From Macrolepiota albuminosa (Eukaryota; Basidiomycota; Agaricomycetes; Agaricales; Agaricaceae), in the NCBI GenBank assembly GCA_027475525.1, contig JAMWFC010000091.1, forward strand, positions 994,963-1,058,962: a DNA stretch of 64,000 bases. The letters are read 5' to 3'. A program made the position numbers and the translations under genes. Under the pieces are notes generated by a model, which ran no database searches, was not told where the DNA came from, and saw only the letters and a program-made list of their open reading frames with translations. This document shows, piece after piece, positions 1-64,000 of this stretch. Position 1 is the first letter of the stretch, and the number at the start of each line of letters is the position of its first letter.

Positions 1-183
1 AATTTCATTTGGTATTTTACATATAATGTACAGCCAGACTACATATTATATTACCGGATAGCTGTATATATGCATAGAAGGAAGAGAGAGAGAAGACTTA
101 TATATATATAGAAAATGAACTTGATACTTTCTATATGTCTGTTGGTATAGTATTATTATTTATGACAAATAGCTGCTGAATAA
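1..183. other. AT-rich flank, no gene seen
   Basis: AT-rich DNA with TA-dinucleotide runs near 60-110. I see no coding frame or RNA gene. The last five bases (AATAA, 179-183) are the left target-site copy of the adjoining solo LTR. Confidence 0.5.
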
Positions 184-943
184 TATCAGGTTCCGCTGAG
201 TTGGGGGCTTTCCGGGAAAGCAATTGCCCTTACAATGCGGACTTGACCCACGGATACTCGGGTGCCTGGAACTCCGGGGCTAGGACTCCGGGGTTCAAGA
301 CGTGGACAAGGAAATCCCGGGAGAGGGGACTTAGTCCGGGGGTTTTGGGTGGATGGGTAACTGGGGAGTTCGGGTGGGGGTTGAGTCGTAAACCGGAGGT
401 TCTAAGACGAGACCAAGTTAGTAAGTTAAAGTCGCGAAGTGCGTACCAGTCTTAGAGCACGCGATTATCCAAGCGTGCCAGTCAAGCGTGCCAGTCAATG
501 CGTACCAGTCAAATAGAGGGCACGCAACAATCCAAGTAATGCAAAGTAACAGTGTATGTAATATCAAGACTAGCGAATACAACAGGGAACTGTGCTATAA
601 GTACTACGGGACCGGGTCTCGGGGCTCCGGGGTGTCTGGGATGGGTTCCGGAGGTCATTGAGTAGCGGCAGGGGCTGTATACCGGGATCGCGTGTGTGGG
701 GCGCACGATCAATTGGCGCGGAGGGAGTTGTGATGCATGATGCATGATGCATGATGGCCAGGAACAATTCACATGATCCGATCGTTGATCAGGGCTGGTG
801 GCGGCTGATGGCGGTCCCTGATGCGCGTGATGGCGGTGTCGGCGGTTATGATGGCGGGGCGTGTCTTGTGGGGTCGGAAGGAGGGTCCCAGAGGGTGTTC
901 CGGGGGTGTTCCGGGGTGGGCCCAGAGGGGAGGGGTCGTGACA
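184..943 (-). mobile_element. Solo LTR, Ty3 family A
   Basis: Reverse-complement copy of the LTR at 3613-4339, running from the TATCAGG end (normally TGTCAGG) to GTGACA. It is flanked by a perfect 5-bp duplication AATAA (179-183 and 944-948), so it is a complete insertion reduced to one LTR by LTR-LTR recombination. The conserved R-start motif (559-571 on plus, complementary orientation) is intact. CpG content is still fairly high, so it is younger than the AT-rich LTRs at the right end of the window. A short GATGCAT tandem repeat lies near 731-755. Confidence 0.9.
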
Positions 944-2299
944 AATAACAGTAAGACATGGTAACAAAACAGACAAGTTTAAAGTCTCGTTGATAAAGTC
1001 GTTGATGATGATTTTTGAAAAGAGTAAGCGAGACAAAATATACTAATAAGGAACTTAATAGAAACTTCTAGAGCATTCCAGAACATCATGTGATCTGAAA
1101 CAAACTTGTGAGGAACTCAAGACGTTCGAGCTTGTAAAGAACCCTTTCTCTTATTTACGTAAGAGAGTCGGGGATAGTCACTGGCAGCCAAAGAACTTGA
1201 TATTGGTGGGAGCCCCAATTCTATCTATTCTAATATTTTCTTCAGATTTATGGCTGCTTTTTTTATGAAGTCTTCAGATCAGGATACTGATGGATTGAAT
1301 AAAATAGCTAGTTCACATTAAGGTGATGAGGAAGATTGATGATATATTTATTTATATCTAATTGATCTGCTTTAAAAATAACTGACTCTCAAGTTGATTT
1401 GTGTGATTTACCAACACTTGGTTTTGATTTGTTCTCTCTACTCAGTTGGCAGATGCATCTTTTTATTGTTTTATCTATTTTGTATTTTATAAAGGTGAAT
1501 TCAATATACAATCACAAAGTGATAGCAGATTTGACAAAACTTCTAAGAAGTATATTTCATATTCTGGGTGTAATAATTCTTTCTATCCAACTACTTCAGT
1601 TCTTGTTCATACTTTGCTAACCTCATTTTTAGATTTTTTACTTTGGCTTCAGCTATTAAAGCTTTGATTTTATACTCCTTTCTCTTTTTTGCATTAGTTT
1701 CTACTCTTTTTATGGCCTGCCATGTTATTGTATCTGCCCTTTTTCTCATTTAATTATCTCTTGGTATTCATAGCAATTTGTATAATAACTTATCTGCAGC
1801 TTCTTCTCAATCTCAAATTGACCACACGACATGTGCTTCTGCAATTCTTGCTTCTGCTGAGCCTGATCTATGTCTCTTAGTAGTGTCAGCACTCCATAAC
1901 ATTAATACATGACAACTCAAATCTGACAATATGTACAATGCATCTCCTCTATGACTTTTTGTATCTGCAGATTGCAGGTTCATTCTTACTCTCTATAGTA
2001 TCGCCTCTGATTATGATTTGTCAAAAACTATATCCTATCTACTATTTACCAAAATATTTCTTGGATAACTTTCTTTGGTAGAAAAAAAGACCTGACAATA
2101 CTATAGTGCAGGTATTCTATGTTTCATGCAATTTTGGGACAGAGAAAATATTTCCAAAAATCTACATATGTCAGCTGACCCTACACTCATTGCAGCATTC
2201 ATAGTTAATCACATCAGAAATACTACGAGTGATTCTATTAAAATTTGGCTTAATGGCTTTTGTCTCTGACATAATTTCAATCTTGCCAAATAGAGTGGC
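944..2299. other. Region without a recognisable gene
   Basis: AT-rich sequence between the solo LTR and the decayed tyrosine recombinase. Short open frames near 1400-1670 have no recognisable motif. The segment after about 1400 may be the decayed 5' part of the recombinase element, but I cannot show that. Confidence 0.4.
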
Positions 2300-3136
2300 A
2301 ACCACCCTTGGATTAAAGCACTCAAAACCTTGGCTGCTTTGCAATCTCCTGGCCTTAAACATCCACATCAAAACCCTATTTTTCTCTTCCATCTTCAATT
2401 GCTCTATGACAGACTGGATTTTTCTTCTTTTAAAAACTATGCTATCTGGGCCACTGCTCTTATAGCATTCCAAGGCTGTTGTCATTTGGGCAAATTACTT
2501 CTCCTCTTACAATCAAACTTCAACTCTGCCCAAAATGTCTGTCAACTGCAATCTTTGTATCTCACAAGCTCTAAATTGACAAGAAATTAATTACCTTTCA
2601 TCTGCCCTAGACTAAAACCTCTCACTCTGCTGGTGCTGATTGCAACCTGACTGAGAGGGAAGACTTCTGTCTCACTTGCATGCTCACAAACCACCTCCTC
2701 ATTAACCATTGCTCTGATAATTCTTCACTCTTTTCCTTTCGAGACAATGCCCATTCTTCTCCTTCTATTTTAACTAAAGAAATGTTTCTTACTTCTATAA
2801 AGAGTGATTATTTTCTCTACTCTACAGCCAACATCTCTGAATTTCTCCACAGAAATTTATTCTACTCAACAACTCAAGATTGTTCATGGACACAGCTATT
2901 GTATAGGAGGCTCAGTCAAGCTCCTCTGCAATAGTGTTCTTCCACACATTGTCATGAAATACGGTGGCTGGAGCTCACTATGTTTTTTAATCCACTGGAG
3001 ACATCTGGACTACATTGTTTCAAATGCCATCACCTTTATGTGGGAAGCATCATATCGTCAATTTGCCTACAACAACAATCTCTCAAAAATTTTTAATACT
3101 CACTGGTTCGATCTTCTAAACCTCACAATGTCTTAA
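2300..3136 (+). pseudogene. Decayed tyrosine recombinase (phage-integrase fold)
   Basis: Read across several frames, this stretch resembles the catalytic domain of tyrosine recombinases of the Crypton/DIRS-like kind common in Agaricomycetes. In order: an N-terminal core block (about 2330-2590) with the motif GCCHLGKLL where the family has GCCRLGELL; a middle block (2680-2930) with strand-rich sequence; and a C-terminal block (2804-3136) with GHSYCIGG, then KYGGWSS, then IHWRHLDYI. The last block supplies the His/Trp of box II and the candidate nucleophilic Tyr. Both conserved catalytic Arg positions are changed (Arg to His near 2482, Arg to Cys near 2900), each explicable by a CpG transition. 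With the frame breaks, the protein is dead. Assignment rests on motif memory, not a search. Confidence 0.65.
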
Positions 3137-3346
3137 ACTTTCCTTTGTAAAAAAAAAAATCCAATTTCTTTTTACAATACACGATATTGACCTTCCTGTT
3201 GACATTTCTAAATAATACAATATATTATCGTTTCCTCTACTAAATAATCCATTATTCACATTCTTGTTAGCTTTTGTCCAATGTCGCATTTCAATGGCTC
3301 AGCTCTGGTGGGTAGGCACGGCCGTAGATAAGCTGTGCCTAGTTGG

Positions 3347-3380
3347 GTATCCGCTGCTAAGGTAGGGGACGTGAGGTACT
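3347..3380 (+). repeat. Candidate left terminal inverted repeat of DDE element
   Basis: The core TAAGGTAGGGGACG followed by GAGGTA and CGCAC recurs in inverted orientation at about 17608-17636, beyond the transposase start codon. About 30 bp match with a few mismatches. The pair brackets the transposase gene, as the terminal repeats of a cut-and-paste transposon would. A small palindrome (GGCAC...GTGCC, about 3315-3340) lies just outside. Exact element ends and target duplication were not resolved. Confidence 0.5.
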
Positions 3381-3472
3381 CGCACGCTTAGTCAGAATGC
3401 TTAGTAAGCATCAAGAGCGGCAAAAAAGCCAAGTTTCGAAAACCAAAAAAATTATATAGAGGATAGGAAAGA

Positions 3473-3612
3473 CTAGACAGCTCCAGATGACAGATAATAA
3501 GAAGCAATTTTCTTTTCATATTCCTCCTTCAGTTCCCTTGCAATTTCTGGAGGCAATGTACGATGTCCATGGTATTTCCGATTAGCCCAGGCTGCTTGTG
3601 GTCCTGTCAAAC
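3473..3612 (-). pseudogene. DDE transposase, C-terminal fragment beyond the insertion
   Basis: This encodes the last ~45 residues of the transposase whose main body is at 14562-17266, ending in a stop at 3473-3475. It carries the conserved tail motifs PQAAWANRKYHGHR and LPPE. When the Ty3 element and one copy of the CAAAC target duplication are removed, the frame runs on exactly from 14562 (residues ...DAYCQG | LTGPQAAW...). That shows the retrotransposon inserted into coding sequence of a pre-existing gene. Confidence 0.85.
3608..3612. repeat. Target-site duplication CAAAC, left copy
   Basis: Five bases directly before the 5' LTR. They are matched by CAAAC at 14480-14484 directly after the 3' LTR. 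Confidence 0.9.
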
Positions 3613-4339
3613 TGTCACGACCCCTCCCCTCCGGGCCCACCCCGGGACACTCCCGGAACACCCTCCGGGACCCTCCCTCCGACCCCACAGGACACGCCCC
3701 GCCATCACGAACGCCGACACCGCCATCACGCGCATCAAGGACCGCCATCAGCCGCCACCAGCCCCGATCAACGATCCCATCACGCATCACGCATCACGGC
3801 TCCACCCGCGCCAATTGATCGCGCGGCCCACACGCGCGATCCCGGTATACAGTCCCTGCCCGCTACTCAATGGCCCCCGGAACTCATCCTAGACACCCCG
3901 GAACCCCGAGACACGTTCCCGTAGTACTTATAGCATAGTTCCCTGTTGTATTCGCTAGTCTTGATATTACATACTTTGCATAACTGTTACTTGGATATTG
4001 CGTGCCCTCTGTTTGACTGGTACGCCTCGTTTGGTACGCTTCGACTGGCACGCCTTGGTATTCGCGTGCTATAAGTTTGGTACGCACTTCGCGACTCTTA
4101 AATTACTAACTTGGTCTCGTCTTAGAACCTCCGGTTCACGACTCGACCCCCTCTAACCCTCAGCTACTCTCATCCAAAACCCCCGGACTCTAGTCCCCTC
4201 TCCCGGGATTACTCCTGTCCTCGTCTTGAACCCCGGAGTCCTAGCCCCGGAGTTCCAGACACCCGAGTATCCGTAGATCAAGTCCGCATCGTAAGGGCGT
4301 CGCTTTCCCGGAAAGCCCCCGATTCAGCGGAACCTGACA
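3613..4339 (+). repeat. 5' LTR of family A copy 1
   Basis: 727 bp, TG...CA ends with the inverted terminal bases TGTCA/TGACA. It is GC-rich (about 57%) and CpG-rich. U3 should be 3613-3956 if R starts at the PBS-complementary motif at 3957. A TATA-like element lies at 3928-3933. The minus strand of the same LTR probably also feeds the antisense gene when present as the 3' LTR. Confidence 0.93.
3928..3969 (+). promoter_or_regulatory. Predicted LTR core promoter and transcript start
   Basis: A TATA-like TTATAG at 3928-3933 lies 27 nt before AGTCTTGATATTA (3957-3969). That 13-mer is the exact reverse complement of the PBS directly after the LTR. In self-priming retrotransposons such as Tf1, the first bases of the mRNA anneal to the PBS, so 3957 is the predicted +1. 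The 13-mer is kept in all six family A LTRs of the window (559-571, 3957-3969, 14097-14109, 43941-43953, 46870-46882, 55762-55774). Confidence 0.65.
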
Positions 4340-4352
4340 TAATATCAAGACT
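4340..4352 (+). other. Primer-binding site, self-priming type
   Basis: TAATATCAAGACT directly abuts the 5' LTR. It pairs over all 13 bases with 3957-3969 inside the LTR, and pairing stops at both ends. I see no obvious match to the 3' end of initiator tRNA-Met (which would start TGG). The same PBS is at 55387-55399 in copy 2 (minus strand). Confidence 0.7.
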
Positions 4353-4372
4353 CTTTCCTTACACCGTTCTTG

Positions 4373-6687
4373 ATGGCTACGTATACTCACACCTACTACC
4401 CCACGGGGTACCAGACCGACCCTTACGGACGCCCGGTACCCGACCACTACTCCGCACAGACCCCCCGCCCTGTCTACCCACCCCTCCCATACGAACCTCA
4501 GTACCTCCACCGCCACTGGGCCCCCGACCCATCCTTCTATGATCTGGGGCCCTCAGCCAGTTGGGCCCCTCCGCCCAACCTAGCCATGGCACGACCCGTG
4601 GAGGTCCCCTCGTACCGGAGCATTCCCGGGGGCCTGCCGGAGACCCCTCCTGTACCCAGTGGGCCTCGCCCGATTCCCCCCAGCGAGGGCCCCTTTGCAC
4701 CCACCCCCTACTACGGTTACCAGCGCCCCGTCCCCCAACCCCGAGAACCCCGAGGACCCCCCTACCCCGACTACCCCCCTCGTCATTACCCGGCCGCCGC
4801 TCCACCCGCTCGAACCCCTCCCTCGCCAATGGGACGACGACGCCTCGAGGAGTATGAACGGCAACGGGACGAGATACTCCGCTCCCTCAGGATCTCACCG
4901 GAGGACTTCGCGCAACGGACAAGGACGCTGCTTGTGGAGTTCGGGCACGACGACTTCGAAGGCACTCCGGAGGAATGGGCTCACTGCCTGGTCGAATTCG
5001 GGGATCGCCTCACGCGAGGAGAACTCCCGGAGCAAACCATGGTAAAGTATAGGCGCAATACGATCCTCTGGGAAGAATTACAACAGCTGCTCGACGAAGT
5101 CCACGCGTCCCCCTCCCCTCGGCCCCTCAACGACCCCGCGGACCCAGGTCGCTCGATTCACATTCGACGGGAACCCCCGGAACCGGCCCCAGCAGTCCCG
5201 GCAGCCCCCACGGTCCCCACTCCGGAGCAACGGCAACGGGAAGAACGGCAGAACGCCTCAGCCATACTACGGTCCCTCAACCCGACGGGAGGCCTCTTCG
5301 ATCAACCCGCTGCTCGCACGGTAGGCTTGTCAACTCGCCGCAGGGCTAACTCCGTTCCTAGTACCTTCGAGACCTGGGGACAGCCTCAAAGACCCCTGGA
5401 ACCCCTCCCGCGAACAGACAACGCCCGACCCCCGGCCCCGACGAACCCCGGTACAGCCCGGGTGGACACCCCTAGTACGGACGACACGTTATGCTACATT
5501 GACGAGCTCACGCGCGATAACAACGAACAACGTCCCGCGCCCGCGCCCGCCCCGGCACCAGCACCGCCCGCCACGTCCGCCCCGGCCCCTCCGGAACGCA
5601 ACTTCCGCCGCGATCCGCCACCCCACTTCGACCTACGGAACCCCCCGCGACCCCCGATGCAAGCCCGACCCTCCCGGATTGAACGTCCCCCGCGCAACCC
5701 GGCACCCGACCCAGCACCTAACCCCCCTCCGATCGACCCAACCCCACCAAACCCTCCCCGACCGCCTCCGCCCCCTCCCGCCGAACCTCGAGGACGACCC
5801 CCAGGACCCCCCCCTCCGCCGCCCCCTGCGTGGAGACCCGGGCCTCCTCCCGGCAGGAACGAGCCCCCGTGGGACAACGGGCCTCCCGGGCGTGGACCCC
5901 CAGGTGAGCCACCCGGAGGAGGTCCTCCCGGCGGGTGGGGCCCCGCCCTTGGTGCGTTTCCTCCTCAAGGAGGGGGGGGCAATCATTATTACTATTATTA
6001 CAATGCTGGCCCCCCTCCCCGCAACACTGCCGGATCGGACGACGCTCGCGACGCCCTCGCCCGCGAAGGACGATTGGACATTCAAAAGCCCGACGCTTTC
6101 ACGGGCCGGGACCCCCGAAAATGGCGTACCTTCCTCACACAATGTCTCAATACGTTTCAGGCAAAGCCGCTCACGTTTCAGGTTGACAGCTCCCGGGTGG
6201 CCTTTGCCGCGTCGTACCTCCAGGGGATCGCCTTCGATCACTACACGGCCCTCATCCAGTTCGACCCCAACAACCCGGCACTCGCTCGCTGGCAAGCCTT
6301 CGTCGACGAGTTCTCCGGGAAATTCGGGATATACGACACCGTGGCCGAGGCCGAGGACAACCTCTTCAACCTCCGGATGCGCTCTGAAGAACGTTTCACT
6401 ACCTTCATCGTACGTTTTGAAAAGGAAGCTTACGAGACAGGTTGGAATTACAGCGCCCTCCGGTACGCCCTCCGCCGCGCCCTCCCACAACGTATCAAGG
6501 ACGTCCTCCGACTCGCCCCGAAACAACCCTCCTACGACGGATACAAGGCCCTCGTCATGCAGATCGACCAGCGCTACTGGGAAGACCGCAGCGAGTATTC
6601 GAACCCTCCTACGACGGATACAAGGCCCTCGTCATGCAGATCGACCAGCGCTACTGGGAAGACCGCAGCGAGTATTCGAACTCCTGA
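4373..6687 (+). CDS. gag: Gag polyprotein (capsid part), frame broken by a 77-bp duplication
   Basis: Forms the virus-like particle shell in the cytoplasm. The ATG at 4373 is the first in frame and matches the start of copy 2 (55366, minus). Residues 1-150 are Pro/Tyr-rich. Residues ~155-260 hold a charged helical segment (RRRLEEYERQRDEILRSL). A long Pro-rich linker (to ~560) follows and ends at a poly-Tyr stretch. A conserved capsid-like domain of the Ty3 gag type starts at KPDAFTGRDPRKW, continues through AFDHYTALIQF and ends near WEDRSEYSNS. The frame shifts at the uncollapsed repeat (6525-6604 repeated at 6602-6681). Removing 77 bp restores one frame of 745 residues ending in UGA at 6685-6687. 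The UGA is followed in the same frame by the zinc-knuckle segment, so it is either a nonsense change or a readthrough stop. Confidence 0.85.
6525..6681 (+). repeat. 77-bp tandem duplication 1 (assembly type)
   Basis: 6525-6604 matches 6602-6681 exactly at offset 77. It duplicates the end of the capsid frame and shifts the reading frame by two. Copy 2 has a single copy here. Confidence 0.9.
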
Positions 6688-7176
6688 CCCCCCTGGAACC
6701 CTAGAGGAGGACCCCCTTGGCCCTCCGGCGAAGCTCCCAACCCCCAAGGTCGAAACCCCGGTCCCCCCGCGTTCCCTGGCGGCCGACCCCCGGTGAGTCG
6801 CGGCCCGCCCAATGCTAACCCCGGCAGCGGCACCCGCCCCCAGGCCCAGCTCAACGCCGCCGTGGCCACCCAAGACCCGGGCGACGCGCCAAGCCCCGAG
6901 GAACCCCCGGGAGACCCCGAAGACTTCGACTTCGACGACGAACGGGACGAGGAGGCCCTCCGAGCCAACCGGCTTCAAAAGAAGGGACGACCCTGGATCG
7001 AGGTCCCGACGGATGTGCAGGAACGACGGAGAAGGGAGGGCGTCTGCATACTCTGTGGTGAGAAAGATCATTTCATCTCCGAGTGCCCCAAACGACAGGT
7101 CATGGGACGTGCCACCTGGACCTTCGAAGGAGAGGACGCCACCTACGAGTATTCGGAAAACGACCCGGCGATTTAG
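6688..7176 (+). CDS. Gag nucleocapsid segment with CCHC zinc knuckle
   Basis: Continues the gag frame after the UGA. A Pro/Gly-rich stretch (NPQGRNPGPPAFPGG) leads to an acidic segment and the motif CILCGEKDHFISEC (about 7045-7087), a canonical CX2CX4HX4C zinc knuckle that binds genomic RNA. The frame ends at TAG 7174-7176. The only start the frame offers is non-ATG (GTG 6793), so expression probably depends on passing the UGA, or this segment is lost. The same knuckle is present in copy 2 (52813-53169, minus) and degraded at about 59190-59230. Pol overlaps this segment in the -1 frame from 7083. I found no canonical XXXYYYZ slippery heptamer in the correct frame. Confidence 0.75.
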   Translation, partial: PPWNPRGGPPWPSGEAPNPQGRNPGPPAFPGGRPPVSRGPPNANPGSGTRPQAQLNAAVATQDPGDAPSPEEPPGDPEDFDFDDERDEEALRANRLQKKGRPWIEVPTDVQERRRREGVCILCGEKDHFISECPKRQVMGRATWTFEGEDATYEYSENDPAI

Positions 7177-8210
7177 ACCCGGAAGACGCCCTAAATCGCG
7201 GAATCGACCCCGACGTCTTCTCCGCCCCGGTTTCCCACCTTCGCTCCACGACACTCGTACAGGACACCCTCACGGCTTACCTACCCTCCCACTCCTCGCA
7301 CTCCCTCCTCCTCAACACCCGCCTCACCCCCTCCGGAACCCCCCTCAACACCCTCGTCGACAGTGGCGCCACCGACAACTTCATCGACGAAGCATTGTCT
7401 GCCTTGGCCCCGGAACCCGCTCAACGACTCCCGGTCCCGGTACGACTCTGCCTCTTTGACGGAGACGCCTCCACGGCGGGGAACATCACCCATTTCGTGC
7501 GTATGCCCGTTACCTTCGCCAACGGACAGACTCACACCCTGCGGATGTTGATGACCAAACTTCACCCCTCCACACCCCTCGTCTTAGGGCTCCCATGGCT
7601 CCGGGACACCAACCCCCGCGTCGATTGGCGACACCTCACCCTTCGCCTGACCCGGGACCCGACGCCCGACGACCAACAACTTCCCTTCGACATCCCCCAC
7701 CCCCCAAGACCAACCCCGAAGGACTCCCCGGACGAACCCCCACCACCCCCGGGACTCCAGTCTCGCTCGTCCCGGTCCTTCGTCATCAATGCCAGGCTGG
7801 ACGGCACCCCCGGGCCGATATCGGCCCTCATCGACAGCGGAGCCACCGGGGTCTTCATCAGCGACACCCTCGACCTCCCTCACGACCCCCTCGACCAGCC
7901 CCTTCGCCTGCAGCGCCTCGACGGCACTCCCTCCGCCTCCGGCCCCATCAAGAGGTCTCATTCAGGACGCGTGACCCTGGACAACGGCTACGAGTTCACC
8001 TCCGACTTCCTGGTCACGCGACTTCACGAATCGACCCCGATGGTGCTGGGATTACCCTGGCTGCGCGACACAAACCCCGACATCGATTGGAGGACGCTCA
8101 CCATGACCTTCCCGGGACCCGAAGACCACCCCCCTGGCTGCGCGACACAAACCCCGACATCGATTGGAGGACGCTCACCATGACCTTCCCGGGACCCGAA
8201 GACCACCCCC
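7083..8210 (+). CDS. pol: Pol, tandem retropepsin (aspartic protease) region
   Basis: Two successive protease-like domains. The first has NTLVDSGATDNFIDEA (about 7347-7394) and ends with LVLGLPWLRDTNPRVDW. The second has SALIDSGATGVFISDT (about 7825-7868) and ends with MVLGLPWLRDTNPDIDW. Each keeps the catalytic DSGA and the C-terminal hydrophobic-Gly signature of retropepsins. A retropepsin acts as a homodimer of single domains, so two domains in one chain could form an intramolecular dimer or one may be accessory. Both domains recur in copy 2 and in the decayed element at 59.5-60.0 kb. The frame is broken by the 77-bp repeat at 8055-8210. A further -1 offset lies in the C-run 8206-8210, where copy 2 has one more base. 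Confidence 0.85.
8055..8210 (+). repeat. 77-bp tandem duplication 2 (assembly type)
   Basis: 8055-8133 matches 8132-8210 exactly at offset 77. It duplicates the end of the second protease domain. Copy 2 has a single copy. Confidence 0.9.
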
Positions 8211-10925
8211 GACCGCCGTGCACCTCCGAGCCCTAGGAGGCGACCCGACGCCCGACACCCCCGGGACGACTGCCGCGCCCCCCGCGCATGCCCCACCCAC
8301 GCCCGTCCGAGACCTCAAGGCCCCTGATCGACCCCCAAACATTCCTCGGAACAAGTACAAAGGGCCGAACTACCCCTGCCGGTCTCCGACACGCGTCACA
8401 CCCGCTCCGGCCGATGCCTCCGCGACCCCGACCGACCCGAGCGCACTCGACATCAAGATCATTGGGGCCGCCCCCTTCGCCCGCCTCATGAGGGACGGGA
8501 CTCCCACGTTTCAGCTGCACACCTCACCTTCTCTCCCGGAAGAACACCTACGAGGGGACGCCATTCCCCCGGAACAGAAAACCGAGGAGCAGATCCTCCG
8601 AGAAGTAGTTCCCCCGGAGTATCACGAGTTCGCTGACGTATTCTCCGAAGGAGACGCCAAGGAGATCCCCCCTCACCGCCCCTATGATCACACCATCGAC
8701 CTCGAGGAAGGAGCCACCCCCCCTTTCGGCAAGGTCTACAACATGTCGGAGGTCGAACTCCGGGCTCTCAAGGACTACCTCGACGAAATGCTCGGTAAAG
8801 GATTCATCCGACCCTCCGCCTCCGCCGCCGGAGCCCCGGTTCTATTCGCCAAGAAGAAGGACGGCTCGCTCCGACTCTGCGTCGACTACCGGGGACTCAA
8901 CAAGATCACCAAGAAGAACCGCTACCCGCTCCCGCTCATCGGCGATCTGGTCGATCGACTTCGCAGTGCCAAAGTCTACACGAAGATCGACCTCCGCTCC
9001 GGCTACAACAACGTCCGCATCGCCCCGGGACACGAGTGGAAAACCGCGTTCCGCACGCGGTATGGTCTGTTTGAGTACCTTGTGATGCCTTTCGGAATGA
9101 CTAACTCCCCCGCTACGTTCCAATACTTCATGAACGACATCTTCCACGACATGAGCGACGTCTTCGTGATCGTCTACCTGGACGACATCCTCATTTATTC
9201 CGACTCACCGGAGGATCACCAAAAGCATGTCCGGCAAGTCCTCGAGCGCCTCCGGGAGCACAATCTCCACGCCAAGCCCGAGAAGTGTTCATTCCATACG
9301 GAAGAGGTCGAGTATCTTGGCGTCATAGTATCCCCGAATGGCGTTCGCATGGACCCCCACAAGGTCGAGGCCATCGTCAACTGGCCGCAGCCCCGGAACG
9401 TCAAGGAAGTACAGTCCTTCCTGGGTTTCGCTAACTTCTACCGGAGGTTTATAGACAACTACTCCGGGATCACGAAACCCCTCAACCGGCTCACGCGCAA
9501 GGACATCGCCTGGAACTGGGACAGTAAGTGCCAGAGCGTCTTTAACTTGCTCAAGGAGGCTTTCACAGTCGCCCCGGTACTCCGGCACTACGACCCGGCC
9601 CTCCCGATCATCCTGGAATGTGACGCCTCCGACTACGCCATCGCCGGGATCCTCTCGCAGGTGGAACCTGACGGCGGGGAGCCCCGGCCAGTCGCCTTCT
9701 ACACCCGGTCCATGATCGACGCCGAACTCAACTACGACATCTACGACAAGGAGCTTCTCGCCATCGTCGAAGCCTTCAAGCAGTGGCGAGCCTACCTCGA
9801 GGGAGCCCGGCACCGGATCCAGGTCTATTCGGATCATAACAACCTGCAGTACTTCACCACGACCAAGCAACTCAGTCGACGACAGGCCCGATGGTCCGAG
9901 ATCCTCTCGGAATACGACTTCACGATCCAGTACCGCCCGGGACGACTTGGCGCCAAACCCGATGCCCTCACCCGTCGACCGGACGTCTACCCTAAGAAGT
10001 CATTCGAGGCGGAACGTAATGCGTTCAATCATCGCGTGGTGATCCCTCCCGAACATTTGAATGCCTTACTGATCTTAAACGAGGAAGGGACCCTGAGTCA
10101 GATTCGCCGCGCCCCCCGAGACAAGTACTTCACCGATCACGACCCCCGCAACCCCCCTGATGGAACCGACCGGGACCCCGCCTTCTCCCTGTCCCCCGAC
10201 GAAAAACTCCTCCTCCGGGACGGCCGCATCTACGTCCCGGATCACGCCCGACTTCGCTACGACGTCCTCCGTCAACACCACGACCACAAGCTCCGGGGAC
10301 ACCCTGGAATACGTAAGACCCTCCAGCTCATCTCCCGGACTTACTTTTGGCCAGGGTTGAAGAAGGACGTGACCCGTTACATTCGATCATGCGAGCCCTG
10401 CCTCCGGGCCAAGGTCCCCCGACACCGACCGTACGGACTCCTGAAACCCCTGCCGGTCGGACGACGCCCCTGGTCCTCAATATCTCTGGACCACATCGTC
10501 GAGCTCCCGGAATCTGAAGGGTTCGATGCCATTCTCGTCGTTGTGTGCAGGCTAACCAAACAGGGCATCTTCCTACCCTGCCACACCACGGATACCGCCC
10601 CGGACTTCGCCCGGCTGTTCCTCGAGCACGTCTTCGCCAAGCATGGTCTCCCGGACGACATCGTCTCCGACCGGGGCCCTCTCTTCGTGTCCAAGTTTTG
10701 GACTTCCCTGTGTAAGGCACTTGAAGTAAAGACTAACCTCTCTACCGCCTACCACCCCGAAACCGACGGCCAAACCGAAAGGGTCAACCAGTCCCTCGAG
10801 CAGTACCTCCGGCTGTACGTCAACTACTTGCAGGACGACTGGCGCGCCGAGCTCCCCCTGGCCGAGTTCACCTACAACAACACGCCACACTCTGCCACCG
10901 GGGTATCACCCTTCTTTGCCAACAA
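8211..10925 (+). CDS. pol: Pol: reverse transcriptase, RNase H and integrase core
   Basis: One frame from about 8164 to 10925 (read as ~920 residues). [23 protein letters not shown], then [10 protein letters not shown], then [14 protein letters not shown], then [12 protein letters not shown] with the catalytic YLDD. RNase [18 protein letters not shown], with RVQ-type [15 protein letters not shown] and [10 protein letters not shown]. Integrase: an HHCC zinc domain ([14 protein letters not shown]... CEPCLRAK), then the DDE core with [17 protein letters not shown] and [17 protein letters not shown], so all three acidic residues are present. It copies the element RNA into cDNA and inserts it. The frame is lost at the 77-bp repeat beginning 10849. 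The first part of the frame (before about 8450) is a Pro-rich linker joining the proteases to RT. Confidence 0.93.
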
Positions 10926-11002
10926 GAGCTCCCCCTGGCCGAGTTCACCTACAACAACACGCCACACTCTGCCACCGGGGTATCACCCTTCTTTGCCAAC
11001 AA
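10849..11002 (+). repeat. 77-bp tandem duplication 3 (assembly type)
   Basis: 10849-10925 matches 10926-11002 exactly, 77 bp at offset 77. It duplicates the integrase segment [18 protein letters not shown]. Confidence 0.9.
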
Positions 11003-11635
11003 AGGATACCACCCCGACTGACGCTCTCGCTCCGGGACATCCCGTCGCACGCCGCCCATGAGGTCGCCCGGGATCTCCAATCCCTTCACGAGTTTCTCCG
11101 GGAAGAGATCGACACCGCGAACCGGGCCTACGTGAAACACGCCGACCGGAAACGGGAAGACACCCCCGACTGGGCCCCCGGGACAAAGGTATGGTTAGAC
11201 CGACGACACCTCCGCACCCGCCGGCCCTCTCCAAAACTCGATCACAAGCGTCTCGGCCCGTTCAAAATATTGAAGAAGGTCTCATCCCACGCCTACAAGA
11301 TCGAGCTCCCCCCGGGACTAAAAGGTCTGCACCCGGTATTCCACGTCCGCCTCCTGGAACGACACCCCCCGGATCCCTTCCCTGAACGACGCCCCGAGCC
11401 CCCTCCCCCGGTCGAGGTCGAGGACGAGTACCACTACGAAGTCGAAGACATCCTCGACTCCCGGAACATTCGTGGACGACCCCACTTCCTCGTACGGTGG
11501 AAGGGATACGGCCCGGAAGACGACACTTGGGAGCCGCGCCGAAACCTCGATGGCGCCCCCGACAAACTCCGGGACTACCAACAGCGGCACCCGGGGAACG
11601 ACCTTCCCGGGCGCAGGACTCACAGACGGCAGTAG
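10926..11635 (+). CDS. pol: Pol: integrase C-terminal part and chromodomain
   Basis: Continuation of the integrase: an SRDIPSH-type linker, the GPF-like module ([20 protein letters not shown], then [13 protein letters not shown]), and a chromodomain ([33 protein letters not shown]) before the stop at 11633-11635. Chromodomains of this group bind histone marks, often methylated H3K9, and guide insertion into heterochromatin. That fits the dense transposon surroundings. The join to the upstream frame needs removal of the 77-bp repeat plus one extra C at the C-run near 11009-11012, where copy 2 has one more base. Confidence 0.9.
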
Positions 11636-11902
11636 TGGGCGTAACCCCCGCCTCTGGGATCAGTAGGGATTCAACTCCCATGTATATTTTCTGCTTTCCC
11701 TTTCTAGATCTTACTCTCTTTTAGTACTTTCTTCACAGTAACGCCCCGGATTCTGGGCAAGGTACACTTCCTCGTTTTTCCTGCCACTTTACTTACACCA
11801 TTTCGAGTACGAAACCGAGTATATACACTTTCTATTGCTACAAAATTCTACAGTATAGGGACAGAACAAGAAAAACGACACGACAAGAAAAAAGGGAACC
11901 CC

Positions 11903-13626
11903 CTAACGCTGGGGCCCCGGAACCTCCTCGCTCCCTTCTCCCTCCCCAGGCCACCCCCGGAACCCCTCCTCCCTCCCACCCGGGCCATGCTCCCGCAACG
12001 TCTCCTCCGCCAGTTGCTCCCAGGACGGCAGGGGCTCCCCCTCGTCCAAGACCCTCTCGAACCAAGAGCCCGGGGCCGGCACGTTTCTCCGCCGGTGGGC
12101 CGACACCACCCGCGCCAGCAAGCCGAGGCCCCGCTCCACCCCAGGGGTCGTCACCTCCGGGCGCTGGCCCTCCTGTAGCGAGGCCAGCGCCGCGGCAGCC
12201 CCATCCAGGAGCAGGCGGTGCTCCCGGGCCCAGCCTGGAGACGTTAGCAGACGAAGCAATTCGGGGACATGGGACTCACTGAGAGATGCCATGCGCGCGA
12301 CCACCACGTCACGGCGCAGAGCCTCCACCACCTCCTGTCCCGAGGGGGCCCTCTCCGGGATCCCCACTCCCTGCTCCAACCTCACCCGCAGCGCATCCCG
12401 CTCCGCCTCCGCCTCCCCCCGGGCGGTTCGGGCCTCCTCCAGCTGTCGACGCGCCTCCCGGCCCACCTCCAGCTCCCTCCGCACGTCGGCCTCCTCGGAC
12501 TCCCCCGGGCGCTCCAGCAGGACCCCCACGCCCGCCCCCAGGGGCCGCCCCGACAGAGGCGAAAATACCGCCGGGGACAAACGGGGCGGGGAAGCCGGGG
12601 GCGGGGTCTCTGAGGGCAGACGCGCCCTCTTCGATGGCCCCGGGGAGGGACTGGGCGACGCCCGCCGCTTCCCCTTGTCTGGCCGCCCCCCAGCCTGCCC
12701 CTGGAGACCGGACCGGGTGACCCGGCGCGTGATCAGCACCACGGGCCGGCCCCGGCCCCCTACCCGGACGACTCCCCTCCCTGCCCCTCCCGAACTACCC
12801 GCGGTCGCCCCCCCCGAACCCCCAGCTGGCACTTCCTCCGGGACCCCCTCCGGCTCCGCTACCCAGGTCCTCTCCTCCACCCCCATCCTCCGGGTCACTC
12901 CCTCCAACGGCCACCCCTGCTCCCGCGACGTACCGTACGCCCTCCACAGCGCCGAGACGGAACACCGCTCGTGATTGAGGCGGCACGCCTCGCACACTGA
13001 GGTGTCCCGTCGAGATGAGGGGGCCGGGGCTTCAAACAGGCAGGAGACCTGCCGGCGGGCGCAGTGGAGGCACTAGGCGAATCAGCTACGAAGGTCGGGA
13101 GCAAGAGACCACCTACCGGGCCATTGCTAACACACCAAGCATGGGACGGCAGGCCCCGGGGCCTCTCCAGGGCATGCTCGAATTGCTCCTGGGATACGCC
13201 CTCCCACGGGACGCGCCGATCCTCCGGGACCACGGAGATGGTCCCCGTGCCCATCCCGGACCGCCGGAAACGAGGAGCGACGAGACGAGGACGCGGGGAA
13301 GGGCGACGGCGCGGAGGGCGGACGGTCATCCGCGCAAAGGTAGGCGCGGGACGACCGGATGACGACGCCGGGGGGCCACCAGAGGCAGGCTCCGGAAGAC
13401 GGCTGGGACCCGCCTCCGGAGCGGGGGAAGATCGTTGTTCTGAAGGGGAAAAGTCAGCCGCGGTAAGCAGACCAGCACGAGAGCACTCACGTTGTTGTGC
13501 GAGCGCCGCCACGCGCTCCCGGTCAAGACGAACCCGGTAACGCGCATCCCGGGCTTCCCACGACATGAGGGGCGCGACCTCGTTCGTTTGCGGGGGCGTC
13601 GGGGAATGCGTAGGCGTACGCGACAT
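11903..13626 (-). CDS. Antisense spliced gene: paired CX2CX6C cluster and coiled-coil protein
   Basis: Minus strand, between pol and the 3' LTR. Proposed exons: 13491-13626, 13117-13439, 12280-13072, 11903-12234. Introns are 51, 44 and 45 nt, all GT...AG (GTGAGT, GTAGGT, GTGAGT donors), with branch-like GCTGAC, CTGAT and GCTAAC. Spliced length is 1584 nt, 527 residues. Start at 13626 (MSRTPTHS) matches copy 2 (47400). Residues ~154-195 hold CLHCARRQVSC, a 15-residue loop and CEACRLNHERC, resembling a Zn2Cys6 cluster with a long loop. A basic Ser/Pro segment (GKRRASPSPSP, SKRAR) and a heptad-rich, charged coiled-coil (about 330-390) follow. Copy 2 keeps strand, position, all six cysteines, the loop length and introns 2 and 3; intron 1 survives there only with a mutated donor. 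Function is unknown. DNA binding or regulation of the element is inference. Confidence 0.75.
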
Positions 13627-13739
13627 GGTTGAACTTGACGGTAAAATTTTTTTCGATACGTGGCAGGTCAGGTGCCGGATCCCACGGTTGACCCCGGTCC
13701 GAACCACCGGCTACGCGCGCCTCGGAGGGTCTCGGCGCT

Positions 13740-13752
13740 GAGGGGGGGGTGA
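13740..13752 (+). other. Polypurine tract
   Basis: GAGGGGGGGGTGA directly before the 3' LTR, the usual plus-strand primer position. It is conserved in copy 2 at about 47278-47290 (complement) and in family B as an AGGGGGTGA-type tract next to the LTRs at 43308 and 61023. Confidence 0.8.
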
Positions 13753-14479
13753 TGTCACGACCCCTCCCCTCCGGGCCCACCCCGGGACACTCCCGGAACA
13801 CCCTCCGGGACCCTCCCTCCGACCCCACAGGACACGCCCCGCCATCACGAACGCCGACACCGCCATCACGCGCATCAAGGACCGCCATCAGCCGCCACCA
13901 GCCCCGATCAACGATCCCATCACGCATCACGCATCACGGCTCCACCCGCGCCAATTGATCGCGCGGCCCACACGCGCGATCCCGGTATACAGTCCCTGCC
14001 CGCTACTCAATGGCCCCCGGAACTCATCCTAGACACCCCGGAACCCCGAGACACGTTCCCGTAGTACTTATAGCATAGTTCCCTGTTGTATTCGCTAGTC
14101 TTGATATTACATACTTTGCATAACTGTTACTTGGATATTGCGTGCCCTCTGTTTGACTGGTACGCCTCGTTTGGTACGCTTCGACTGGCACGCCTTGGTA
14201 TTCGCGTGCTATAAGTTTGGTACGCACTTCGCGACTCTTAAATTACTAACTTGGTCTCGTCTTAGAACCTCCGGTTCACGACTCGACCCCCTCTAACCCT
14301 CAGCTACTCTCATCCAAAACCCCCGGACTCTAGTCCCCTCTCCCGGGATTACTCCTGTCCTCGTCTTGAACCCCGGAGTCCTAGCCCCGGAGTTCCAGAC
14401 ACCCGAGTATCCGTAGATCAAGTCCGCATCGTAAGGGCGTCGCTTTCCCGGAAAGCCCCCGATTCAGCGGAACCTGACA
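13753..14479 (+). repeat. 3' LTR of family A copy 1
   Basis: 727 bp, no difference seen from the 5' LTR. It is followed by the target copy CAAAC (14480-14484). A 77-bp duplication then repeats the last part of the LTR plus the target site. Confidence 0.93.
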
Positions 14480-14561
14480 CAAACTATCCGTAGATCAAGT
14501 CCGCATCGTAAGGGCGTCGCTTTCCCGGAAAGCCCCCGATTCAGCGGAACCTGACACAAAC
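14408..14561 (+). repeat. 77-bp tandem duplication 4 (assembly type)
   Basis: 14408-14484 matches 14485-14561 exactly. It spans the LTR end and the CAAAC target site, so the LTR tail and target copy appear twice. Confidence 0.9.
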
Positions 14562-14755
14562 CCTGACAATATGCATCAATAAATCGTGCAGCTCGATTTG
14601 CATATCTGAGTTATAGAAGCAATGAAAAGAGGACCCAAAGCATCAAATAGGTAACATACCTCTGGATTTGAATTAAAGGAATTGAGTCTAGACACTCCCA
14701 TACATTCTGCTCCATATCATCAATGCCTGAAGTTGCAGTTGTGTTTCGATACAGG

Positions 14756-14909
14756 AGTTTGGCAGCACCCCAGTACTGCTCTATAAAGTTGAGCTCACAG
14801 TGGTACTTGGGGTAAAAATCGCAAAGGTGCCCAGTTTGGCAGCACCCCAGTACTGCTCTATAAAGTTGAGCTCACAGTGGTACTTGGGGTAAAAATCGCA
14901 AAGGTGCCC
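14756..14909 (-). repeat. 77-bp tandem duplication 5 (assembly type)
   Basis: 14756-14832 matches 14833-14909 exactly, within the transposase catalytic-Glu region. Confidence 0.9.
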
Positions 14910-15159
14910 CCTAGCAGTGATGATTTCTTCAAGATGGGATTTTTGATTGACAAAATTGGGCTGATTGAATAAAAGACGTCGACAACAGCAATTGGTCTTC
15001 CCAGGCTCACATTTGAAGCCTTCACATTGAGCGTTCAGTTCATGAACTGGCCGAAGTCCACGCTTATGAATGATAGTTTCCATCCCTTTAAACCATCCTG
15101 GCATGGTGGGATGGTCATCTGGAAAATAGAAATCCTGGTAATGAATTTCATTATTATGC

Positions 15160-15312
15160 TCATACCAACCCTGCCTCATTTTAGGACCATCCTTCTTGTA
15201 CCGCCATGTTTCATGGGGATTTTTAGGCATGTACCATCATACCAACCCTGCCTCATTTTAGGACCATCCTTCTTGTACCGCCATGTTTCATGGGGATTTT
15301 TAGGCATGTACC
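15160..15312 (-). repeat. 77-bp-period tandem duplication 6 (assembly type)
   Basis: 15160-15235 matches 15237-15312 exactly (76 bp, offset 77), within the transposase around MPKNPHETWRYKKDGPK. Confidence 0.9.
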
Positions 15313-17607
15313 GTGCTGAAAGAGCATTAGGTGCACGCTTTTGGTGGCTAGGTGCATTGTCAAACATCATCAATGCAGTTGCAAACCCATTAGTCTTGTC
15401 TTCAAAAATATCAAGAGCAAGTTTAACTTGCTCTATCAAGTGTTCATTCTTGAACCACCCTTCACAATTTTTTCCAGCCTTGAAAAACAACCTCGCCTCT
15501 CTGAAATTTGATTTTATTAAGCTGCAAGTCATATTATTAATAGAAGCAAAAACACACTGTCCATTGTGAGTTAACCGGCCCCAATCTGGTGTTACAAAGT
15601 CAGAGACCATGATTGATTGTCCTTCACCTTTCTTCTCCGTTGATGCCTTTTGAGTTGGATGGATCCATTTAGTTTTCCTGCGATCATTCTCATAAAATGT
15701 TGATTCATCATGCGTGATAAGAACAATCCTAAATGGCTGTCTATTTGCGATTGAAAAGCCGGCAGGTGTGATCTTCTTGTTGTCATGGGTATAATGGACA
15801 AATCTCTTCTCATAATCCTTCCAGTATGCCACAAACATCTTTCAATATTGCACAACATCCTCCCTTTCATGCCCATCAATATACATTCCATTTTTTTTTG
15901 AGCATAGCGCCAGCTAAACTGATCAAGCCATTGACGAGCACTTTGTACAGAAATAGTGCATGATTTCCCATCAGGTGAGCCACCCAGTTGTTTTTGATTT
16001 TCTGGCAAGGCAATGTAGTCTACAATGTCCTGAGCTCGAATATAGCCCCCTTTAGCCTTTTTTATCAGGTGCAACTGCAAGTCCTGGGAGAAATTTTCAT
16101 CATCAAGAATTGAAATGTTTGCATTGCGGTATCAGTGTAAAGGCAGGGCTTCAGTACGTAAAAATTGGCAGATCCAAATTCTGAGTTGACGAGCATAACT
16201 AACATGCCTTCCTGCAGCATGCGCAGCCAGCGATGAAGCCTGCCGCCAGGTGTATGAGAGGTTTGGCTCCAAATATAGATTGAGGGTCCCGATCATGGCA
16301 GACAAACGAGCACAAATAACAAGATCAAGCTTTTTATTTTTGCTGTGTAGTACCAGCCTGTTCTGAGCACAACGCAAGGCTGGAAAGTTTTTCCAGCAAA
16401 GCTTGTCAAGAAGCTGGTCAGTTCTTGTTTCGGGACTGTCATCTTGTGGTGGTGAATGATCTTTGAGTTTGCTTAAAAGGCTTCGAACATGTTCTCGCGC
16501 TGTCATCACTGCCTTATCTCCTTCTTTTAATGCTTGCTCTGCAGCTGTCCAGGACTGGAGGCCCTATAAAACATATCAGAGTGTTATATTGGTGAGTTAT
16601 TTTGACTTTTCTTACTTCATTTTGATCAAAAATATTGTTCAGGTGCGTAACCATGATCTGCTCTTTTTCCTTGCTGCTCTCTTCTTTTTCTACATCTCTA
16701 TCCTCATTTCCAGCTCTTTTCATGCCATTTCCATTATCTCCTGAATTACCAATACTTGTATAAGTGTGTGCCTTTTAATTTTCAATGTAGAAGATTTGCT
16801 TACCTTTAAAGTAGTCAAACATAAACTTCTGGCCTGTTTTTGCCAGTTCTCGGCGCTTTGCTGCATAGTATCGCTTTGTTCGAGCTGAATTTCCGAGATA
16901 GTGGTGAGGCCGATTAGGTTTTTCACCTTTTGCAGCTCTCTCAGCCTCGATAGCAACTTTCTGTGCCTCGTGAAGGATCCTTGAAAATTGCAGAATCTCC
17001 TTCTCCTGGACCTTCTCTAGCTCATCGTCATCTTCTTCAAGGTCAGAGTCTTCATCTCTGTTACTCTGTACATCATTTTCATCATCATCTTTCCAGAAAA
17101 CAAGCTCAAGAGGTTTATCATCTTTGATTTGAGGCTGGGGAGAAGGGTCGATATCCTCAGAGTCAGAACTAGAAAATGTGTCCGATTTCTTGGTGGATTT
17201 TGCTTGGGAAAGGTTCTCCAGATGTGCTTGCTTTGCTTTCGATCGTCTTCCCATTGTTTTGGGCATGCTTTAGCTTAAATTCCACTCGCAAATTCACCCC
17301 CTCTCTCCTTGAACCTCGCTCCAATGGATCATGTGATTGCTTAGTAAGTGGCCAAATTCTGGTTGTCCCCTTCTCCTGATTTTCTGTTTTCTGTCTCAAA
17401 CGCATTGAAAGGTGATATTTTCAAGTTTTTCATGAATTGTTTAAAGTTACTATATCTCACCCATATGTATCATATTTTAAAAATTGAAAGCTACGAATTC
17501 CGCCAAACCCTCAACACAATGTTTTCTAGGACCAATTTATCTGCTATTCGACGTGTGGTTGAAGAATTTGAGCTCGTTGTCAACACCCGTTCAAGCTTAT
17601 GTAAGGG

Positions 17608-17636
17608 GGTGCGGGTACCTCGCGTCCCCTACCTTA
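17608..17636 (-). repeat. Candidate right terminal inverted repeat of DDE element
   Basis: GTGCGGGTACCTCGCGTCCC and the following TACCTTA are the inverted partner of 3347-3380. Just inside the adjoining repeat is a palindrome GGGACAAAGTGTCCC (about 17660-17675). Confidence 0.5.
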
Positions 17637-17734
17637 CCACCGCAGCTGCCCCTGCGCACGGGACAAAGTGTCCCTTCCCCAAATAAATTATACTGCATTC
17701 TCATTTCTGGACTGCTACTTCAACCCAGCCTTAT
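17635..17734 (+). repeat. 100-bp direct repeat, copy 1
   Basis: TACCACCGCAGCTGCCCCTG through CCCAGCCTTAT. It is repeated at 18826-18925 with equal length and about seven substitutions. It abuts the right end of the DDE element, so it may be that family's outer terminus. Confidence 0.75.
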
Positions 17735-18825
17735 TGTAAGCTGAGGCTACGTGCCCTGCCGGTGAGGCAGTGGGTCGGGCTAACTGATGGATCACAAACA
17801 AAGACAAAAGAGTCGGAAGCAGAGGGCAAGGGTAGAGGCCGAAGTTGATAAGAAAAATGTAATGTAGTGTGTAGGCATAAAGCGTCATTCGTTGTAGCGG
17901 AACAAAAGCTCGTAGACCAATGAGCGACAAAGTCCAGTAAGAACAAGGAGTTCTCGAGCAGAGCGAAGACTATTAAGAAAGCCAACTAGCAGAGAATAAC
18001 CAAGACGTCAAGGTATCAAGCAATCAATCTGAGAACCAAGCCGGAACAGGCAGAAGCAAAGCCAAGACCAACGAGACTGAGCCGAGACTGACAAGAGCAA
18101 AGCCGAGACCGAGAAGCAAGATCACCAAGAAGCCGAGGAAATCCGAATACGCTGCTAAAGACAGCGAGCACACGACATTAGACGTTGGATCAGACGTCGA
18201 CCAAGCCAGACAGAGCCGAGCAGACGAGACAACCAAGAACACACCGGACGATGACGAGACATTAAGACGAGATGCGCGAGACAAGCTTTAGCTCAAGACT
18301 GGAAAATGTGGGGTGCAAAAAATCTGTCTATTCGTATGTTTTTCTTCCTTTTTATACTAATTGTATGCTTTCTCGAGATCTCCGATTTACCCCCAGAATT
18401 CCTCATCATCGTCGATCCTTCCCTGATTTTGTTTTCGACCGTTGGTTGGTCTCATAATCCTCAAACCTTATTTTCTTCCTTCCTCATTCGTCCAGTTGAT
18501 TTCCCAATTCGTATGTCCTGTTGTCGACTCTGCTTTTCCCCACCGGACTTCTTGCTGTCTTGTCATTTCTTCGCATCATCTCAATTCTTCACATGCTCCC
18601 CTTCTAATCTCCTTTCCAGCCTGTTTCCATCAGCAAGTCTCTCCCTTCTACCACACCAGCTAGCCCAGCATGAGATAAGGCGGGTTGACTTATAAGAACA
18701 TCACCTCTTTCCTTTTCCAGCAATTAAATCTATCTATTCGTGTGCAATATGAGACACTCTTCTGTTTGTTTCCACACTTGACATAAGATTTCTTCATTTT
18801 CTCTGTCCCACCCACCCTCCGCTGC
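17735..18825. other. Unassigned DNA between two direct repeats
   Basis: About 1.1 kb. The first half is purine-rich, with Lys/Glu/Arg-rich readings on plus near 18030-18290 that lack a start codon. The second half is pyrimidine-rich. No known domain seen. The bracketing 100-bp direct repeats suggest a transposon remnant rather than a host gene. Confidence 0.35.
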
Positions 18826-18925
18826 TACCACCGCAGGTGCCCCTGCGCACGGGACGAAGCGTCCCTTGCCCAAATAAATTATACCGCATTCTCATTTCCG
18901 GACTGCTACTGCAACCCAGCCTTAT
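18826..18925 (+). repeat. 100-bp direct repeat, copy 2
   Basis: Second copy of 17635-17734. It keeps the GGGAC..GTCCC palindrome with a compensating pair of changes in the loop-proximal bases (GACGAAGCGTC against GACAAAGTGTC). Confidence 0.75.
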
Positions 18926-19025
18926 GTAATGTGTATGTACAAGGAAATATGACGAAATGGATAGAGTTCCAATACCTCGACAGATAGTGCTACATGTATG
19001 AGTCCTAAAAGAGGAGAGTGGATGT

Positions 19026-20919
19026 CTAAATTCGAGTATGTGCAAGCTTGTTCATAGTATTCTCACCTAGAAGGCTCTCTGTCATCATGCTAGAGGAAAG
19101 TAGTGAAAGCTTTACTCACGTAGTCCAATCAAGGCACCATCTACGGCCATTTGCTTGATTCTCATAGCCAACATTGCAGGAGGCATATTGCCATACCGAG
19201 AAATAACGCAAGCAATCACTCCCGCAACATTAGAAGTTGCCTAATTGACAATTTTACATCAAAATTACAAAGCATATGTGATTATACGGACCATAGATGT
19301 GCCGCTGACTTGAGTAGTCTTGTCCTTAGATCCAATTGTGGCAGTGGTGATCTTGCTGCTGGGGGCAAAACAAGTCGACACTAGGACCATAATTGGACTT
19401 CTGGTTTGGTCTATCTTTGATGGTACTGGCACCAACAGTTATGACGCTGAGCGAATGAGCAGGAGACCGAGTTCTTGCGTCTTTTCCCTGATTTCCCGCT
19501 GCGGCCTAAACAACGACCCAGTGATAGTCAGTTTTATATTTCATAAGCTGGAATTTACCCACAACAACATGAATTCCTTCTGCAATCAGCTAAAAAGAAG
19601 ATTGAAGATCAGAGCAACTTCAGAGATAGATGGCGCATACCGATTGAACAGTTTGATCCACTCATTCATCACTTCCAGTTGAAAGGGACATGGAGACAAC
19701 AGAAGGACGTCGCCCATTCTGAATATATCTTCTCCGAATGAAATGCAGCCCATCAAAGGTGTAAATTAATCCTTAGAAATGCACATTTGATTATAGAGAG
19801 GTTGGGTATCTCATTATGTACTTTCCTAGTTTATAAAGGATTAATTTTTTGGCGGCATAGAGTACAGTGTGCGAAATACGCACCCTTTTATATGCCCTAC
19901 CTGGACTGCAATAATATTGGCTTTCTTTGCAACCCCGAATCGCTTGCCTCCCGCAATGGCTCTAAAATCCTAAATGAGCCATATTGAACAATGAACTTGA
20001 TGGTTTTAACTTTTGACTCACGTGCACTGCGTCCCATGGCCATGTGTATCCTGCTCTTGCGCAGGTGGTTTCTCATAGGTTCTGCCATCATTTCCATGAA
20101 ACGTTCCTCCCCATATTACACGCCCTTGGAACTCGTCCTGCATTGTGCAGTCGGCATCTGCGAGAAGGGGACCATGAAGCAAAGCACTCATATGTTCCGT
20201 ATATACACCTTTGACAATAATCAAAGTCAAAGCAGAACATGAAGACATCGTATGCGTACCAGTGTCTGTGATAACATTGCATTGTTGGAACCCAAAGTGT
20301 TCGAAAACAATAGTAGAAAAACTCACCAATAACATAAATGTCAACACCCAACCCAGCATTCTCATCATGAGAATATCTATAATTTAGGTCACTGATGACA
20401 GATTCAGCTGGGTTAATTGCATTTGACAGAGGCCTACTTTGCTTTCCCCTCGATTTTGGTTGATGAGGTCAGACGTGAAAGTCCCCATGGCGCATCACGT
20501 CTGTGAAAATATCAGCCGTTGACAATCAGAATGTCATAGAGGAAAAACGGACTGGACATTTGTTGCCTCAAGTACTATCTCTGGTTCAAGGCTGATGTAC
20601 TTGACCGCGCGGTTTTCCCTCAAGGACGCAACTTCAGCTTTGGTTAAAGAAACTATTGAAGAGTAAGGGATGAATCAGTTTAAATTAGTCGATAGGGCAC
20701 TGAGGCTTATCAGCGAAGGCATTAATCAAATCCCATTTGCCGCGTGCCTTTATATCTTCGGCCTGAGGGCTCAACCTTGACGTTGTGATTTAGCTGTACG
20801 ATATAATTTTGGGTAGACCGACTGCCAAATCCTAGAACTTGGAGAGCCAATATAGTAGTTGAAATGTATGCAAGTAGGACCGGCCAAATTGCCGTCAAAG
20901 AATAGATTGATACACGCAT
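19026..20919 (-). pseudogene. Subtilisin-like serine protease (peptidase S8), copy A
   Basis: Secreted S8 protease of the proteinase K/cerevisin kind. Start 20919 gives a signal-peptide-like N-terminus (MRVSIYSLTAIWPVLLAYIS). A propeptide I9-type segment (NYIVQLNHNV ... VKYISLEPEIVLEATN) and the mature start APWGLSRLTS (about 20440-20490) follow. The catalytic Asp motif VIDTG is assembled across introns near 20270-20320. The catalytic His motif HGHGTQCT is at about 20030-20060, with GRVIWGGTFHGNDG just before it. The catalytic Ser motif SGTS is at about 19293-19310. Several short GT-AG introns interrupt the gene. Copy A has an extra A near 19374, which shifts the frame just before the Ser motif, so it is probably inactive. 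The homologous gene at 24191-25868 shows the unshifted version (VDLFAPGSK). Confidence 0.75.
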
Positions 20920-21397
20920 TTTTGTGCGTTGTGATATACGAATCGGCTAGTCAAGACCCAGACCACTCAGTAGGGAAGTTCTTTCACAGCACTAGTTTCA
21001 AAAGATAGAGGGGAAAATGTAAATGATTACAAGTCCAGCTTGTAATCGTGATAATGTGGAAAAGCATTAAACACTCAGAGTCCTTTATAAACCTGCCGTC
21101 AGTATCGGTTAAATGTCCATCAATGACCGTAGTATGCACCCACAGGAACATGAACCATCAGTAGATGTGAAAGACAATCAACACTGTGCCATTGCCGGTA
21201 ACTGTTTCACCCTCCCGTCCATGGCCATAGTCATACTTTCAAGGTAGTCTTACGTTTTGGATTCCAACCGGCCTATCTCCATGTAAGACATCAAAATACA
21301 AAAAATAATCATTCAAGGACTGTATATGTTGTCCAAGCCTATGACACTAGCGTACCAATTTCCATCTCTCTCTTGCTGCTCGAGCATTCGAGATAGC

Positions 21398-23245
21398 CTA
21401 GTGAATAGCTGGTGCATGAGGGGTCTCTCGATCAAAGGTGACTTGGCAATAGGTTGGAAAAAGTCCAGCTAGCAAGTTTGCTGCTGCATTGTCGAGTGTG
21501 TCGAAGAAAAATGTAAAGCCCAGGTCAAGTACTTGAAGAACATCAAGTGGGACAACATCATTGTTTATCGATGTTTCACACGCATGCGTCGTGTTCACCA
21601 GAATAGCAAACTATGTTAGTTTCGGGCAGTGGCGAACAAAGAGGCGAAGATGATCAAACATAAAGGTCACGGAACAAGGACTGGCCCGGCGTGGACACGG
21701 AGCGAGTTTTAAAACTTTTATTGGAGGAAGAGAAAGTGCAAGTTCCTCTATGTCCTTGGGAGAAAAGACAAGTTGCTCTTCCGTATCCAGTCGCAATCGA
21801 GTCAGCTGATAGGAGAGAAATCCTCTCATCGAAGGAAACACGGATGATTTGTCCCACACAAAATCCCGGAGCAGAAGATCAGTGACGTCTGGACTTTTCT
21901 TACAATTGCAGGAGACACGGAGGAGGATGGGTCGTCGCTGCAGACGGAACTTTCAACAATAAGTGATGGAATGTGCAACGGGAAGTGCTCATCATCCAGA
22001 AGTCGAGAGATCATGTACGAGCATCCTGAGATTGCCAGCCTGGTAAGCACCGGAAAAGCCCCCTTTCTGAAAGGACGAGGAAGAGAGTGTTTCCCTTCGC
22101 AAGGACAGGAGGATGTCCCAGAACTGGTTCGGATTTCTTCAAGGGCTTGGCACATGGATAATGACTCGAGTACTACATATGACACAGTATAGTAAGGTAG
22201 AACAACAGTCCTTAAGCATGGAAGGTCTTTGAGAGCCACGAAAGTTGTGAGAAGATCGTCCACTGTGACTTCATAATTAATCTTGAGCTCAACGAGACCA
22301 AATAGTTGTTGGATGAGGTTGGTAGGGATCAAAGGGATAGAAGGGTCACGATCTTCATAATTAGAGAACCATATGTGCCATAGTCTCACAGTTGAGTGGA
22401 AAAGGATGGTAGCTTGTCGTGTGTCCTGGTAAACAACAGAATCCAGGGTGTGTAGGTCCTGAAACACGTCAGAGACAGGCCGATTCCTAAAAATAAGTTC
22501 AAGGACGGAATACATGGTTTCGACCATAAATTCTGTGTCGCTATATGAGACCCAGTCAATTACCAGTGTATGAACGAGCTTTGAACATTGAAGAAGACGC
22601 GGCCAGTCTAAGGAAAGTGGAGGCTAATTTTAGAGTTAGGAAAGGTAGATGATGTTGGGACATCACGATGTGACAATGTGATGTGGCGAATACCCGAGCC
22701 ATTGTTAAGGGTGCTTTGACATGTACGGTGGCCAGGACTGCTTTGTCCATAGAGCACATATAACTAGGACGCACTGACATGAGTACCCTCAGTTGTGTTT
22801 ACACATTACTGAGGGTACGTCGACTATTACCATTACTTCACACGGACTCACACTTACACGATTTGTACCTAGACTTACGCTCACTGTGTAAAATTCTAGG
22901 TACTCTAATATTAGTTGTGTTTACACATTACTGAGGACTTACGCTCACTGTGTAATATTCTAGGTGTAGACGACGGTCTACATATTGCTGTACAGTTCAA
23001 GTTCTAACAGATGACACTAAAAATGGCGTATTCACATTGAATATCTGTTCAAAATCCCATGATGCAAGGTTCTTCAAAAGCCCTACAAATTGCTCGTCTG
23101 AATCCACCACCCTCCACAACACGGGTTTCGCCACTTCCGCCCAAAATTTGCAAACTCGCGTACCCATGGCAACAGAATGTACGACAGAAAAGGATAAAAT
23201 GAGATGGAGTAGTTCGGGAGCATTGAGTACCTTGTCTGTATTCAT
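21398..23245 (-). pseudogene. F-box/LRR-like protein, copy A, broken
   Basis: The N-terminus from 23245 (MNTDKVLNAPELLHLILSF) has an F-box-like sequence continuing SVAMGTRVCKFWAEVAKPVLW. F-box proteins recruit substrates to SCF ubiquitin ligases. Downstream blocks (22556-22780, 21826-22527, 21398-21859) hold leucine-rich segments such as LFGLVELKINY and LPCLRTVVLPYY. The frame stops at 22997 because about 365 bp (22650-23010) are inserted relative to copy B, and further shifts follow. Divergent Agaricomycete F-box proteins commonly look like this. Function of this one is unknown. Confidence 0.6.
22650..23010. mobile_element. Small insertion with hairpin and internal repeats (MITE-like)
   Basis: Absent from the corresponding place in copy B (about 27235-27245). 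It contains a 10-bp inverted repeat GTACCCTCAG ... CTGAGGGTAC (22783-22792 and 22809-22818) and two copies of CTTACGCTCACTGTGTAA. AGATGA occurs at both edges and may be a target duplication, but this is uncertain. No coding capacity. Confidence 0.45.
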
Positions 23246-23385
23246 CTTCACTCTGGCTCCCAAATATTTGGAATATGATAATAATTGATTAGCCCGCGCC
23301 TTATGTAAGGTTTTGATGCCCCTCAAGTGGATGTTACCTTTTCGTCCTTAACGCATGATATCCCTGTCATCATCTGTTTTAAACT

Positions 23386-24020
23386 TCATTCCATAACTTG
23401 ATCTACCTTTTTCTTGATATTAATCGTGGCCCCACTTTGTACAACATCAATACCCGACACTTCCAGGGCTGCCTCGAAGGAATCCCAGAACCTGGATAAC
23501 CAATATATGAGAAAGGAAGTAAGTAGGGGCCAGCTTGCAAAAGAAATATCGATACGCGCATTTTGGTGCATTGCGACCACGAGCACTCAGCAGGGAAGTT
23601 CTTTTATAACATGGCGTATAAAAGATGGATGGTAAATGATTGCAAGACCACCTTGTGAGCGTTGAATACTCAGAGTGCTATATAAACCTGTCCATCAGTG
23701 CTGGTGGGACGTAATCATACCCATCAGTAGATGTTTAGAACGATCAACACCGGTCATTGCTGGTGACCATTTCACCGTCCATGGCCATCTTCATACTATC
23801 AAGGTCTATCTCAGATAATCATCCAAGGGCTATCTGCATTTTCCAAGCCTATAAAATAAAAGGCTAGTTCGTCAAGTTCATTCGCTCTTTGCCGCACCAG
23901 CATTCAAGGTCTTAACCTGATAGATATCCGGTGCATGAGCAGTGTCGTGAGCGAGAGTGACTCGACAGTAAGTTGGGAGAAGTCCAGCTAGGAAATTTTC
24001 AAAATAAGTATCATGACAGC
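23386..24020 (-). pseudogene. Third, partial protease/F-box unit (remnant)
   Basis: Contains, in order on plus: a decayed S8 N-terminus (the stretch ending ATCGATACGCGCATTTTGGT, comparable to 20900-20925 and 25850-25870), the shared upstream region with CTCAGAGTGCTATATAAACCTG, and a fragment matching the F-box gene 3' end (23830-24010, against 21340-21490 and 26240-26390). It shows the cluster once had at least three units. Confidence 0.6.
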
Positions 24021-24190
24021 GAGCTGTATACCGCCCAGGTTTCCAAGGTCGCGACTTCATGCTATACACTCTCATCTTCTAGCATACCTTTATTCGGTTG
24101 TTTTTGTTGCTTCCACGGTCACTGATATCACAAGATTGACTGACAAGAGGACAAAACATCAGATAAGGAGAGTGCTAAGAGAGCGGATAT

Positions 24191-25868
24191 CTAAACTCGA
24201 ATATGTGTCAATTTGCTCATAGGATTCTCGCCTAGTGAGCTCCTTGTCATCATGCTAGAGGAAAGGAATTAAAGATGTACTCACGGAGTCCAATTAAGGC
24301 ACCATCTACGGCCATTTCCTTGATCCTCATAGCCATCATTGCAGGAGGCATATTGCCATACCGAGAGATAACGCAAGCAGCCACTCCCGCGACGTGAGGA
24401 GTCGCCTAATTAACGTGGTTTCATTGCAATTACCAAGTATATGTGATTATACGTACCACTGATGTGCCACTGACTTGAACAGTCTTGTCCTTAGATCCAA
24501 TTGTTGCAGTGGTTATCTTGCTACCAGGGGCAAACAAATCAACACTAGGACCATAATTGGACTTCTGGTTTGGTCTATCCTTGATGGTACTGGCACCAAC
24601 AGTTATGACGCTAAGCAGACGAGCAGGAGACCGAGTTCTTGCATCTTTTCCCTGATTTCCCGCTGCGGCCTAAGCAACGACGCCCCCACACATAGTCAGT
24701 TTCATATCGCATAAGCTGGAATTTACCCACAACAACATGAATTCCTTCCGCGACCAGCTAAAAAAAAAATCGAAGTTCAGAGACAACTCGGAAGACAAAC
24801 CGCGCGTACTGATTGAACTACTTCATCAATTTCATCATCACTTTCAATTGAAAGGGACATGGAGACAACAGAAGGACGTCGCCCGTTCTGAATATATCTT
24901 CTCCGAATGAAATCCAGCCCTTCCAAGCTGAAAATTGATTTCAGACATTCACTTTAGATTACAGACCGGTTGAGTATCTTACAACCCCCTAATAAGTACT
25001 TTCCTAGTTTAGAAAAGATCAATGTATCTTGATACAAGTGGGCGGAATACACACCCTGTTACTTGCCCTACCTGGACTGCAATAATATTGGCTTTCTTTG
25101 CAACCCCGAATTGCTTGCCTCCCGCAATGGCCCTAAAAGCTTAAATGAACAACACTCACCATCAAACTTGACCATTTCTACTCACGCGCACTGCGTCCCA
25201 TGGCCATTTTTGTCCTGCTCTTGCGCAGTTGGTTTCTCATAGATTCCCCTATTATTTCCACGAAACGTCCCTCCCCATATTACACGGCCTTGAAACTCGT
25301 CCTGAAATTCAAAGTTGGCATCTGCGAGACGGGAGCATCAAGCAAAGCACTCATATATACACCTTGGCAATAGCCATAAATAATCAAGGTCAAAGAACGG
25401 CTTCACATGCGTACCAGTGTCTGTGATAACATTGCATTTATTACATTCCTAAGTGTTAGAAAGCAACAGTAGAGAAACTCACCAATAACATAGATGTCAA
25501 CACCCGACCCAGCATTCTCATCATGAAAATATCTATATGTCAAGTCCCTTGGTGACAAAATTCAGCTTGGTAAATCGTCTTTCACCCAGACTTACTGTGT
25601 TTTCCCCTCGATTTTGGCCGACGAGGTCAAACGTGAAAGTCCCCATGGTGCATTATGTCTGTGAAAATATCAGCTTTCAATGATTAATATGTCCATATAG
25701 AGGACAGACGAACTGAGTTGTTGTGGTCACGTTGCGATTTAGTCGGACGATATAATCTTCGGTAGACTGACTGCCAAATCCTAGAACCTGGACAGCCAAT
25801 AGAGGAGTTGGAAAGTATGGAAGTAGGACCAGCCAAATTGTTGTCAAAAAAAAGATTGATACACGCAT
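24191..25868 (-). pseudogene. Subtilisin-like serine protease (peptidase S8), copy B
   Basis: Paralogue of 19026-20919. Start 25868 (MRVSIFFLTTIWLVLL signal peptide, then VQVLGFGSQSTEDYIVRLNRNV). About 200 bp of propeptide are missing compared with copy A; the mature start APWGLSRLTSSAKIEGK follows at about 25590-25655. The Ser region is in good frame: VDLFAPGSKITTATIGS, then SGTSV and, after an intron, ATPHVAGVAACVISRYGN and MPPAMMAMRIKEMAVDGA (about 24290-24400). S8 proteases usually need the propeptide to fold, so copy B is probably not functional although its catalytic domain is better preserved. Confidence 0.72.
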
Positions 25869-26371
25869 TTTTTAGCGTCGCAACCAGGAGCACCCAGCGG
25901 AGAAGTTCTTTTAGCACTGCTTGTAAAAGATAGAGAGAGAATGATTACAAGGCCGGCTTGTAATTGTGGAAATGTGGAAAAGTGTTCAACACTCAGACTG
26001 CTTTATAAACTTGTCATCAGTATCGGTTGGTCGTAATCATATTTTCTGTCCGTTAATGACCGGAGTGTGCACCCGCAGGAAAATGAACCATCAGTGATGA
26101 ATACCGTGTCCTTGCCGGTAACCATGTCATCCTCCCGTCCATGACCATATTCATACTTTCAAGTGTTCCGTTGGAAGGCATATCTCCAGTAAAGACATCA
26201 AAACGCAAAGATAACCATCCAAGGACTGTATACATTCCAAGCCTATGAGACTCGTTAACCAACTTCCATCTTTCTTTTTCTGCTCGAGCATTCGAGATAG
26301 CCTGCTGGATATCTACGAGGAGTATCTCGATCAAAAGTTACTTGGCAGTAGGTAAGTTGGAAAAAGTCCAG

Positions 26372-27481
26372 CTAGCAAGATTTCTGTTGTATTGCCAAGC
26401 ATGTAAAACAAAAATGTGATGCCGAGGTAAGCTCTTGGAGAACTTGGAGAACAGCAAATGCAATCGCATCATGCGTAAATCTTTCGTGTGTGTGTGATGT
26501 ATCCAGCAAAATAGTGAACTTCATTAGTTTGTGGTAGTGGCGAGCAAACAGGCAAATATAGTCGAATGTTAAAATTGAGAACCGAGAATCGCCCGTGCGG
26601 GTCCTAGATATAGAATTCAATCTCTGGAAGAGAGCATGCAGATTCCTCATTGTCTGTAGCTGCATAGGCACGTTGCCCTTGCATATATTGAGTCAGTTAA
26701 TAGGAGAGGAATTCCCTCAACAAAGAAAATAAAGCTGATTTGTTCCAGATAATGTCCCTGAGCACAAATCAGTGACGTCTGGACAAGGATACACGGAGTA
26801 GAATGGGTTATTGCTGCATATGAAACTTTCAACAAGCGATGGGATATGAAACAGGAAGTGTTCATAATCCAGAAGTCGAGAAATCAAGTATGAACATCCT
26901 GAGATTGCCAGCCTAGTAAGCATTGGAAAAGCCCCCTTTCTGAAAGGACGAGGAAGGGAGTGTTTCCCTTTGCAGGATGCCCCAGAACTGGTAATGACTC
27001 GAGTACGGCATATGACACAGTATAATAAGGTAGAACAACCAGAATCCAGGGTGTTTAAGTGTGGAACTACGTCAGAGACAGCCCGATTTTCAAAAAATTC
27101 AAGCACAGAATTCATGTCCGACCATGAATTCTGTGTCGCTATACGAGACCCAGTCATTTACCAATATATGCACGAGTTTTGAACATTTAAGAAAACGCGG
27201 CCAGTCTGGAAAGGGGAGTCTAATTTGAGAGTTAGGAAAGGTGAGTGGACACTAGAAATGGGGTTATTCACACTAAACTTTTGTTCAAAATCTCATGATG
27301 CAAGGATGCTCAAAAGCCCTATAAATTGTTCGCCTGAATCCACTACCTTCCACAACACGGGTTTTGTCACTTCCGCCCAGAATTTGCAAACTTGCGTGCT
27401 GATAGCAACGGAACGCACAGCAGAAAATGAGAAAATGAGATGGAGTAGTACTGGAGTAGTGAGCGCCTTGTTTGTATTCAT
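26372..27481 (-). pseudogene. F-box-like protein, copy B, broken
   Basis: Paralogue of 21398-23245. Start 27481 (MNTNKALTTPVLLHLIFSF, then SVAISTQVCKFWAEVTKPVLWKVVDSGEQF). Later blocks at 26717-27157 keep the phrase GKHSLPRPFRKGAFPMLTRLAISGCSYLISRLLD... seen in copy A. It is shorter than copy A because of an internal deletion (about 26985-27045 region against 22100-22450). Multiple frame breaks. Confidence 0.55.
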
Positions 27482-28383
27482 TGTTTATGGAAGTATCGAA
27501 AATTTTGGAGTTGTGGTACGTAATTGATCGGCCAGTTGTCTGATGCAGTAAGGTTGTAAGTTTTGATGGATCTCTTTTCTCCCCCAGTTACCCTAGTTAC
27601 CTGTTGGAATGGTTTGTTCTTGACGCATGCTATCCCTGTCATCATTATCATCATTTGTTTCAAACTTCATTCCATAACATCAAACTTGGTCTACCTTTTC
27701 TTGATTTCAGTATCATTAATCATGGCCCCACTATGTACAACATCAACACCTGACGCCTGGGCTGCCTATGCAAACGAGAGAGGTTCATCTTTTCTCCTCT
27801 ATCATTCCTTGGCAAAGACTGATAATGCTGAAAGGTCTGAAACCAGGCCGACGTGTAGCCAGAATTGATAGAATCAAAATCTAACTTGCGAAATTATTAA
27901 GACATCTACTGACTAACCCTCATCTCACAGATATGTAGAGGGACGAGACCGAGCTACAGACAATTCAGACTATGTAACCACACTCTAAATTGCCACTTTT
28001 CATATGGTTTGTATAAAAATAAAACTGACCGGGCAGTTGACTGCCATCTTCTCCCTTCGTGTCTCCGCAACTTGCCAACATTAACTACTCCTACAAAGCC
28101 GATCCCTCCGTCCTCTCTGTAAACACCGGCACATCGATTGCAAGAAACCCAGAAAGAGTTGAGTGTTTTGTTGAGGAAAGTGATGTAAGTTGGCATTGCT
28201 TATTATAACACTGTGTGCCACTAATTCAGGAGCCCGCTCCAGATGCCTTGCCCCATATACTACGGTCGTTCATGTAGATGTAAGCAAAAGAAACACTGCT
28301 CTTCGGCAATTGAGGGGTTTGTCTTGCAATTGGCTTCATGACTACTACTACTACTAGCAAGTAATCTCTGCCCCATTACGAGC
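27482..28383. other. Intergenic, end of the duplicated unit
   Basis: 27600-27770 matches 23340-23480 (shared ACAACATCAACACCTGACGC-type sequence), so it is the distal edge of the duplicated unit. 27780-28383 is single-copy, with no gene I can recognise. It includes the downstream region of the aldo-keto reductase. Confidence 0.5.
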
Positions 28384-29651
28384 TTATACTTCTCCTTTCC
28401 ATTCTGACAGTGTAATGCAATCACCCACAGGTACAAGAAATGGTGGGTATCGATCTCCAGCGACATCAGCCGCTTCAACGAGTTGTCGAATGGCTTTGAC
28501 GTCCCCCGGTACCAACGAAATTTCTGCACTGAGCGCATTTTCCTCGCCACGCTCGATGCTGCGAATACCGGGAATGGGAATGACTGTCGTAATCAGGAGA
28601 AATAATATGGCTAAGCAAAAAGGCCCGGTTACAAAGTTGGACGTACAGTTGGGATGTTCCGCAAGGATCCACGCAAGAGTTATCTGGCTGGCTGTTGCCT
28701 TGTACTTGTCTGCAAATTTTTGAAGCTGGTCAATAATCTTCAAATTCTTTGGGAAGTTTTCCTCCGAAAACCTGGGTAACATCCTCCTACCGTCCCCCTC
28801 GGCGAAGTCGGCAGGGGACTTGAACCTGCAGCATCAACCATTATTATGACGGTTTACCCTGACCTGTATGTCGACATACCTTCCGGTTGTTAGACCCCGT
28901 GAAAGTGGGGAATATGCAACAACAGCCATTCCTGCTTGGTCGATAGCGCCTGAAAAGCCGGTCTTCTCTACGTAGAGTTCGAAGGGACTGAACTCCATTT
29001 GTGCCGCAATGATCTTCTCTCCAAGTCCGGGAACTGCCTTTGCCCGCTTCAAGGTTGCGATACTCGGCTCTGAAAGTCCAAGCCATTTGATCTGTCCGCC
29101 CTCAACAAAAGGCCGCAAAGTTTCGAGCACGATCTCAATTGGGACTTCTGGATCTACGCGGTGTTGGTAGTACAGGTCGATGTAGTCCGTTTGCAGCCGT
29201 TCCAGCGACTTCTTCAACTGCTGAACAATATATGAAGGCTGACTGTTGGGCTTATAATCCGTCTTAGCTGGGTCAAATGAACCGAATTTTGTAGCAAGGA
29301 ATATTTCGGAACGACGGCCGGTTTCAGCGAACCACTTGCCAATTAACTCTTCGCCTGTAGACGATATAGGGCTGAGGCATGCGCAATTATGACGTGCTTA
29401 CTATGACCGTAGATATCAGCAGTGTCCCAAAATGTCATCCCGCGGTTCGCTGAATAAGTCAACGTTTCGAAAGAGACTTTGTCATCATTAGCGCCGTAGA
29501 TCGACCCCAGGGCGGCGCCCGAACCCATCCCTGGCGGCAGCGATACATGATTTACACAAAGTCGTATGCTCGACGACTCACCCATAGTTCCAAGACCTAT
29601 GGCACTAACGGATGGTCCATTCCTTCCTAGGTTACGTTTTCTAAGAGGCAT
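28384..29651 (-). CDS. Aldo-keto reductase
   Basis: NADPH-dependent carbonyl reductase, cytosolic. Exons 29582-29651, 29402-29530, 28880-29354, 28647-28825, 28384-28583. Introns of 51, 47, 54 and 63 nt are GT-AG, and phases agree (1053 nt, 350 residues). Start MPLRKRNLGRNGP at 29651. The catalytic tetrad is visible: Asp and Tyr in FWDTADIYG, Lys in IFLATKFG, His in DLYYQHRVDP. NADPH-site features are WLGLSEPS, AQMEFSPFE, YSPLSRGLTTGR and IPIPGIRSIERGEEN. Length and order fit the AKR13-like family of fungi and yeasts (pyridoxal reductase/YakC relatives). The substrate cannot be told from sequence. No lesion seen, so this is one of the few intact host genes. It is transcribed away from the TF cluster side, with about 1 kb between them. 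Confidence 0.93.
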
Positions 29652-30652
29652 CTTGAAGGCGATTAAATTACCAGGCGTTATATATACTGTCGCACAAACA
29701 GCTGAACAACTGATCAACTCTCCCAGCAGGCACAATCGTTTTTTTTCCAAATTGTGTATATGGCACACGGGGGAAAGCATGACAACAAGACTCCGTGAGT
29801 ACATGGTCTTAATTGGTTCCACAGAGTACGTAGGCACCCACGACGTGTGTAGCGTGTGATATTTAGTGCTTCCCTTCTGTGATGCCTTCCCGCTGATCCC
29901 GCAATCGGTCACTCGTTCGAAGGTGTTTGACAGTCACTCCCATCCTCAAGAACAAGTCTCATTGGCTGATTGCCTCGTACATAACGTTCTACCGCCGAAT
30001 CACCATCCACCGATGGTACCTACACGTCCTGACGACGTGTTACTTGTTGGAGTAAATACACCTATTTCCGCGCATCCGATTGCTCCCAGGCCCTCTTTCT
30101 GCAGCCAGTCGTTTCCGTCTCATTGACGGGCAACTAAGTACCTTGTCGTCCTTGTGTCCATAGATAGTCCCTTACTCGATATCGTAGCCTCATTTTTGCT
30201 TTGCGTCTGCCTAGGTACACGAATATCAGCTGTTTACCTCTCATCGACGCCCAACTAAGGCTCCTGTGTTCGGGACGACGAGAATTTCGGTACTATCATA
30301 TCTTGGTCTAAGATTCGATCGATATGGGACACTGAGTAGATTTAGAAAGGGTAATTACTCAGTCGCACGATATATAAATACATCGACAATCAAACAAGTG
30401 ACCCCTTGGGGGCGCATGTATCAACTCTGGTGAAATCAGTCAATCAATAACTGATACCCGGTTGCTGTTTCTTTAGAAGTACGTGTACAAAGTTCATACC
30501 CTGCGAACCAATGATATATCATGACAATGATACGAATAGTTCCTCACTATCTATACATTCCTGAAACGACAAGGCAAAAGGCTGAGTCACGTCAAGACGA
30601 ATTCAACAGAATTGAAAAAAGACGAACCATAACATAGACCATCATAATAGGT
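29652..30652. promoter_or_regulatory. Intergenic: AKR upstream region and TF downstream region
   Basis: The aldo-keto reductase promoter should lie in 29652-30000; short pyrimidine runs occur at 29740-29760. The rest lies downstream of the transcription-factor stop. TATATAAATACATCGAC near 30370 is a TATA-like string. No gene seen. Confidence 0.35.
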
Positions 30653-32827
30653 TCAAAGCGTGCCGCGCTCAAGACCAAACAACAGATCACCACCAACACT
30701 TGCGTCCGCCATATTCATCACGCGCGTGATGCCCGGGCCAACCGTCCCCAATTGCGCATTTTCTACCTCGATTGCCGGAAAGACACCCTCCACAGTACCA
30801 GATCCACCGTTGCTGCCATCTGGGTACAAGAGGACCTGGTCGTACTCGCAGTTGTGATCAAACGATGCCGTTGCGTGGTCATCAATTTTAGGCACGGCGT
30901 ACTCTCCCGAGCCAGGTCCAGGTCCATAAGGGTGGGAGATGAGCACACGCTTGTGCTCGCGGTCATGTTCAAGCGGTGTCGCCGATGGCAGGCGCTTAAA
31001 GGACGGGCGCATCGCAGACTCGGCGTTGACACCGGTGCTTTCCCAGCTGGACGAGGAGGACGAACGCGTGTGTGAATCAACGGGTGAAGTGCTGCCTCGA
31101 TAGGAGTTGAGTGATGCTGCCTGTCCATTGACCTGGAGGTGAGCACGCGGGCGGAACGCGACAGAGGATGCTGGGGCATGATGGAGCAAGTGGGAACTTG
31201 GTTCGCGTTCCCGCTCTCCGCCGGAAAGAGTTTGGCGCCGCGCTTTTACCTTTGCAGCGGTAAGCTTCAACTCAGGTAGTCGCTGAGATTGAACCTTTGC
31301 AGACCAGCTGCTGAGATCTTCGACGGGGACGGGGGCGTGGATAGGTTGCACGAGGCCATAGATAGTCTGTTGTGGCGGCTGGCGCTGGTCATGCTGAGAC
31401 TGGAGTGGATTGATACCAGGCTGAAGCGCATGAGTATGTGACTGGAGAAATGCCTCAGGTACCGCTGTCGGGGTTCTTACGCTGAACATTGATGCAGCGC
31501 GGCGACGAGGATGGAAGGCGGTGGGCGTGAGGGTAGCATGACTGAGGTTAGTGGAAGTACCGGTATTGATGAGCTGAGACCAATTTACATCGTCTCGAGC
31601 CATAGGCGTCGCGTTTGGATCGGCTATCATTCCCATGGCCACCACGTTGGAAAGGATTGGCTGTGACTGTACCTCGGGCTGGGAGAAGAATGGGGCGGCA
31701 TCGGGATCGTGGATGGAAAGAACGTCAAAGGCCGAGTTGAAAGGAGCTTGAGAATCCTCTGACGAAGGATTATGGAAGGTATCAAACGAGGACTTGAGTG
31801 ATACGATGAGTGACGAACAGAAGAGGATATAAATACCCACATTGAGTGGAAACGATTGATGGATGGGGATAGGCTCAATGGGAAGATGGGAAGACGACGA
31901 GGAAGCAGAGGACGGTATGGAGCCACTGCCTGCGCTAGCCGCATAGTCCAGGCTGCCTCTTCGATGACCTGAGGATTGGTGAAATATAGTGAAGCTCGTC
32001 GTGCAGAGGGACGTACTGGTACTCGACACGAGATCGTGATCAGCTGACGACAAGATAAGATCAAGACCACGAGATTAAGACGAGGAGACAAACCGCTGGT
32101 ATTCTGGAAATAGCCCGGGTTCCATGCAGAGGACGTATCTGGATAGACGGCGGTCCACGAATGCAAGTCATGCTTGCTATAGTCTGGACGAGTATCTGGA
32201 GCGACACATGAGAGGGCGGTGGTGGTAAAGGGAGAGGAGACGGGGGCTTTGAGGGAAGAAGAGCCGGGTTTCTTTGCAAGGAAAGTGGCATCGTCCGGGT
32301 GGCCGGGGCCGGCTGGTGCGGTTTGGCGGTTGAACTCGACAAAAGTGCAGCGGAGTTTGCGTTGTGTGCATCGTGCTGTGATAGGTTATGTAAGAAGGTG
32401 ATGGGGAGACTGAGACATACCGCAGGGTTTGGCGCCGTCACAGGAGAGACTGGACTTGACACACTGGTCACAGGTCTGCTTGGAGCTGGTGGCACGGAGG
32501 GCAGTTCTAGAGCCTTTTCGACCGGGGGGACCCGGGGGCGGCTTTTCGGCCTCGTGACACTTGTTGACGTGCCTGCTGAGCAGATCGCTGGGGAACAATG
32601 GGAGTGACTTGGAGAATAACAAAAAGACAAGCAGACCTGCGGGCGAACTGATCGGGACAGAACTGACATCTGTACGGTCGGTCGCCTGTGTCTGTGGAGA
32701 TGTCAGTCTTTGATCCAAGTGGAGCCGGCCAAGTCACTAGTCACTCACGGGACCGCATGTGGCGCGCGACATGTTGCGGCCGCGTGAATGTCGCATCGCA
32801 GACTGGACATCGGTGCTCCCCGCCCAT
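30653..32827 (-). CDS. Transcription factor with two C2H2 fingers and a Zn2Cys6 cluster
   Basis: Nuclear DNA-binding regulator. Exons 32749-32827, 32637-32691, 32421-32587, 32094-32375, 30653-32043, with introns of 57, 49, 45 and 50 nt. The modelled protein is 657 residues. Finger 1 is CPVCDATFTRPQHVARHMRSH (CX2CX12HX3H). Finger 2 is CQFCPDQF...SRHVNKCH (CX2CX12HX4H). Both are completed only by splicing. About 40 residues later comes CDQCVKSSLSC, then CARCTQRKLRC, a CX2CX6CX5CX2CX6C binuclear cluster also formed across an intron. The remaining ~500 residues are Ser/Pro/Gln-rich and low in structure, as in fungal activators. Start at 32827 (MGGEHRCPVC) is a minimum; an upstream exon is likely because the frame is open for another ~20 codons. 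Targets unknown. Confidence 0.85.
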
Positions 32828-34373
32828 CTCGTTGTCGTTGGGGAACAAAACGTTTTCGATGACGACATTTCCGATGTCTGCCTACGTCACTTCCCACGCT
32901 TCCGAATGTCCATCAGATAGCCTCAACGCGATAGTTTAGATAGATCACAAAAGACTGCGGTTGTGGCTACGAAAGAAAACCTGCTGAAATCTTATGACCT
33001 ATTTCTCAGTTGCACAATACGCGTGAAAAAGCTTTATTTCTTGATTCAATACACATTTGTACATGTAGGACCAAAAAGGCATGTCGGACCCTAAGGATGG
33101 ATTAAACGCCATTCCTAAGAAACTAGTTCTACGGACCTGGTCTGAGTGCTCCAAGATGAGGGCGAGATTCTGGATAATCCGACTGAAGAATCAGAGATCT
33201 TCGAAGGGTGTAATGCGCTACCTAATCATTTTACAAGCAGATTTATAGATTATTTGTAATGGAGGTGGGGTAGTACAGTTCAACAAGACTTCCGACAATC
33301 AGTCTCCCATCAATGACTTCGTCCTCGCAGCGCCACCAAGGAGGATAGATCTATATACACTTCCCGAGTCCTTTTCCTAGTGATGTTAGAGATTTGATGC
33401 CGGAGAAAAGTTCTGTATCTTCACCTTTTTCAACGCGTTGTACTTCCACCTTGTCAATTCCGGCATGATTACGGTTTTCCACAGGAATGGCAACACACAC
33501 TCTCTGCCTCTGCTATGGACAACATGGTCATCAACAAGTAACAGTCTCAAAGAAAAGTCTTACAAGTTGTTTATCATTCTCTCCTAGAAATCTTTTGACG
33601 GGGTTGATTCCACACATAGTACTTGCAATGGCGAGGAGACATCAAAGGCAGAACATAGTGGATCCTGTGTTGGGGGTTCAGATGAATTGCATATACTTGT
33701 ATGTTGCAGAGGCACCCAAAGCATCCATGTAAGAGAGAACATGAGATTGGAACAGAGATGTAAGTCATACCAAATGGCCACAAAGATGAGAGGAAGTTGT
33801 GAGATTGCCGCAGGGAACATGTGATGTATACCCGAGAATGAACAAGATGTGTGCTGATCATTGCATGAGAAACACAATGTCAACGACAGACTTCTTTTGA
33901 GGGTTAGACATAAAGCATGGAAAACAAGAATAGAGACCGAAACACAGATCTTGAGAATCAGACTGTACTAATTTATGCATGAAAAGCACACGTTGAGGTC
34001 TAGAGCCTCAAAGAACATCCAGGGTGGTTACTCTTACAAAGATTATTTGAAGGAGATAGATGCTCCACAGATGATGTCGTCCAATGCTGAGCCAAATTCC
34101 CAGCAAAATCATCATGACGGTCTGTTCATCTGATTGGCAATTTTCTTCCTTTTGAACACAGCGCAAAGGTCGATTTATCTGTGCTCGATTATTCTAGAAC
34201 TTCAGGCTCAATGCATTTCATGAATCTGTTGCTTTGGATATCAGCTTCGGAAATTCCACCTAGAAATAGTTGTCTTCTGGACAATCTGATAAGTCTGATG
34301 AATAGCCGTTCATTTTGAACTTGCACGCACGTGAAAATTTGATTGGATTGAGTTACAATAGCTACACGCATAA
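32828..34373. other. Intergenic, no gene recognised
   Basis: The first few hundred bases should hold the transcription-factor promoter. The rest is moderately AT-rich. Small open frames at 33487-33883 on both strands show no family motif. It ends at the telomere-type repeat of the Penelope-like element. Confidence 0.4.
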
Positions 34374-34395
34374 TTAGGGTTAGTTAGGGTTAGGG
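34374..34395 (+). repeat. Interstitial TTAGGG telomere-type repeat
   Basis: TTAGGG, TTAG, TTAGGG, TTAGGG in a row at the 3' end of the minus-strand Penelope-like element, which therefore ends in CCCTAA units. Endonuclease-lacking Penelope elements are known to attach at telomeric repeats. Confidence 0.85.
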
Positions 34396-34457
34396 AGCGC
34401 GACACTGCCGAGCAAAGCGAGGCAGTGGAGTTACTATACACCGAGTTGGCGAAGTAC

Positions 34458-34530
34458 GTTGCAGGCCAACAGTGGGGGAAATCCCACCTCCCTGTTTCGG
34501 CTTATATGCCTCATCAGGCCCGTTTGCAAC
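34458..34530 (-). ncRNA. Hammerhead ribozyme, type I, copy 1
   Basis: On the minus strand: outer stem I GUUGCA/UGCAAC, core CUGAUGA, stem II GGC-AUAUAA-GCC, core GAAA, stem III ACA(G)/(C)UGU closing a larger hairpin, cleavage base U, then return of stem I. All invariant core bases are present. Inner stem I (GGGC against GGCC) is imperfect here but perfect in copy 2. Hammerheads are known in Penelope-like elements. Confidence 0.75.
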
Positions 34531-35622
34531 TACTTGCGATGTTCCAGAACCTTCCGGAATACTACTGTATTTGGGAAGGCACCTGACCGTCATCTGAGTA
34601 AGCCTGAGTGCTCAGTTAATGCCATTGGTCCATGTGGACGAATGGCAAAATTCCCTCGGAAGAATTTCCGATGGAACACTGAGCCCTCTGCCCTGCAACT
34701 TCTCTTCTTTTCCCACACCGAGTCTACGGTGCCATGACATCATGGCAGGGGAATCCCTGGGGAATCCCTGGGGAATCCCGTTTCCCTGGGCGGACTCAGC
34801 CGTTCGTACGATGACTGTCTGATAGAACCCTCGGGAGCTGGAGGACCAGACCCGGTTAGGTCTCCCCGCACAAGGTGGGTCAAACGTAGGTTTAGTCAGC
34901 ACATCACCGGACTACTAAGTCCGAGCGGGCCATTGGGTACTAAGGAACTCGACCGAGGGCCGGCCTGCACATGGCAGAGGCTACGGCTTTCTCAAGCGGA
35001 GTTAGAAAAGAAGCGCACACTATCAAATTCCCACATTGAGACCGAATCCCTACGGGGAGTGTCAGAATGATAGTGTGTCGTACAAGCCAAACCGGTGTAG
35101 AGGAACCCTACTGCCGCGTCACTCGGAAGTGTTGGACTCCCTAACGTCAGTAGGTTACCAAACCATAAAGTTAGGTAAAGGTTACCAGGTTAGGCTGTAC
35201 GCGCAGAGTCAGATGACTAAGAGCCTATATTGCTATAGGATAGACGTACGTTAGAGTTGGGGTTCAGATTAGCTTGGCTCCTGAACCATGTGTGGTTAGT
35301 TTAATTCACACAATTAACGTGCACGTCTACTTACCGTCAGGTAGAGAACAAGAACTTGTGCAATCTTTAGGAGATACGGTGACCAATGCGAGCCGGGTGA
35401 CCAGGCTGGTATGACGTCTACCCAAGTATTTTATGGGTCCCGCGTAAAGTCGGGCGGCATCAGAGGCGGTCATTGTGCCCACCATTGCCATAGAGCTGCT
35501 CAGAGCCATCCCCCAAACCCCTCGACTTAGCCTACCGCGGCATGACCGGGCAGGTACGGACCAGCCACATTGGACTGGCGCGCTGCGAGTAAGGGGGCGG
35601 ATGAGTAGATATGGTTTACTGA

Positions 35623-36632
35623 TCAAAACCTTCCGTAATTCCCAAGATGGCCGCCTCGCCAAGCATTCCCTATTTCCGATGAAGAGCTATCAGAACTGTC
35701 ATAGCCGCTCTCGCGGACAGGTTCTGGTAATTCAGTCACCTTCGGGACAACTGCTTGCGTATCATTGGCGTCGGCCACATGCTGCAAGACAACTTTTTTC
35801 CAGGAGTTAGTAAGATCGTTCAAGTTAAGCGTGCGCTTACGAGAAACTATCCATCTCCTTTCGAGCAAGTCTAATTTACGAACATCTGGAAGACTCCTGA
35901 TATATTCAGAGCCGTCCTCCCTCCGGACCACGACCTCAATCGCGCCCTCGGGGACAACACCGGTCAATGCACCGGCATCCAGCATCGTCAAGCTTCTCAA
36001 GTTGTGCACCCAACTACGGGTGTTAGAGGCAAGCTCGGCTTTTGTCAACCACAATCGCCAGCTGCTCATAATTGTCTTGCCAAGTTCTTTGACGTTAAAG
36101 AACTCCCAAGCATTATTGAACTCAGTTTTGAGGACGAAGACTCCTTCGGACTCCCTCTCCTTGACAAGGAGACGGTTCTTCCATCGTTCGTCTACCTGGG
36201 ATTTAGCCCAGGTCTTCAATAGCTTTTCGGGATAGCCACGATTACAATAGAGCCCAATAAGGTCTCTAATTGCCTCCCTGTAGACCGCAGTGGTGCTACT
36301 GAGCGTGGCCATCCGTGACATCTCGCCCGAAAAAGTGCCTTTCTTGACATCTAATGGGTGTGCCGAGTGCCAGGGAATTCTTTCGTGATGGTTACGTGCT
36401 TTTCCGTAAGGAGCATGTTGCAAAGATCCATCGGAGTCCCGATAGATCAGCATGTCCAGAAATGGCTGAGAAGTAGCCGACACGTTCCATTCGATTGTAC
36501 AATTATAGAACTTTACGTTCTGCATTATAGCCAACGCCTCGGATTTGCTATGAGCGTAAACAATAGCTAAGCAGTCATCTATATAGCGTCCGTAAAATGG
36601 CACACGGACGTCTTCCAGGATACCACACTCCT
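35623..36632 (-). CDS. Penelope-type reverse transcriptase, C-terminal part
   Basis: Open frame of about 336 residues without an internal stop, truncated upstream (the frame is open to the element edge). Motif YGRYIDDCLAIVYA carries the catalytic Asp pair (YIDD, where retroviruses have YxDD). It is followed by PFLDMLIYRDSDG, and by RIPWHSAHPLDVKKGTFSGEM, the thumb block typical of Penelope RTs (HPLSHKRG-like). The C-terminus is basic then Ser-rich (YDSSDSSSSEIGNAW). N-terminal RT motifs and any start codon are missing, so it is not functional as placed. The clean frame suggests a fairly recent insertion. Confidence 0.78.
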
Positions 36633-37530
36633 AGTATTAGATTCTCACCCTTTCATGTGAAAGGCAGCTCAGGCTTTCTCCCTGAATTCTGAGCCAGAAC
36701 CTAATCAGATCCTTTTACTATCTCAATAAAGTATATTCCTAGACCTTTTATCTTGGGGTTCCAGCTTTGATATAAGTCACATGACCTACTCATTCCCTTT
36801 TAATTCTACATTTGATCAAAGGGTATTAAAAATACTAATTCAGTTTTAGCTATGCATCAAATACAACGTTCTACAGGTTATGCTGCTGGAATCTCTAGGG
36901 GTACTCCAGGGCTACCTGCTGATACCAGAATTATGTCATTTGGTGCACTGGCTGCTGAGATATCCAGGGAGATGTGTTAGAAGCGTAATTGAAGGTAATT
37001 TTAAAGTAACCCATCTTTCTCCCCTAAATTGTGAGCCAGGCTTTGCATCATATTTCTTACCTCAACATGTAACTAAGGTTTCATTTGACCTCTTCAGAGG
37101 TTCCAGCTGTCATCTTGGTCACATGATGTCTCATTCTCATTTTGTCTTGCATATACATTATTGATATAAGTATTTCACTATATAGCTTATAGCATAGCAA
37201 TAATGTGTATATATGCTACCTATTAATATTGAAACTAGAACTTCTTCACTATATCTCCACATTGGTACTCATATTATGCCAGCAGACTCAGTAAATTTTG
37301 TTAAATTTCAAAAAAGAAATGTACAATATTTAATAACAATAGTTTTTCTCTTCAATTTATGAAGAAGTGTACAGCATAGCTCACAATCAGAGTATAGCTA
37401 ACTTAGAGTTTTAGCTTAGTTTATCTCTTTACAACAACTTGTTTTTATGCAGAGAAATTTTTAAAAGTCATAACTTTTGATGCGGCACTCACAATCAGAG
37501 TGCCGCCTTTTGAATACTGTATTTTGAAAT
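36633..37530 (+). repeat. Unclassified AT-rich repeat, copy 1
   Basis: Matches 40931-42210. It starts AGTATTAGATTCTCACCCTT and carries two related half-units, each with a GAGCCAG...CACATGA segment. It ends near a hairpin GCGGCACTC-ACAATCA-GAGTGCCGC (37481-37505). No coding frame. Type unknown. Confidence 0.6.
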
Positions 37531-38165
37531 AGAATATTGTGTAAATATTTCACAGTTATATTTCAATATTCTAGCTAATGTTAAAACAAATCAAAATGAA
37601 GTCTTTATATATATAATTCACAATAAGTTTTAGCAAGTAAAATATAAGTCTCATATAATAGAATTAATCTTTTAAACAAAACATTTGATGAAGCTAATAG
37701 ACAACTCTTCAGTCTTTGCTTTGAATCAAGCATAAACATAGATATAAATATTTACAGCTATTGATTAAAAAGAAACTCTCAGTCAGTAGAGATGTAGTAG
37801 AAATTTGGGATATACAAAGGTGCTATATACTAAGTGCTATGTGACTAGTTCAGCCATAGGGCCAGAGGTTCATTTTAATAGTCTTGTAAGACCTCACTTT
37901 CTGCACTGCCAATGTGATTTGGACACAGAGTTCATTTAGGACCTTTACACAAATCAATTTACACAATTGTATCAAACCCTTACATGCCATTTGAGGCAGT
38001 GAGGTCTCAAACTTTGATGCGATGGTCAAGCCTAGTGCTTACAAGCCATGCCATTCCATTAGCAACTGAATCACTTATTGAAACTACAGTCAAGCTTGCA
38101 GTGGTCTGTAAATTACAATTGTATTAATGAAAACTTGTAACCAACGCCATGTGCATGACTGATAA
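37531..38165. other. AT-rich DNA, no gene seen
   Basis: No coding frame, repeat partner or RNA gene that I can recognise. Confidence 0.4.
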
Positions 38166-38462
38166 TCAATCCTTTAAGCCCCGCTGACCCATCTTAAGAT
38201 CCCACCAATATATCCTACTATTGTTAAGTCCAACAATGGCATGAAGAGGTTGCCAGTTACTGGGAGAGAAGGCGACACTGCATACAAAGGTTGGGTGGTA
38301 GACCCTCACCATGAAACAAACAAGTAGATACATGTTCTTCATCATTTGTCTGATTTCCTGTTGCTCTACATGGCATCTTCTCAGAATGTAGCGAGCATGT
38401 ACTTTGACTCTAGGAGCTATGAGATTACTGACCAACAAAAAATGTTTACTTTCCTTAGGCAT
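38166..38462 (-). pseudogene. WD40-type gene fragment
   Basis: A 98-residue open frame. The second half (VCSVAFSPSNWQPLHAIVGL then IYWWDLKMGQRGLKD) resembles one WD40 blade with its WD dipeptide. The first half has no match I recognise and may be read-through of an intron. An isolated single blade with no neighbouring exons identified suggests a captured or decayed gene piece. The family could be a WDR24/RTC1-type protein, but that is a guess. Confidence 0.35.
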
Positions 38463-39616
38463 GGGGGCAGCGCAATGTCGAAAAGTTAGGATGGGATAAG
38501 GTGTGCAGTGACCAAAAAAGAATGTCAGCTATTCTATGTTCTAGAGATGTACATTATTATATTGTGATTTTTGTTCTGGTGCTCATGTTACATCAAGGTA
38601 CACTATCATGCTGGAGATTCTTGGAGTCTGCAAGGACAATGTTGGATTTCTGGTCATAGCCCATGAAGGTGTTGACAACAGGCCTGTCTTGCAGGATGAG
38701 TAGTATGTAGTGGTCGATGTATCCGTTATATATCTATTTTACAAACTTGCAAGCGTTAAAGCACGTGACTTACTGGTGCACTGACACTTCATGTTGATAT
38801 CTATTGAGATAAGATTAGATCTTACAACCTTGCATTCAAATATATATTTATTTATTTTAAGCAAATTAGTTAGTGTGGGGAACTTGATCACCCTCATAAC
38901 AACATGACCACTGTCCTCCCTGCCCAAACAGTATGTGTGCAAACTTTTATTATTACCTTTACTAACATTTTATATACATTTTTCCTTACATGTTTTTCTC
39001 GTGTAAGGACTGTGCAGCCTTCACAATACTACCCTCCATTTTTATGCCCACAAAAGGTTCGACTCTTTTTGTGGACCTTAATCGATGTCACCTGCGTTAT
39101 ACAACCCCAATGGCCTTGACATTGCTCCGCTTTCATAGACTCAGCACTTTCTTCTCAAATTTTCTTGCTATCTATACAGTACACATGAAAACTTTTTTTT
39201 CATTACTTTTACTAGACACCATTACTCGTCAACCTCAGTAAACATTGGGCAATCTCTTGTCATCTGTGACCGCCCAACAATCCACCCACCTTTTAACGAC
39301 AGACTCCTATGTAGTCCGTACACTTGACAAATTTGGATGCACACTTTCTAGTCAGATCAATGTTTTCTGTTAGGTTCCAGCAGGTACGATGATGGCTGTA
39401 ATTGCCCAACGCAAGCAGACTGCACAGGATGAGAACACTGTTGGTTCTGCTGATGATGTGGGGTGAAGTTGTAATTCGGTTGTATATGGACTCTGGAGGG
39501 CATGTGGTTCATGACTGTTGTGCGAGATCAAACGCTGAGGCTTGGGTCAGCCTGTTTTGTCAGTCTTCTTCATGTATGCGCTTATGAGAAATGGAAGTGT
39601 TTCCAAGGCCTGTTAT
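38463..39616. other. No gene recognised
   Basis: Small frames near 38739-39241 and 39402-39587 show no motif. It ends at the second Penelope-like copy. Confidence 0.4.
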
Positions 39617-39617
39617 G

Positions 39618-40260
39618 TTAGGGTTAGTGAGCACGACACTACCAAGCAAAGCAAAGTAGTGGAGTTACTATACACCGAGTTGGCGAAGTACGTTGCAGGG
39701 CAATAGTGGGGGAAATCCCACCTCCCTGTTTCGGCTTATATGCCTCATCAGGCCCATTTGCAACTATTTGCAATGTTCTGGAACCTTCCAGAATACTACT
39801 GTATTTGGGAGGGCACCTGACCGTCATCTGAGTAAGCCTGAATGCTCAGTTATTGCTATTGGTCCATGTGGACCAACGGCAAAATTCCCTCAGAAGAATT
39901 TCTGATGGAAAACTGAACCCTCTGCTCTGCAACTTCTCTTCTTTTCCCACACCGAAGTAACAGTGACACAACTTCATGGCAGAGGAATCTCTGGGGAATC
40001 CCTTTCATTGGAGGATAGCAATTGCTTTCCCATAAGCAGGCCAAACAATCTGAAGGGCGGATTTGGCACACTCCGGTGCACAAGTCGATGAACCCTTGTC
40101 GGTCTACCCATCCAGGATTACACCTGGATGCCAGTCGGCCCCTCAGCAGTCAAATTCCGCTGATGGTACTAACAATACTACTAGTCTGAGTTACTAAGGA
40201 CTCGACCGAGGATCCACAAGCACATGGCAGTGCCTGCAGCTAAGTCGGTAGGTAGAGAAG
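39618..40260 (-). mobile_element. Penelope-like element, second copy (3' end only)
   Basis: About 640 bp homologous to 34374-35000, on the same strand, starting with TTAGGGTTAG (39618-39627). Contains the second hammerhead. Truncated before any RT sequence. More diverged, with CG to TG/CA changes relative to copy 1. Confidence 0.75.
39692..39764 (-). ncRNA. Hammerhead ribozyme, type I, copy 2
   Basis: Same 73-nt layout as 34458-34530. Core CUGAUGA, stem II GGC/GCC and GAAA are unchanged. Inner stem I is perfect (GGGC/GCCC) and the outer stem is GUUGCA/UGCAAC. Stem III has one mismatch (ACAG against CUAU). The two copies each carry one weak stem, and their consensus is fully paired. Confidence 0.75.
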
Positions 40261-40429
40261 AGAGTATGTTACTACTAGTATGTGAGGGATCTGATAACGC
40301 CCGTTATCAGTGTGATAGTCATATAAAAGTTACACAAATATTGGCATCAGAATTGTCCCCTCTGTGTAGAGTCAGATTCTACTCTAATCTCTTAGGTCTC
40401 AGTGTGAAATATATTCCAAAATACCTTGG

Positions 40430-40760
40430 TTAGGACTGACAACTTTTATATTGGTGGTATGAGTCCTTAATTTTGTGATATTTTAAATTTAATTTTGAGC
40501 CTTTTCTGATTGGTCAATCATTATATTCCAAGTTGTCTCCTCTGTCTAGATTCAGATTCTACTGTAATCCTTTAGATCTCACTGTAAAATATCTTCCAAA
40601 ATACCTTGGCTAGGACTGACAACTCTCACTTTGATAGTACAAGCCCTTAATTCTGTGATATTCTGCATTTGATTTTGAGCATTTTTTGACTAGTCGATCA
40701 TTATGTTCCAGGTTGTCCTCTCTGCTCAAAGTCAGAATCTGCTTTATTTAATTAGTCAAT
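40430..40760 (+). repeat. Tandem repeat, unit about 175 bp
   Basis: Two adjacent units sharing AAATACCTTGG-TAGGACTGACAA and CTCTGTCTAGATTCAGATTC. A third unit lies at about 42620-42790, just before a family B LTR. AT-rich, no coding frame. Confidence 0.6.
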
Positions 40761-40930
40761 CATTATATTTCCTTCACAGAGGATATCATCAGTCTTGACA
40801 AATTCTTCAAAACTACTAACTATCTCTTTAAAAACTTACATTTAGTATGCATATATGCTATATTTTTATACACTATAGCATTCTACTAATTATCAGCTTT
40901 CTATTTGTATTTTAAACATGTATATTTACT

Positions 40931-42210
40931 TTAGTATTAGATTCTTGCCCTTTCATGTGAAAGGCAGCTCAGACTTTCTCTCTGGATTCTGAGCCAGGAC
41001 CTGATTAGATTCTTTCACTATCTTAGTAAAGTATGTTTCTAGACCTTCTATCTTGGGGTTCTGGCTTTAATATAAGTCACATGACCTGCTTCTTCTTCTT
41101 TAATTCCTCATTTGATCAAGGAGTAGTAAAAATAGTAATTTAGCTTTAGCTATGCATCAAATGTAACTTTCTACAAATAATGCTGCTAAAACCTCTAGGG
41201 GCACTCTATAGCTATCTGCAAATATCTAAATTATGTCATTTGGTGCTATGGCTGCTGAGATATTTAGGGAGATGTGTTAGAAGTATAATTCAAGGTAATT
41301 TTAAAGTACCCCACCTCTCTCCCTAGATTCTGAGCCAGAATCCAAGCAGATCTTTTAGCTGTTTTGATGAAGTATTTTCTAGACCTTTTATATTGGGGTT
41401 CTAGCCTTGATATAAGTCACATGTCCTGCTTCTTCATCTTTAATTCCTCATTTGATGAAGGGGTGGTGGAACTAGTAATTCAGCTGTAGCTATGTATCAA
41501 ATATAGCTTTCTACAAATAATGCTGCTGGAACATCTAGGAGCACTCTAGGACTACCTGCTAATACTGGAATTATGCCATTTGGTGCCCTGGTTGCTGAGA
41601 TATATAGGGAGATGTGTTAGAAGTATAATTTAGTCAAATGTTAAAGTACTCCATCTTTTCCCCTAAATTGTAAGCCAGGCTTTGCATGATATTTTTTACT
41701 TCAAAATGTAACTAAGGGTTTTTTTGACCTCTTCAGAGGTTTCAGCTGTCATCTTAGTCACATGATGTCTTATTCTTACTTTGTCTTGCATATATATTAT
41801 TGATATAAATATTTTACTATATAGCCTATAAGATAGTAATAATATAGCTGTATGCTACATATTAATATGGAAACTAGAACCTCTTCACTATATCTCCACA
41901 TTGGTACTCATACTATTCCAGCTGACTCAGTAAATTTTGTTAAATTTAAAAAGAAAAAAATTATAATATTTAATAACAATAATTTTTCTCTTTGATTTAT
42001 AGAATAATCTATAAGTATACAGCTTAGTTCTATAAGCAAAGTATAGCTATTTTAAAGTAAACTTAAAATTTTAACTTGGTCTTTTTCTCTACAACTACTG
42101 TTTTCTATATAGAGATATTTTTAAAAGTTATAACTTTTGATAAGAGCTACTTTAGTCAAACACAGCCACAAAATAGCTGGCACTCACAATTGGAGTGCCC
42201 TCTTTTGAAT
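40931..42210 (+). repeat. Unclassified AT-rich repeat, copies 2 (partial) and 3
   Basis: 40931-41310 and 41310-42210 match 36633-37530 (shared CTTGGGGTTCTGGCTTTAATATAAGTCACATGA-type sequence, and CTTCAGAGGTTTCAGCTGTC). The segment ends with the hairpin TGGCACTC-ACAATTG-GAGTGCCC (42178-42200), the counterpart of 37481-37505. Confidence 0.6.
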
Positions 42211-42794
42211 ACTGCATTGTAAAATAAAATTTTATACTGTGTATATATGTTACAATTATATCTCAATATTTTAAGTTTAGCAAAGCTTTACTATTTAAAG
42301 CTTCAACATTCCAATATTATAAAGCTACGGAAAAAGCATAGGTTAGTAATATTTATATTTCTTGTTTTTTTTTCTCTTCAAGTCTATGGCTAATTGAACC
42401 CATAGAATGAAGGTCTAAGTGCATACTTTTACTGTTATATATGAAGCTATCTCTGACTGCTAATGCAAAACTTTTCTAGTTCTATCAGAAATAATAGTTC
42501 GGCTATGTATTTATACTTCATTTCTGTTGAAAAATAAAACTAGTTTTTTTCACCAGAATCAACTAGTATGTGAAGAATCTGATAACATCTAATATTAGCA
42601 TGACAGTCATATAAAAGTCACACAAATATTAGAATTGAAATTGTCCTCTTTGTTTAGAGGCAAATTCTACTCAAATTCTTTAAGTCTCAGTATGAAATAT
42701 ATTTCAAAACACCTTGATTAAGACTAACACCTTTAACATTTAGTAGTATGAGCCCTTGATTTTGTGATATTCTACATTTGATTTTGAGTCTTTC

Positions 42795-43307
42795 TGTAAA
42801 AGCAACTTCTAGAGGCTGTGGCTTAGTCACACAGCTGACAAAGGGAGATCCAAAGTGTATTAGAGTATATACCAACAATATCATAATAACTACTCACCTG
42901 GCAGAGGGAGATCTAAAAAAAACAAGTCTAGGGATTTCCTATGTCAGGTTGGATGCTTCTTGGGCCTCTGAATGTGGAAAACAACTATACAAGTACAACA
43001 AAACCTTAAAAACTTGAAAATTGCTTAAATAAACAACTGTATAAACAAGGCAGAAAAACTCTGAACTTTGGAAGTCAGAAAAGCAAACTCTGGCTTATAT
43101 AAGTGGTCTAAAGCTGAAGGGCCCACACTTGTCTGAATGATAGCTAAAGAACTAAAGCATCTCAAAAGCTGAGAATAATACTAACAGATAGTGTTGAGAG
43201 AATAAAAACAGCAAAATGAGAGAATGATAAAAGAAATAAAGAAATGAATGAAAGGACAGTGAAGAAATAGGGAGTGAAAGAAGAAAAAAATGAGGAGTCC
43301 TCTGACA
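42795..43307 (-). repeat. Family B LTR (3' end of decayed minus-strand element)
   Basis: 513 bp from TGTAAAAGC to CTCTGACA on plus. Homologous to 44805-45323, 57426-57906 and 60511-61022. It sits directly after pol C-terminal sequence and a polypurine tract read on minus, so it is the 3' LTR of the element in 43308-46435. Confidence 0.8.
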
Positions 43308-43523
43308 TCACCCCCTTCTAGAGTGTGGTGTCTTAATATGCTGGATAAAAGTAGTTCTGGATGGCCTGGTCCACTTTGGAAAGAGAATAGAGGCCTCTGA
43401 TTGCTTGGAGAGCATTGTGATGCTCTTGATAGAATTCTCAGACCAAGGCAGGGGCATGGACATTCTCTTGTAGCTCCCAGAAGATGTCCTCAATTCCATA
43501 GCCCTTTCACTTTATCTTGACCT

Positions 43524-44305
43524 TGTCACAACCTCTTCCACCTGGAACCACCCCAGGACACCCCTGGAACTCCACCTGGAACTCCTCCACCAACCCCATG
43601 ACATGACCCCCACCATTGGGACTGCCACCACCGCCATCACACACATCAAACCCCGCCATCACACCGCACCCCCTGACAGCCCCACCACACAAACTCCGGA
43701 ACTACCCTTGGCACGTGCTGATCACCAAATCATGCCAACTACCCTGGCCATCATGTATCATGACATCCTTCCACACCAATTTATTGTGTGCCCTGCATGC
43801 ACAATCTCCAATATATAGTTTCTCCCCCTTCTGCCACCACCTATTAACTCCTGAAACCATCCCAGACATCCTGGGACCCCTGAGAAACCTGGAGCAGCCA
43901 CCCCCAATATTTAAGAGTAGCTACCTACTTGTCGTATGCTAGTCTTGATATTACATTTGATTGCTTGTGTGCTCTTTGATTGACTGGTATGCACTGACTG
44001 GCATGCTTTGACTGGCACACTCAACTTGTTTGTGTGCTCCTAAGATTGGTATGCACTTTGCGACTTAAACTTCACTAACCTGGGTCTTGTCCTAGAACCC
44101 CTGGTTCCTACTCAACTCCATCCCCTTAATTCTTTCAACTTCACCCAATTCCTGGACTAAGTCCCTTACTCCAGGAATTCCTCTATTCATGTCTTGAACC
44201 CTGGAGCTCAGTTCAGAGTTTCAGATACCCAAGTGTCCGTAGATCAAGTCTGCCTCATAAGGGCATTGCTTTTCTGGAAAGCCCCTGACTCAGCGGAACC
44301 TGACA
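43524..44305 (+). mobile_element. Solo LTR, family A, heavily CpG-decayed
   Basis: 782 bp from TGTCACAACC to CCTGACA, flanked by GACCT on both sides (43519-43523, 44306-44310). Inserted in family B pol. Compared with 3613-4339, most CG sites have become CA or TG. The PBS-complementary 13-mer is intact at 43941-43953. Confidence 0.88.
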
Positions 44306-44804
44306 GACCTGAAGCATGTTTCTAAAAAGTTAGCTGTCTAAGATCTGTTCTACTTTGTACTCTTCTTGGTTGTCTACCAGAACTGGAGGTGGAGATGGCT
44401 ATAGACATCAACTTGAGATTGAATTTTCTGATGCTGGAGAGAGCTTTACCACATTAAAGACTGGATGAAGTCAACTCATTCTACTCAGCAGCTTGAGTTG
44501 ATAGGCTAGTGGGCCTACTTGCTTTACTATAGGAAAGAGTCTTAGACGATGATAAGAGAGCTTCTGAGAAGATCAGGTAGTGTACTGTTCTAGCTCTTGA
44601 TTGACATGCTTGGTCTGGCCATCAGACTGGAGGTGGTAGACTGTAGAAGTGTAGAGTTTGACATAGAGGTGGTACAGTTCTCTGATAAATTCTGCCAAAA
44701 ACTGAGGTCCACAGTGTGAGACATAGGCATCTGACAATCCATGGAGTTTCCAGACATGCATGCTTTCAGTACAGATTAGCAGTGCCCATGGCAGAGCAAG
44801 TAAT

Positions 44805-45323
44805 TGTCAGGGGACTCCTCATTTCTTTCTTCTTTCACTTCTTATTCCTTCACTCTCCTTTCACTCATTTCCTTATTTCTTCTATCATTCTCTCATTTTG
44901 CTGTTTCTATTCTCTCAACACTATCTGTTAGTATTATTCTCAGCCTTTGAGATGTTCTGGTTCTTTAGCTATCATTCAGACAAGTGTGGGCCCTTTAGCA
45001 CCACTTCCAGACTGCTTATATAAGCTAGAGTTTGCCTTTCTGACTTCCAAAGTCCGGAGTTTTCCTTCCTTGTTTGCACAGTTGTTTAGTTAGTCAATTT
45101 TCAAGTTTTTAAAGTTTTGTTGTACTGTACAGTTGTTTTCCATGCTTCAGAAGCCCCAGAAGCATTCAACCTGGCATAGAGAATCTCTAGACTTGTTCTC
45201 TTTGGATCTTTCTCTGCCAGGTAGGTAGTTATTATGATATTGTCAGTACATACTCTGATACATTTTGGATCTCCCTCTGCCAGCTGTGTGACTAAGCCAC
45301 AGCCTCTAGAGGTCACTCTTATA
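44805..45323 (-). mobile_element. Solo LTR, family B, inserted in family B pol
   Basis: 519 bp from TGTCAGGGG to CTTATA. The flanks GTAAT (44800-44804) and GTAGT (45324-45328) are a target duplication with one change. It splits the integrase core. Confidence 0.8.
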
Positions 45324-46435
45324 GTAGTGTGTGTTGGAATAAAATGAGCATGCTTGCTACAGAGATCTACTACTACCATGATTGTGTCATATCTATGAGA
45401 GTCTGATAACTTGTCGATGAAGTCTACCAAGGCCACACTCCAATGCTCAGCTGGAATGAGCAAAGAATAAAGCTGTCCCATAGAAAGCTGACAACAAAGC
45501 TTAGTCTGAAGGCAGAGATTGCAGGTGGAGGTGTAAGAGCCAGTATATCATGACATTTGAGGCTATCAGTAATTCTGAGAGACCAGTTCCAGTGTCTTCT
45601 ATCTGTCAGAATAACCTGCAACCTGAGAGTCATGATGCTGCTCCACAATCTGCTTCCAGAGGTCTGGCAGGTTAGGAACATAAATGTACTACAGGAAGAT
45701 AAGAAGACCATTCTTCAAAGACCACTCGTCAGTGCAAACAGACTTTACTTCAGTTTTCTCTCAAGCATGCAAGGCCAAGGCAGCCTTGGCTACCAGATCT
45801 TTTTAAGCACCCTCCTGGTTACCTTGGCAGATGTCTTAAAGAATGCTTACTTCTTTTCTCTGGCCAACCACACCTTCTAGAGCATGGATATCAAACAGTT
45901 CTGGCTTCAGGAGAACAATATTGTCATTGCTGCTAGCTTCTGAACCATGGTCTGCTTGCCTAAAAAGTGTGTCTGGCTTGCTCATGCTCCATCCAGGTTT
46001 GTGATGTAGAGAAAAGTCAAAGTTGGCCAAATACAAGGACTATCAAGCCTGTCAGCAGTTAAATTTCTTGGCTGTCTAAAAGTACTCTAAGTTTTTGTGA
46101 TCAGTCCACACCTCAAATTTATGGCTGGCACCTTTAAGGAAATGTCACCACTTCTTAAATGACCAAATAATAGCTAGCATCTTCTTGTCATGGATCTTAT
46201 AATTTTGCTTCATGGCATTGAGACCCTTGGAGTAGAAAGCCACAAGATGCCACTTACCATCCTTCTGTGACTATTGAAAGAAAACAGATCCAGTAGCAAA
46301 ATCTAAGCTATCAGCTTTAACATGGAAGGAAGAGTCATTATCTGGGAATAAGAGAACAGGCTTTGAAGTGACTGCCTGTTTAAGGCCATCAAAGGCTGTC
46401 TGCTGCACTACATCCCAGTGCTAAGAAGTGTCTTT

Positions 46436-46501
46436 TGTAAGGGTGACCTCTAGAGGCTATGGCTTAGTCACATAGCTAGCAGAACCACATTACATGCTAG
46501 A
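46436..46501 (+). repeat. Family B LTR fragment
   Basis: TGTAAGGGTGACCTCTAGAGGC-type start of a family B LTR, lost after about 50 bp. Then a short AT-rich joint to the target site CCTGT (46502-46506) of the next element. Confidence 0.6.
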
Positions 46502-46506
46502 CCTGT

Positions 46507-47277
46507 TGTCAGGTTCCGCTGAGTCGGGGGATTTCTGGGAAAGCAATGCCCTTACAATGTGGACTTGATCTACGGATACTCGGGTGTCTGGAACTCCGGA
46601 GCTAGGACTCCGGGGTTCAAGACACAGGCAAGGGTAATCCCAGGAGAGGAGACTCGGTCCAGGGGTTTTGGGTTGTGAGTAGCTAGGGGATTGGGTGGAG
46701 GTCGAGTCGTGAACCGGAGGTTCTAAGATGAGACCAAGTTAGCAAGTTAAAGTTGCAAAGTACGTACCAAACTTAGAGCACGCGGTTATTCAAGCGTGCC
46801 AGTCAAAAGCTTGCCAGTCAGTGCGTACCAATCAAGCAAAGGGCACGCAACAATCAAAGTTATCCAAGTTAATATCAAGACTAGTGAATACAACGGGGGA
46901 CTATGCTATAAGTACTACGGGGCCAGGTCTTGGGGTTCCGGGGTGTCTGGGATAAGTCCCGGGAGGCATTGAGTAGCGGACAGTGACTGAATACCTGGAT
47001 CGCGCGTGGGGCGCACAATCAATTGACGTGAAGGGAGCTGTGATGTGTGATGCGTGATGGCCGGAAGCGAGCCGTGTGATCCAATCGTTGATGACAGCTG
47101 GTTCTGGGGTTCATGAAGCAGGGTCTCCGGGGGTGCTGGCTGATGGCGGTCTTTGATGCGTGTGATGGCGGCGTCAGCAGCTGTGGGGGCGGGGCATGCT
47201 GTGGGTTGACGAAGGAGGCTCTCAGATGGGGCTCCAGGGATGCCCCCAGGGGGTTCTGGAGGGGAGGGGTCATGACA
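46507..47277 (-). repeat. 3' LTR of family A copy 2
   Basis: TGTCAGG on plus to ATGACA. 771 bp. Transitions against its partner at 55400-56169. The R-start 13-mer is at 46870-46882 (complement). Confidence 0.88.
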
Positions 47278-47399
47278 TCACCCCCCCTCAGCGCCGAGAC
47301 CCTCCAAGGCACGCGTAGCCGGCGGTCTGGGCCAGGGTCCAGGTGTGGGATCCGTCGCATGTCCTGACACGTATCAAAATTTTTCCCATCAAACTCAAC

Positions 47400-49188
47400 A
47401 TGTCGTGTACACCAATGCATTCCCCGACGCCCCCACCTACTGACGAAGTCGCACCCCTTGTTGTGTGGGAGGCCTGGGACGCCCGGTATCGGCGCTGCCT
47501 GGATTGGGAGTGCATCATGGCGCTCTTCCAGCAACATAGGTGCATTCATGTGTTCTTGCTTGGCACGATCAACCCCCCCTGTTTTAGAACAACAAAACGC
47601 ACCTGCCGGAGACTATCTCCAAGGCAGACCCGGCCAGTCTCTCGGCGTCGGTTCCCAGATCGGTTCCTCAGGTGGGCTCCAGTCGTCCCATGCCCACTGT
47701 CGTGCGGATGACTGTCTGGCCTCCCCGCCCTCCTTCCTCACCTCGTCCTTGTCTGGCCGCCCCACGTTTTTGTTGGTCAGGGATGGCCCCTGGTACCATA
47801 TTGACGGTTCTGGAGGACCTGCATATCCCATAGGTGGTTGTGTTGCAGTTGTTGTTTGAGCAGGCCCTTGAGAGGCCCCAGCGGTTGCCCACCCATGCGT
47901 GGTGCATCAGCAACGGGCTGGTAAGTGACGTCGTACCTTGTGGTCGCCGCTAACGCCAACCCAGTGTGTGCACTGTGCTTGTCGGCTGGTGCAGTGTCTT
48001 TTCGAGGCCTCCAGCCCATCGTCCTGGAGGGACTCGTTGGTGTGCGAGGCATGTTACCTTAACCACGAGCGATGTTCCGTTTTGGCGTTATGGAGGGCGT
48101 GCTGTATGGCGTGGAAGCAGGGGTGGCCGTTGGGGGGGGTGATGCACAGGATGGGGGTGGAGGAGAGAGACTGGGTGGTTGAGCCGCCGATGGGAGTGCC
48201 AGGGGGTTCCAGGGGGGACGGGGCCCTGACGAGGGGGTCTCAGATGAGGGGGGTGGCGGGGGTAGGTAGTCGGAGCCGGCCCGTGGTCCTGGTCATGCGC
48301 TGGGCAACCCAGGCCAGGATGAGCGGGGGGGTCGTGTTGACAAGGGAAAGCGGCGGGCGTTGCCCAGTCCTTCCCCCGGGCCTTCCAAGCAGCTGCAACT
48401 TTCCCAGGAGGCCCCCTTCCCGACCTCTCCCCTGCGTCTGTCCCCAGCGGCGTTCTCCCCCTTGTTGGGGCGGCACTGCAGGAGTGCGTGGACCGGGCCG
48501 AGCAGGAGAGGGGGAAGCTGGCCAACCACCACCAGGTCACGGCTGAGCAATTGCAGGGGGTTTGGATGACCCTGGCTCAGAGCGAGGAGGCAGTGATGCA
48601 GGAGGCAGCAGCTCGGCGGTGGGTGGAGGAGGACTGGGGGGCAGTAGTCTGGGAGCTGCAGGAGATTTGGGTTGCACGGGGGGCATTGGAGGCCGAGCGG
48701 GACACGTTGCAAGCCCGGCTGGAGCAGGGGGCGGGCCATCCAGAGCCGGCCCCTCAGAGCTTGCAGAACGTGGTCGTCGCCCAGATGGCGGCTTTAAGTG
48801 AGTGGTTTGAGCCGCTTTCTTGAGTCCCCGCACTGATTTTCCAGGTTGGGCCTGGGAGCACTGCCTGCTCCTGAACAGGGTGGCTGCGGCATTAGCCTCC
48901 TTGCAGGAGAGTCAGTGGCCCAAACTGGCAACCCCCGAGGTGGAGCGTGGGCTGGACTTGTTGGGGAGATTGGTCTTGGCGCACCGGCAGAGGAACGTCC
49001 CAGCGCCGGGGACCTGGTTTGAGAGGGTCCTGGATGAGGGCAAGTCTCTCCCAACCTGGGACCAGCTGATGGAGGAGGCATCGCGAGAGTACGTTCCGGG
49101 GGAGCGGGAGAGGGAGGAGCCCCGGGGTTGGCCGTCGAGGTCCAGCGGGGGCAAGGATGGGGAGGGGGGCCCAGAGACCCCTCACTAG
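47400..49188 (+). pseudogene. Antisense spliced gene of copy 2 (paired CX2CX6C protein)
   Basis: Counterpart of 11903-13626, again antisense to gag-pol and placed between pol and the 3' LTR. Start MSCTPMHSPTPPPTDEVAPL at 47400. Intron 1 has lost its GT donor, but its TTTTAG acceptor remains (about 47577). Intron 2 (GTAAGT ... CAACCCAG, about 47922-47964) is canonical. Intron 3 (GTGAGT ... TTTTCCAG, about 48797-48844) is canonical and contains an in-frame stop, which supports splicing. The cluster CVHCACRLVQC, a 15-residue loop and CEACYLNHERC keeps all six cysteines. The coiled-coil is longer here (EQERGKLANHH, WVEEDWGAVVWELQE, LEAERDTLQARLEQ). Broken by a Trp to TAG change in exon 2 and frameshifts in exon 3. 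Ends PETPH at 49188. Confidence 0.72.
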
Positions 49189-49479
49189 CGGGTCCTTCTT
49201 CGAACTTTCTTGGTAGCTACGTCATGTGTCCTATATTGTAAGGTAGCGAGTCTTGTAACAAAATGTATATACTTGTTCTGCCGGAGTAAGTAAAAAGGAA
49301 TAGTGTAAGTGATTTGGCCAGAAGGTTGGAAAGAGACCTTCCTCCGATCCTGGGCACTGCTGTGAAAAAAGGTACTAAAAGGGAGTAAGATCTAGAGAGG
49401 AAGGGCAGAGAATATATATGGGAGTTGAATCTCTACTGAGCCCAGAGGTGGGGGTTACGCCCACTACTGCCGTCTGTGG

Positions 49480-51600
49480 GTCCTGCGCCCTGGGGGGTCG
49501 TTTATCGGGTGCCGCTGCTAGAAGTTCCAGAGTTTGTTGAGGGCGCCTTCAAGGTTTCGGCGCGGTTCCCAAGTGTCGTCCTCTGGGCCGTATCCCTTCC
49601 ACCATACGAGGAAGTGGGGTTGTCCACGGATGTTCCGGGAGTCGAGGATGTCTTCAACCTTGTAGTGGTACTCGTCCTTGACCTTGACCGGGAGAGGGGG
49701 TTTGGGCCATTGTTCAGAGAAGGGATCCGGGGGGTGTTGTTCCAGGAGGCGGACGTGGAATACCGGGTGCAGGCCTTTAAGTCCAGTCAGGGGTGGTATC
49801 CCTTGTTGGCAAAGAAGGGTGATATTCCGGTAGCAGAGTGCAGCGTGTTGTTGTAGGTGAACTCGGCCAGGGGGAGCTCGGCGTGCCAGTCGTCCTGCAA
49901 GTAGTTGACGTACAGTCAGAGGTACTGCTCAAGAGACTGGTGGCCAGGGGGAGCTCGGCGTGCCAGTCGTCCTGCAAGTAGTTGACGTACAGTCAGAGGT
50001 ACTGCTCAAGAGACTGGTTGACCCTTTTGGTTTGACCATCGGTTTCGGAGTGGTTGTCTCGGGGGGCGCAGCGGATCTGGCTCAGGGTTCCTTCGTCATT
50101 TAAGATTAGTACGGCATTCAGATGTTTGGGAAGAATCATCACGTGATGATTTAATGCATTGCGTTCTGCCTTGAACGACTTCTTGGAATAGACGTCCGGT
50201 TGGCAGGTAAGGGCATCGGGTTTAGCTTCAAGTCATCCCAGGCGGTACTAGATTGTGAAGTCATACTCTGAGAGGATCTTGGACCATCGGGCCTGCCGTC
50301 GACTAAGTTGCTTGGTCGTGGTGAAGTACTGCAGGTTATTGTGATCCGAGTAGACCTGGATCCGGTGCCAGGCTCCCTCAGGGTACGCTCGCCATTGTTT
50401 GAAGGCTTCAACGATGGCGAGGAGCTCCTTGTCGTAGATGTCATAGTTGAGCTCGGCGTCGATCATGGACTGGGTGTAGAATGCGACTGGCTGGGGCTCC
50501 CCACTGTCAGATCCCATCTGTGAGAGAATCCCAGCAATGGCATAGTTGGAGGCGTTGCATTCTAGGATAATCGGGAGGGCCGGGTCGTAGTGCCAGAGTA
50601 CGGGGGCGACTGTGAAAGCCTCCTTGAGCAGGTTAAAGATGCTTTGGCACTTACTGTCCCAGTTCCAGGCAACGTCCTTGCATGTGAGCCGGTTGAGGGG
50701 TTTTGTGATACCGGAGTAGTTGTCTATAAACCTCCGGTAGAAGTTAGCGAAACCCAAGAAGGATTGTACTTCCTTGACGTTCCAGGGTTGCAGCCAGTTG
50801 ACGATAGCCTCGACCTTGTGGGGGTCCATGCGAACGCTATTCGGGGATACGATGACGCCGAGATACTCAACCTCTTCCGTGTGGAATGAACACTTCTCAG
50901 GCTTGGCATGGAGGTTATGCTCATGGAGGCGTTCAAGGACTTGCCGGACGTGCTTCTGGTGGTCCTCCTTTGAGTCGGAGTAGATGAGTGCAGACGTTGT
51001 TGTAGCCGGAGCGGAGGTCGATCTTTGTGTAAACCTTGGCACTGTGGAGTCGATCGACCAGATCGCTGATGAGTGGGAGCAGGTAGCGGTTCTTCTTGGT
51101 AATCTTATTGAGTCCCTGGTAGTCAATGCAGAGTCGGAGCGAACTGTCTTTCTTCTTGGCGAATAGAACCAGGGCTCCGGCAGCAGAGGCAGAGGGTTGG
51201 ATGAATCCCTTACCGAGCATTTCATCGAGGTAGTCCTTCAGGGCCCGGAGTTTGACTTCCGACATGTTGTACACCTTGCTGAAAGGGGGGGCGGCTCCTT
51301 CCTTGAGATCGATAGTATGGTCATAGGGGCGGTGAGGGGGAATCTCCTTGGCGTCTCCTTTGGAGAATATGTCAGCGAACTTGTGATACTCCGGGGGAAC
51401 TACTTCTCGGAGAATCTGCTCCTCGGTTTTCTTTTCCAGGGGAATAGTGTCCCCTCGTAGATGTTCTTCCGGGAGAGACAGCGAGGTGTGTAGCTGAAAC
51501 GTGGGTGTTCTATCCTTCATGAGGTGGGCGAAGGGGGCGGCTCCAATGATCCTAATGTCGAGTGCATTCAGATTGATCAGAGTCACGGACACATCAGCCG
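49480..51600 (-). pseudogene. pol: Copy 2 pol: RT, RNase H, integrase remnant, chromodomain
   Basis: Minus strand. RT N-terminal part 50990-51592 ([51 protein letters not shown]), then a deletion removing the FGMTN and YLDD blocks, then [14 protein letters not shown] and RNase H to about 50230 ([19 protein letters not shown], where Asp to Asn changes remove active-site acids). Integrase is reduced to [20 protein letters not shown] near 49990-50060. The chromodomain ([20 protein letters not shown]) lies near 49560-49680. A 77-bp duplication lies within (49865-50018). Confidence 0.82.
49865..50018 (-). repeat. 77-bp tandem duplication 7 (assembly type)
   Basis: 49865-49941 matches 49942-50018 exactly, 77 bp at offset 77, in the integrase remnant. 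Confidence 0.9.
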
Positions 51601-51689
51601 GAGCGGGTTTGACGCGTGTCTGAGACCAGCCAGGGTAGTTCGGCCCTTTGTATTTGTTCCGAGGGATGTTTGGGGGTCGATTAGGGGCC

Positions 51690-52740
51690 TTGCGGGCTCA
51701 GACAGGCATGGGGGGCGCAGTTGTTGTCCTGGGGGTGTCGGGCATCGGGTCGCTCCCTAGGGCCCGGAGGTGCACAGCGGTCGAAGTGTGGTTTTTGGGT
51801 CCCGGGAAGGTCATGGTGAGCGTCTTCCAATCGATGTCGGGGTTCGTCTCGCGCAGCCAGGGTAGTCCCAGCACCATTGGAGTTGATTCGTGAAGTTGCG
51901 TGACCAGGAAGTTGGAGGTGAATTTGTAGTCGTTGTCCAGGGTCACGTGTCCTGAGTGAGACTTCTGGATGGGGCCAGAGGAGGAGGGGGTGCCGTCGAG
52001 GCGTTGCAGGCGGAGGGGCTGGTCGAGGGAGTTGTGGGGGAGGTCGAGGGCGTCGCTGATGAAAACTCCGGTGGCTCCGCTGTCAATGAGAGCCGATATC
52101 AATCCCGGGGCGCCGTCCAGCCTGGCATTGATGATGAAGGACCGGGACGAGCGGGACTGGAGTCTGGGGGGTGGTGGGGGCCCGTCCTTTGGGGTAGGAT
52201 TTGGAGAGTGGGGGATGTCGAAGGGGAGTTGCTGGTCGTCGGGTATTGGGTCCCGGGTCAGGCAAAGGGTAAGATGTCGCCAATCGATGCAAGGGTTGGT
52301 GTCTCGGAGCCACGGGAGCCCTAGGACCAGGAATGTGGAAGGGTGGAGTTTGGTTATCAACATCCGGAGGGTATGAGTCTGTCCGTTGGCGAAAGTAACA
52401 GGCATACACACAAAGTGAGTGATGTCTCCTGCCATAGAGATGTCTCTGTCAAAGAGGCAGAGCTGTACCGGGAGCGGGAGTCGTTGAGCGGGTTCCGGGG
52501 CTAAGGTAGACAATGTCTTGTCAATGAAGTTGTTGGTGGCGCCACTGTCGACAAGGGTGTTAAGGGGGATTCTGGAGGGGGTGAGGCGGGTGTTGAGGAG
52601 GAGGGAATGCGAGGAGTGGGAGGGTAGGTAAGTCGTGAGGGTGTCCTGTGCGAGTGTCGTGGAACAAAGATGGGAAACTGGGGCGGAGAAGACGTCGGAG
52701 TTGATTCCGCGATTTAGGGCGTCTTCCAGGTCTAAATCGC
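51690..52740 (-). pseudogene. pol: Copy 2 pol: tandem retropepsins
   Basis: First domain LVDSGATNNFIDK (about 52510-52560) ending VLGLPWLRDTNPCIDW. Second domain ALIDSGATGVFISDA (about 52040-52090) ending VLGLPWLRETNPDIDWK. Both DSGA motifs survive although the rest of the element is decayed. The frame continues from the second protease into the linker ([10 protein letters not shown]), unlike copy 1. That shows copy 1 lacks one base in its C-run at 8206-8210. Confidence 0.82.
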
Positions 52741-52812
52741 TGGGTCATTTTCCGAATACTCGTAGGTGGCATCCTCCCCTTTGAAGGTCCAGGTGGCACG
52801 TTCCATGACCTG

Positions 52813-53169
52813 TCATTGGGGGCACTCGGAGATGAAATGGTCTTTCTCACCACAGAGTATGCAAACACCCTCTCTTCTCCGTCGTTCCTGCACATTCTTC
52901 GGGACCTCAACCCAGGGTCGCCCCTTTTTCAAGAGCTGGTTGGCCCGGAGGGCCTCTTCGTCCTGTTTGTCAGTGAAGTCAGGATCTTCAGAGTCTTCCG
53001 GGGGTTTCTCGGGGTTTGGCGCGTCGCCCGGGTCGTTGGCGGCCACAGCGGCGTTGAGTTGGGCCTGGGGGCGGGCGCCACTGCCGGGGTTAGTATTGGG
53101 CGGGCCGCGACTCACCAGGGGTCGGCCACCAGGAAACACGGGAGGGCCAGGGTTTTGCTGGAGGGCCAT
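52813..53169 (-). pseudogene. Copy 2 gag zinc-knuckle segment
   Basis: Encodes RGPPNTNPGSGARPQAQLNA and then CILCGEKDHFISEC, an intact CX2CX4HX4C knuckle, ending in TGA. A 22-bp length difference upstream puts it out of frame with the capsid part. Confidence 0.75.
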
Positions 53170-53198
53170 GGGAGTCCTCCCCTAGGGTTTCAGGGGAG

Positions 53199-55366
53199 TC
53201 AGGGGTTCGAGTACTTGCTGCGGTCTTCCCAGTAGCGTTGGTCGATCTGCATGATGAGGGCTTTGTATCCGTCGTAGGAGGGTTGTTTCAGGGCGAGTTG
53301 GAGGACGTCCTTGATACATTGTGGCAGGGCACGACAGAGGGCATACTGGAGGGCGCTGTAATTTCAGCCTGTCTCGTAAGCTTCCTTCTCAAAACGTACA
53401 ATGAAGGTGGTGAAACGTTCTTCAGAGCGCATCCGGAGGTTGAAGAGGTTGTCCTTGGCCTCAGCCACGGTGTCGTAGATCCCGAATTTCCCAAAGAACT
53501 CGTCGACGAAGGCTTGCCAGCGAGCGAGTGCTGGGTTATTGGGGTTGAACTGGATGAGGGCCGTGTAGTGGTCGAAGGCGATCCCCTGGAGGTACGAGGC
53601 AGCAAAGGCCACCCGGGAGCTGTCAACCTGAAACATGAGTGGTTTTGCCTGAAACATATTAAGACACTGAGTGAGGAATGTATGCCATTTTCGGGGGTCC
53701 CGGCCTGTGAAAGCGTCGGGCTTTTGAATGTCCAGATGTCCTTCACAGGCGAGGGTGTCGCGAGCGTTGTCTGGTCTGGTAGCATTGCAGGGAGGAGGGC
53801 CGGCATTGTAGTAGTAGTAATAATGGTTACCCCCCCCTCCTTGTGGAGGAAAGGCACCGAGGGCAGGACCCCACCCGCCTGGAGGGCCTCCTTCAGGTGG
53901 CTCACCTGAGGGTCCATGCCTGGGGGGTCCGTTGTCCCAGGAGGGTTTGTTCCTGCCAGGAGGAGGCCCAGATCTCCATGCAGGGGGTGGCAGAGGTAGT
54001 CGAGGAGGGTTCTGTGGTGTCAGGTCGATCTGAGGGGGGCCGGATGTGGGGTCGGGTGCTGGGTTGCACGGAGGACATTCAACCCGGGAAGGTCGTGCTT
54101 GCATCAGAGGCCGTGGGGGGTTCCACAGATCAAAGTGGGACAGGGGGTCGCGGCGGAAGTTGGGCTCCGGAGGGGCCGGGGCTGATGTAGGGGGTGGTAC
54201 TGGGATGGGTGCGGGCATGGGACGTTGTTCATTGTTGCCGCACGTGAGCTCGTCGACATAGCACAGCGTGTCATCTGTGCTAGAGGTGTCTGCACAGGGT
54301 CTACCGGGGTTCACCGGGGCTGGGGGTCGGGCATTGTCCATTCGCGAGAGCGGTTCCAGGGGTTTCTGGGGCTGTCCCCAGGTCTTAAAGGTGCTAGGAA
54401 TGGAGTTAGCCTTTGGCAAGTTGACAAGCCTACTGTGCGGGCAGCGGGCTGATCAAATAGCCCTCCCGTTGGGTTAAGGGACCGTAGTATGGCCGAGGCG
54501 TTTTGTTGCTCTTTCTGTTGTTGTTGCTCTGGAGTGGAGACTGCGGGGGCTGCCGGGGCCGGTTCTGGGAGTTCCTGCTGGATGTGAATCGAGCAGCCCG
54601 GGTCTGCGGGGTCATTGAGGGGTTGAGGGGAGGGGGACGTGTGGACTTCGTCAAGCAGTTGTTGCAATTCCTTGCAGAGGATCGTGTTATGCCTATACTT
54701 TACTATAGTCTGCTCTGGGAGTTCTCCTCGCATGAGGCGATCCCTGAATTTGACCAAGCAATGGGCCCAGTCCTCTGGAGTGCCTGCAAAGTTGTTGTGT
54801 CCAAATTCCGTGGGTAGCACCCTTGCCCGTTATGCAAAGTCCTCCAGCGAGATCTTAAGCGAGCGGAGCACTTCGTCCCGTTGCCGTTTGTAGTCCTCAA
54901 GACGTTGTCATCCCATTGGCAAGGGAGGAGTCCAAGCGGGTGGGGCGGCGGTTGGATAGTGTCGAGAGGGATAGCCGTAGTTGAGAGGTCCCTGGGGTTG
55001 GGGGGCAGGACACTGGTAACCATAGTAGGGGGTGGGTGCAAAGGGGCCCTCGCTGGAGGGTACCAGGCAAGGTCCACTAGGAACTGGTGGTGTCTCTGGC
55101 AGGCCTCCGGGGATGCTCCGGTATGAGGGGACCTCCACGGGTCACGCCATGGCTAGGTTGGGCAGAGGGGCCCAGCTGGCTGAGGGCCCCAGATCATAGA
55201 GAGATGATGGGTCAGAGGCCCAGTGGCAGTGAAGGTATTGGGGTTCGTATAGGAGAGGTGGGTAGGTGAGGCAGGGGGTCTGTGCAGAGTAGTGATCAGG
55301 GACCGGGCGCCCGTAAAGGTCGGTCTGGTAGCCCGTGGGGTAGTAGGTATGAGTATACGTAGCCAT
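53199..55366 (-). pseudogene. gag: Copy 2 gag, broken
   Basis: Start ATG at 55366 (MATYTHTYYPTGYQTD). The capsid block KPDAFTGRDPRKWHTFLTQ to EKEAYETG (53364-53740) is readable, followed by RYWEDRSKYSNP and TGA at 53199-53201, the same stop position as copy 1. Frameshifts at several places in the Pro-rich part. Confidence 0.8.
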
Positions 55367-55399
55367 CAAGAACAGTGTAAGGAGGGAGTCTTGATATTA

Positions 55400-56169
55400 T
55401 ATCAGGTTCTGCTGAGTCGGGGGCTTTCCAGGAAAGCAACACCCTTACAATGTGGACTTGATCTACGGATACTCGGGTGTCTGGAACTCCAGGGCTAGGA
55501 CTCCGGGGTTCAAGACACAGGCAAGGGTAATCCCAGGAGAGGAGACTCGGTCCAGGGGTTTTGGGTTGTGAGTAGCTGGGGGATTGGGTGGGGGTTGAGT
55601 CGTGAACCGGAGGTTCTAAGATGAGACCAAGTTAGCAAGTTAAAGTCGCGAAGTACGTACCAAACTTAGAGCACGGGTTATTCAAGCGTGCCAGTCAAAA
55701 GCGTGCCAGTCAGTGCGTACCAATCAAGCAAAGGGCACACAACAATCAAAGTTATCCAAGTTAATATCAAGACTAGTGAATACAACGGGAGACTACGCTA
55801 TAAGTACTACGGGGCCAGGTCTCGGGGTTCCGGGGTGTCTGGGATAAGTCCCGGGAGGCATTGAGTAGTGAACAGTGACTAAATACCTGGATCGCGCGTG
55901 GGGTGCACAATCAATTGGCATGGAGGGAGCTGTGATGCGTGATGTGTGATGGCCGGAAGCGAGCCATGTGATCTGATTGTTGATGATGGCTGGTCCTAGG
56001 GTCCATGAAGCAGGGTCCCCGGGGGTGCTGGCTAATGGTGGTCTTTGATGTGTGTGATGGTGGCGTCGGCAGCTGTGGGTGCGGGGCGCACTGTGGGTTG
56101 ACAAAGGAGGCTCTCGGATGGGGCTCTGGGGATGCCCCCGGGGGGTTCCGGAGAGGAGGGGTCGTGACA
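55400..56169 (-). repeat. 5' LTR of family A copy 2
   Basis: TATCAGG on plus (TGTCAGG mutated) to GTGACA, 770 bp. Directly precedes the PBS at 55387-55399 in minus-strand sense. Confidence 0.88.
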
Positions 56170-56174
56170 CCTGT

Positions 56175-56949
56175 GAGCTAATAGAAAACTAACTTTTTAA
56201 GAGATATTTAGAGATACCCTGATTATTAGATTTTGCCTAGTAGTTCATGAGATAGTTTAGAAACATTGCAAATTTTCTAACGCATTTTATTTTCAACGTA
56301 GTATACTTTTTGTTCCTGGGCTAGCAGATTACATAGATCTAAAAGAAAAATATGTTTTTAGACCTATTTCTCTTTTTTACCAACCAACAAATAAGTCATA
56401 TGATATCTAAATCTTTTGCTATTACTTAATAAAAATAATCAAGAGCAGCAACAAAAAAGCTAGCATTTATTGGCACTCACAATTGAAGTGCCATTTATAC
56501 ATCTTATCATAAGTTGTGAGTTTTTTTCATACTTTGTTTTTATATTTATTATTTTGAACTATGCAGACTCTGAAATAGTGCCTGATTATGGTTTTATTGA
56601 AAATCATTTTAAAGATCTTGCTATTTCAAAAAAATTATTAGTATTGAATTAAACTTTTTGAAGCTTACATTAGAAATTAAAATATACTTGCATTGCGTTT
56701 TGTTTTTACAGCCTACTTATACTATAATATGCTTGGTTAGCAAGCCTAGACTCTTTTAAACTTATTACACTGAGGAACTTTTCTTTTTTCTGTTTAAATA
56801 TGAGTATGATAATTATATTACTTTATTACTGTAAAAGTGACCTCTATGTCTTGAATGGCATAGAGGCATCAAGATATTGCAGTAGAATTCCTAGATAAGG
56901 GCAGGAGTATTGATGTTCTTAGCAGGTTCCTAGGAGATATCTTCTATAC
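56175..56949. other. AT-rich DNA with repeat hairpin
   Basis: Continuation of the pre-insertion target of copy 2. A third version of the hairpin seen at 37481 and 42178 occurs at 56470-56492 (TGGCACTCACAATTGAAGTGCCA). No coding frame of note. Confidence 0.45.
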
Positions 56950-58640
56950 TTTAGTCCTTCTACTTTATCTTGTACTGTAGCTTGCAGCAGAATAAGCAGC
57001 TATCTGGGATTATCTTAACTTTGTACTCCAACTCAGTATCTACAAGAACTAGCAGTGAAAGTGGTGAAGCTTGGTGGCCAGAGATGTAATTTTTTGGAGC
57101 AGGTAATAGCTTGACTATGTTAAAGACAAGGTAGAGCTGGCATATTTTAACTAGTAGCTGGAGTCTGTAAACAAGCGGCTCTACCTGGCATTTAACTATA
57201 CAAGGCACAAGTTAGCAATGAGAAAGCTTCTTTGAAGGATAAGTAGTTGAGATGTCTGAGGCATCCAGGTAGATACAGTCTCTGGGCTTGTATTTGGGAG
57301 TGGGAATTTGCCTATAATTGTAGTATCAGGCCATGTCATTCTTTGCCTTAGCCAGGGCTCTCTCTGCCTCTTCCTGCATTTTCTCCAGTCAACAAACCTG
57401 TTGATGGACTTGTTCTTCAATCATTTGTAAGGGCAACCTCTAGAGGCTATGGCTCAGTCACACAGCTGGCAAAGAGAGATCCAAAGTGTATTAGAGTATA
57501 TATTAACACTATCATAATAACTACTTATCTGGCAAAGGAAGATCAAAAGAGAACAAGTCTAGGGATTCTCTATGCCAGGTTGGATGCTTCTGAGGCCTCT
57601 GAAGCATGGAAAACAACTGTACAGTACAACAAAACCTTAAAAACTCAAAAATTGCCTAAATAAACAATTGTACAAATAAAGCAGAAAAACTCCGGACTTT
57701 GGAAGTCAGAAAGGCAAACTCTGGCTTATATAAGCAGCCTGGAAGTGGTACTGAAGCACCTTAAAGACTGAGAATAGTACTAATAAATAGTGTTAAAAGA
57801 ATAAAAACAGTAAAATGAGAGAATAACAGAAGAAATAAGAAAATAAATGAAAGAAGAGTGAAGAAATAAAGAGTGAAAGAAGGATAAAACGAGGAGTCTC
57901 CTGATATCATTGCATATACAGTTCAAATCCTATTTGAGGGTGCCAGCTAGTATCTAGAAAGGATGGAAATGCCTGAATAGAGGAGTGAATGTGGTTGTTA
58001 TACTAGAATTTGGCTTCAGGAAGGAGCTTATTCTAGTCATCCTGTCATTTAATATGAAAGAGCCATAGGTACTATTTTAGCTCCTGATTTACTTGTTTAG
58101 TCTGGCTGTCAGACTATAGATAGTAGATGATAGAGATGTGGATGGTAGACAATAGAGATGTAAAGCTTTACTTGGAGGAGGCAGTAGAGCTTCCAGATAA
58201 ACTCTAATATGAACTGTATGCTTTAGTCAAATATGTAGATATCTAAGAGGCCATAGAGTTTTCAGATATTTGTCTAGTAGAGGTTAGCTGCACTTATTGC
58301 AGAGCAGGTAGTGTGCATCAGGATGAAGTGGTCACACTTACCATAGAGGTTTAAAACCACCATGACAATGTCATATCCATGGGCATCTGAGAATTCTATA
58401 ATGAAGTCTACCAAGGCTATGCTTCAGTGCTCAGCAAACATAAGGAGAGAATGCAGTTGCCCAGTGGAAAGGCAACATTGTGGCTTTGTCCAGAAGCAGA
58501 GATTGCAGGTGCTGGTGTAGGACCCAATGTAGCAAGACATCTATGGCTACCAGTAGTTTTAGGAGCCAAGTTCCAATGTCTTCCACCAGCTAGGGTGCCC
58601 TATTAGTATTGTCCTTCAGAGATAAAAGGACAAAAAGACA
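56950..58640 (-). pseudogene. Decayed Ty3 pol (integrase to chromodomain), split by a solo LTR
   Basis: Minus strand. 57912-58640 holds integrase traces (CNLCFWTK zinc site, IALVDFIIEFSDAHGYDIV core, HTTC). 56950-57420 holds the C-terminal module (VKCQVEPLVYRLQL, then EYKVKIIPDSCLFCCKLQYKIKW, chromodomain-like). Stops throughout. Family B or a close relative. Confidence 0.6.
57426..57906 (+). mobile_element. Solo LTR, family B
   Basis: 481 bp from TGTAAGGGC to CCTGATA, with perfect target duplication TCATT (57421-57425 and 57907-57911). Confidence 0.85.
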
Positions 58641-58699
58641 AAAACAAGCACACACATCTCTGGTACTCAAAGAGAGACACAAACACTGCTAATTAAGAG

Positions 58700-60510
58700 A
58701 TGAGATAAAAGGACAATGCTGACATGAGTTTATTCAAGACAACAATAATTGATTACCTAAACCCTCAGCCTCTTCAGAACTGGCCATCCTGACTTCTCCA
58801 GCATCACCCAAACTAGCCTTCTGGAAGCAACCCTTATATAATGAATACAAGGCCCTGGAAAGACTGCAGCAAATACTTGAACTCTTGGTCCTTCTGAAAT
58901 TTACAAGAAGGTTTGGCAATTTCTCCAATTAGTGGAACTAAAGCCAGTGCTTTTCCTCCTTCTGAAAGCTGACCTTCCATAAGGCTTGTTCTCAGGCTCA
59001 ACTCGACACAGCCATGGCCTCTGACACTCCTGATGATGCTTCAGAAAATCTCCCTGATAGCAAGTACTCTGACAACCATGATAAGAAGGCCTTTTAAGCC
59101 AATCAATTTTGCTGACCTGGATAACTCTGCATTGAAGTGCCCAAGGGCATACAGGAATACTAGAGGAAGGAAGAAAACCATATCTTTTGTGGAGAAAAGG
59201 ACCATTACATCTTGAAGTGCCCTAAATGACAGATGATGGGGTGTGCCACCTGGATCTTTGAAGAAGAAGAAGGCATCTATGAGTACTCAGAAAACAACTT
59301 AGCAATTTAGATTCAGAAGATGCACTAAATTGCAGAATTAACTCTGATGTTCTCTCTGCCTCTGTATCTCATCTCTATGCAATGGCACTCACACAAGACA
59401 TTCTTATAGCTTGCCTCTTCTCTCATTCCTCACACTTCCTCCTTCTGAAGACCAATATTACCCCTTTAGAAACTCTCTCAATATTTTGGTCAATAGTGGC
59501 ACCACCAACAACTTCATTAACAAAGCTTAGTCTCCCTCTGCTCTGCAGCTAACAATATTGGGACTTTTCTAGCTCCAAGACATCAACCCCTGTATCATCT
59601 GGCAAGACCTCACCCTCTAACTGCACCAGAAATCAACAACTGATGACCAACAACTCTCATTCAACATTTCCAACTCACAAAGCTCTGAGCCACCTCTAGA
59701 GGATCTATTAGACAAAGACCCATAACATTAGCAGCTCCAATCCAATTTGTCACAATCCTTTCTCATCAATGCCAAGTTAGATAATGGCCTAGAACCACTA
59801 CTAGCCCTGGTCAACAGTGGAGCTACTAAAATCTTCATCAGTAATATCTTTAACCTTCTTCTCTATATTCTTGACCAGCCTCTGAGCCTACAGCTGTTTG
59901 ACAGCACTTCCTCTTTTTCCAGCTTTATTAAAAAAGCCCATGCTAGTTGCATAACTCCTATCAAATTCATGGCAAACTTCCTAGTCATGCAACTTTACAA
60001 ATTGACTCTATTGTGCTAGGACTACTATAGCTACAGAACATAAACTCTGACATTGATCAGGAAATGCTCATCATGACATTCCCTAGCCTCTAAGCTTATA
60101 TTGCAGCTGATGTATACTTCCAGGCCATTGATATAGACCTAGCATCTAAACTTCTAATGTCTACAGTAAGTCCTCCATCTCCTCTGGCCATGACTTTGAC
60201 CTCAACACCCACCTCAGCCTATAAGTCCTCTGAACATCTCTTCAATATTTTTCAAAACAAGTACAAAGGCCTGGACTACCCATCACAATCTTGTACTTCT
60301 GCAACCCCAGCCCTGAATAATACTGAGACACTCAACATCAAGATCATTGGTGCTATCCTTTTCATATGCATAATGTAAGAAGGGATCCTTATCTTCCAGT
60401 TGCATATCTTATCCTTTCTTTTGGAAAACCACTTGTGGACAGATACTATCCTTCTGGAGAAAAAAACTGAAGAGCAGATCTTACAAGAAGTAGTTTTTCC
60501 AGAGTATCAT
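58700..60510 (+). pseudogene. Decayed Ty3 gag-pol 5' part with tandem proteases
   Basis: Plus strand, related to family A but AT-rich. The end of capsid reads KDCSKYLNSW near 58860-58890, with TGG where copies 1 and 2 have TGA. The zinc knuckle is at about 59186-59230 (HIFCGEKDHYILKC; first Cys lost). First protease ILVNSGTTNNFINKA (about 59480-59525). Second protease ALVNSGATKIFISNI (about 59800-59850). In both, the catalytic Asp is now Asn. A linker QNKYKGLDYPSQS and NIKIIGAILF follow, then the start of RT (EEQILQEVVFPEYH), where it is cut by the LTR at 60511. Confidence 0.72.
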
Positions 60511-61022
60511 TGTAAGGGCAACCTCTGGAGGCTGTGGCTTAGTCACACAGCTGGCAGAGGGAGATTCAAAGTATATTAGAGTATAGACTGACAATATCAT
60601 AATAACCACTCACCTGGCAGAGGGAGATCCAAAAAAAACAAGTCTAGGGATTCCCTATGCCAGGTTGGATGCTTCTTGGGCCTATGAATGTGGAAAACAA
60701 CTATACAGTACAGCAAAACCTTAAAAACTCGAAAATTGCCTAAAAAAACAACTGTATAAACAAGGCAGAAAAACTCTGGACTTTTGAAGTCAGAAAAGCA
60801 AACTCTGGCTTATATAAGTGGTCTGAAGCTGAAGGGCCCACACTTGTCTGAATGATAGCTAAAGAACTAAAGTACCTCAAAGGCTGAGAATAATACTAAC
60901 AGATAGTGTTGAGAGAATAGAAACAGCAAAATGAGAGAATGATAGAAGAAATAAGGAAATAAATGAAAGGAAAGTGAAGAAATAGGGAGTGAAAGAAGAA
61001 AAAAATGAGGAGTCCTCTGACA
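60511..61022 (-). repeat. Family B LTR
   Basis: 512 bp from TGTAAGGGC to CTCTGACA, directly followed on the right by a polypurine tract and pol C-terminus read on minus. It is therefore the 3' LTR of a minus-strand element that interrupts the plus-strand element. Confidence 0.82.
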
Positions 61023-61750
61023 TCACCCCCTTCTAGAGTGTGGTGTCTTAATATGCTGGATAAAAGTAGTTATGGATGGCTTGGTCTACTTTGGAAAGAG
61101 AATAGAGGCCTCTGATTGCTTGAAGCGCATTGTGATGCTCCTGATAGAATTTCCAGACCAAGGCAGGGGCATGAACATTTTCTTGTAGCTCCTAGGAGAT
61201 GTTCTCAATTCTATAGCCCTTCCACATGACCTTGAACTGAAGCTTGTTCCTAAAAAGTTGGCTATCTAGAATCCATTTCACTTTGTACTCTTCTTGGTTG
61301 TCTACCAGAATTGGAAGTGGAGGTGGCTGTGGATGTTGACCTGGGATTGGATTCTCTAGTGCTGAAGAGAGCTTCACTAAATTAAAGACTGTCGACTTAT
61401 TCCACTAGGCAGCTTGAGTCAATAGGCTAGCAGGCCTACCTGCCTTACTATAAAAAAGGGTCTTAGACGACAATGAGAAAGCTTCTAAGATAGTCAGGTG
61501 GTAGCAATGTTAGAGGCATTCAGATAGACTCAATCTTCAGGCTTATACTTGGGGCCAGAGTTCATCTACAAGTATAGTAGTGGGCCATGTCATCCTTTGC
61601 CTTAGCTAAAGCAGCCTTGGCTTCCTCCTGTGCTGCCTTCATCTGATTTATGAACTTGGTGACAGCTTTATTCTCTGAAGGCCATTCACAAGGCTCAAAT
61701 TCCATTTGAGGATGTCAACCAGTCTTTAAAAGGCAAGACGACATCTGAGT
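61023..61750 (-). pseudogene. Decayed family B pol C-terminus (chromodomain)
   Basis: Minus strand. Contains NQMKAAQEEAKAALAKAKDD and HYY (post-integrase helix), KLSSALENPIPGQ, the chromodomain EEYKVKWILDSQLFRNKLQF and VMWKGYRIEN, and the tail LVWKFYQEHHNALQAI. Stops present. The rest of pol upstream is not found in the window. Confidence 0.7.
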
Positions 61751-64000
61751 AGCAGCATTAAAACAATGTCAATAGCTTATAGTCACACCACAGAATGAGA
61801 TCAATGTTTAATTTAGTCCTACAAGTAGTGTAACCAAAAAGCTATCTTATATAAGGTAGCAGCAATGAGTATACATAGTATCTTTTGTAATTTAGTAATA
61901 TAGCAATTACAGCAGTACATACTATGAAGTCTAGTCTGAATCTACTAAACAATATGAAGATTGTTCAGCAACAACACAGTTAAGGTTAGACCTAGCATTG
62001 AGGCTCTAGGTCACTTGGTTACATGCCCCTCTTTCAGACTGGTCATAGTCTCTAAAAGGGTGGCATCTACAAGTGTCCCTACAACAACGGTAAGGCATCT
62101 GCTGTAGTTTGTAAGTGTCAAAGTTAACTGACTATAACTAAGTACTGCTTGCCGTGTTCATGCAGAAGGTGGGCAGTACAGTTCACTTTCAAAGAAGGCA
62201 GCATTATCAAAGTCAGTGTTAGCTGAGCCAGATGCTCCCTCAAAAGAAGACTTCACCAACTGATTCTCTATGGGCATAGGAGCAATTGGTGGAGGTGGTA
62301 GTGGTCCTTGATATAGACCGCACATTTACAGATCATGGCAACAAGGCTCCATTCCAATAGGATAATAGAATTCTTCCTCAAGATATGCATAACCTTCAGC
62401 AGATTCTTGTGCAAGTAGTGCCCAAAGGCAGATAACATTGTCTGCAGTAGAAGTCCTTCAATCATTCTACTGCAGAATTGCTGGTGGCTCTCCATAGATA
62501 TTGAGTCTGCAGTGCTGTTCATCATTAAAGTTGTAATAGACATCTAATGAGGCATTTGGTGTCCTGAAATGGCTCTTAAGGTAGATCATGCTAAAGGTAT
62601 ATGCATGGTCTATCCACTCTGCTGGTATATGATTTACTAACAGGACTCTCAGTATGTTGGCATCACTGATGTTGGCCAACATTGAGTCCTCAAAATGTGG
62701 TATCATGAACTGCATATCAGTCCATGGCATTGATGCAAATAGCTGACTGGGATTAGCTGCATTGTGAGCTTCAATAGCTTCATAGTACAATTCAGGTCAT
62801 GTCATAATGAATGCCAGCATCCTGGCAAAGCGGCTCCAGTGTCGCCCTTGCAGTGATATACCTCAGGTAATGGTGTGCTCCAAAAGAGTACTATAGTACT
62901 TAGTTGCAAGTAGTACTGATAGTTCTGGGGCTTTCTTGAAGTCTTAGAAAGTGACCTCTAATTCACACTGGTGCTTGATGATAAGGTTGATGTATTGAGT
63001 GCTTTACAGAATAACTATCCTGCAATGCAGAAGAAGGTTCTCAATAAACTCCAGCCTAAGTAGTTCATTCTCTGGAAACCATCAAGCCTTTGTCTACCAA
63101 TAGACTTCTGATAAGAGGTGTTCAATAAATTCTAGCCTAAGTAATTCACTCCATGGGAACCACTGAGCCTTTGCCTATCAAATGCCTGTCTATTTTCAAC
63201 TAAACTTGGGCCATTTATACTGTTTTTCTGGTGCACAGACTACTATCTACACATGACTCTTTGTTGTCAACTCTCCAGCCTTCAGAACATACTTGATAGT
63301 TCAATTTCTCTTTTGGGAAACATGTTTCGGTGCCACCAGTTCCACCATTCTTCTGGATGTCTCTAATTGCCACTTTCCCATTTGTCAGCTCCATTTAGCA
63401 TAATCCCATTCATAGATCCTTCTTTCCCCTTTTAGTGCTTTCCTGCATTCCATGCTTTTTTTCCTTTTCCCTTTTAGTCATGTCAAATTGGGCATTATCA
63501 GATCAGATCTTGATCTAGATCATCACAATTGATTCTATTTTGTCACTTCTGCCAGCTCTCATGCTTCCTTTTCCCATTACAGTGGTTGGACTATTGTTGA
63601 GCTGATAGTTTGAGCTGGTCTCTGCTCTTTGTTCTGTATTATCTGTGTATTTATTGGGGTGTTTCTTTGGAGATATAATTTGTTGAGACTGCTACCAGGA
63701 GGCTTACAGTTTTCAGCCTATAATTAATTGTTTATTTTGACTGCTGGTGCATGTTGTGTTTCTGACTGCTGGTACAGCATTATATCAGTACAGAAGTGAA
63801 TGCAGAATGCATAGTCCACAGCAATGCCCAAGACTGCATTCATCATCTTAGAGCATGAGAAATAAAGCACATTCTGTGCTAGGCAATTAAGATCGAAGAT
63901 ATGGCAGATACCTTCTGAATCAAATCCTGCAAGCATAAATATAGGCTTGCTTTCTCATCCTTTCCATTGGAAATACCCCTCTAGTGTGGGTAGGACAGCC
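61751..64000. other. AT-rich DNA, mostly unassigned; one unexplained minus-strand frame
   Basis: Frames at 62467-62790 and 62268-62543 (minus) can be read as one broken protein of ~200 residues (PSQLFASMPWTDMQFMIPHF, HIPAEWIDHAYTFSMIYLKS, then FGHYLHKNLLK in the other frame). I do not recognise it; a decayed gag or another transposon protein is possible. 63724-63936 (minus) shows no motif. No RNA gene seen. Confidence 0.35.

Follow-up and report, generated by a model that had tools for sequence, protein, structure and literature searches.

A putative regulatory gene with three introns lies antisense to pol in a family of fungal Ty3 chromoviruses

LTR retrotransposons are usually thought of as intron-less gag-pol elements. 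Plants are known to have antisense genes in the interval from pol to the 3' LTR; the accessible parts of PMC11963269 and PMC7264820 describe antisense open reading frames (aORFs) of Ty3 elements in maize Grande (gene23), rice RIRE2, and Silene Retand; gene23 has a promoter of its own, and a regulator role has been proposed for the genes of Grande and Retand. HTLV-1 HBZ and the APH proteins likewise come from a minus-strand gene that is expressed from the 3' LTR, spliced, and encodes a nuclear regulator, as set out in part of PMC10186651. For fungi, a figure legend in Novikova et al. 2010 (PMC2864245) lists an additional ORF of unknown function in fungal full-length elements and one spikemoss element; in the accessible portion of that text the word antisense is absent and no orientation is given for this ORF. 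Fungal LTR elements with additional ORFs are also cited in the available part of PMC12786077 (its references 56-58). Our literature search found no description of a fungal antisense gene of such a kind.

Here we describe one in a Ty3 element of Macrolepiota albuminosa, within an analysed stretch of 64 kb (the window) from a source genome of 100 Mb in 129 contigs. Grande, RIRE2, and Retand are plant elements, and Retand is a non-chromovirus (PMC11963269, in the part available), whereas the element here has a chromodomain; its antisense gene, unlike the plant aORFs, has three introns and a Zn2Cys6-like cluster. The accessible text of PMC7264820 makes no mention of intron or zinc, and TRP28 (PF04195, Retand) gave no match to the protein at E-values up to 5, in searches whose Pfam filters drop most matches above ~0.1. 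HBZ, from an animal retrovirus, belongs to the bZIP proteins, whereas a Cys cluster and four exons are found here, and no bZIP family appeared in the equally filtered Pfam scan; the sequence is compatible with an HBZ-like spliced transcript from the 3' LTR. In the sources consulted we found no counterpart to these three introns, to the cysteine cluster, or to the diverged cassette described below.

The element spans 3613-14479, with LTRs of 727 bp that are identical (0 mismatches over 727 bp) and the target duplication CAAAC on both sides (Table 1). Reverse transcriptase (RT), RNase H, and integrase follow the Ty3 order, and we class the element as a chromovirus because pol ends in a Tf2-like SH3 domain and a C-terminal chromodomain; the integrase core scores 27.7 bits against a Pfam cut-off of 32.6, the other named pol domains lying above theirs. 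Three perfect 77-bp tandem duplications lie within the element (at 6525, 8055, and 10849) and a fourth spans the 3' LTR end (14408). Because these resemble k-mer assembly joints, the LTR identity is weak evidence of youth. Across the window, perfect tandem duplications of 76-77 bp occur at 6525-6678, 8055-8208, 10849-11002, 14408-14561, 14756-14909, 15160-15312, and 49865-50018; several fall in gag-pol, and they are probably assembly joints (k = 77 overlaps kept twice), not biology. Other repeats of the window are 34-bp inverted arms around the element (3352-3385 and 17609-17642, 88% complementary), a 100-bp direct repeat at 17635 and 18826, and a 180-bp tandem repeat at 40353-40740, present 2.2 times, of which a third, diverged copy lies near 42641. 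The minus strand holds a second, degraded Ty3 element at 46509-55975, which has flanking repeats that are 94-95% similar and shows the same layout at 47.4-50 kb.

Table 1. Features of the antisense gene, its host element, and the second element (window positions)
Feature	Positions	Strand	Basis or remark
Target-site duplication CAAAC, left	3608..3612	.	Same five bases as 14480-14484
5' LTR, 727 bp, TG...CA	3613..4339	+	0 mismatches against 3' LTR
pol: RT, RNase H, integrase zinc-binding domain, integrase core	8239..10848	+	Pfam; core below cut-off
77-bp repeat in pol end, apparent assembly joint	10849-11002		Repeat analysis
pol C-terminus: Tf2-1-like SH3 domain and chromodomain	10916..11635	+	Pfam
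Spacer separating the convergent stop codons of pol and antisense gene	11636..11902	.	Mean p-distance 0.30, most diverged segment
Exon 4, conserved C-terminus (WAREHRLLLDG...)	11903..12234	-	Stop at 11905-11903
Intron 3 (45 nt)	12235..12279	-	44-48 nt; GT start 24/24, AG end 23/24
Exon 3	12280..13072	-	24-copy alignment
Probable coiled-coil region, residues 336-417	12281..12526	-	Long helix in P0001 model and loose, gapped alignment
Basic Ser/Pro stretch, residues 286-304	12620..12676	-	Also conserved in Termitomyces
C-X2-C-X6-C-X15-C-X2-C-X6-C cluster, residues 154-190	12962..13072	-	Invariant in 41-42 distinct copies; same spacing in Termitomyces, exceptions P0005, P0010, P0014
Intron 2 (44 nt), divides zinc-cluster region	13073..13116	-	44-50 nt; GT..AG 24/24
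Exon 2	13117..13439	-	Cys148 at 13134-13132
Intron 1 (51 nt)	13440..13490	-	49-51 nt in 24 copies; GT start 19/24, AG end 24/24
Exon 1	13491..13626	-	ATG at 13626-13624; 24-copy alignment
Leader, 3' LTR to ATG, with G-rich polypurine-like tract; candidate antisense promoter/5' UTR	13627..13752	-	Mean p-distance 0.12; follows LTR, r 0.71-0.72
3' LTR	13753..14479	+	LTR comparison
Target-site duplication CAAAC, right	14480..14484	.	
Degraded homologue of the antisense gene in second, oppositely oriented element	47400..49182	+	Flanking repeats near 46509 and 55402

The antisense gene occupies the minus strand at 13626-11903, with the chromodomain end of pol on one side and the 3' LTR on the other. 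An earlier note on this DNA had proposed a four-exon minus-strand gene of 527 residues with introns of 51, 44, and 45 nt, and its coordinates do give an open frame: the spliced exons amount to 1584 nt, encoding 527 residues and a stop, and all three introns run GT..AG. The window alone forces only intron 2, because the lengths of introns 1 and 3 are divisible by three and neither contains a stop. Forty gene loci were fetched from the source genome by similarity to the window's gene, of which 24 were aligned and 16 excluded as partial, duplicate, or broken by an assembly joint. Across the 24 copies, intron 1 starts with GT in 19, AT in four, and GC in one. Where the copies are intact, intron 1 measures 50 or 51 nt and intron 2 measures 44, 45, or 48 nt, so both vary by amounts not divisible by three, and the spliced frame is open throughout. 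For intron 3, the four intact copies agree on 45 nt and lengths of 44, 46, or 48 nt occur in broken ones, so that its support comes from splice-site conservation and from Termitomyces. Clean absence of intron 2 was seen in none of the 51 loci with both flanks readable (a gap of at least 44 nt in 50, and of 26 nt in L052). Being antisense in the genomic RNA, the introns can pass intact through the RNA cycle.

A protein search returned 14 Termitomyces hypothetical proteins (E 1e-6 to 1e-34; 29-41% local identity). Placed on the window, their matches end at exactly 13117 in seven of the 14, start at exactly 13072 in nine, and resume at 12232 in five; as these are exon borders, the homologues break where the exons do. 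The other matches stop within a few codons of a border (at 13132, for instance) or cross intron 3 as one gapped match. Comparison with the other copies and with these homologues supports all three introns. P0002, P0003, and P0004 extend past the gene into antisense pol (window 11521-10831, E 8e-8 to 4e-27), as P0006 does weakly, and these tails imply a tail-to-tail arrangement of gene and pol in Termitomyces as well; to judge from them, the three models are annotation fusions of the antisense gene with antisense pol. Three protein searches, which scored the 7991 candidates with the most shared words in two and 44 candidates in the third, yielded only Termitomyces and one 292-residue protein (P0015), and no homologues were found in viral contigs.

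We considered whether a host gene, recently captured, is simply carried as a passenger, since the introns and the Zn2Cys6-like cluster look cellular. The layout across the genome argues otherwise. A 129-residue probe from the gene gave 279 matches, of which the 150 listed merge into 145 loci, and 150 matches of a pol probe were listed beside them. Among the matches listed, 59 loci have pol within 3 kb of the gene, which lies on the opposite strand and downstream of pol in 58 of them; in the exceptional pair, on C45, gene and pol are neighbours in a different order. Direct reading of 53 loci, a set that includes duplicates and the window's own copy, found the end of pol opposite the gene in 52. 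For 86 gene loci no pol neighbour was listed; a random sample of twelve of these had pol in 11 cases, the exception (L043) having an LTR beside the gene and, within ~8 kb downstream, only a distant pol-like match of 24% identity. Conversely, no gene was listed for 92 of the pol matches, and a random sample of eight of them, which included the window's own, carried the gene in every case. The earlier note's placement of the gene opposite pol, between pol and the 3' LTR, extends to the family, and the Termitomyces models imply the same place. Judged from sequence, the gene is a regular part of the element lineage here and, by gene models, in Termitomyces. On this layout, the Termitomyces homologues, and the dN/dS that documents selection across deep divergence (below), we reject a passenger host gene as the main reading and hold it to be highly improbable; ancient capture is possible as the gene's origin.

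Two observations concern individual loci. Eight matches (G000:C77, C85, C107 with two, C110, C114, C122, and C126) agree in both score and query range, which may reflect a recent burst or a single repeat contig that was placed repeatedly. L049 (1279-2177) is missing residues 123-237, the zinc region, with ~5 bp between the flanks; no sibling sharing this junction was found, and it is a single case.

Among the 24 aligned copies, the frame is broken in 19 and kept in five, which include four distinct ones (L003, L006, L012, and L031). All six pairs of the four distinct intact copies give a dN/dS of 0.27-0.33, and four of five other frames, taken as controls, give 1.09-1.89; the fifth, on the opposite strand, gives 0.40-0.47, and we take it to share wobble positions with the antisense gene. 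When dN/dS is split by region in five pairs (L006-L012 left out), the zinc core (residues 148-196) stands at 0.04-0.12, the N-terminus at 0.17-0.29, the linker at 0.37-0.48, and the C-terminus at 0.12-0.27; the coil region ranges from 0 to 0.58 (0.58 in one pair), a ratio that is unstable because changes there are few. None of the seven Cys varies among the 41-42 distinct copies that can be read at those positions, even though many Arg codons have changed to Trp, Gln, Cys, or stop. A sense-strand gene was rejected as the source of this conservation, as each sense frame contains 4-11 stops in the four intact copies, but one sense frame is open for 355, 435, and 423 codons in L003, L006, and L012 and for only 178 in L031. 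By its pattern of substitution, the antisense gene is protein-coding, intron-containing, and kept by purifying selection. The earlier note had named a dN/dS near 1, or a frame conserved no further than shared ancestry explains, as grounds against its claim; the ratio is not near 1 and conservation reaches beyond recent copies, so the claim survives on both counts.

These data also bear on the idea that the functional product is the antisense RNA, acting through dsRNA/RNAi or as a Ty1-like antisense control, with the reading frame incidental. Such an RNA would overlap the sense genomic RNA by construction, and Ty1 antisense control RNAs are known, according to the accessible part of PMC12786077. 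The dN/dS of the intact copies disfavours an RNA-only function, and the invariant Cys, the maintained splice sites, and the Termitomyces homologues at the local identities given above likewise speak against it; we regard it as very unlikely.

In the protein, a Ser/Pro-rich start leads into the Cys motif; a basic KGKRRASPSPSPGPSKRAR stretch comes next, then a probable coiled coil, and the C-terminus is marked by a conserved WAREHRLLLDG. The Cys motif, C-X5-C-X2-C-X6-C-X15-C-X2-C-X6-C followed by WRA...EQGW, is shared with Termitomyces, except that Tyr replaces one Cys in P0005 and part of the cluster is missing from P0010 and P0014. It contains the two CX2CX6C halves and 15-residue loop that had been noted before, and in addition a seventh conserved Cys upstream. 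The basic Ser/Pro stretch also claimed there could be located at residues 286-304, and we take it to be bipartite NLS-like. The coiled coil is probable: the AlphaFold2 model of the homologue P0001 predicts a single long helix over residues 312-409, with pLDDT 83-96 over residues 321-400, in a model that is confident only for this helix (overall mean pLDDT 56.7 and pTM 0.30; zinc region pLDDT 41-49).

Six Cys arranged as CX2CX6C-loop-CX2CX6-8C, the sequence pattern of PF00172 (Zn_clus), are present, and this is the sole Pfam family matched by the whole protein, at 12.3 bits (13.5 for the domain piece) against a curated cut-off of 21. Among 16 domain sequences compared with Pfam, 11 match Zn_clus weakly (best E 0.035), and two unrelated families are matched by one sequence each. 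A PDB profile search with the domain gave one entry, the AlcR zinc cluster, at a non-significant E of 1.3 and with the halves in swapped order; with the whole protein, it gave only complexin-1 (E 0.59 and 0.78), in the coiled-coil region. Because these matches are weak and the model is confident for the helix alone, Zn2Cys6-like is a motif-level statement. The usual Zn2Cys6 loop has 5-12 residues. The earlier remark that usual loops are shorter is right in that 15 exceeds this range, but the loop of AlcR, the entry matched at that non-significant E, counts 16. With AlcR and other fungal Zn2Cys6 factors the protein shares the six Cys in CX2CX6C halves; it differs from them in scoring below the Pfam cut-off, in its extra conserved upstream Cys, in a coiled coil ~145 residues away, in having no other Pfam domain, and in being carried by a retrotransposon.

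The Cys cluster, basic stretch, and coiled coil would fit equally well an anti-silencing or chromatin factor that binds element DNA and counters host methylation or heterochromatin, as opposed to tuning the LTR directly; the VANC proteins of VANDAL transposons provide the comparison. The deep diversity of the cassette, described next, would fit a contest with the host, and CpG decay hints that decay is linked to methylation: CpG sites of the window copy appear as TpG/CpA more often than other C/G transitions in 21 of 23 copies (1.1- to 2.3-fold). This excess, however, is small, is measured against the window copy and no ancestor, and is absent in two near copies, L001 and L004, and the Pfam scan found no other family in the protein. 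An anti-silencing role is the strongest rival to the regulator that we propose, and we consider it unlikely.

Gene, pol, and LTR differ in how far they have diverged. We compared 21 copies (the window's and 20 others, chosen by gene similarity; 210 pairs). Mean p-distances are 0.09 in pol, 0.30 in the spacer, 0.21-0.26 in the exons, and 0.12 in both the leader and the LTR start. Median dS is 0.626 for the gene against 0.217 for pol (about threefold), and the gene exceeds pol in 194 of the 210 pairs. Measured from the window copy, divergence is far greater in the introns (p 0.14-0.36) and the spacer (0.14-0.32) than in the LTR start (0.04-0.19); as all three are noncoding, this indicates more than relaxed protein constraint, with the caveat that promoter function may constrain the LTR. 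Across modules, the pairwise distances of pol, gene, and LTR show almost no correlation (r -0.09 to 0.31), in contrast to leader and LTR (r 0.71). The pattern holds in the 17 copies without visible joints, where r is 0.04-0.13 for pol and gene (Mantel p 0.33 and 0.085) and 0.01 for pol and LTR, against 0.72 for leader and LTR and 0.58 between the gene's two halves; its N-terminal half correlates weakly with leader and LTR (r 0.23 and 0.19, p 0.018 and 0.038). The LTR start and the 126-bp leader vary together, as a single module of lower divergence. By these distances, the antisense gene is a deeply diverged cassette, which is a new observation. Recombination between elements is the simplest cause of the uncorrelated distances, with assembly chimeras as the main caveat.

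This near independence weighs on a further reading, in which the protein is an integration-targeting or pre-integration-complex factor working with the integrase chromodomain. A pol with a chromodomain lies beside a putative nuclear DNA-binding protein, and nuclear entry of the pre-integration complex is raised for plant antisense ORFs in the accessible part of PMC7264820 (Vicient and Casacuberta 2020). Yet a separate antisense mRNA would be an odd supply route for a particle component, and close co-evolution with integrase would not be expected to leave gene and pol distances so nearly uncorrelated; such a factor seems to us distinctly improbable. More speculatively, the gene could be a swappable specificity cassette: frequency-dependent selection would keep many alleles old, each of them selected for its function, and they would be reassorted among elements whose pol and LTRs are alike. 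Each family would then have a regulator of its own with which to control its copies or to evade control by the host or by rivals. The logic would resemble that of a phage immunity region. We offer this tentatively and think it unlikely.

We propose, with a little better than even confidence, that the chromovirus encodes its own nuclear DNA-binding regulator. An antisense transcript would start in the 3' LTR or the 126-bp leader and be spliced by the host. Its product would enter the nucleus by way of the bipartite basic stretch, dimerize through the coiled coil, and bind DNA through the Zn2Cys6-like cluster. It would act in trans on element copies, most likely tuning LTR transcription by feedback repression or activation, by analogy with the HBZ/APH proteins of HTLV; both for the promoter acted on and for the direction of the effect, we infer. 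The gene would recombine as a cassette between element subfamilies with similar pol and LTRs. What suggests a trans-acting regulator is the combination of a nuclear signal, a metal cluster, a dimerizing coil, and a fixed antisense position by the LTR, and on these features a DNA-binding regulator or targeting role, with a promoter at the 3' LTR, is plausible. Paired CGG triplets in the LTR and leader occur near chance, with no enrichment, and TCCGGG/CCCGGA is enriched in the LTR, but in pol too.

Our data suggest that a large fungal family, with at least 145 gene loci in one 100-Mb genome, keeps a three-intron, selected, probable transcription-factor gene in antisense. Antisense accessory genes, known in plants and HTLV, now extend to fungal chromoviruses, and some Termitomyces hypothetical-protein models turn out to be transposon genes. 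With the unequal depth and nearly independent histories of gene, pol, and LTR, the possibility that retroelements reassort regulatory cassettes becomes testable.
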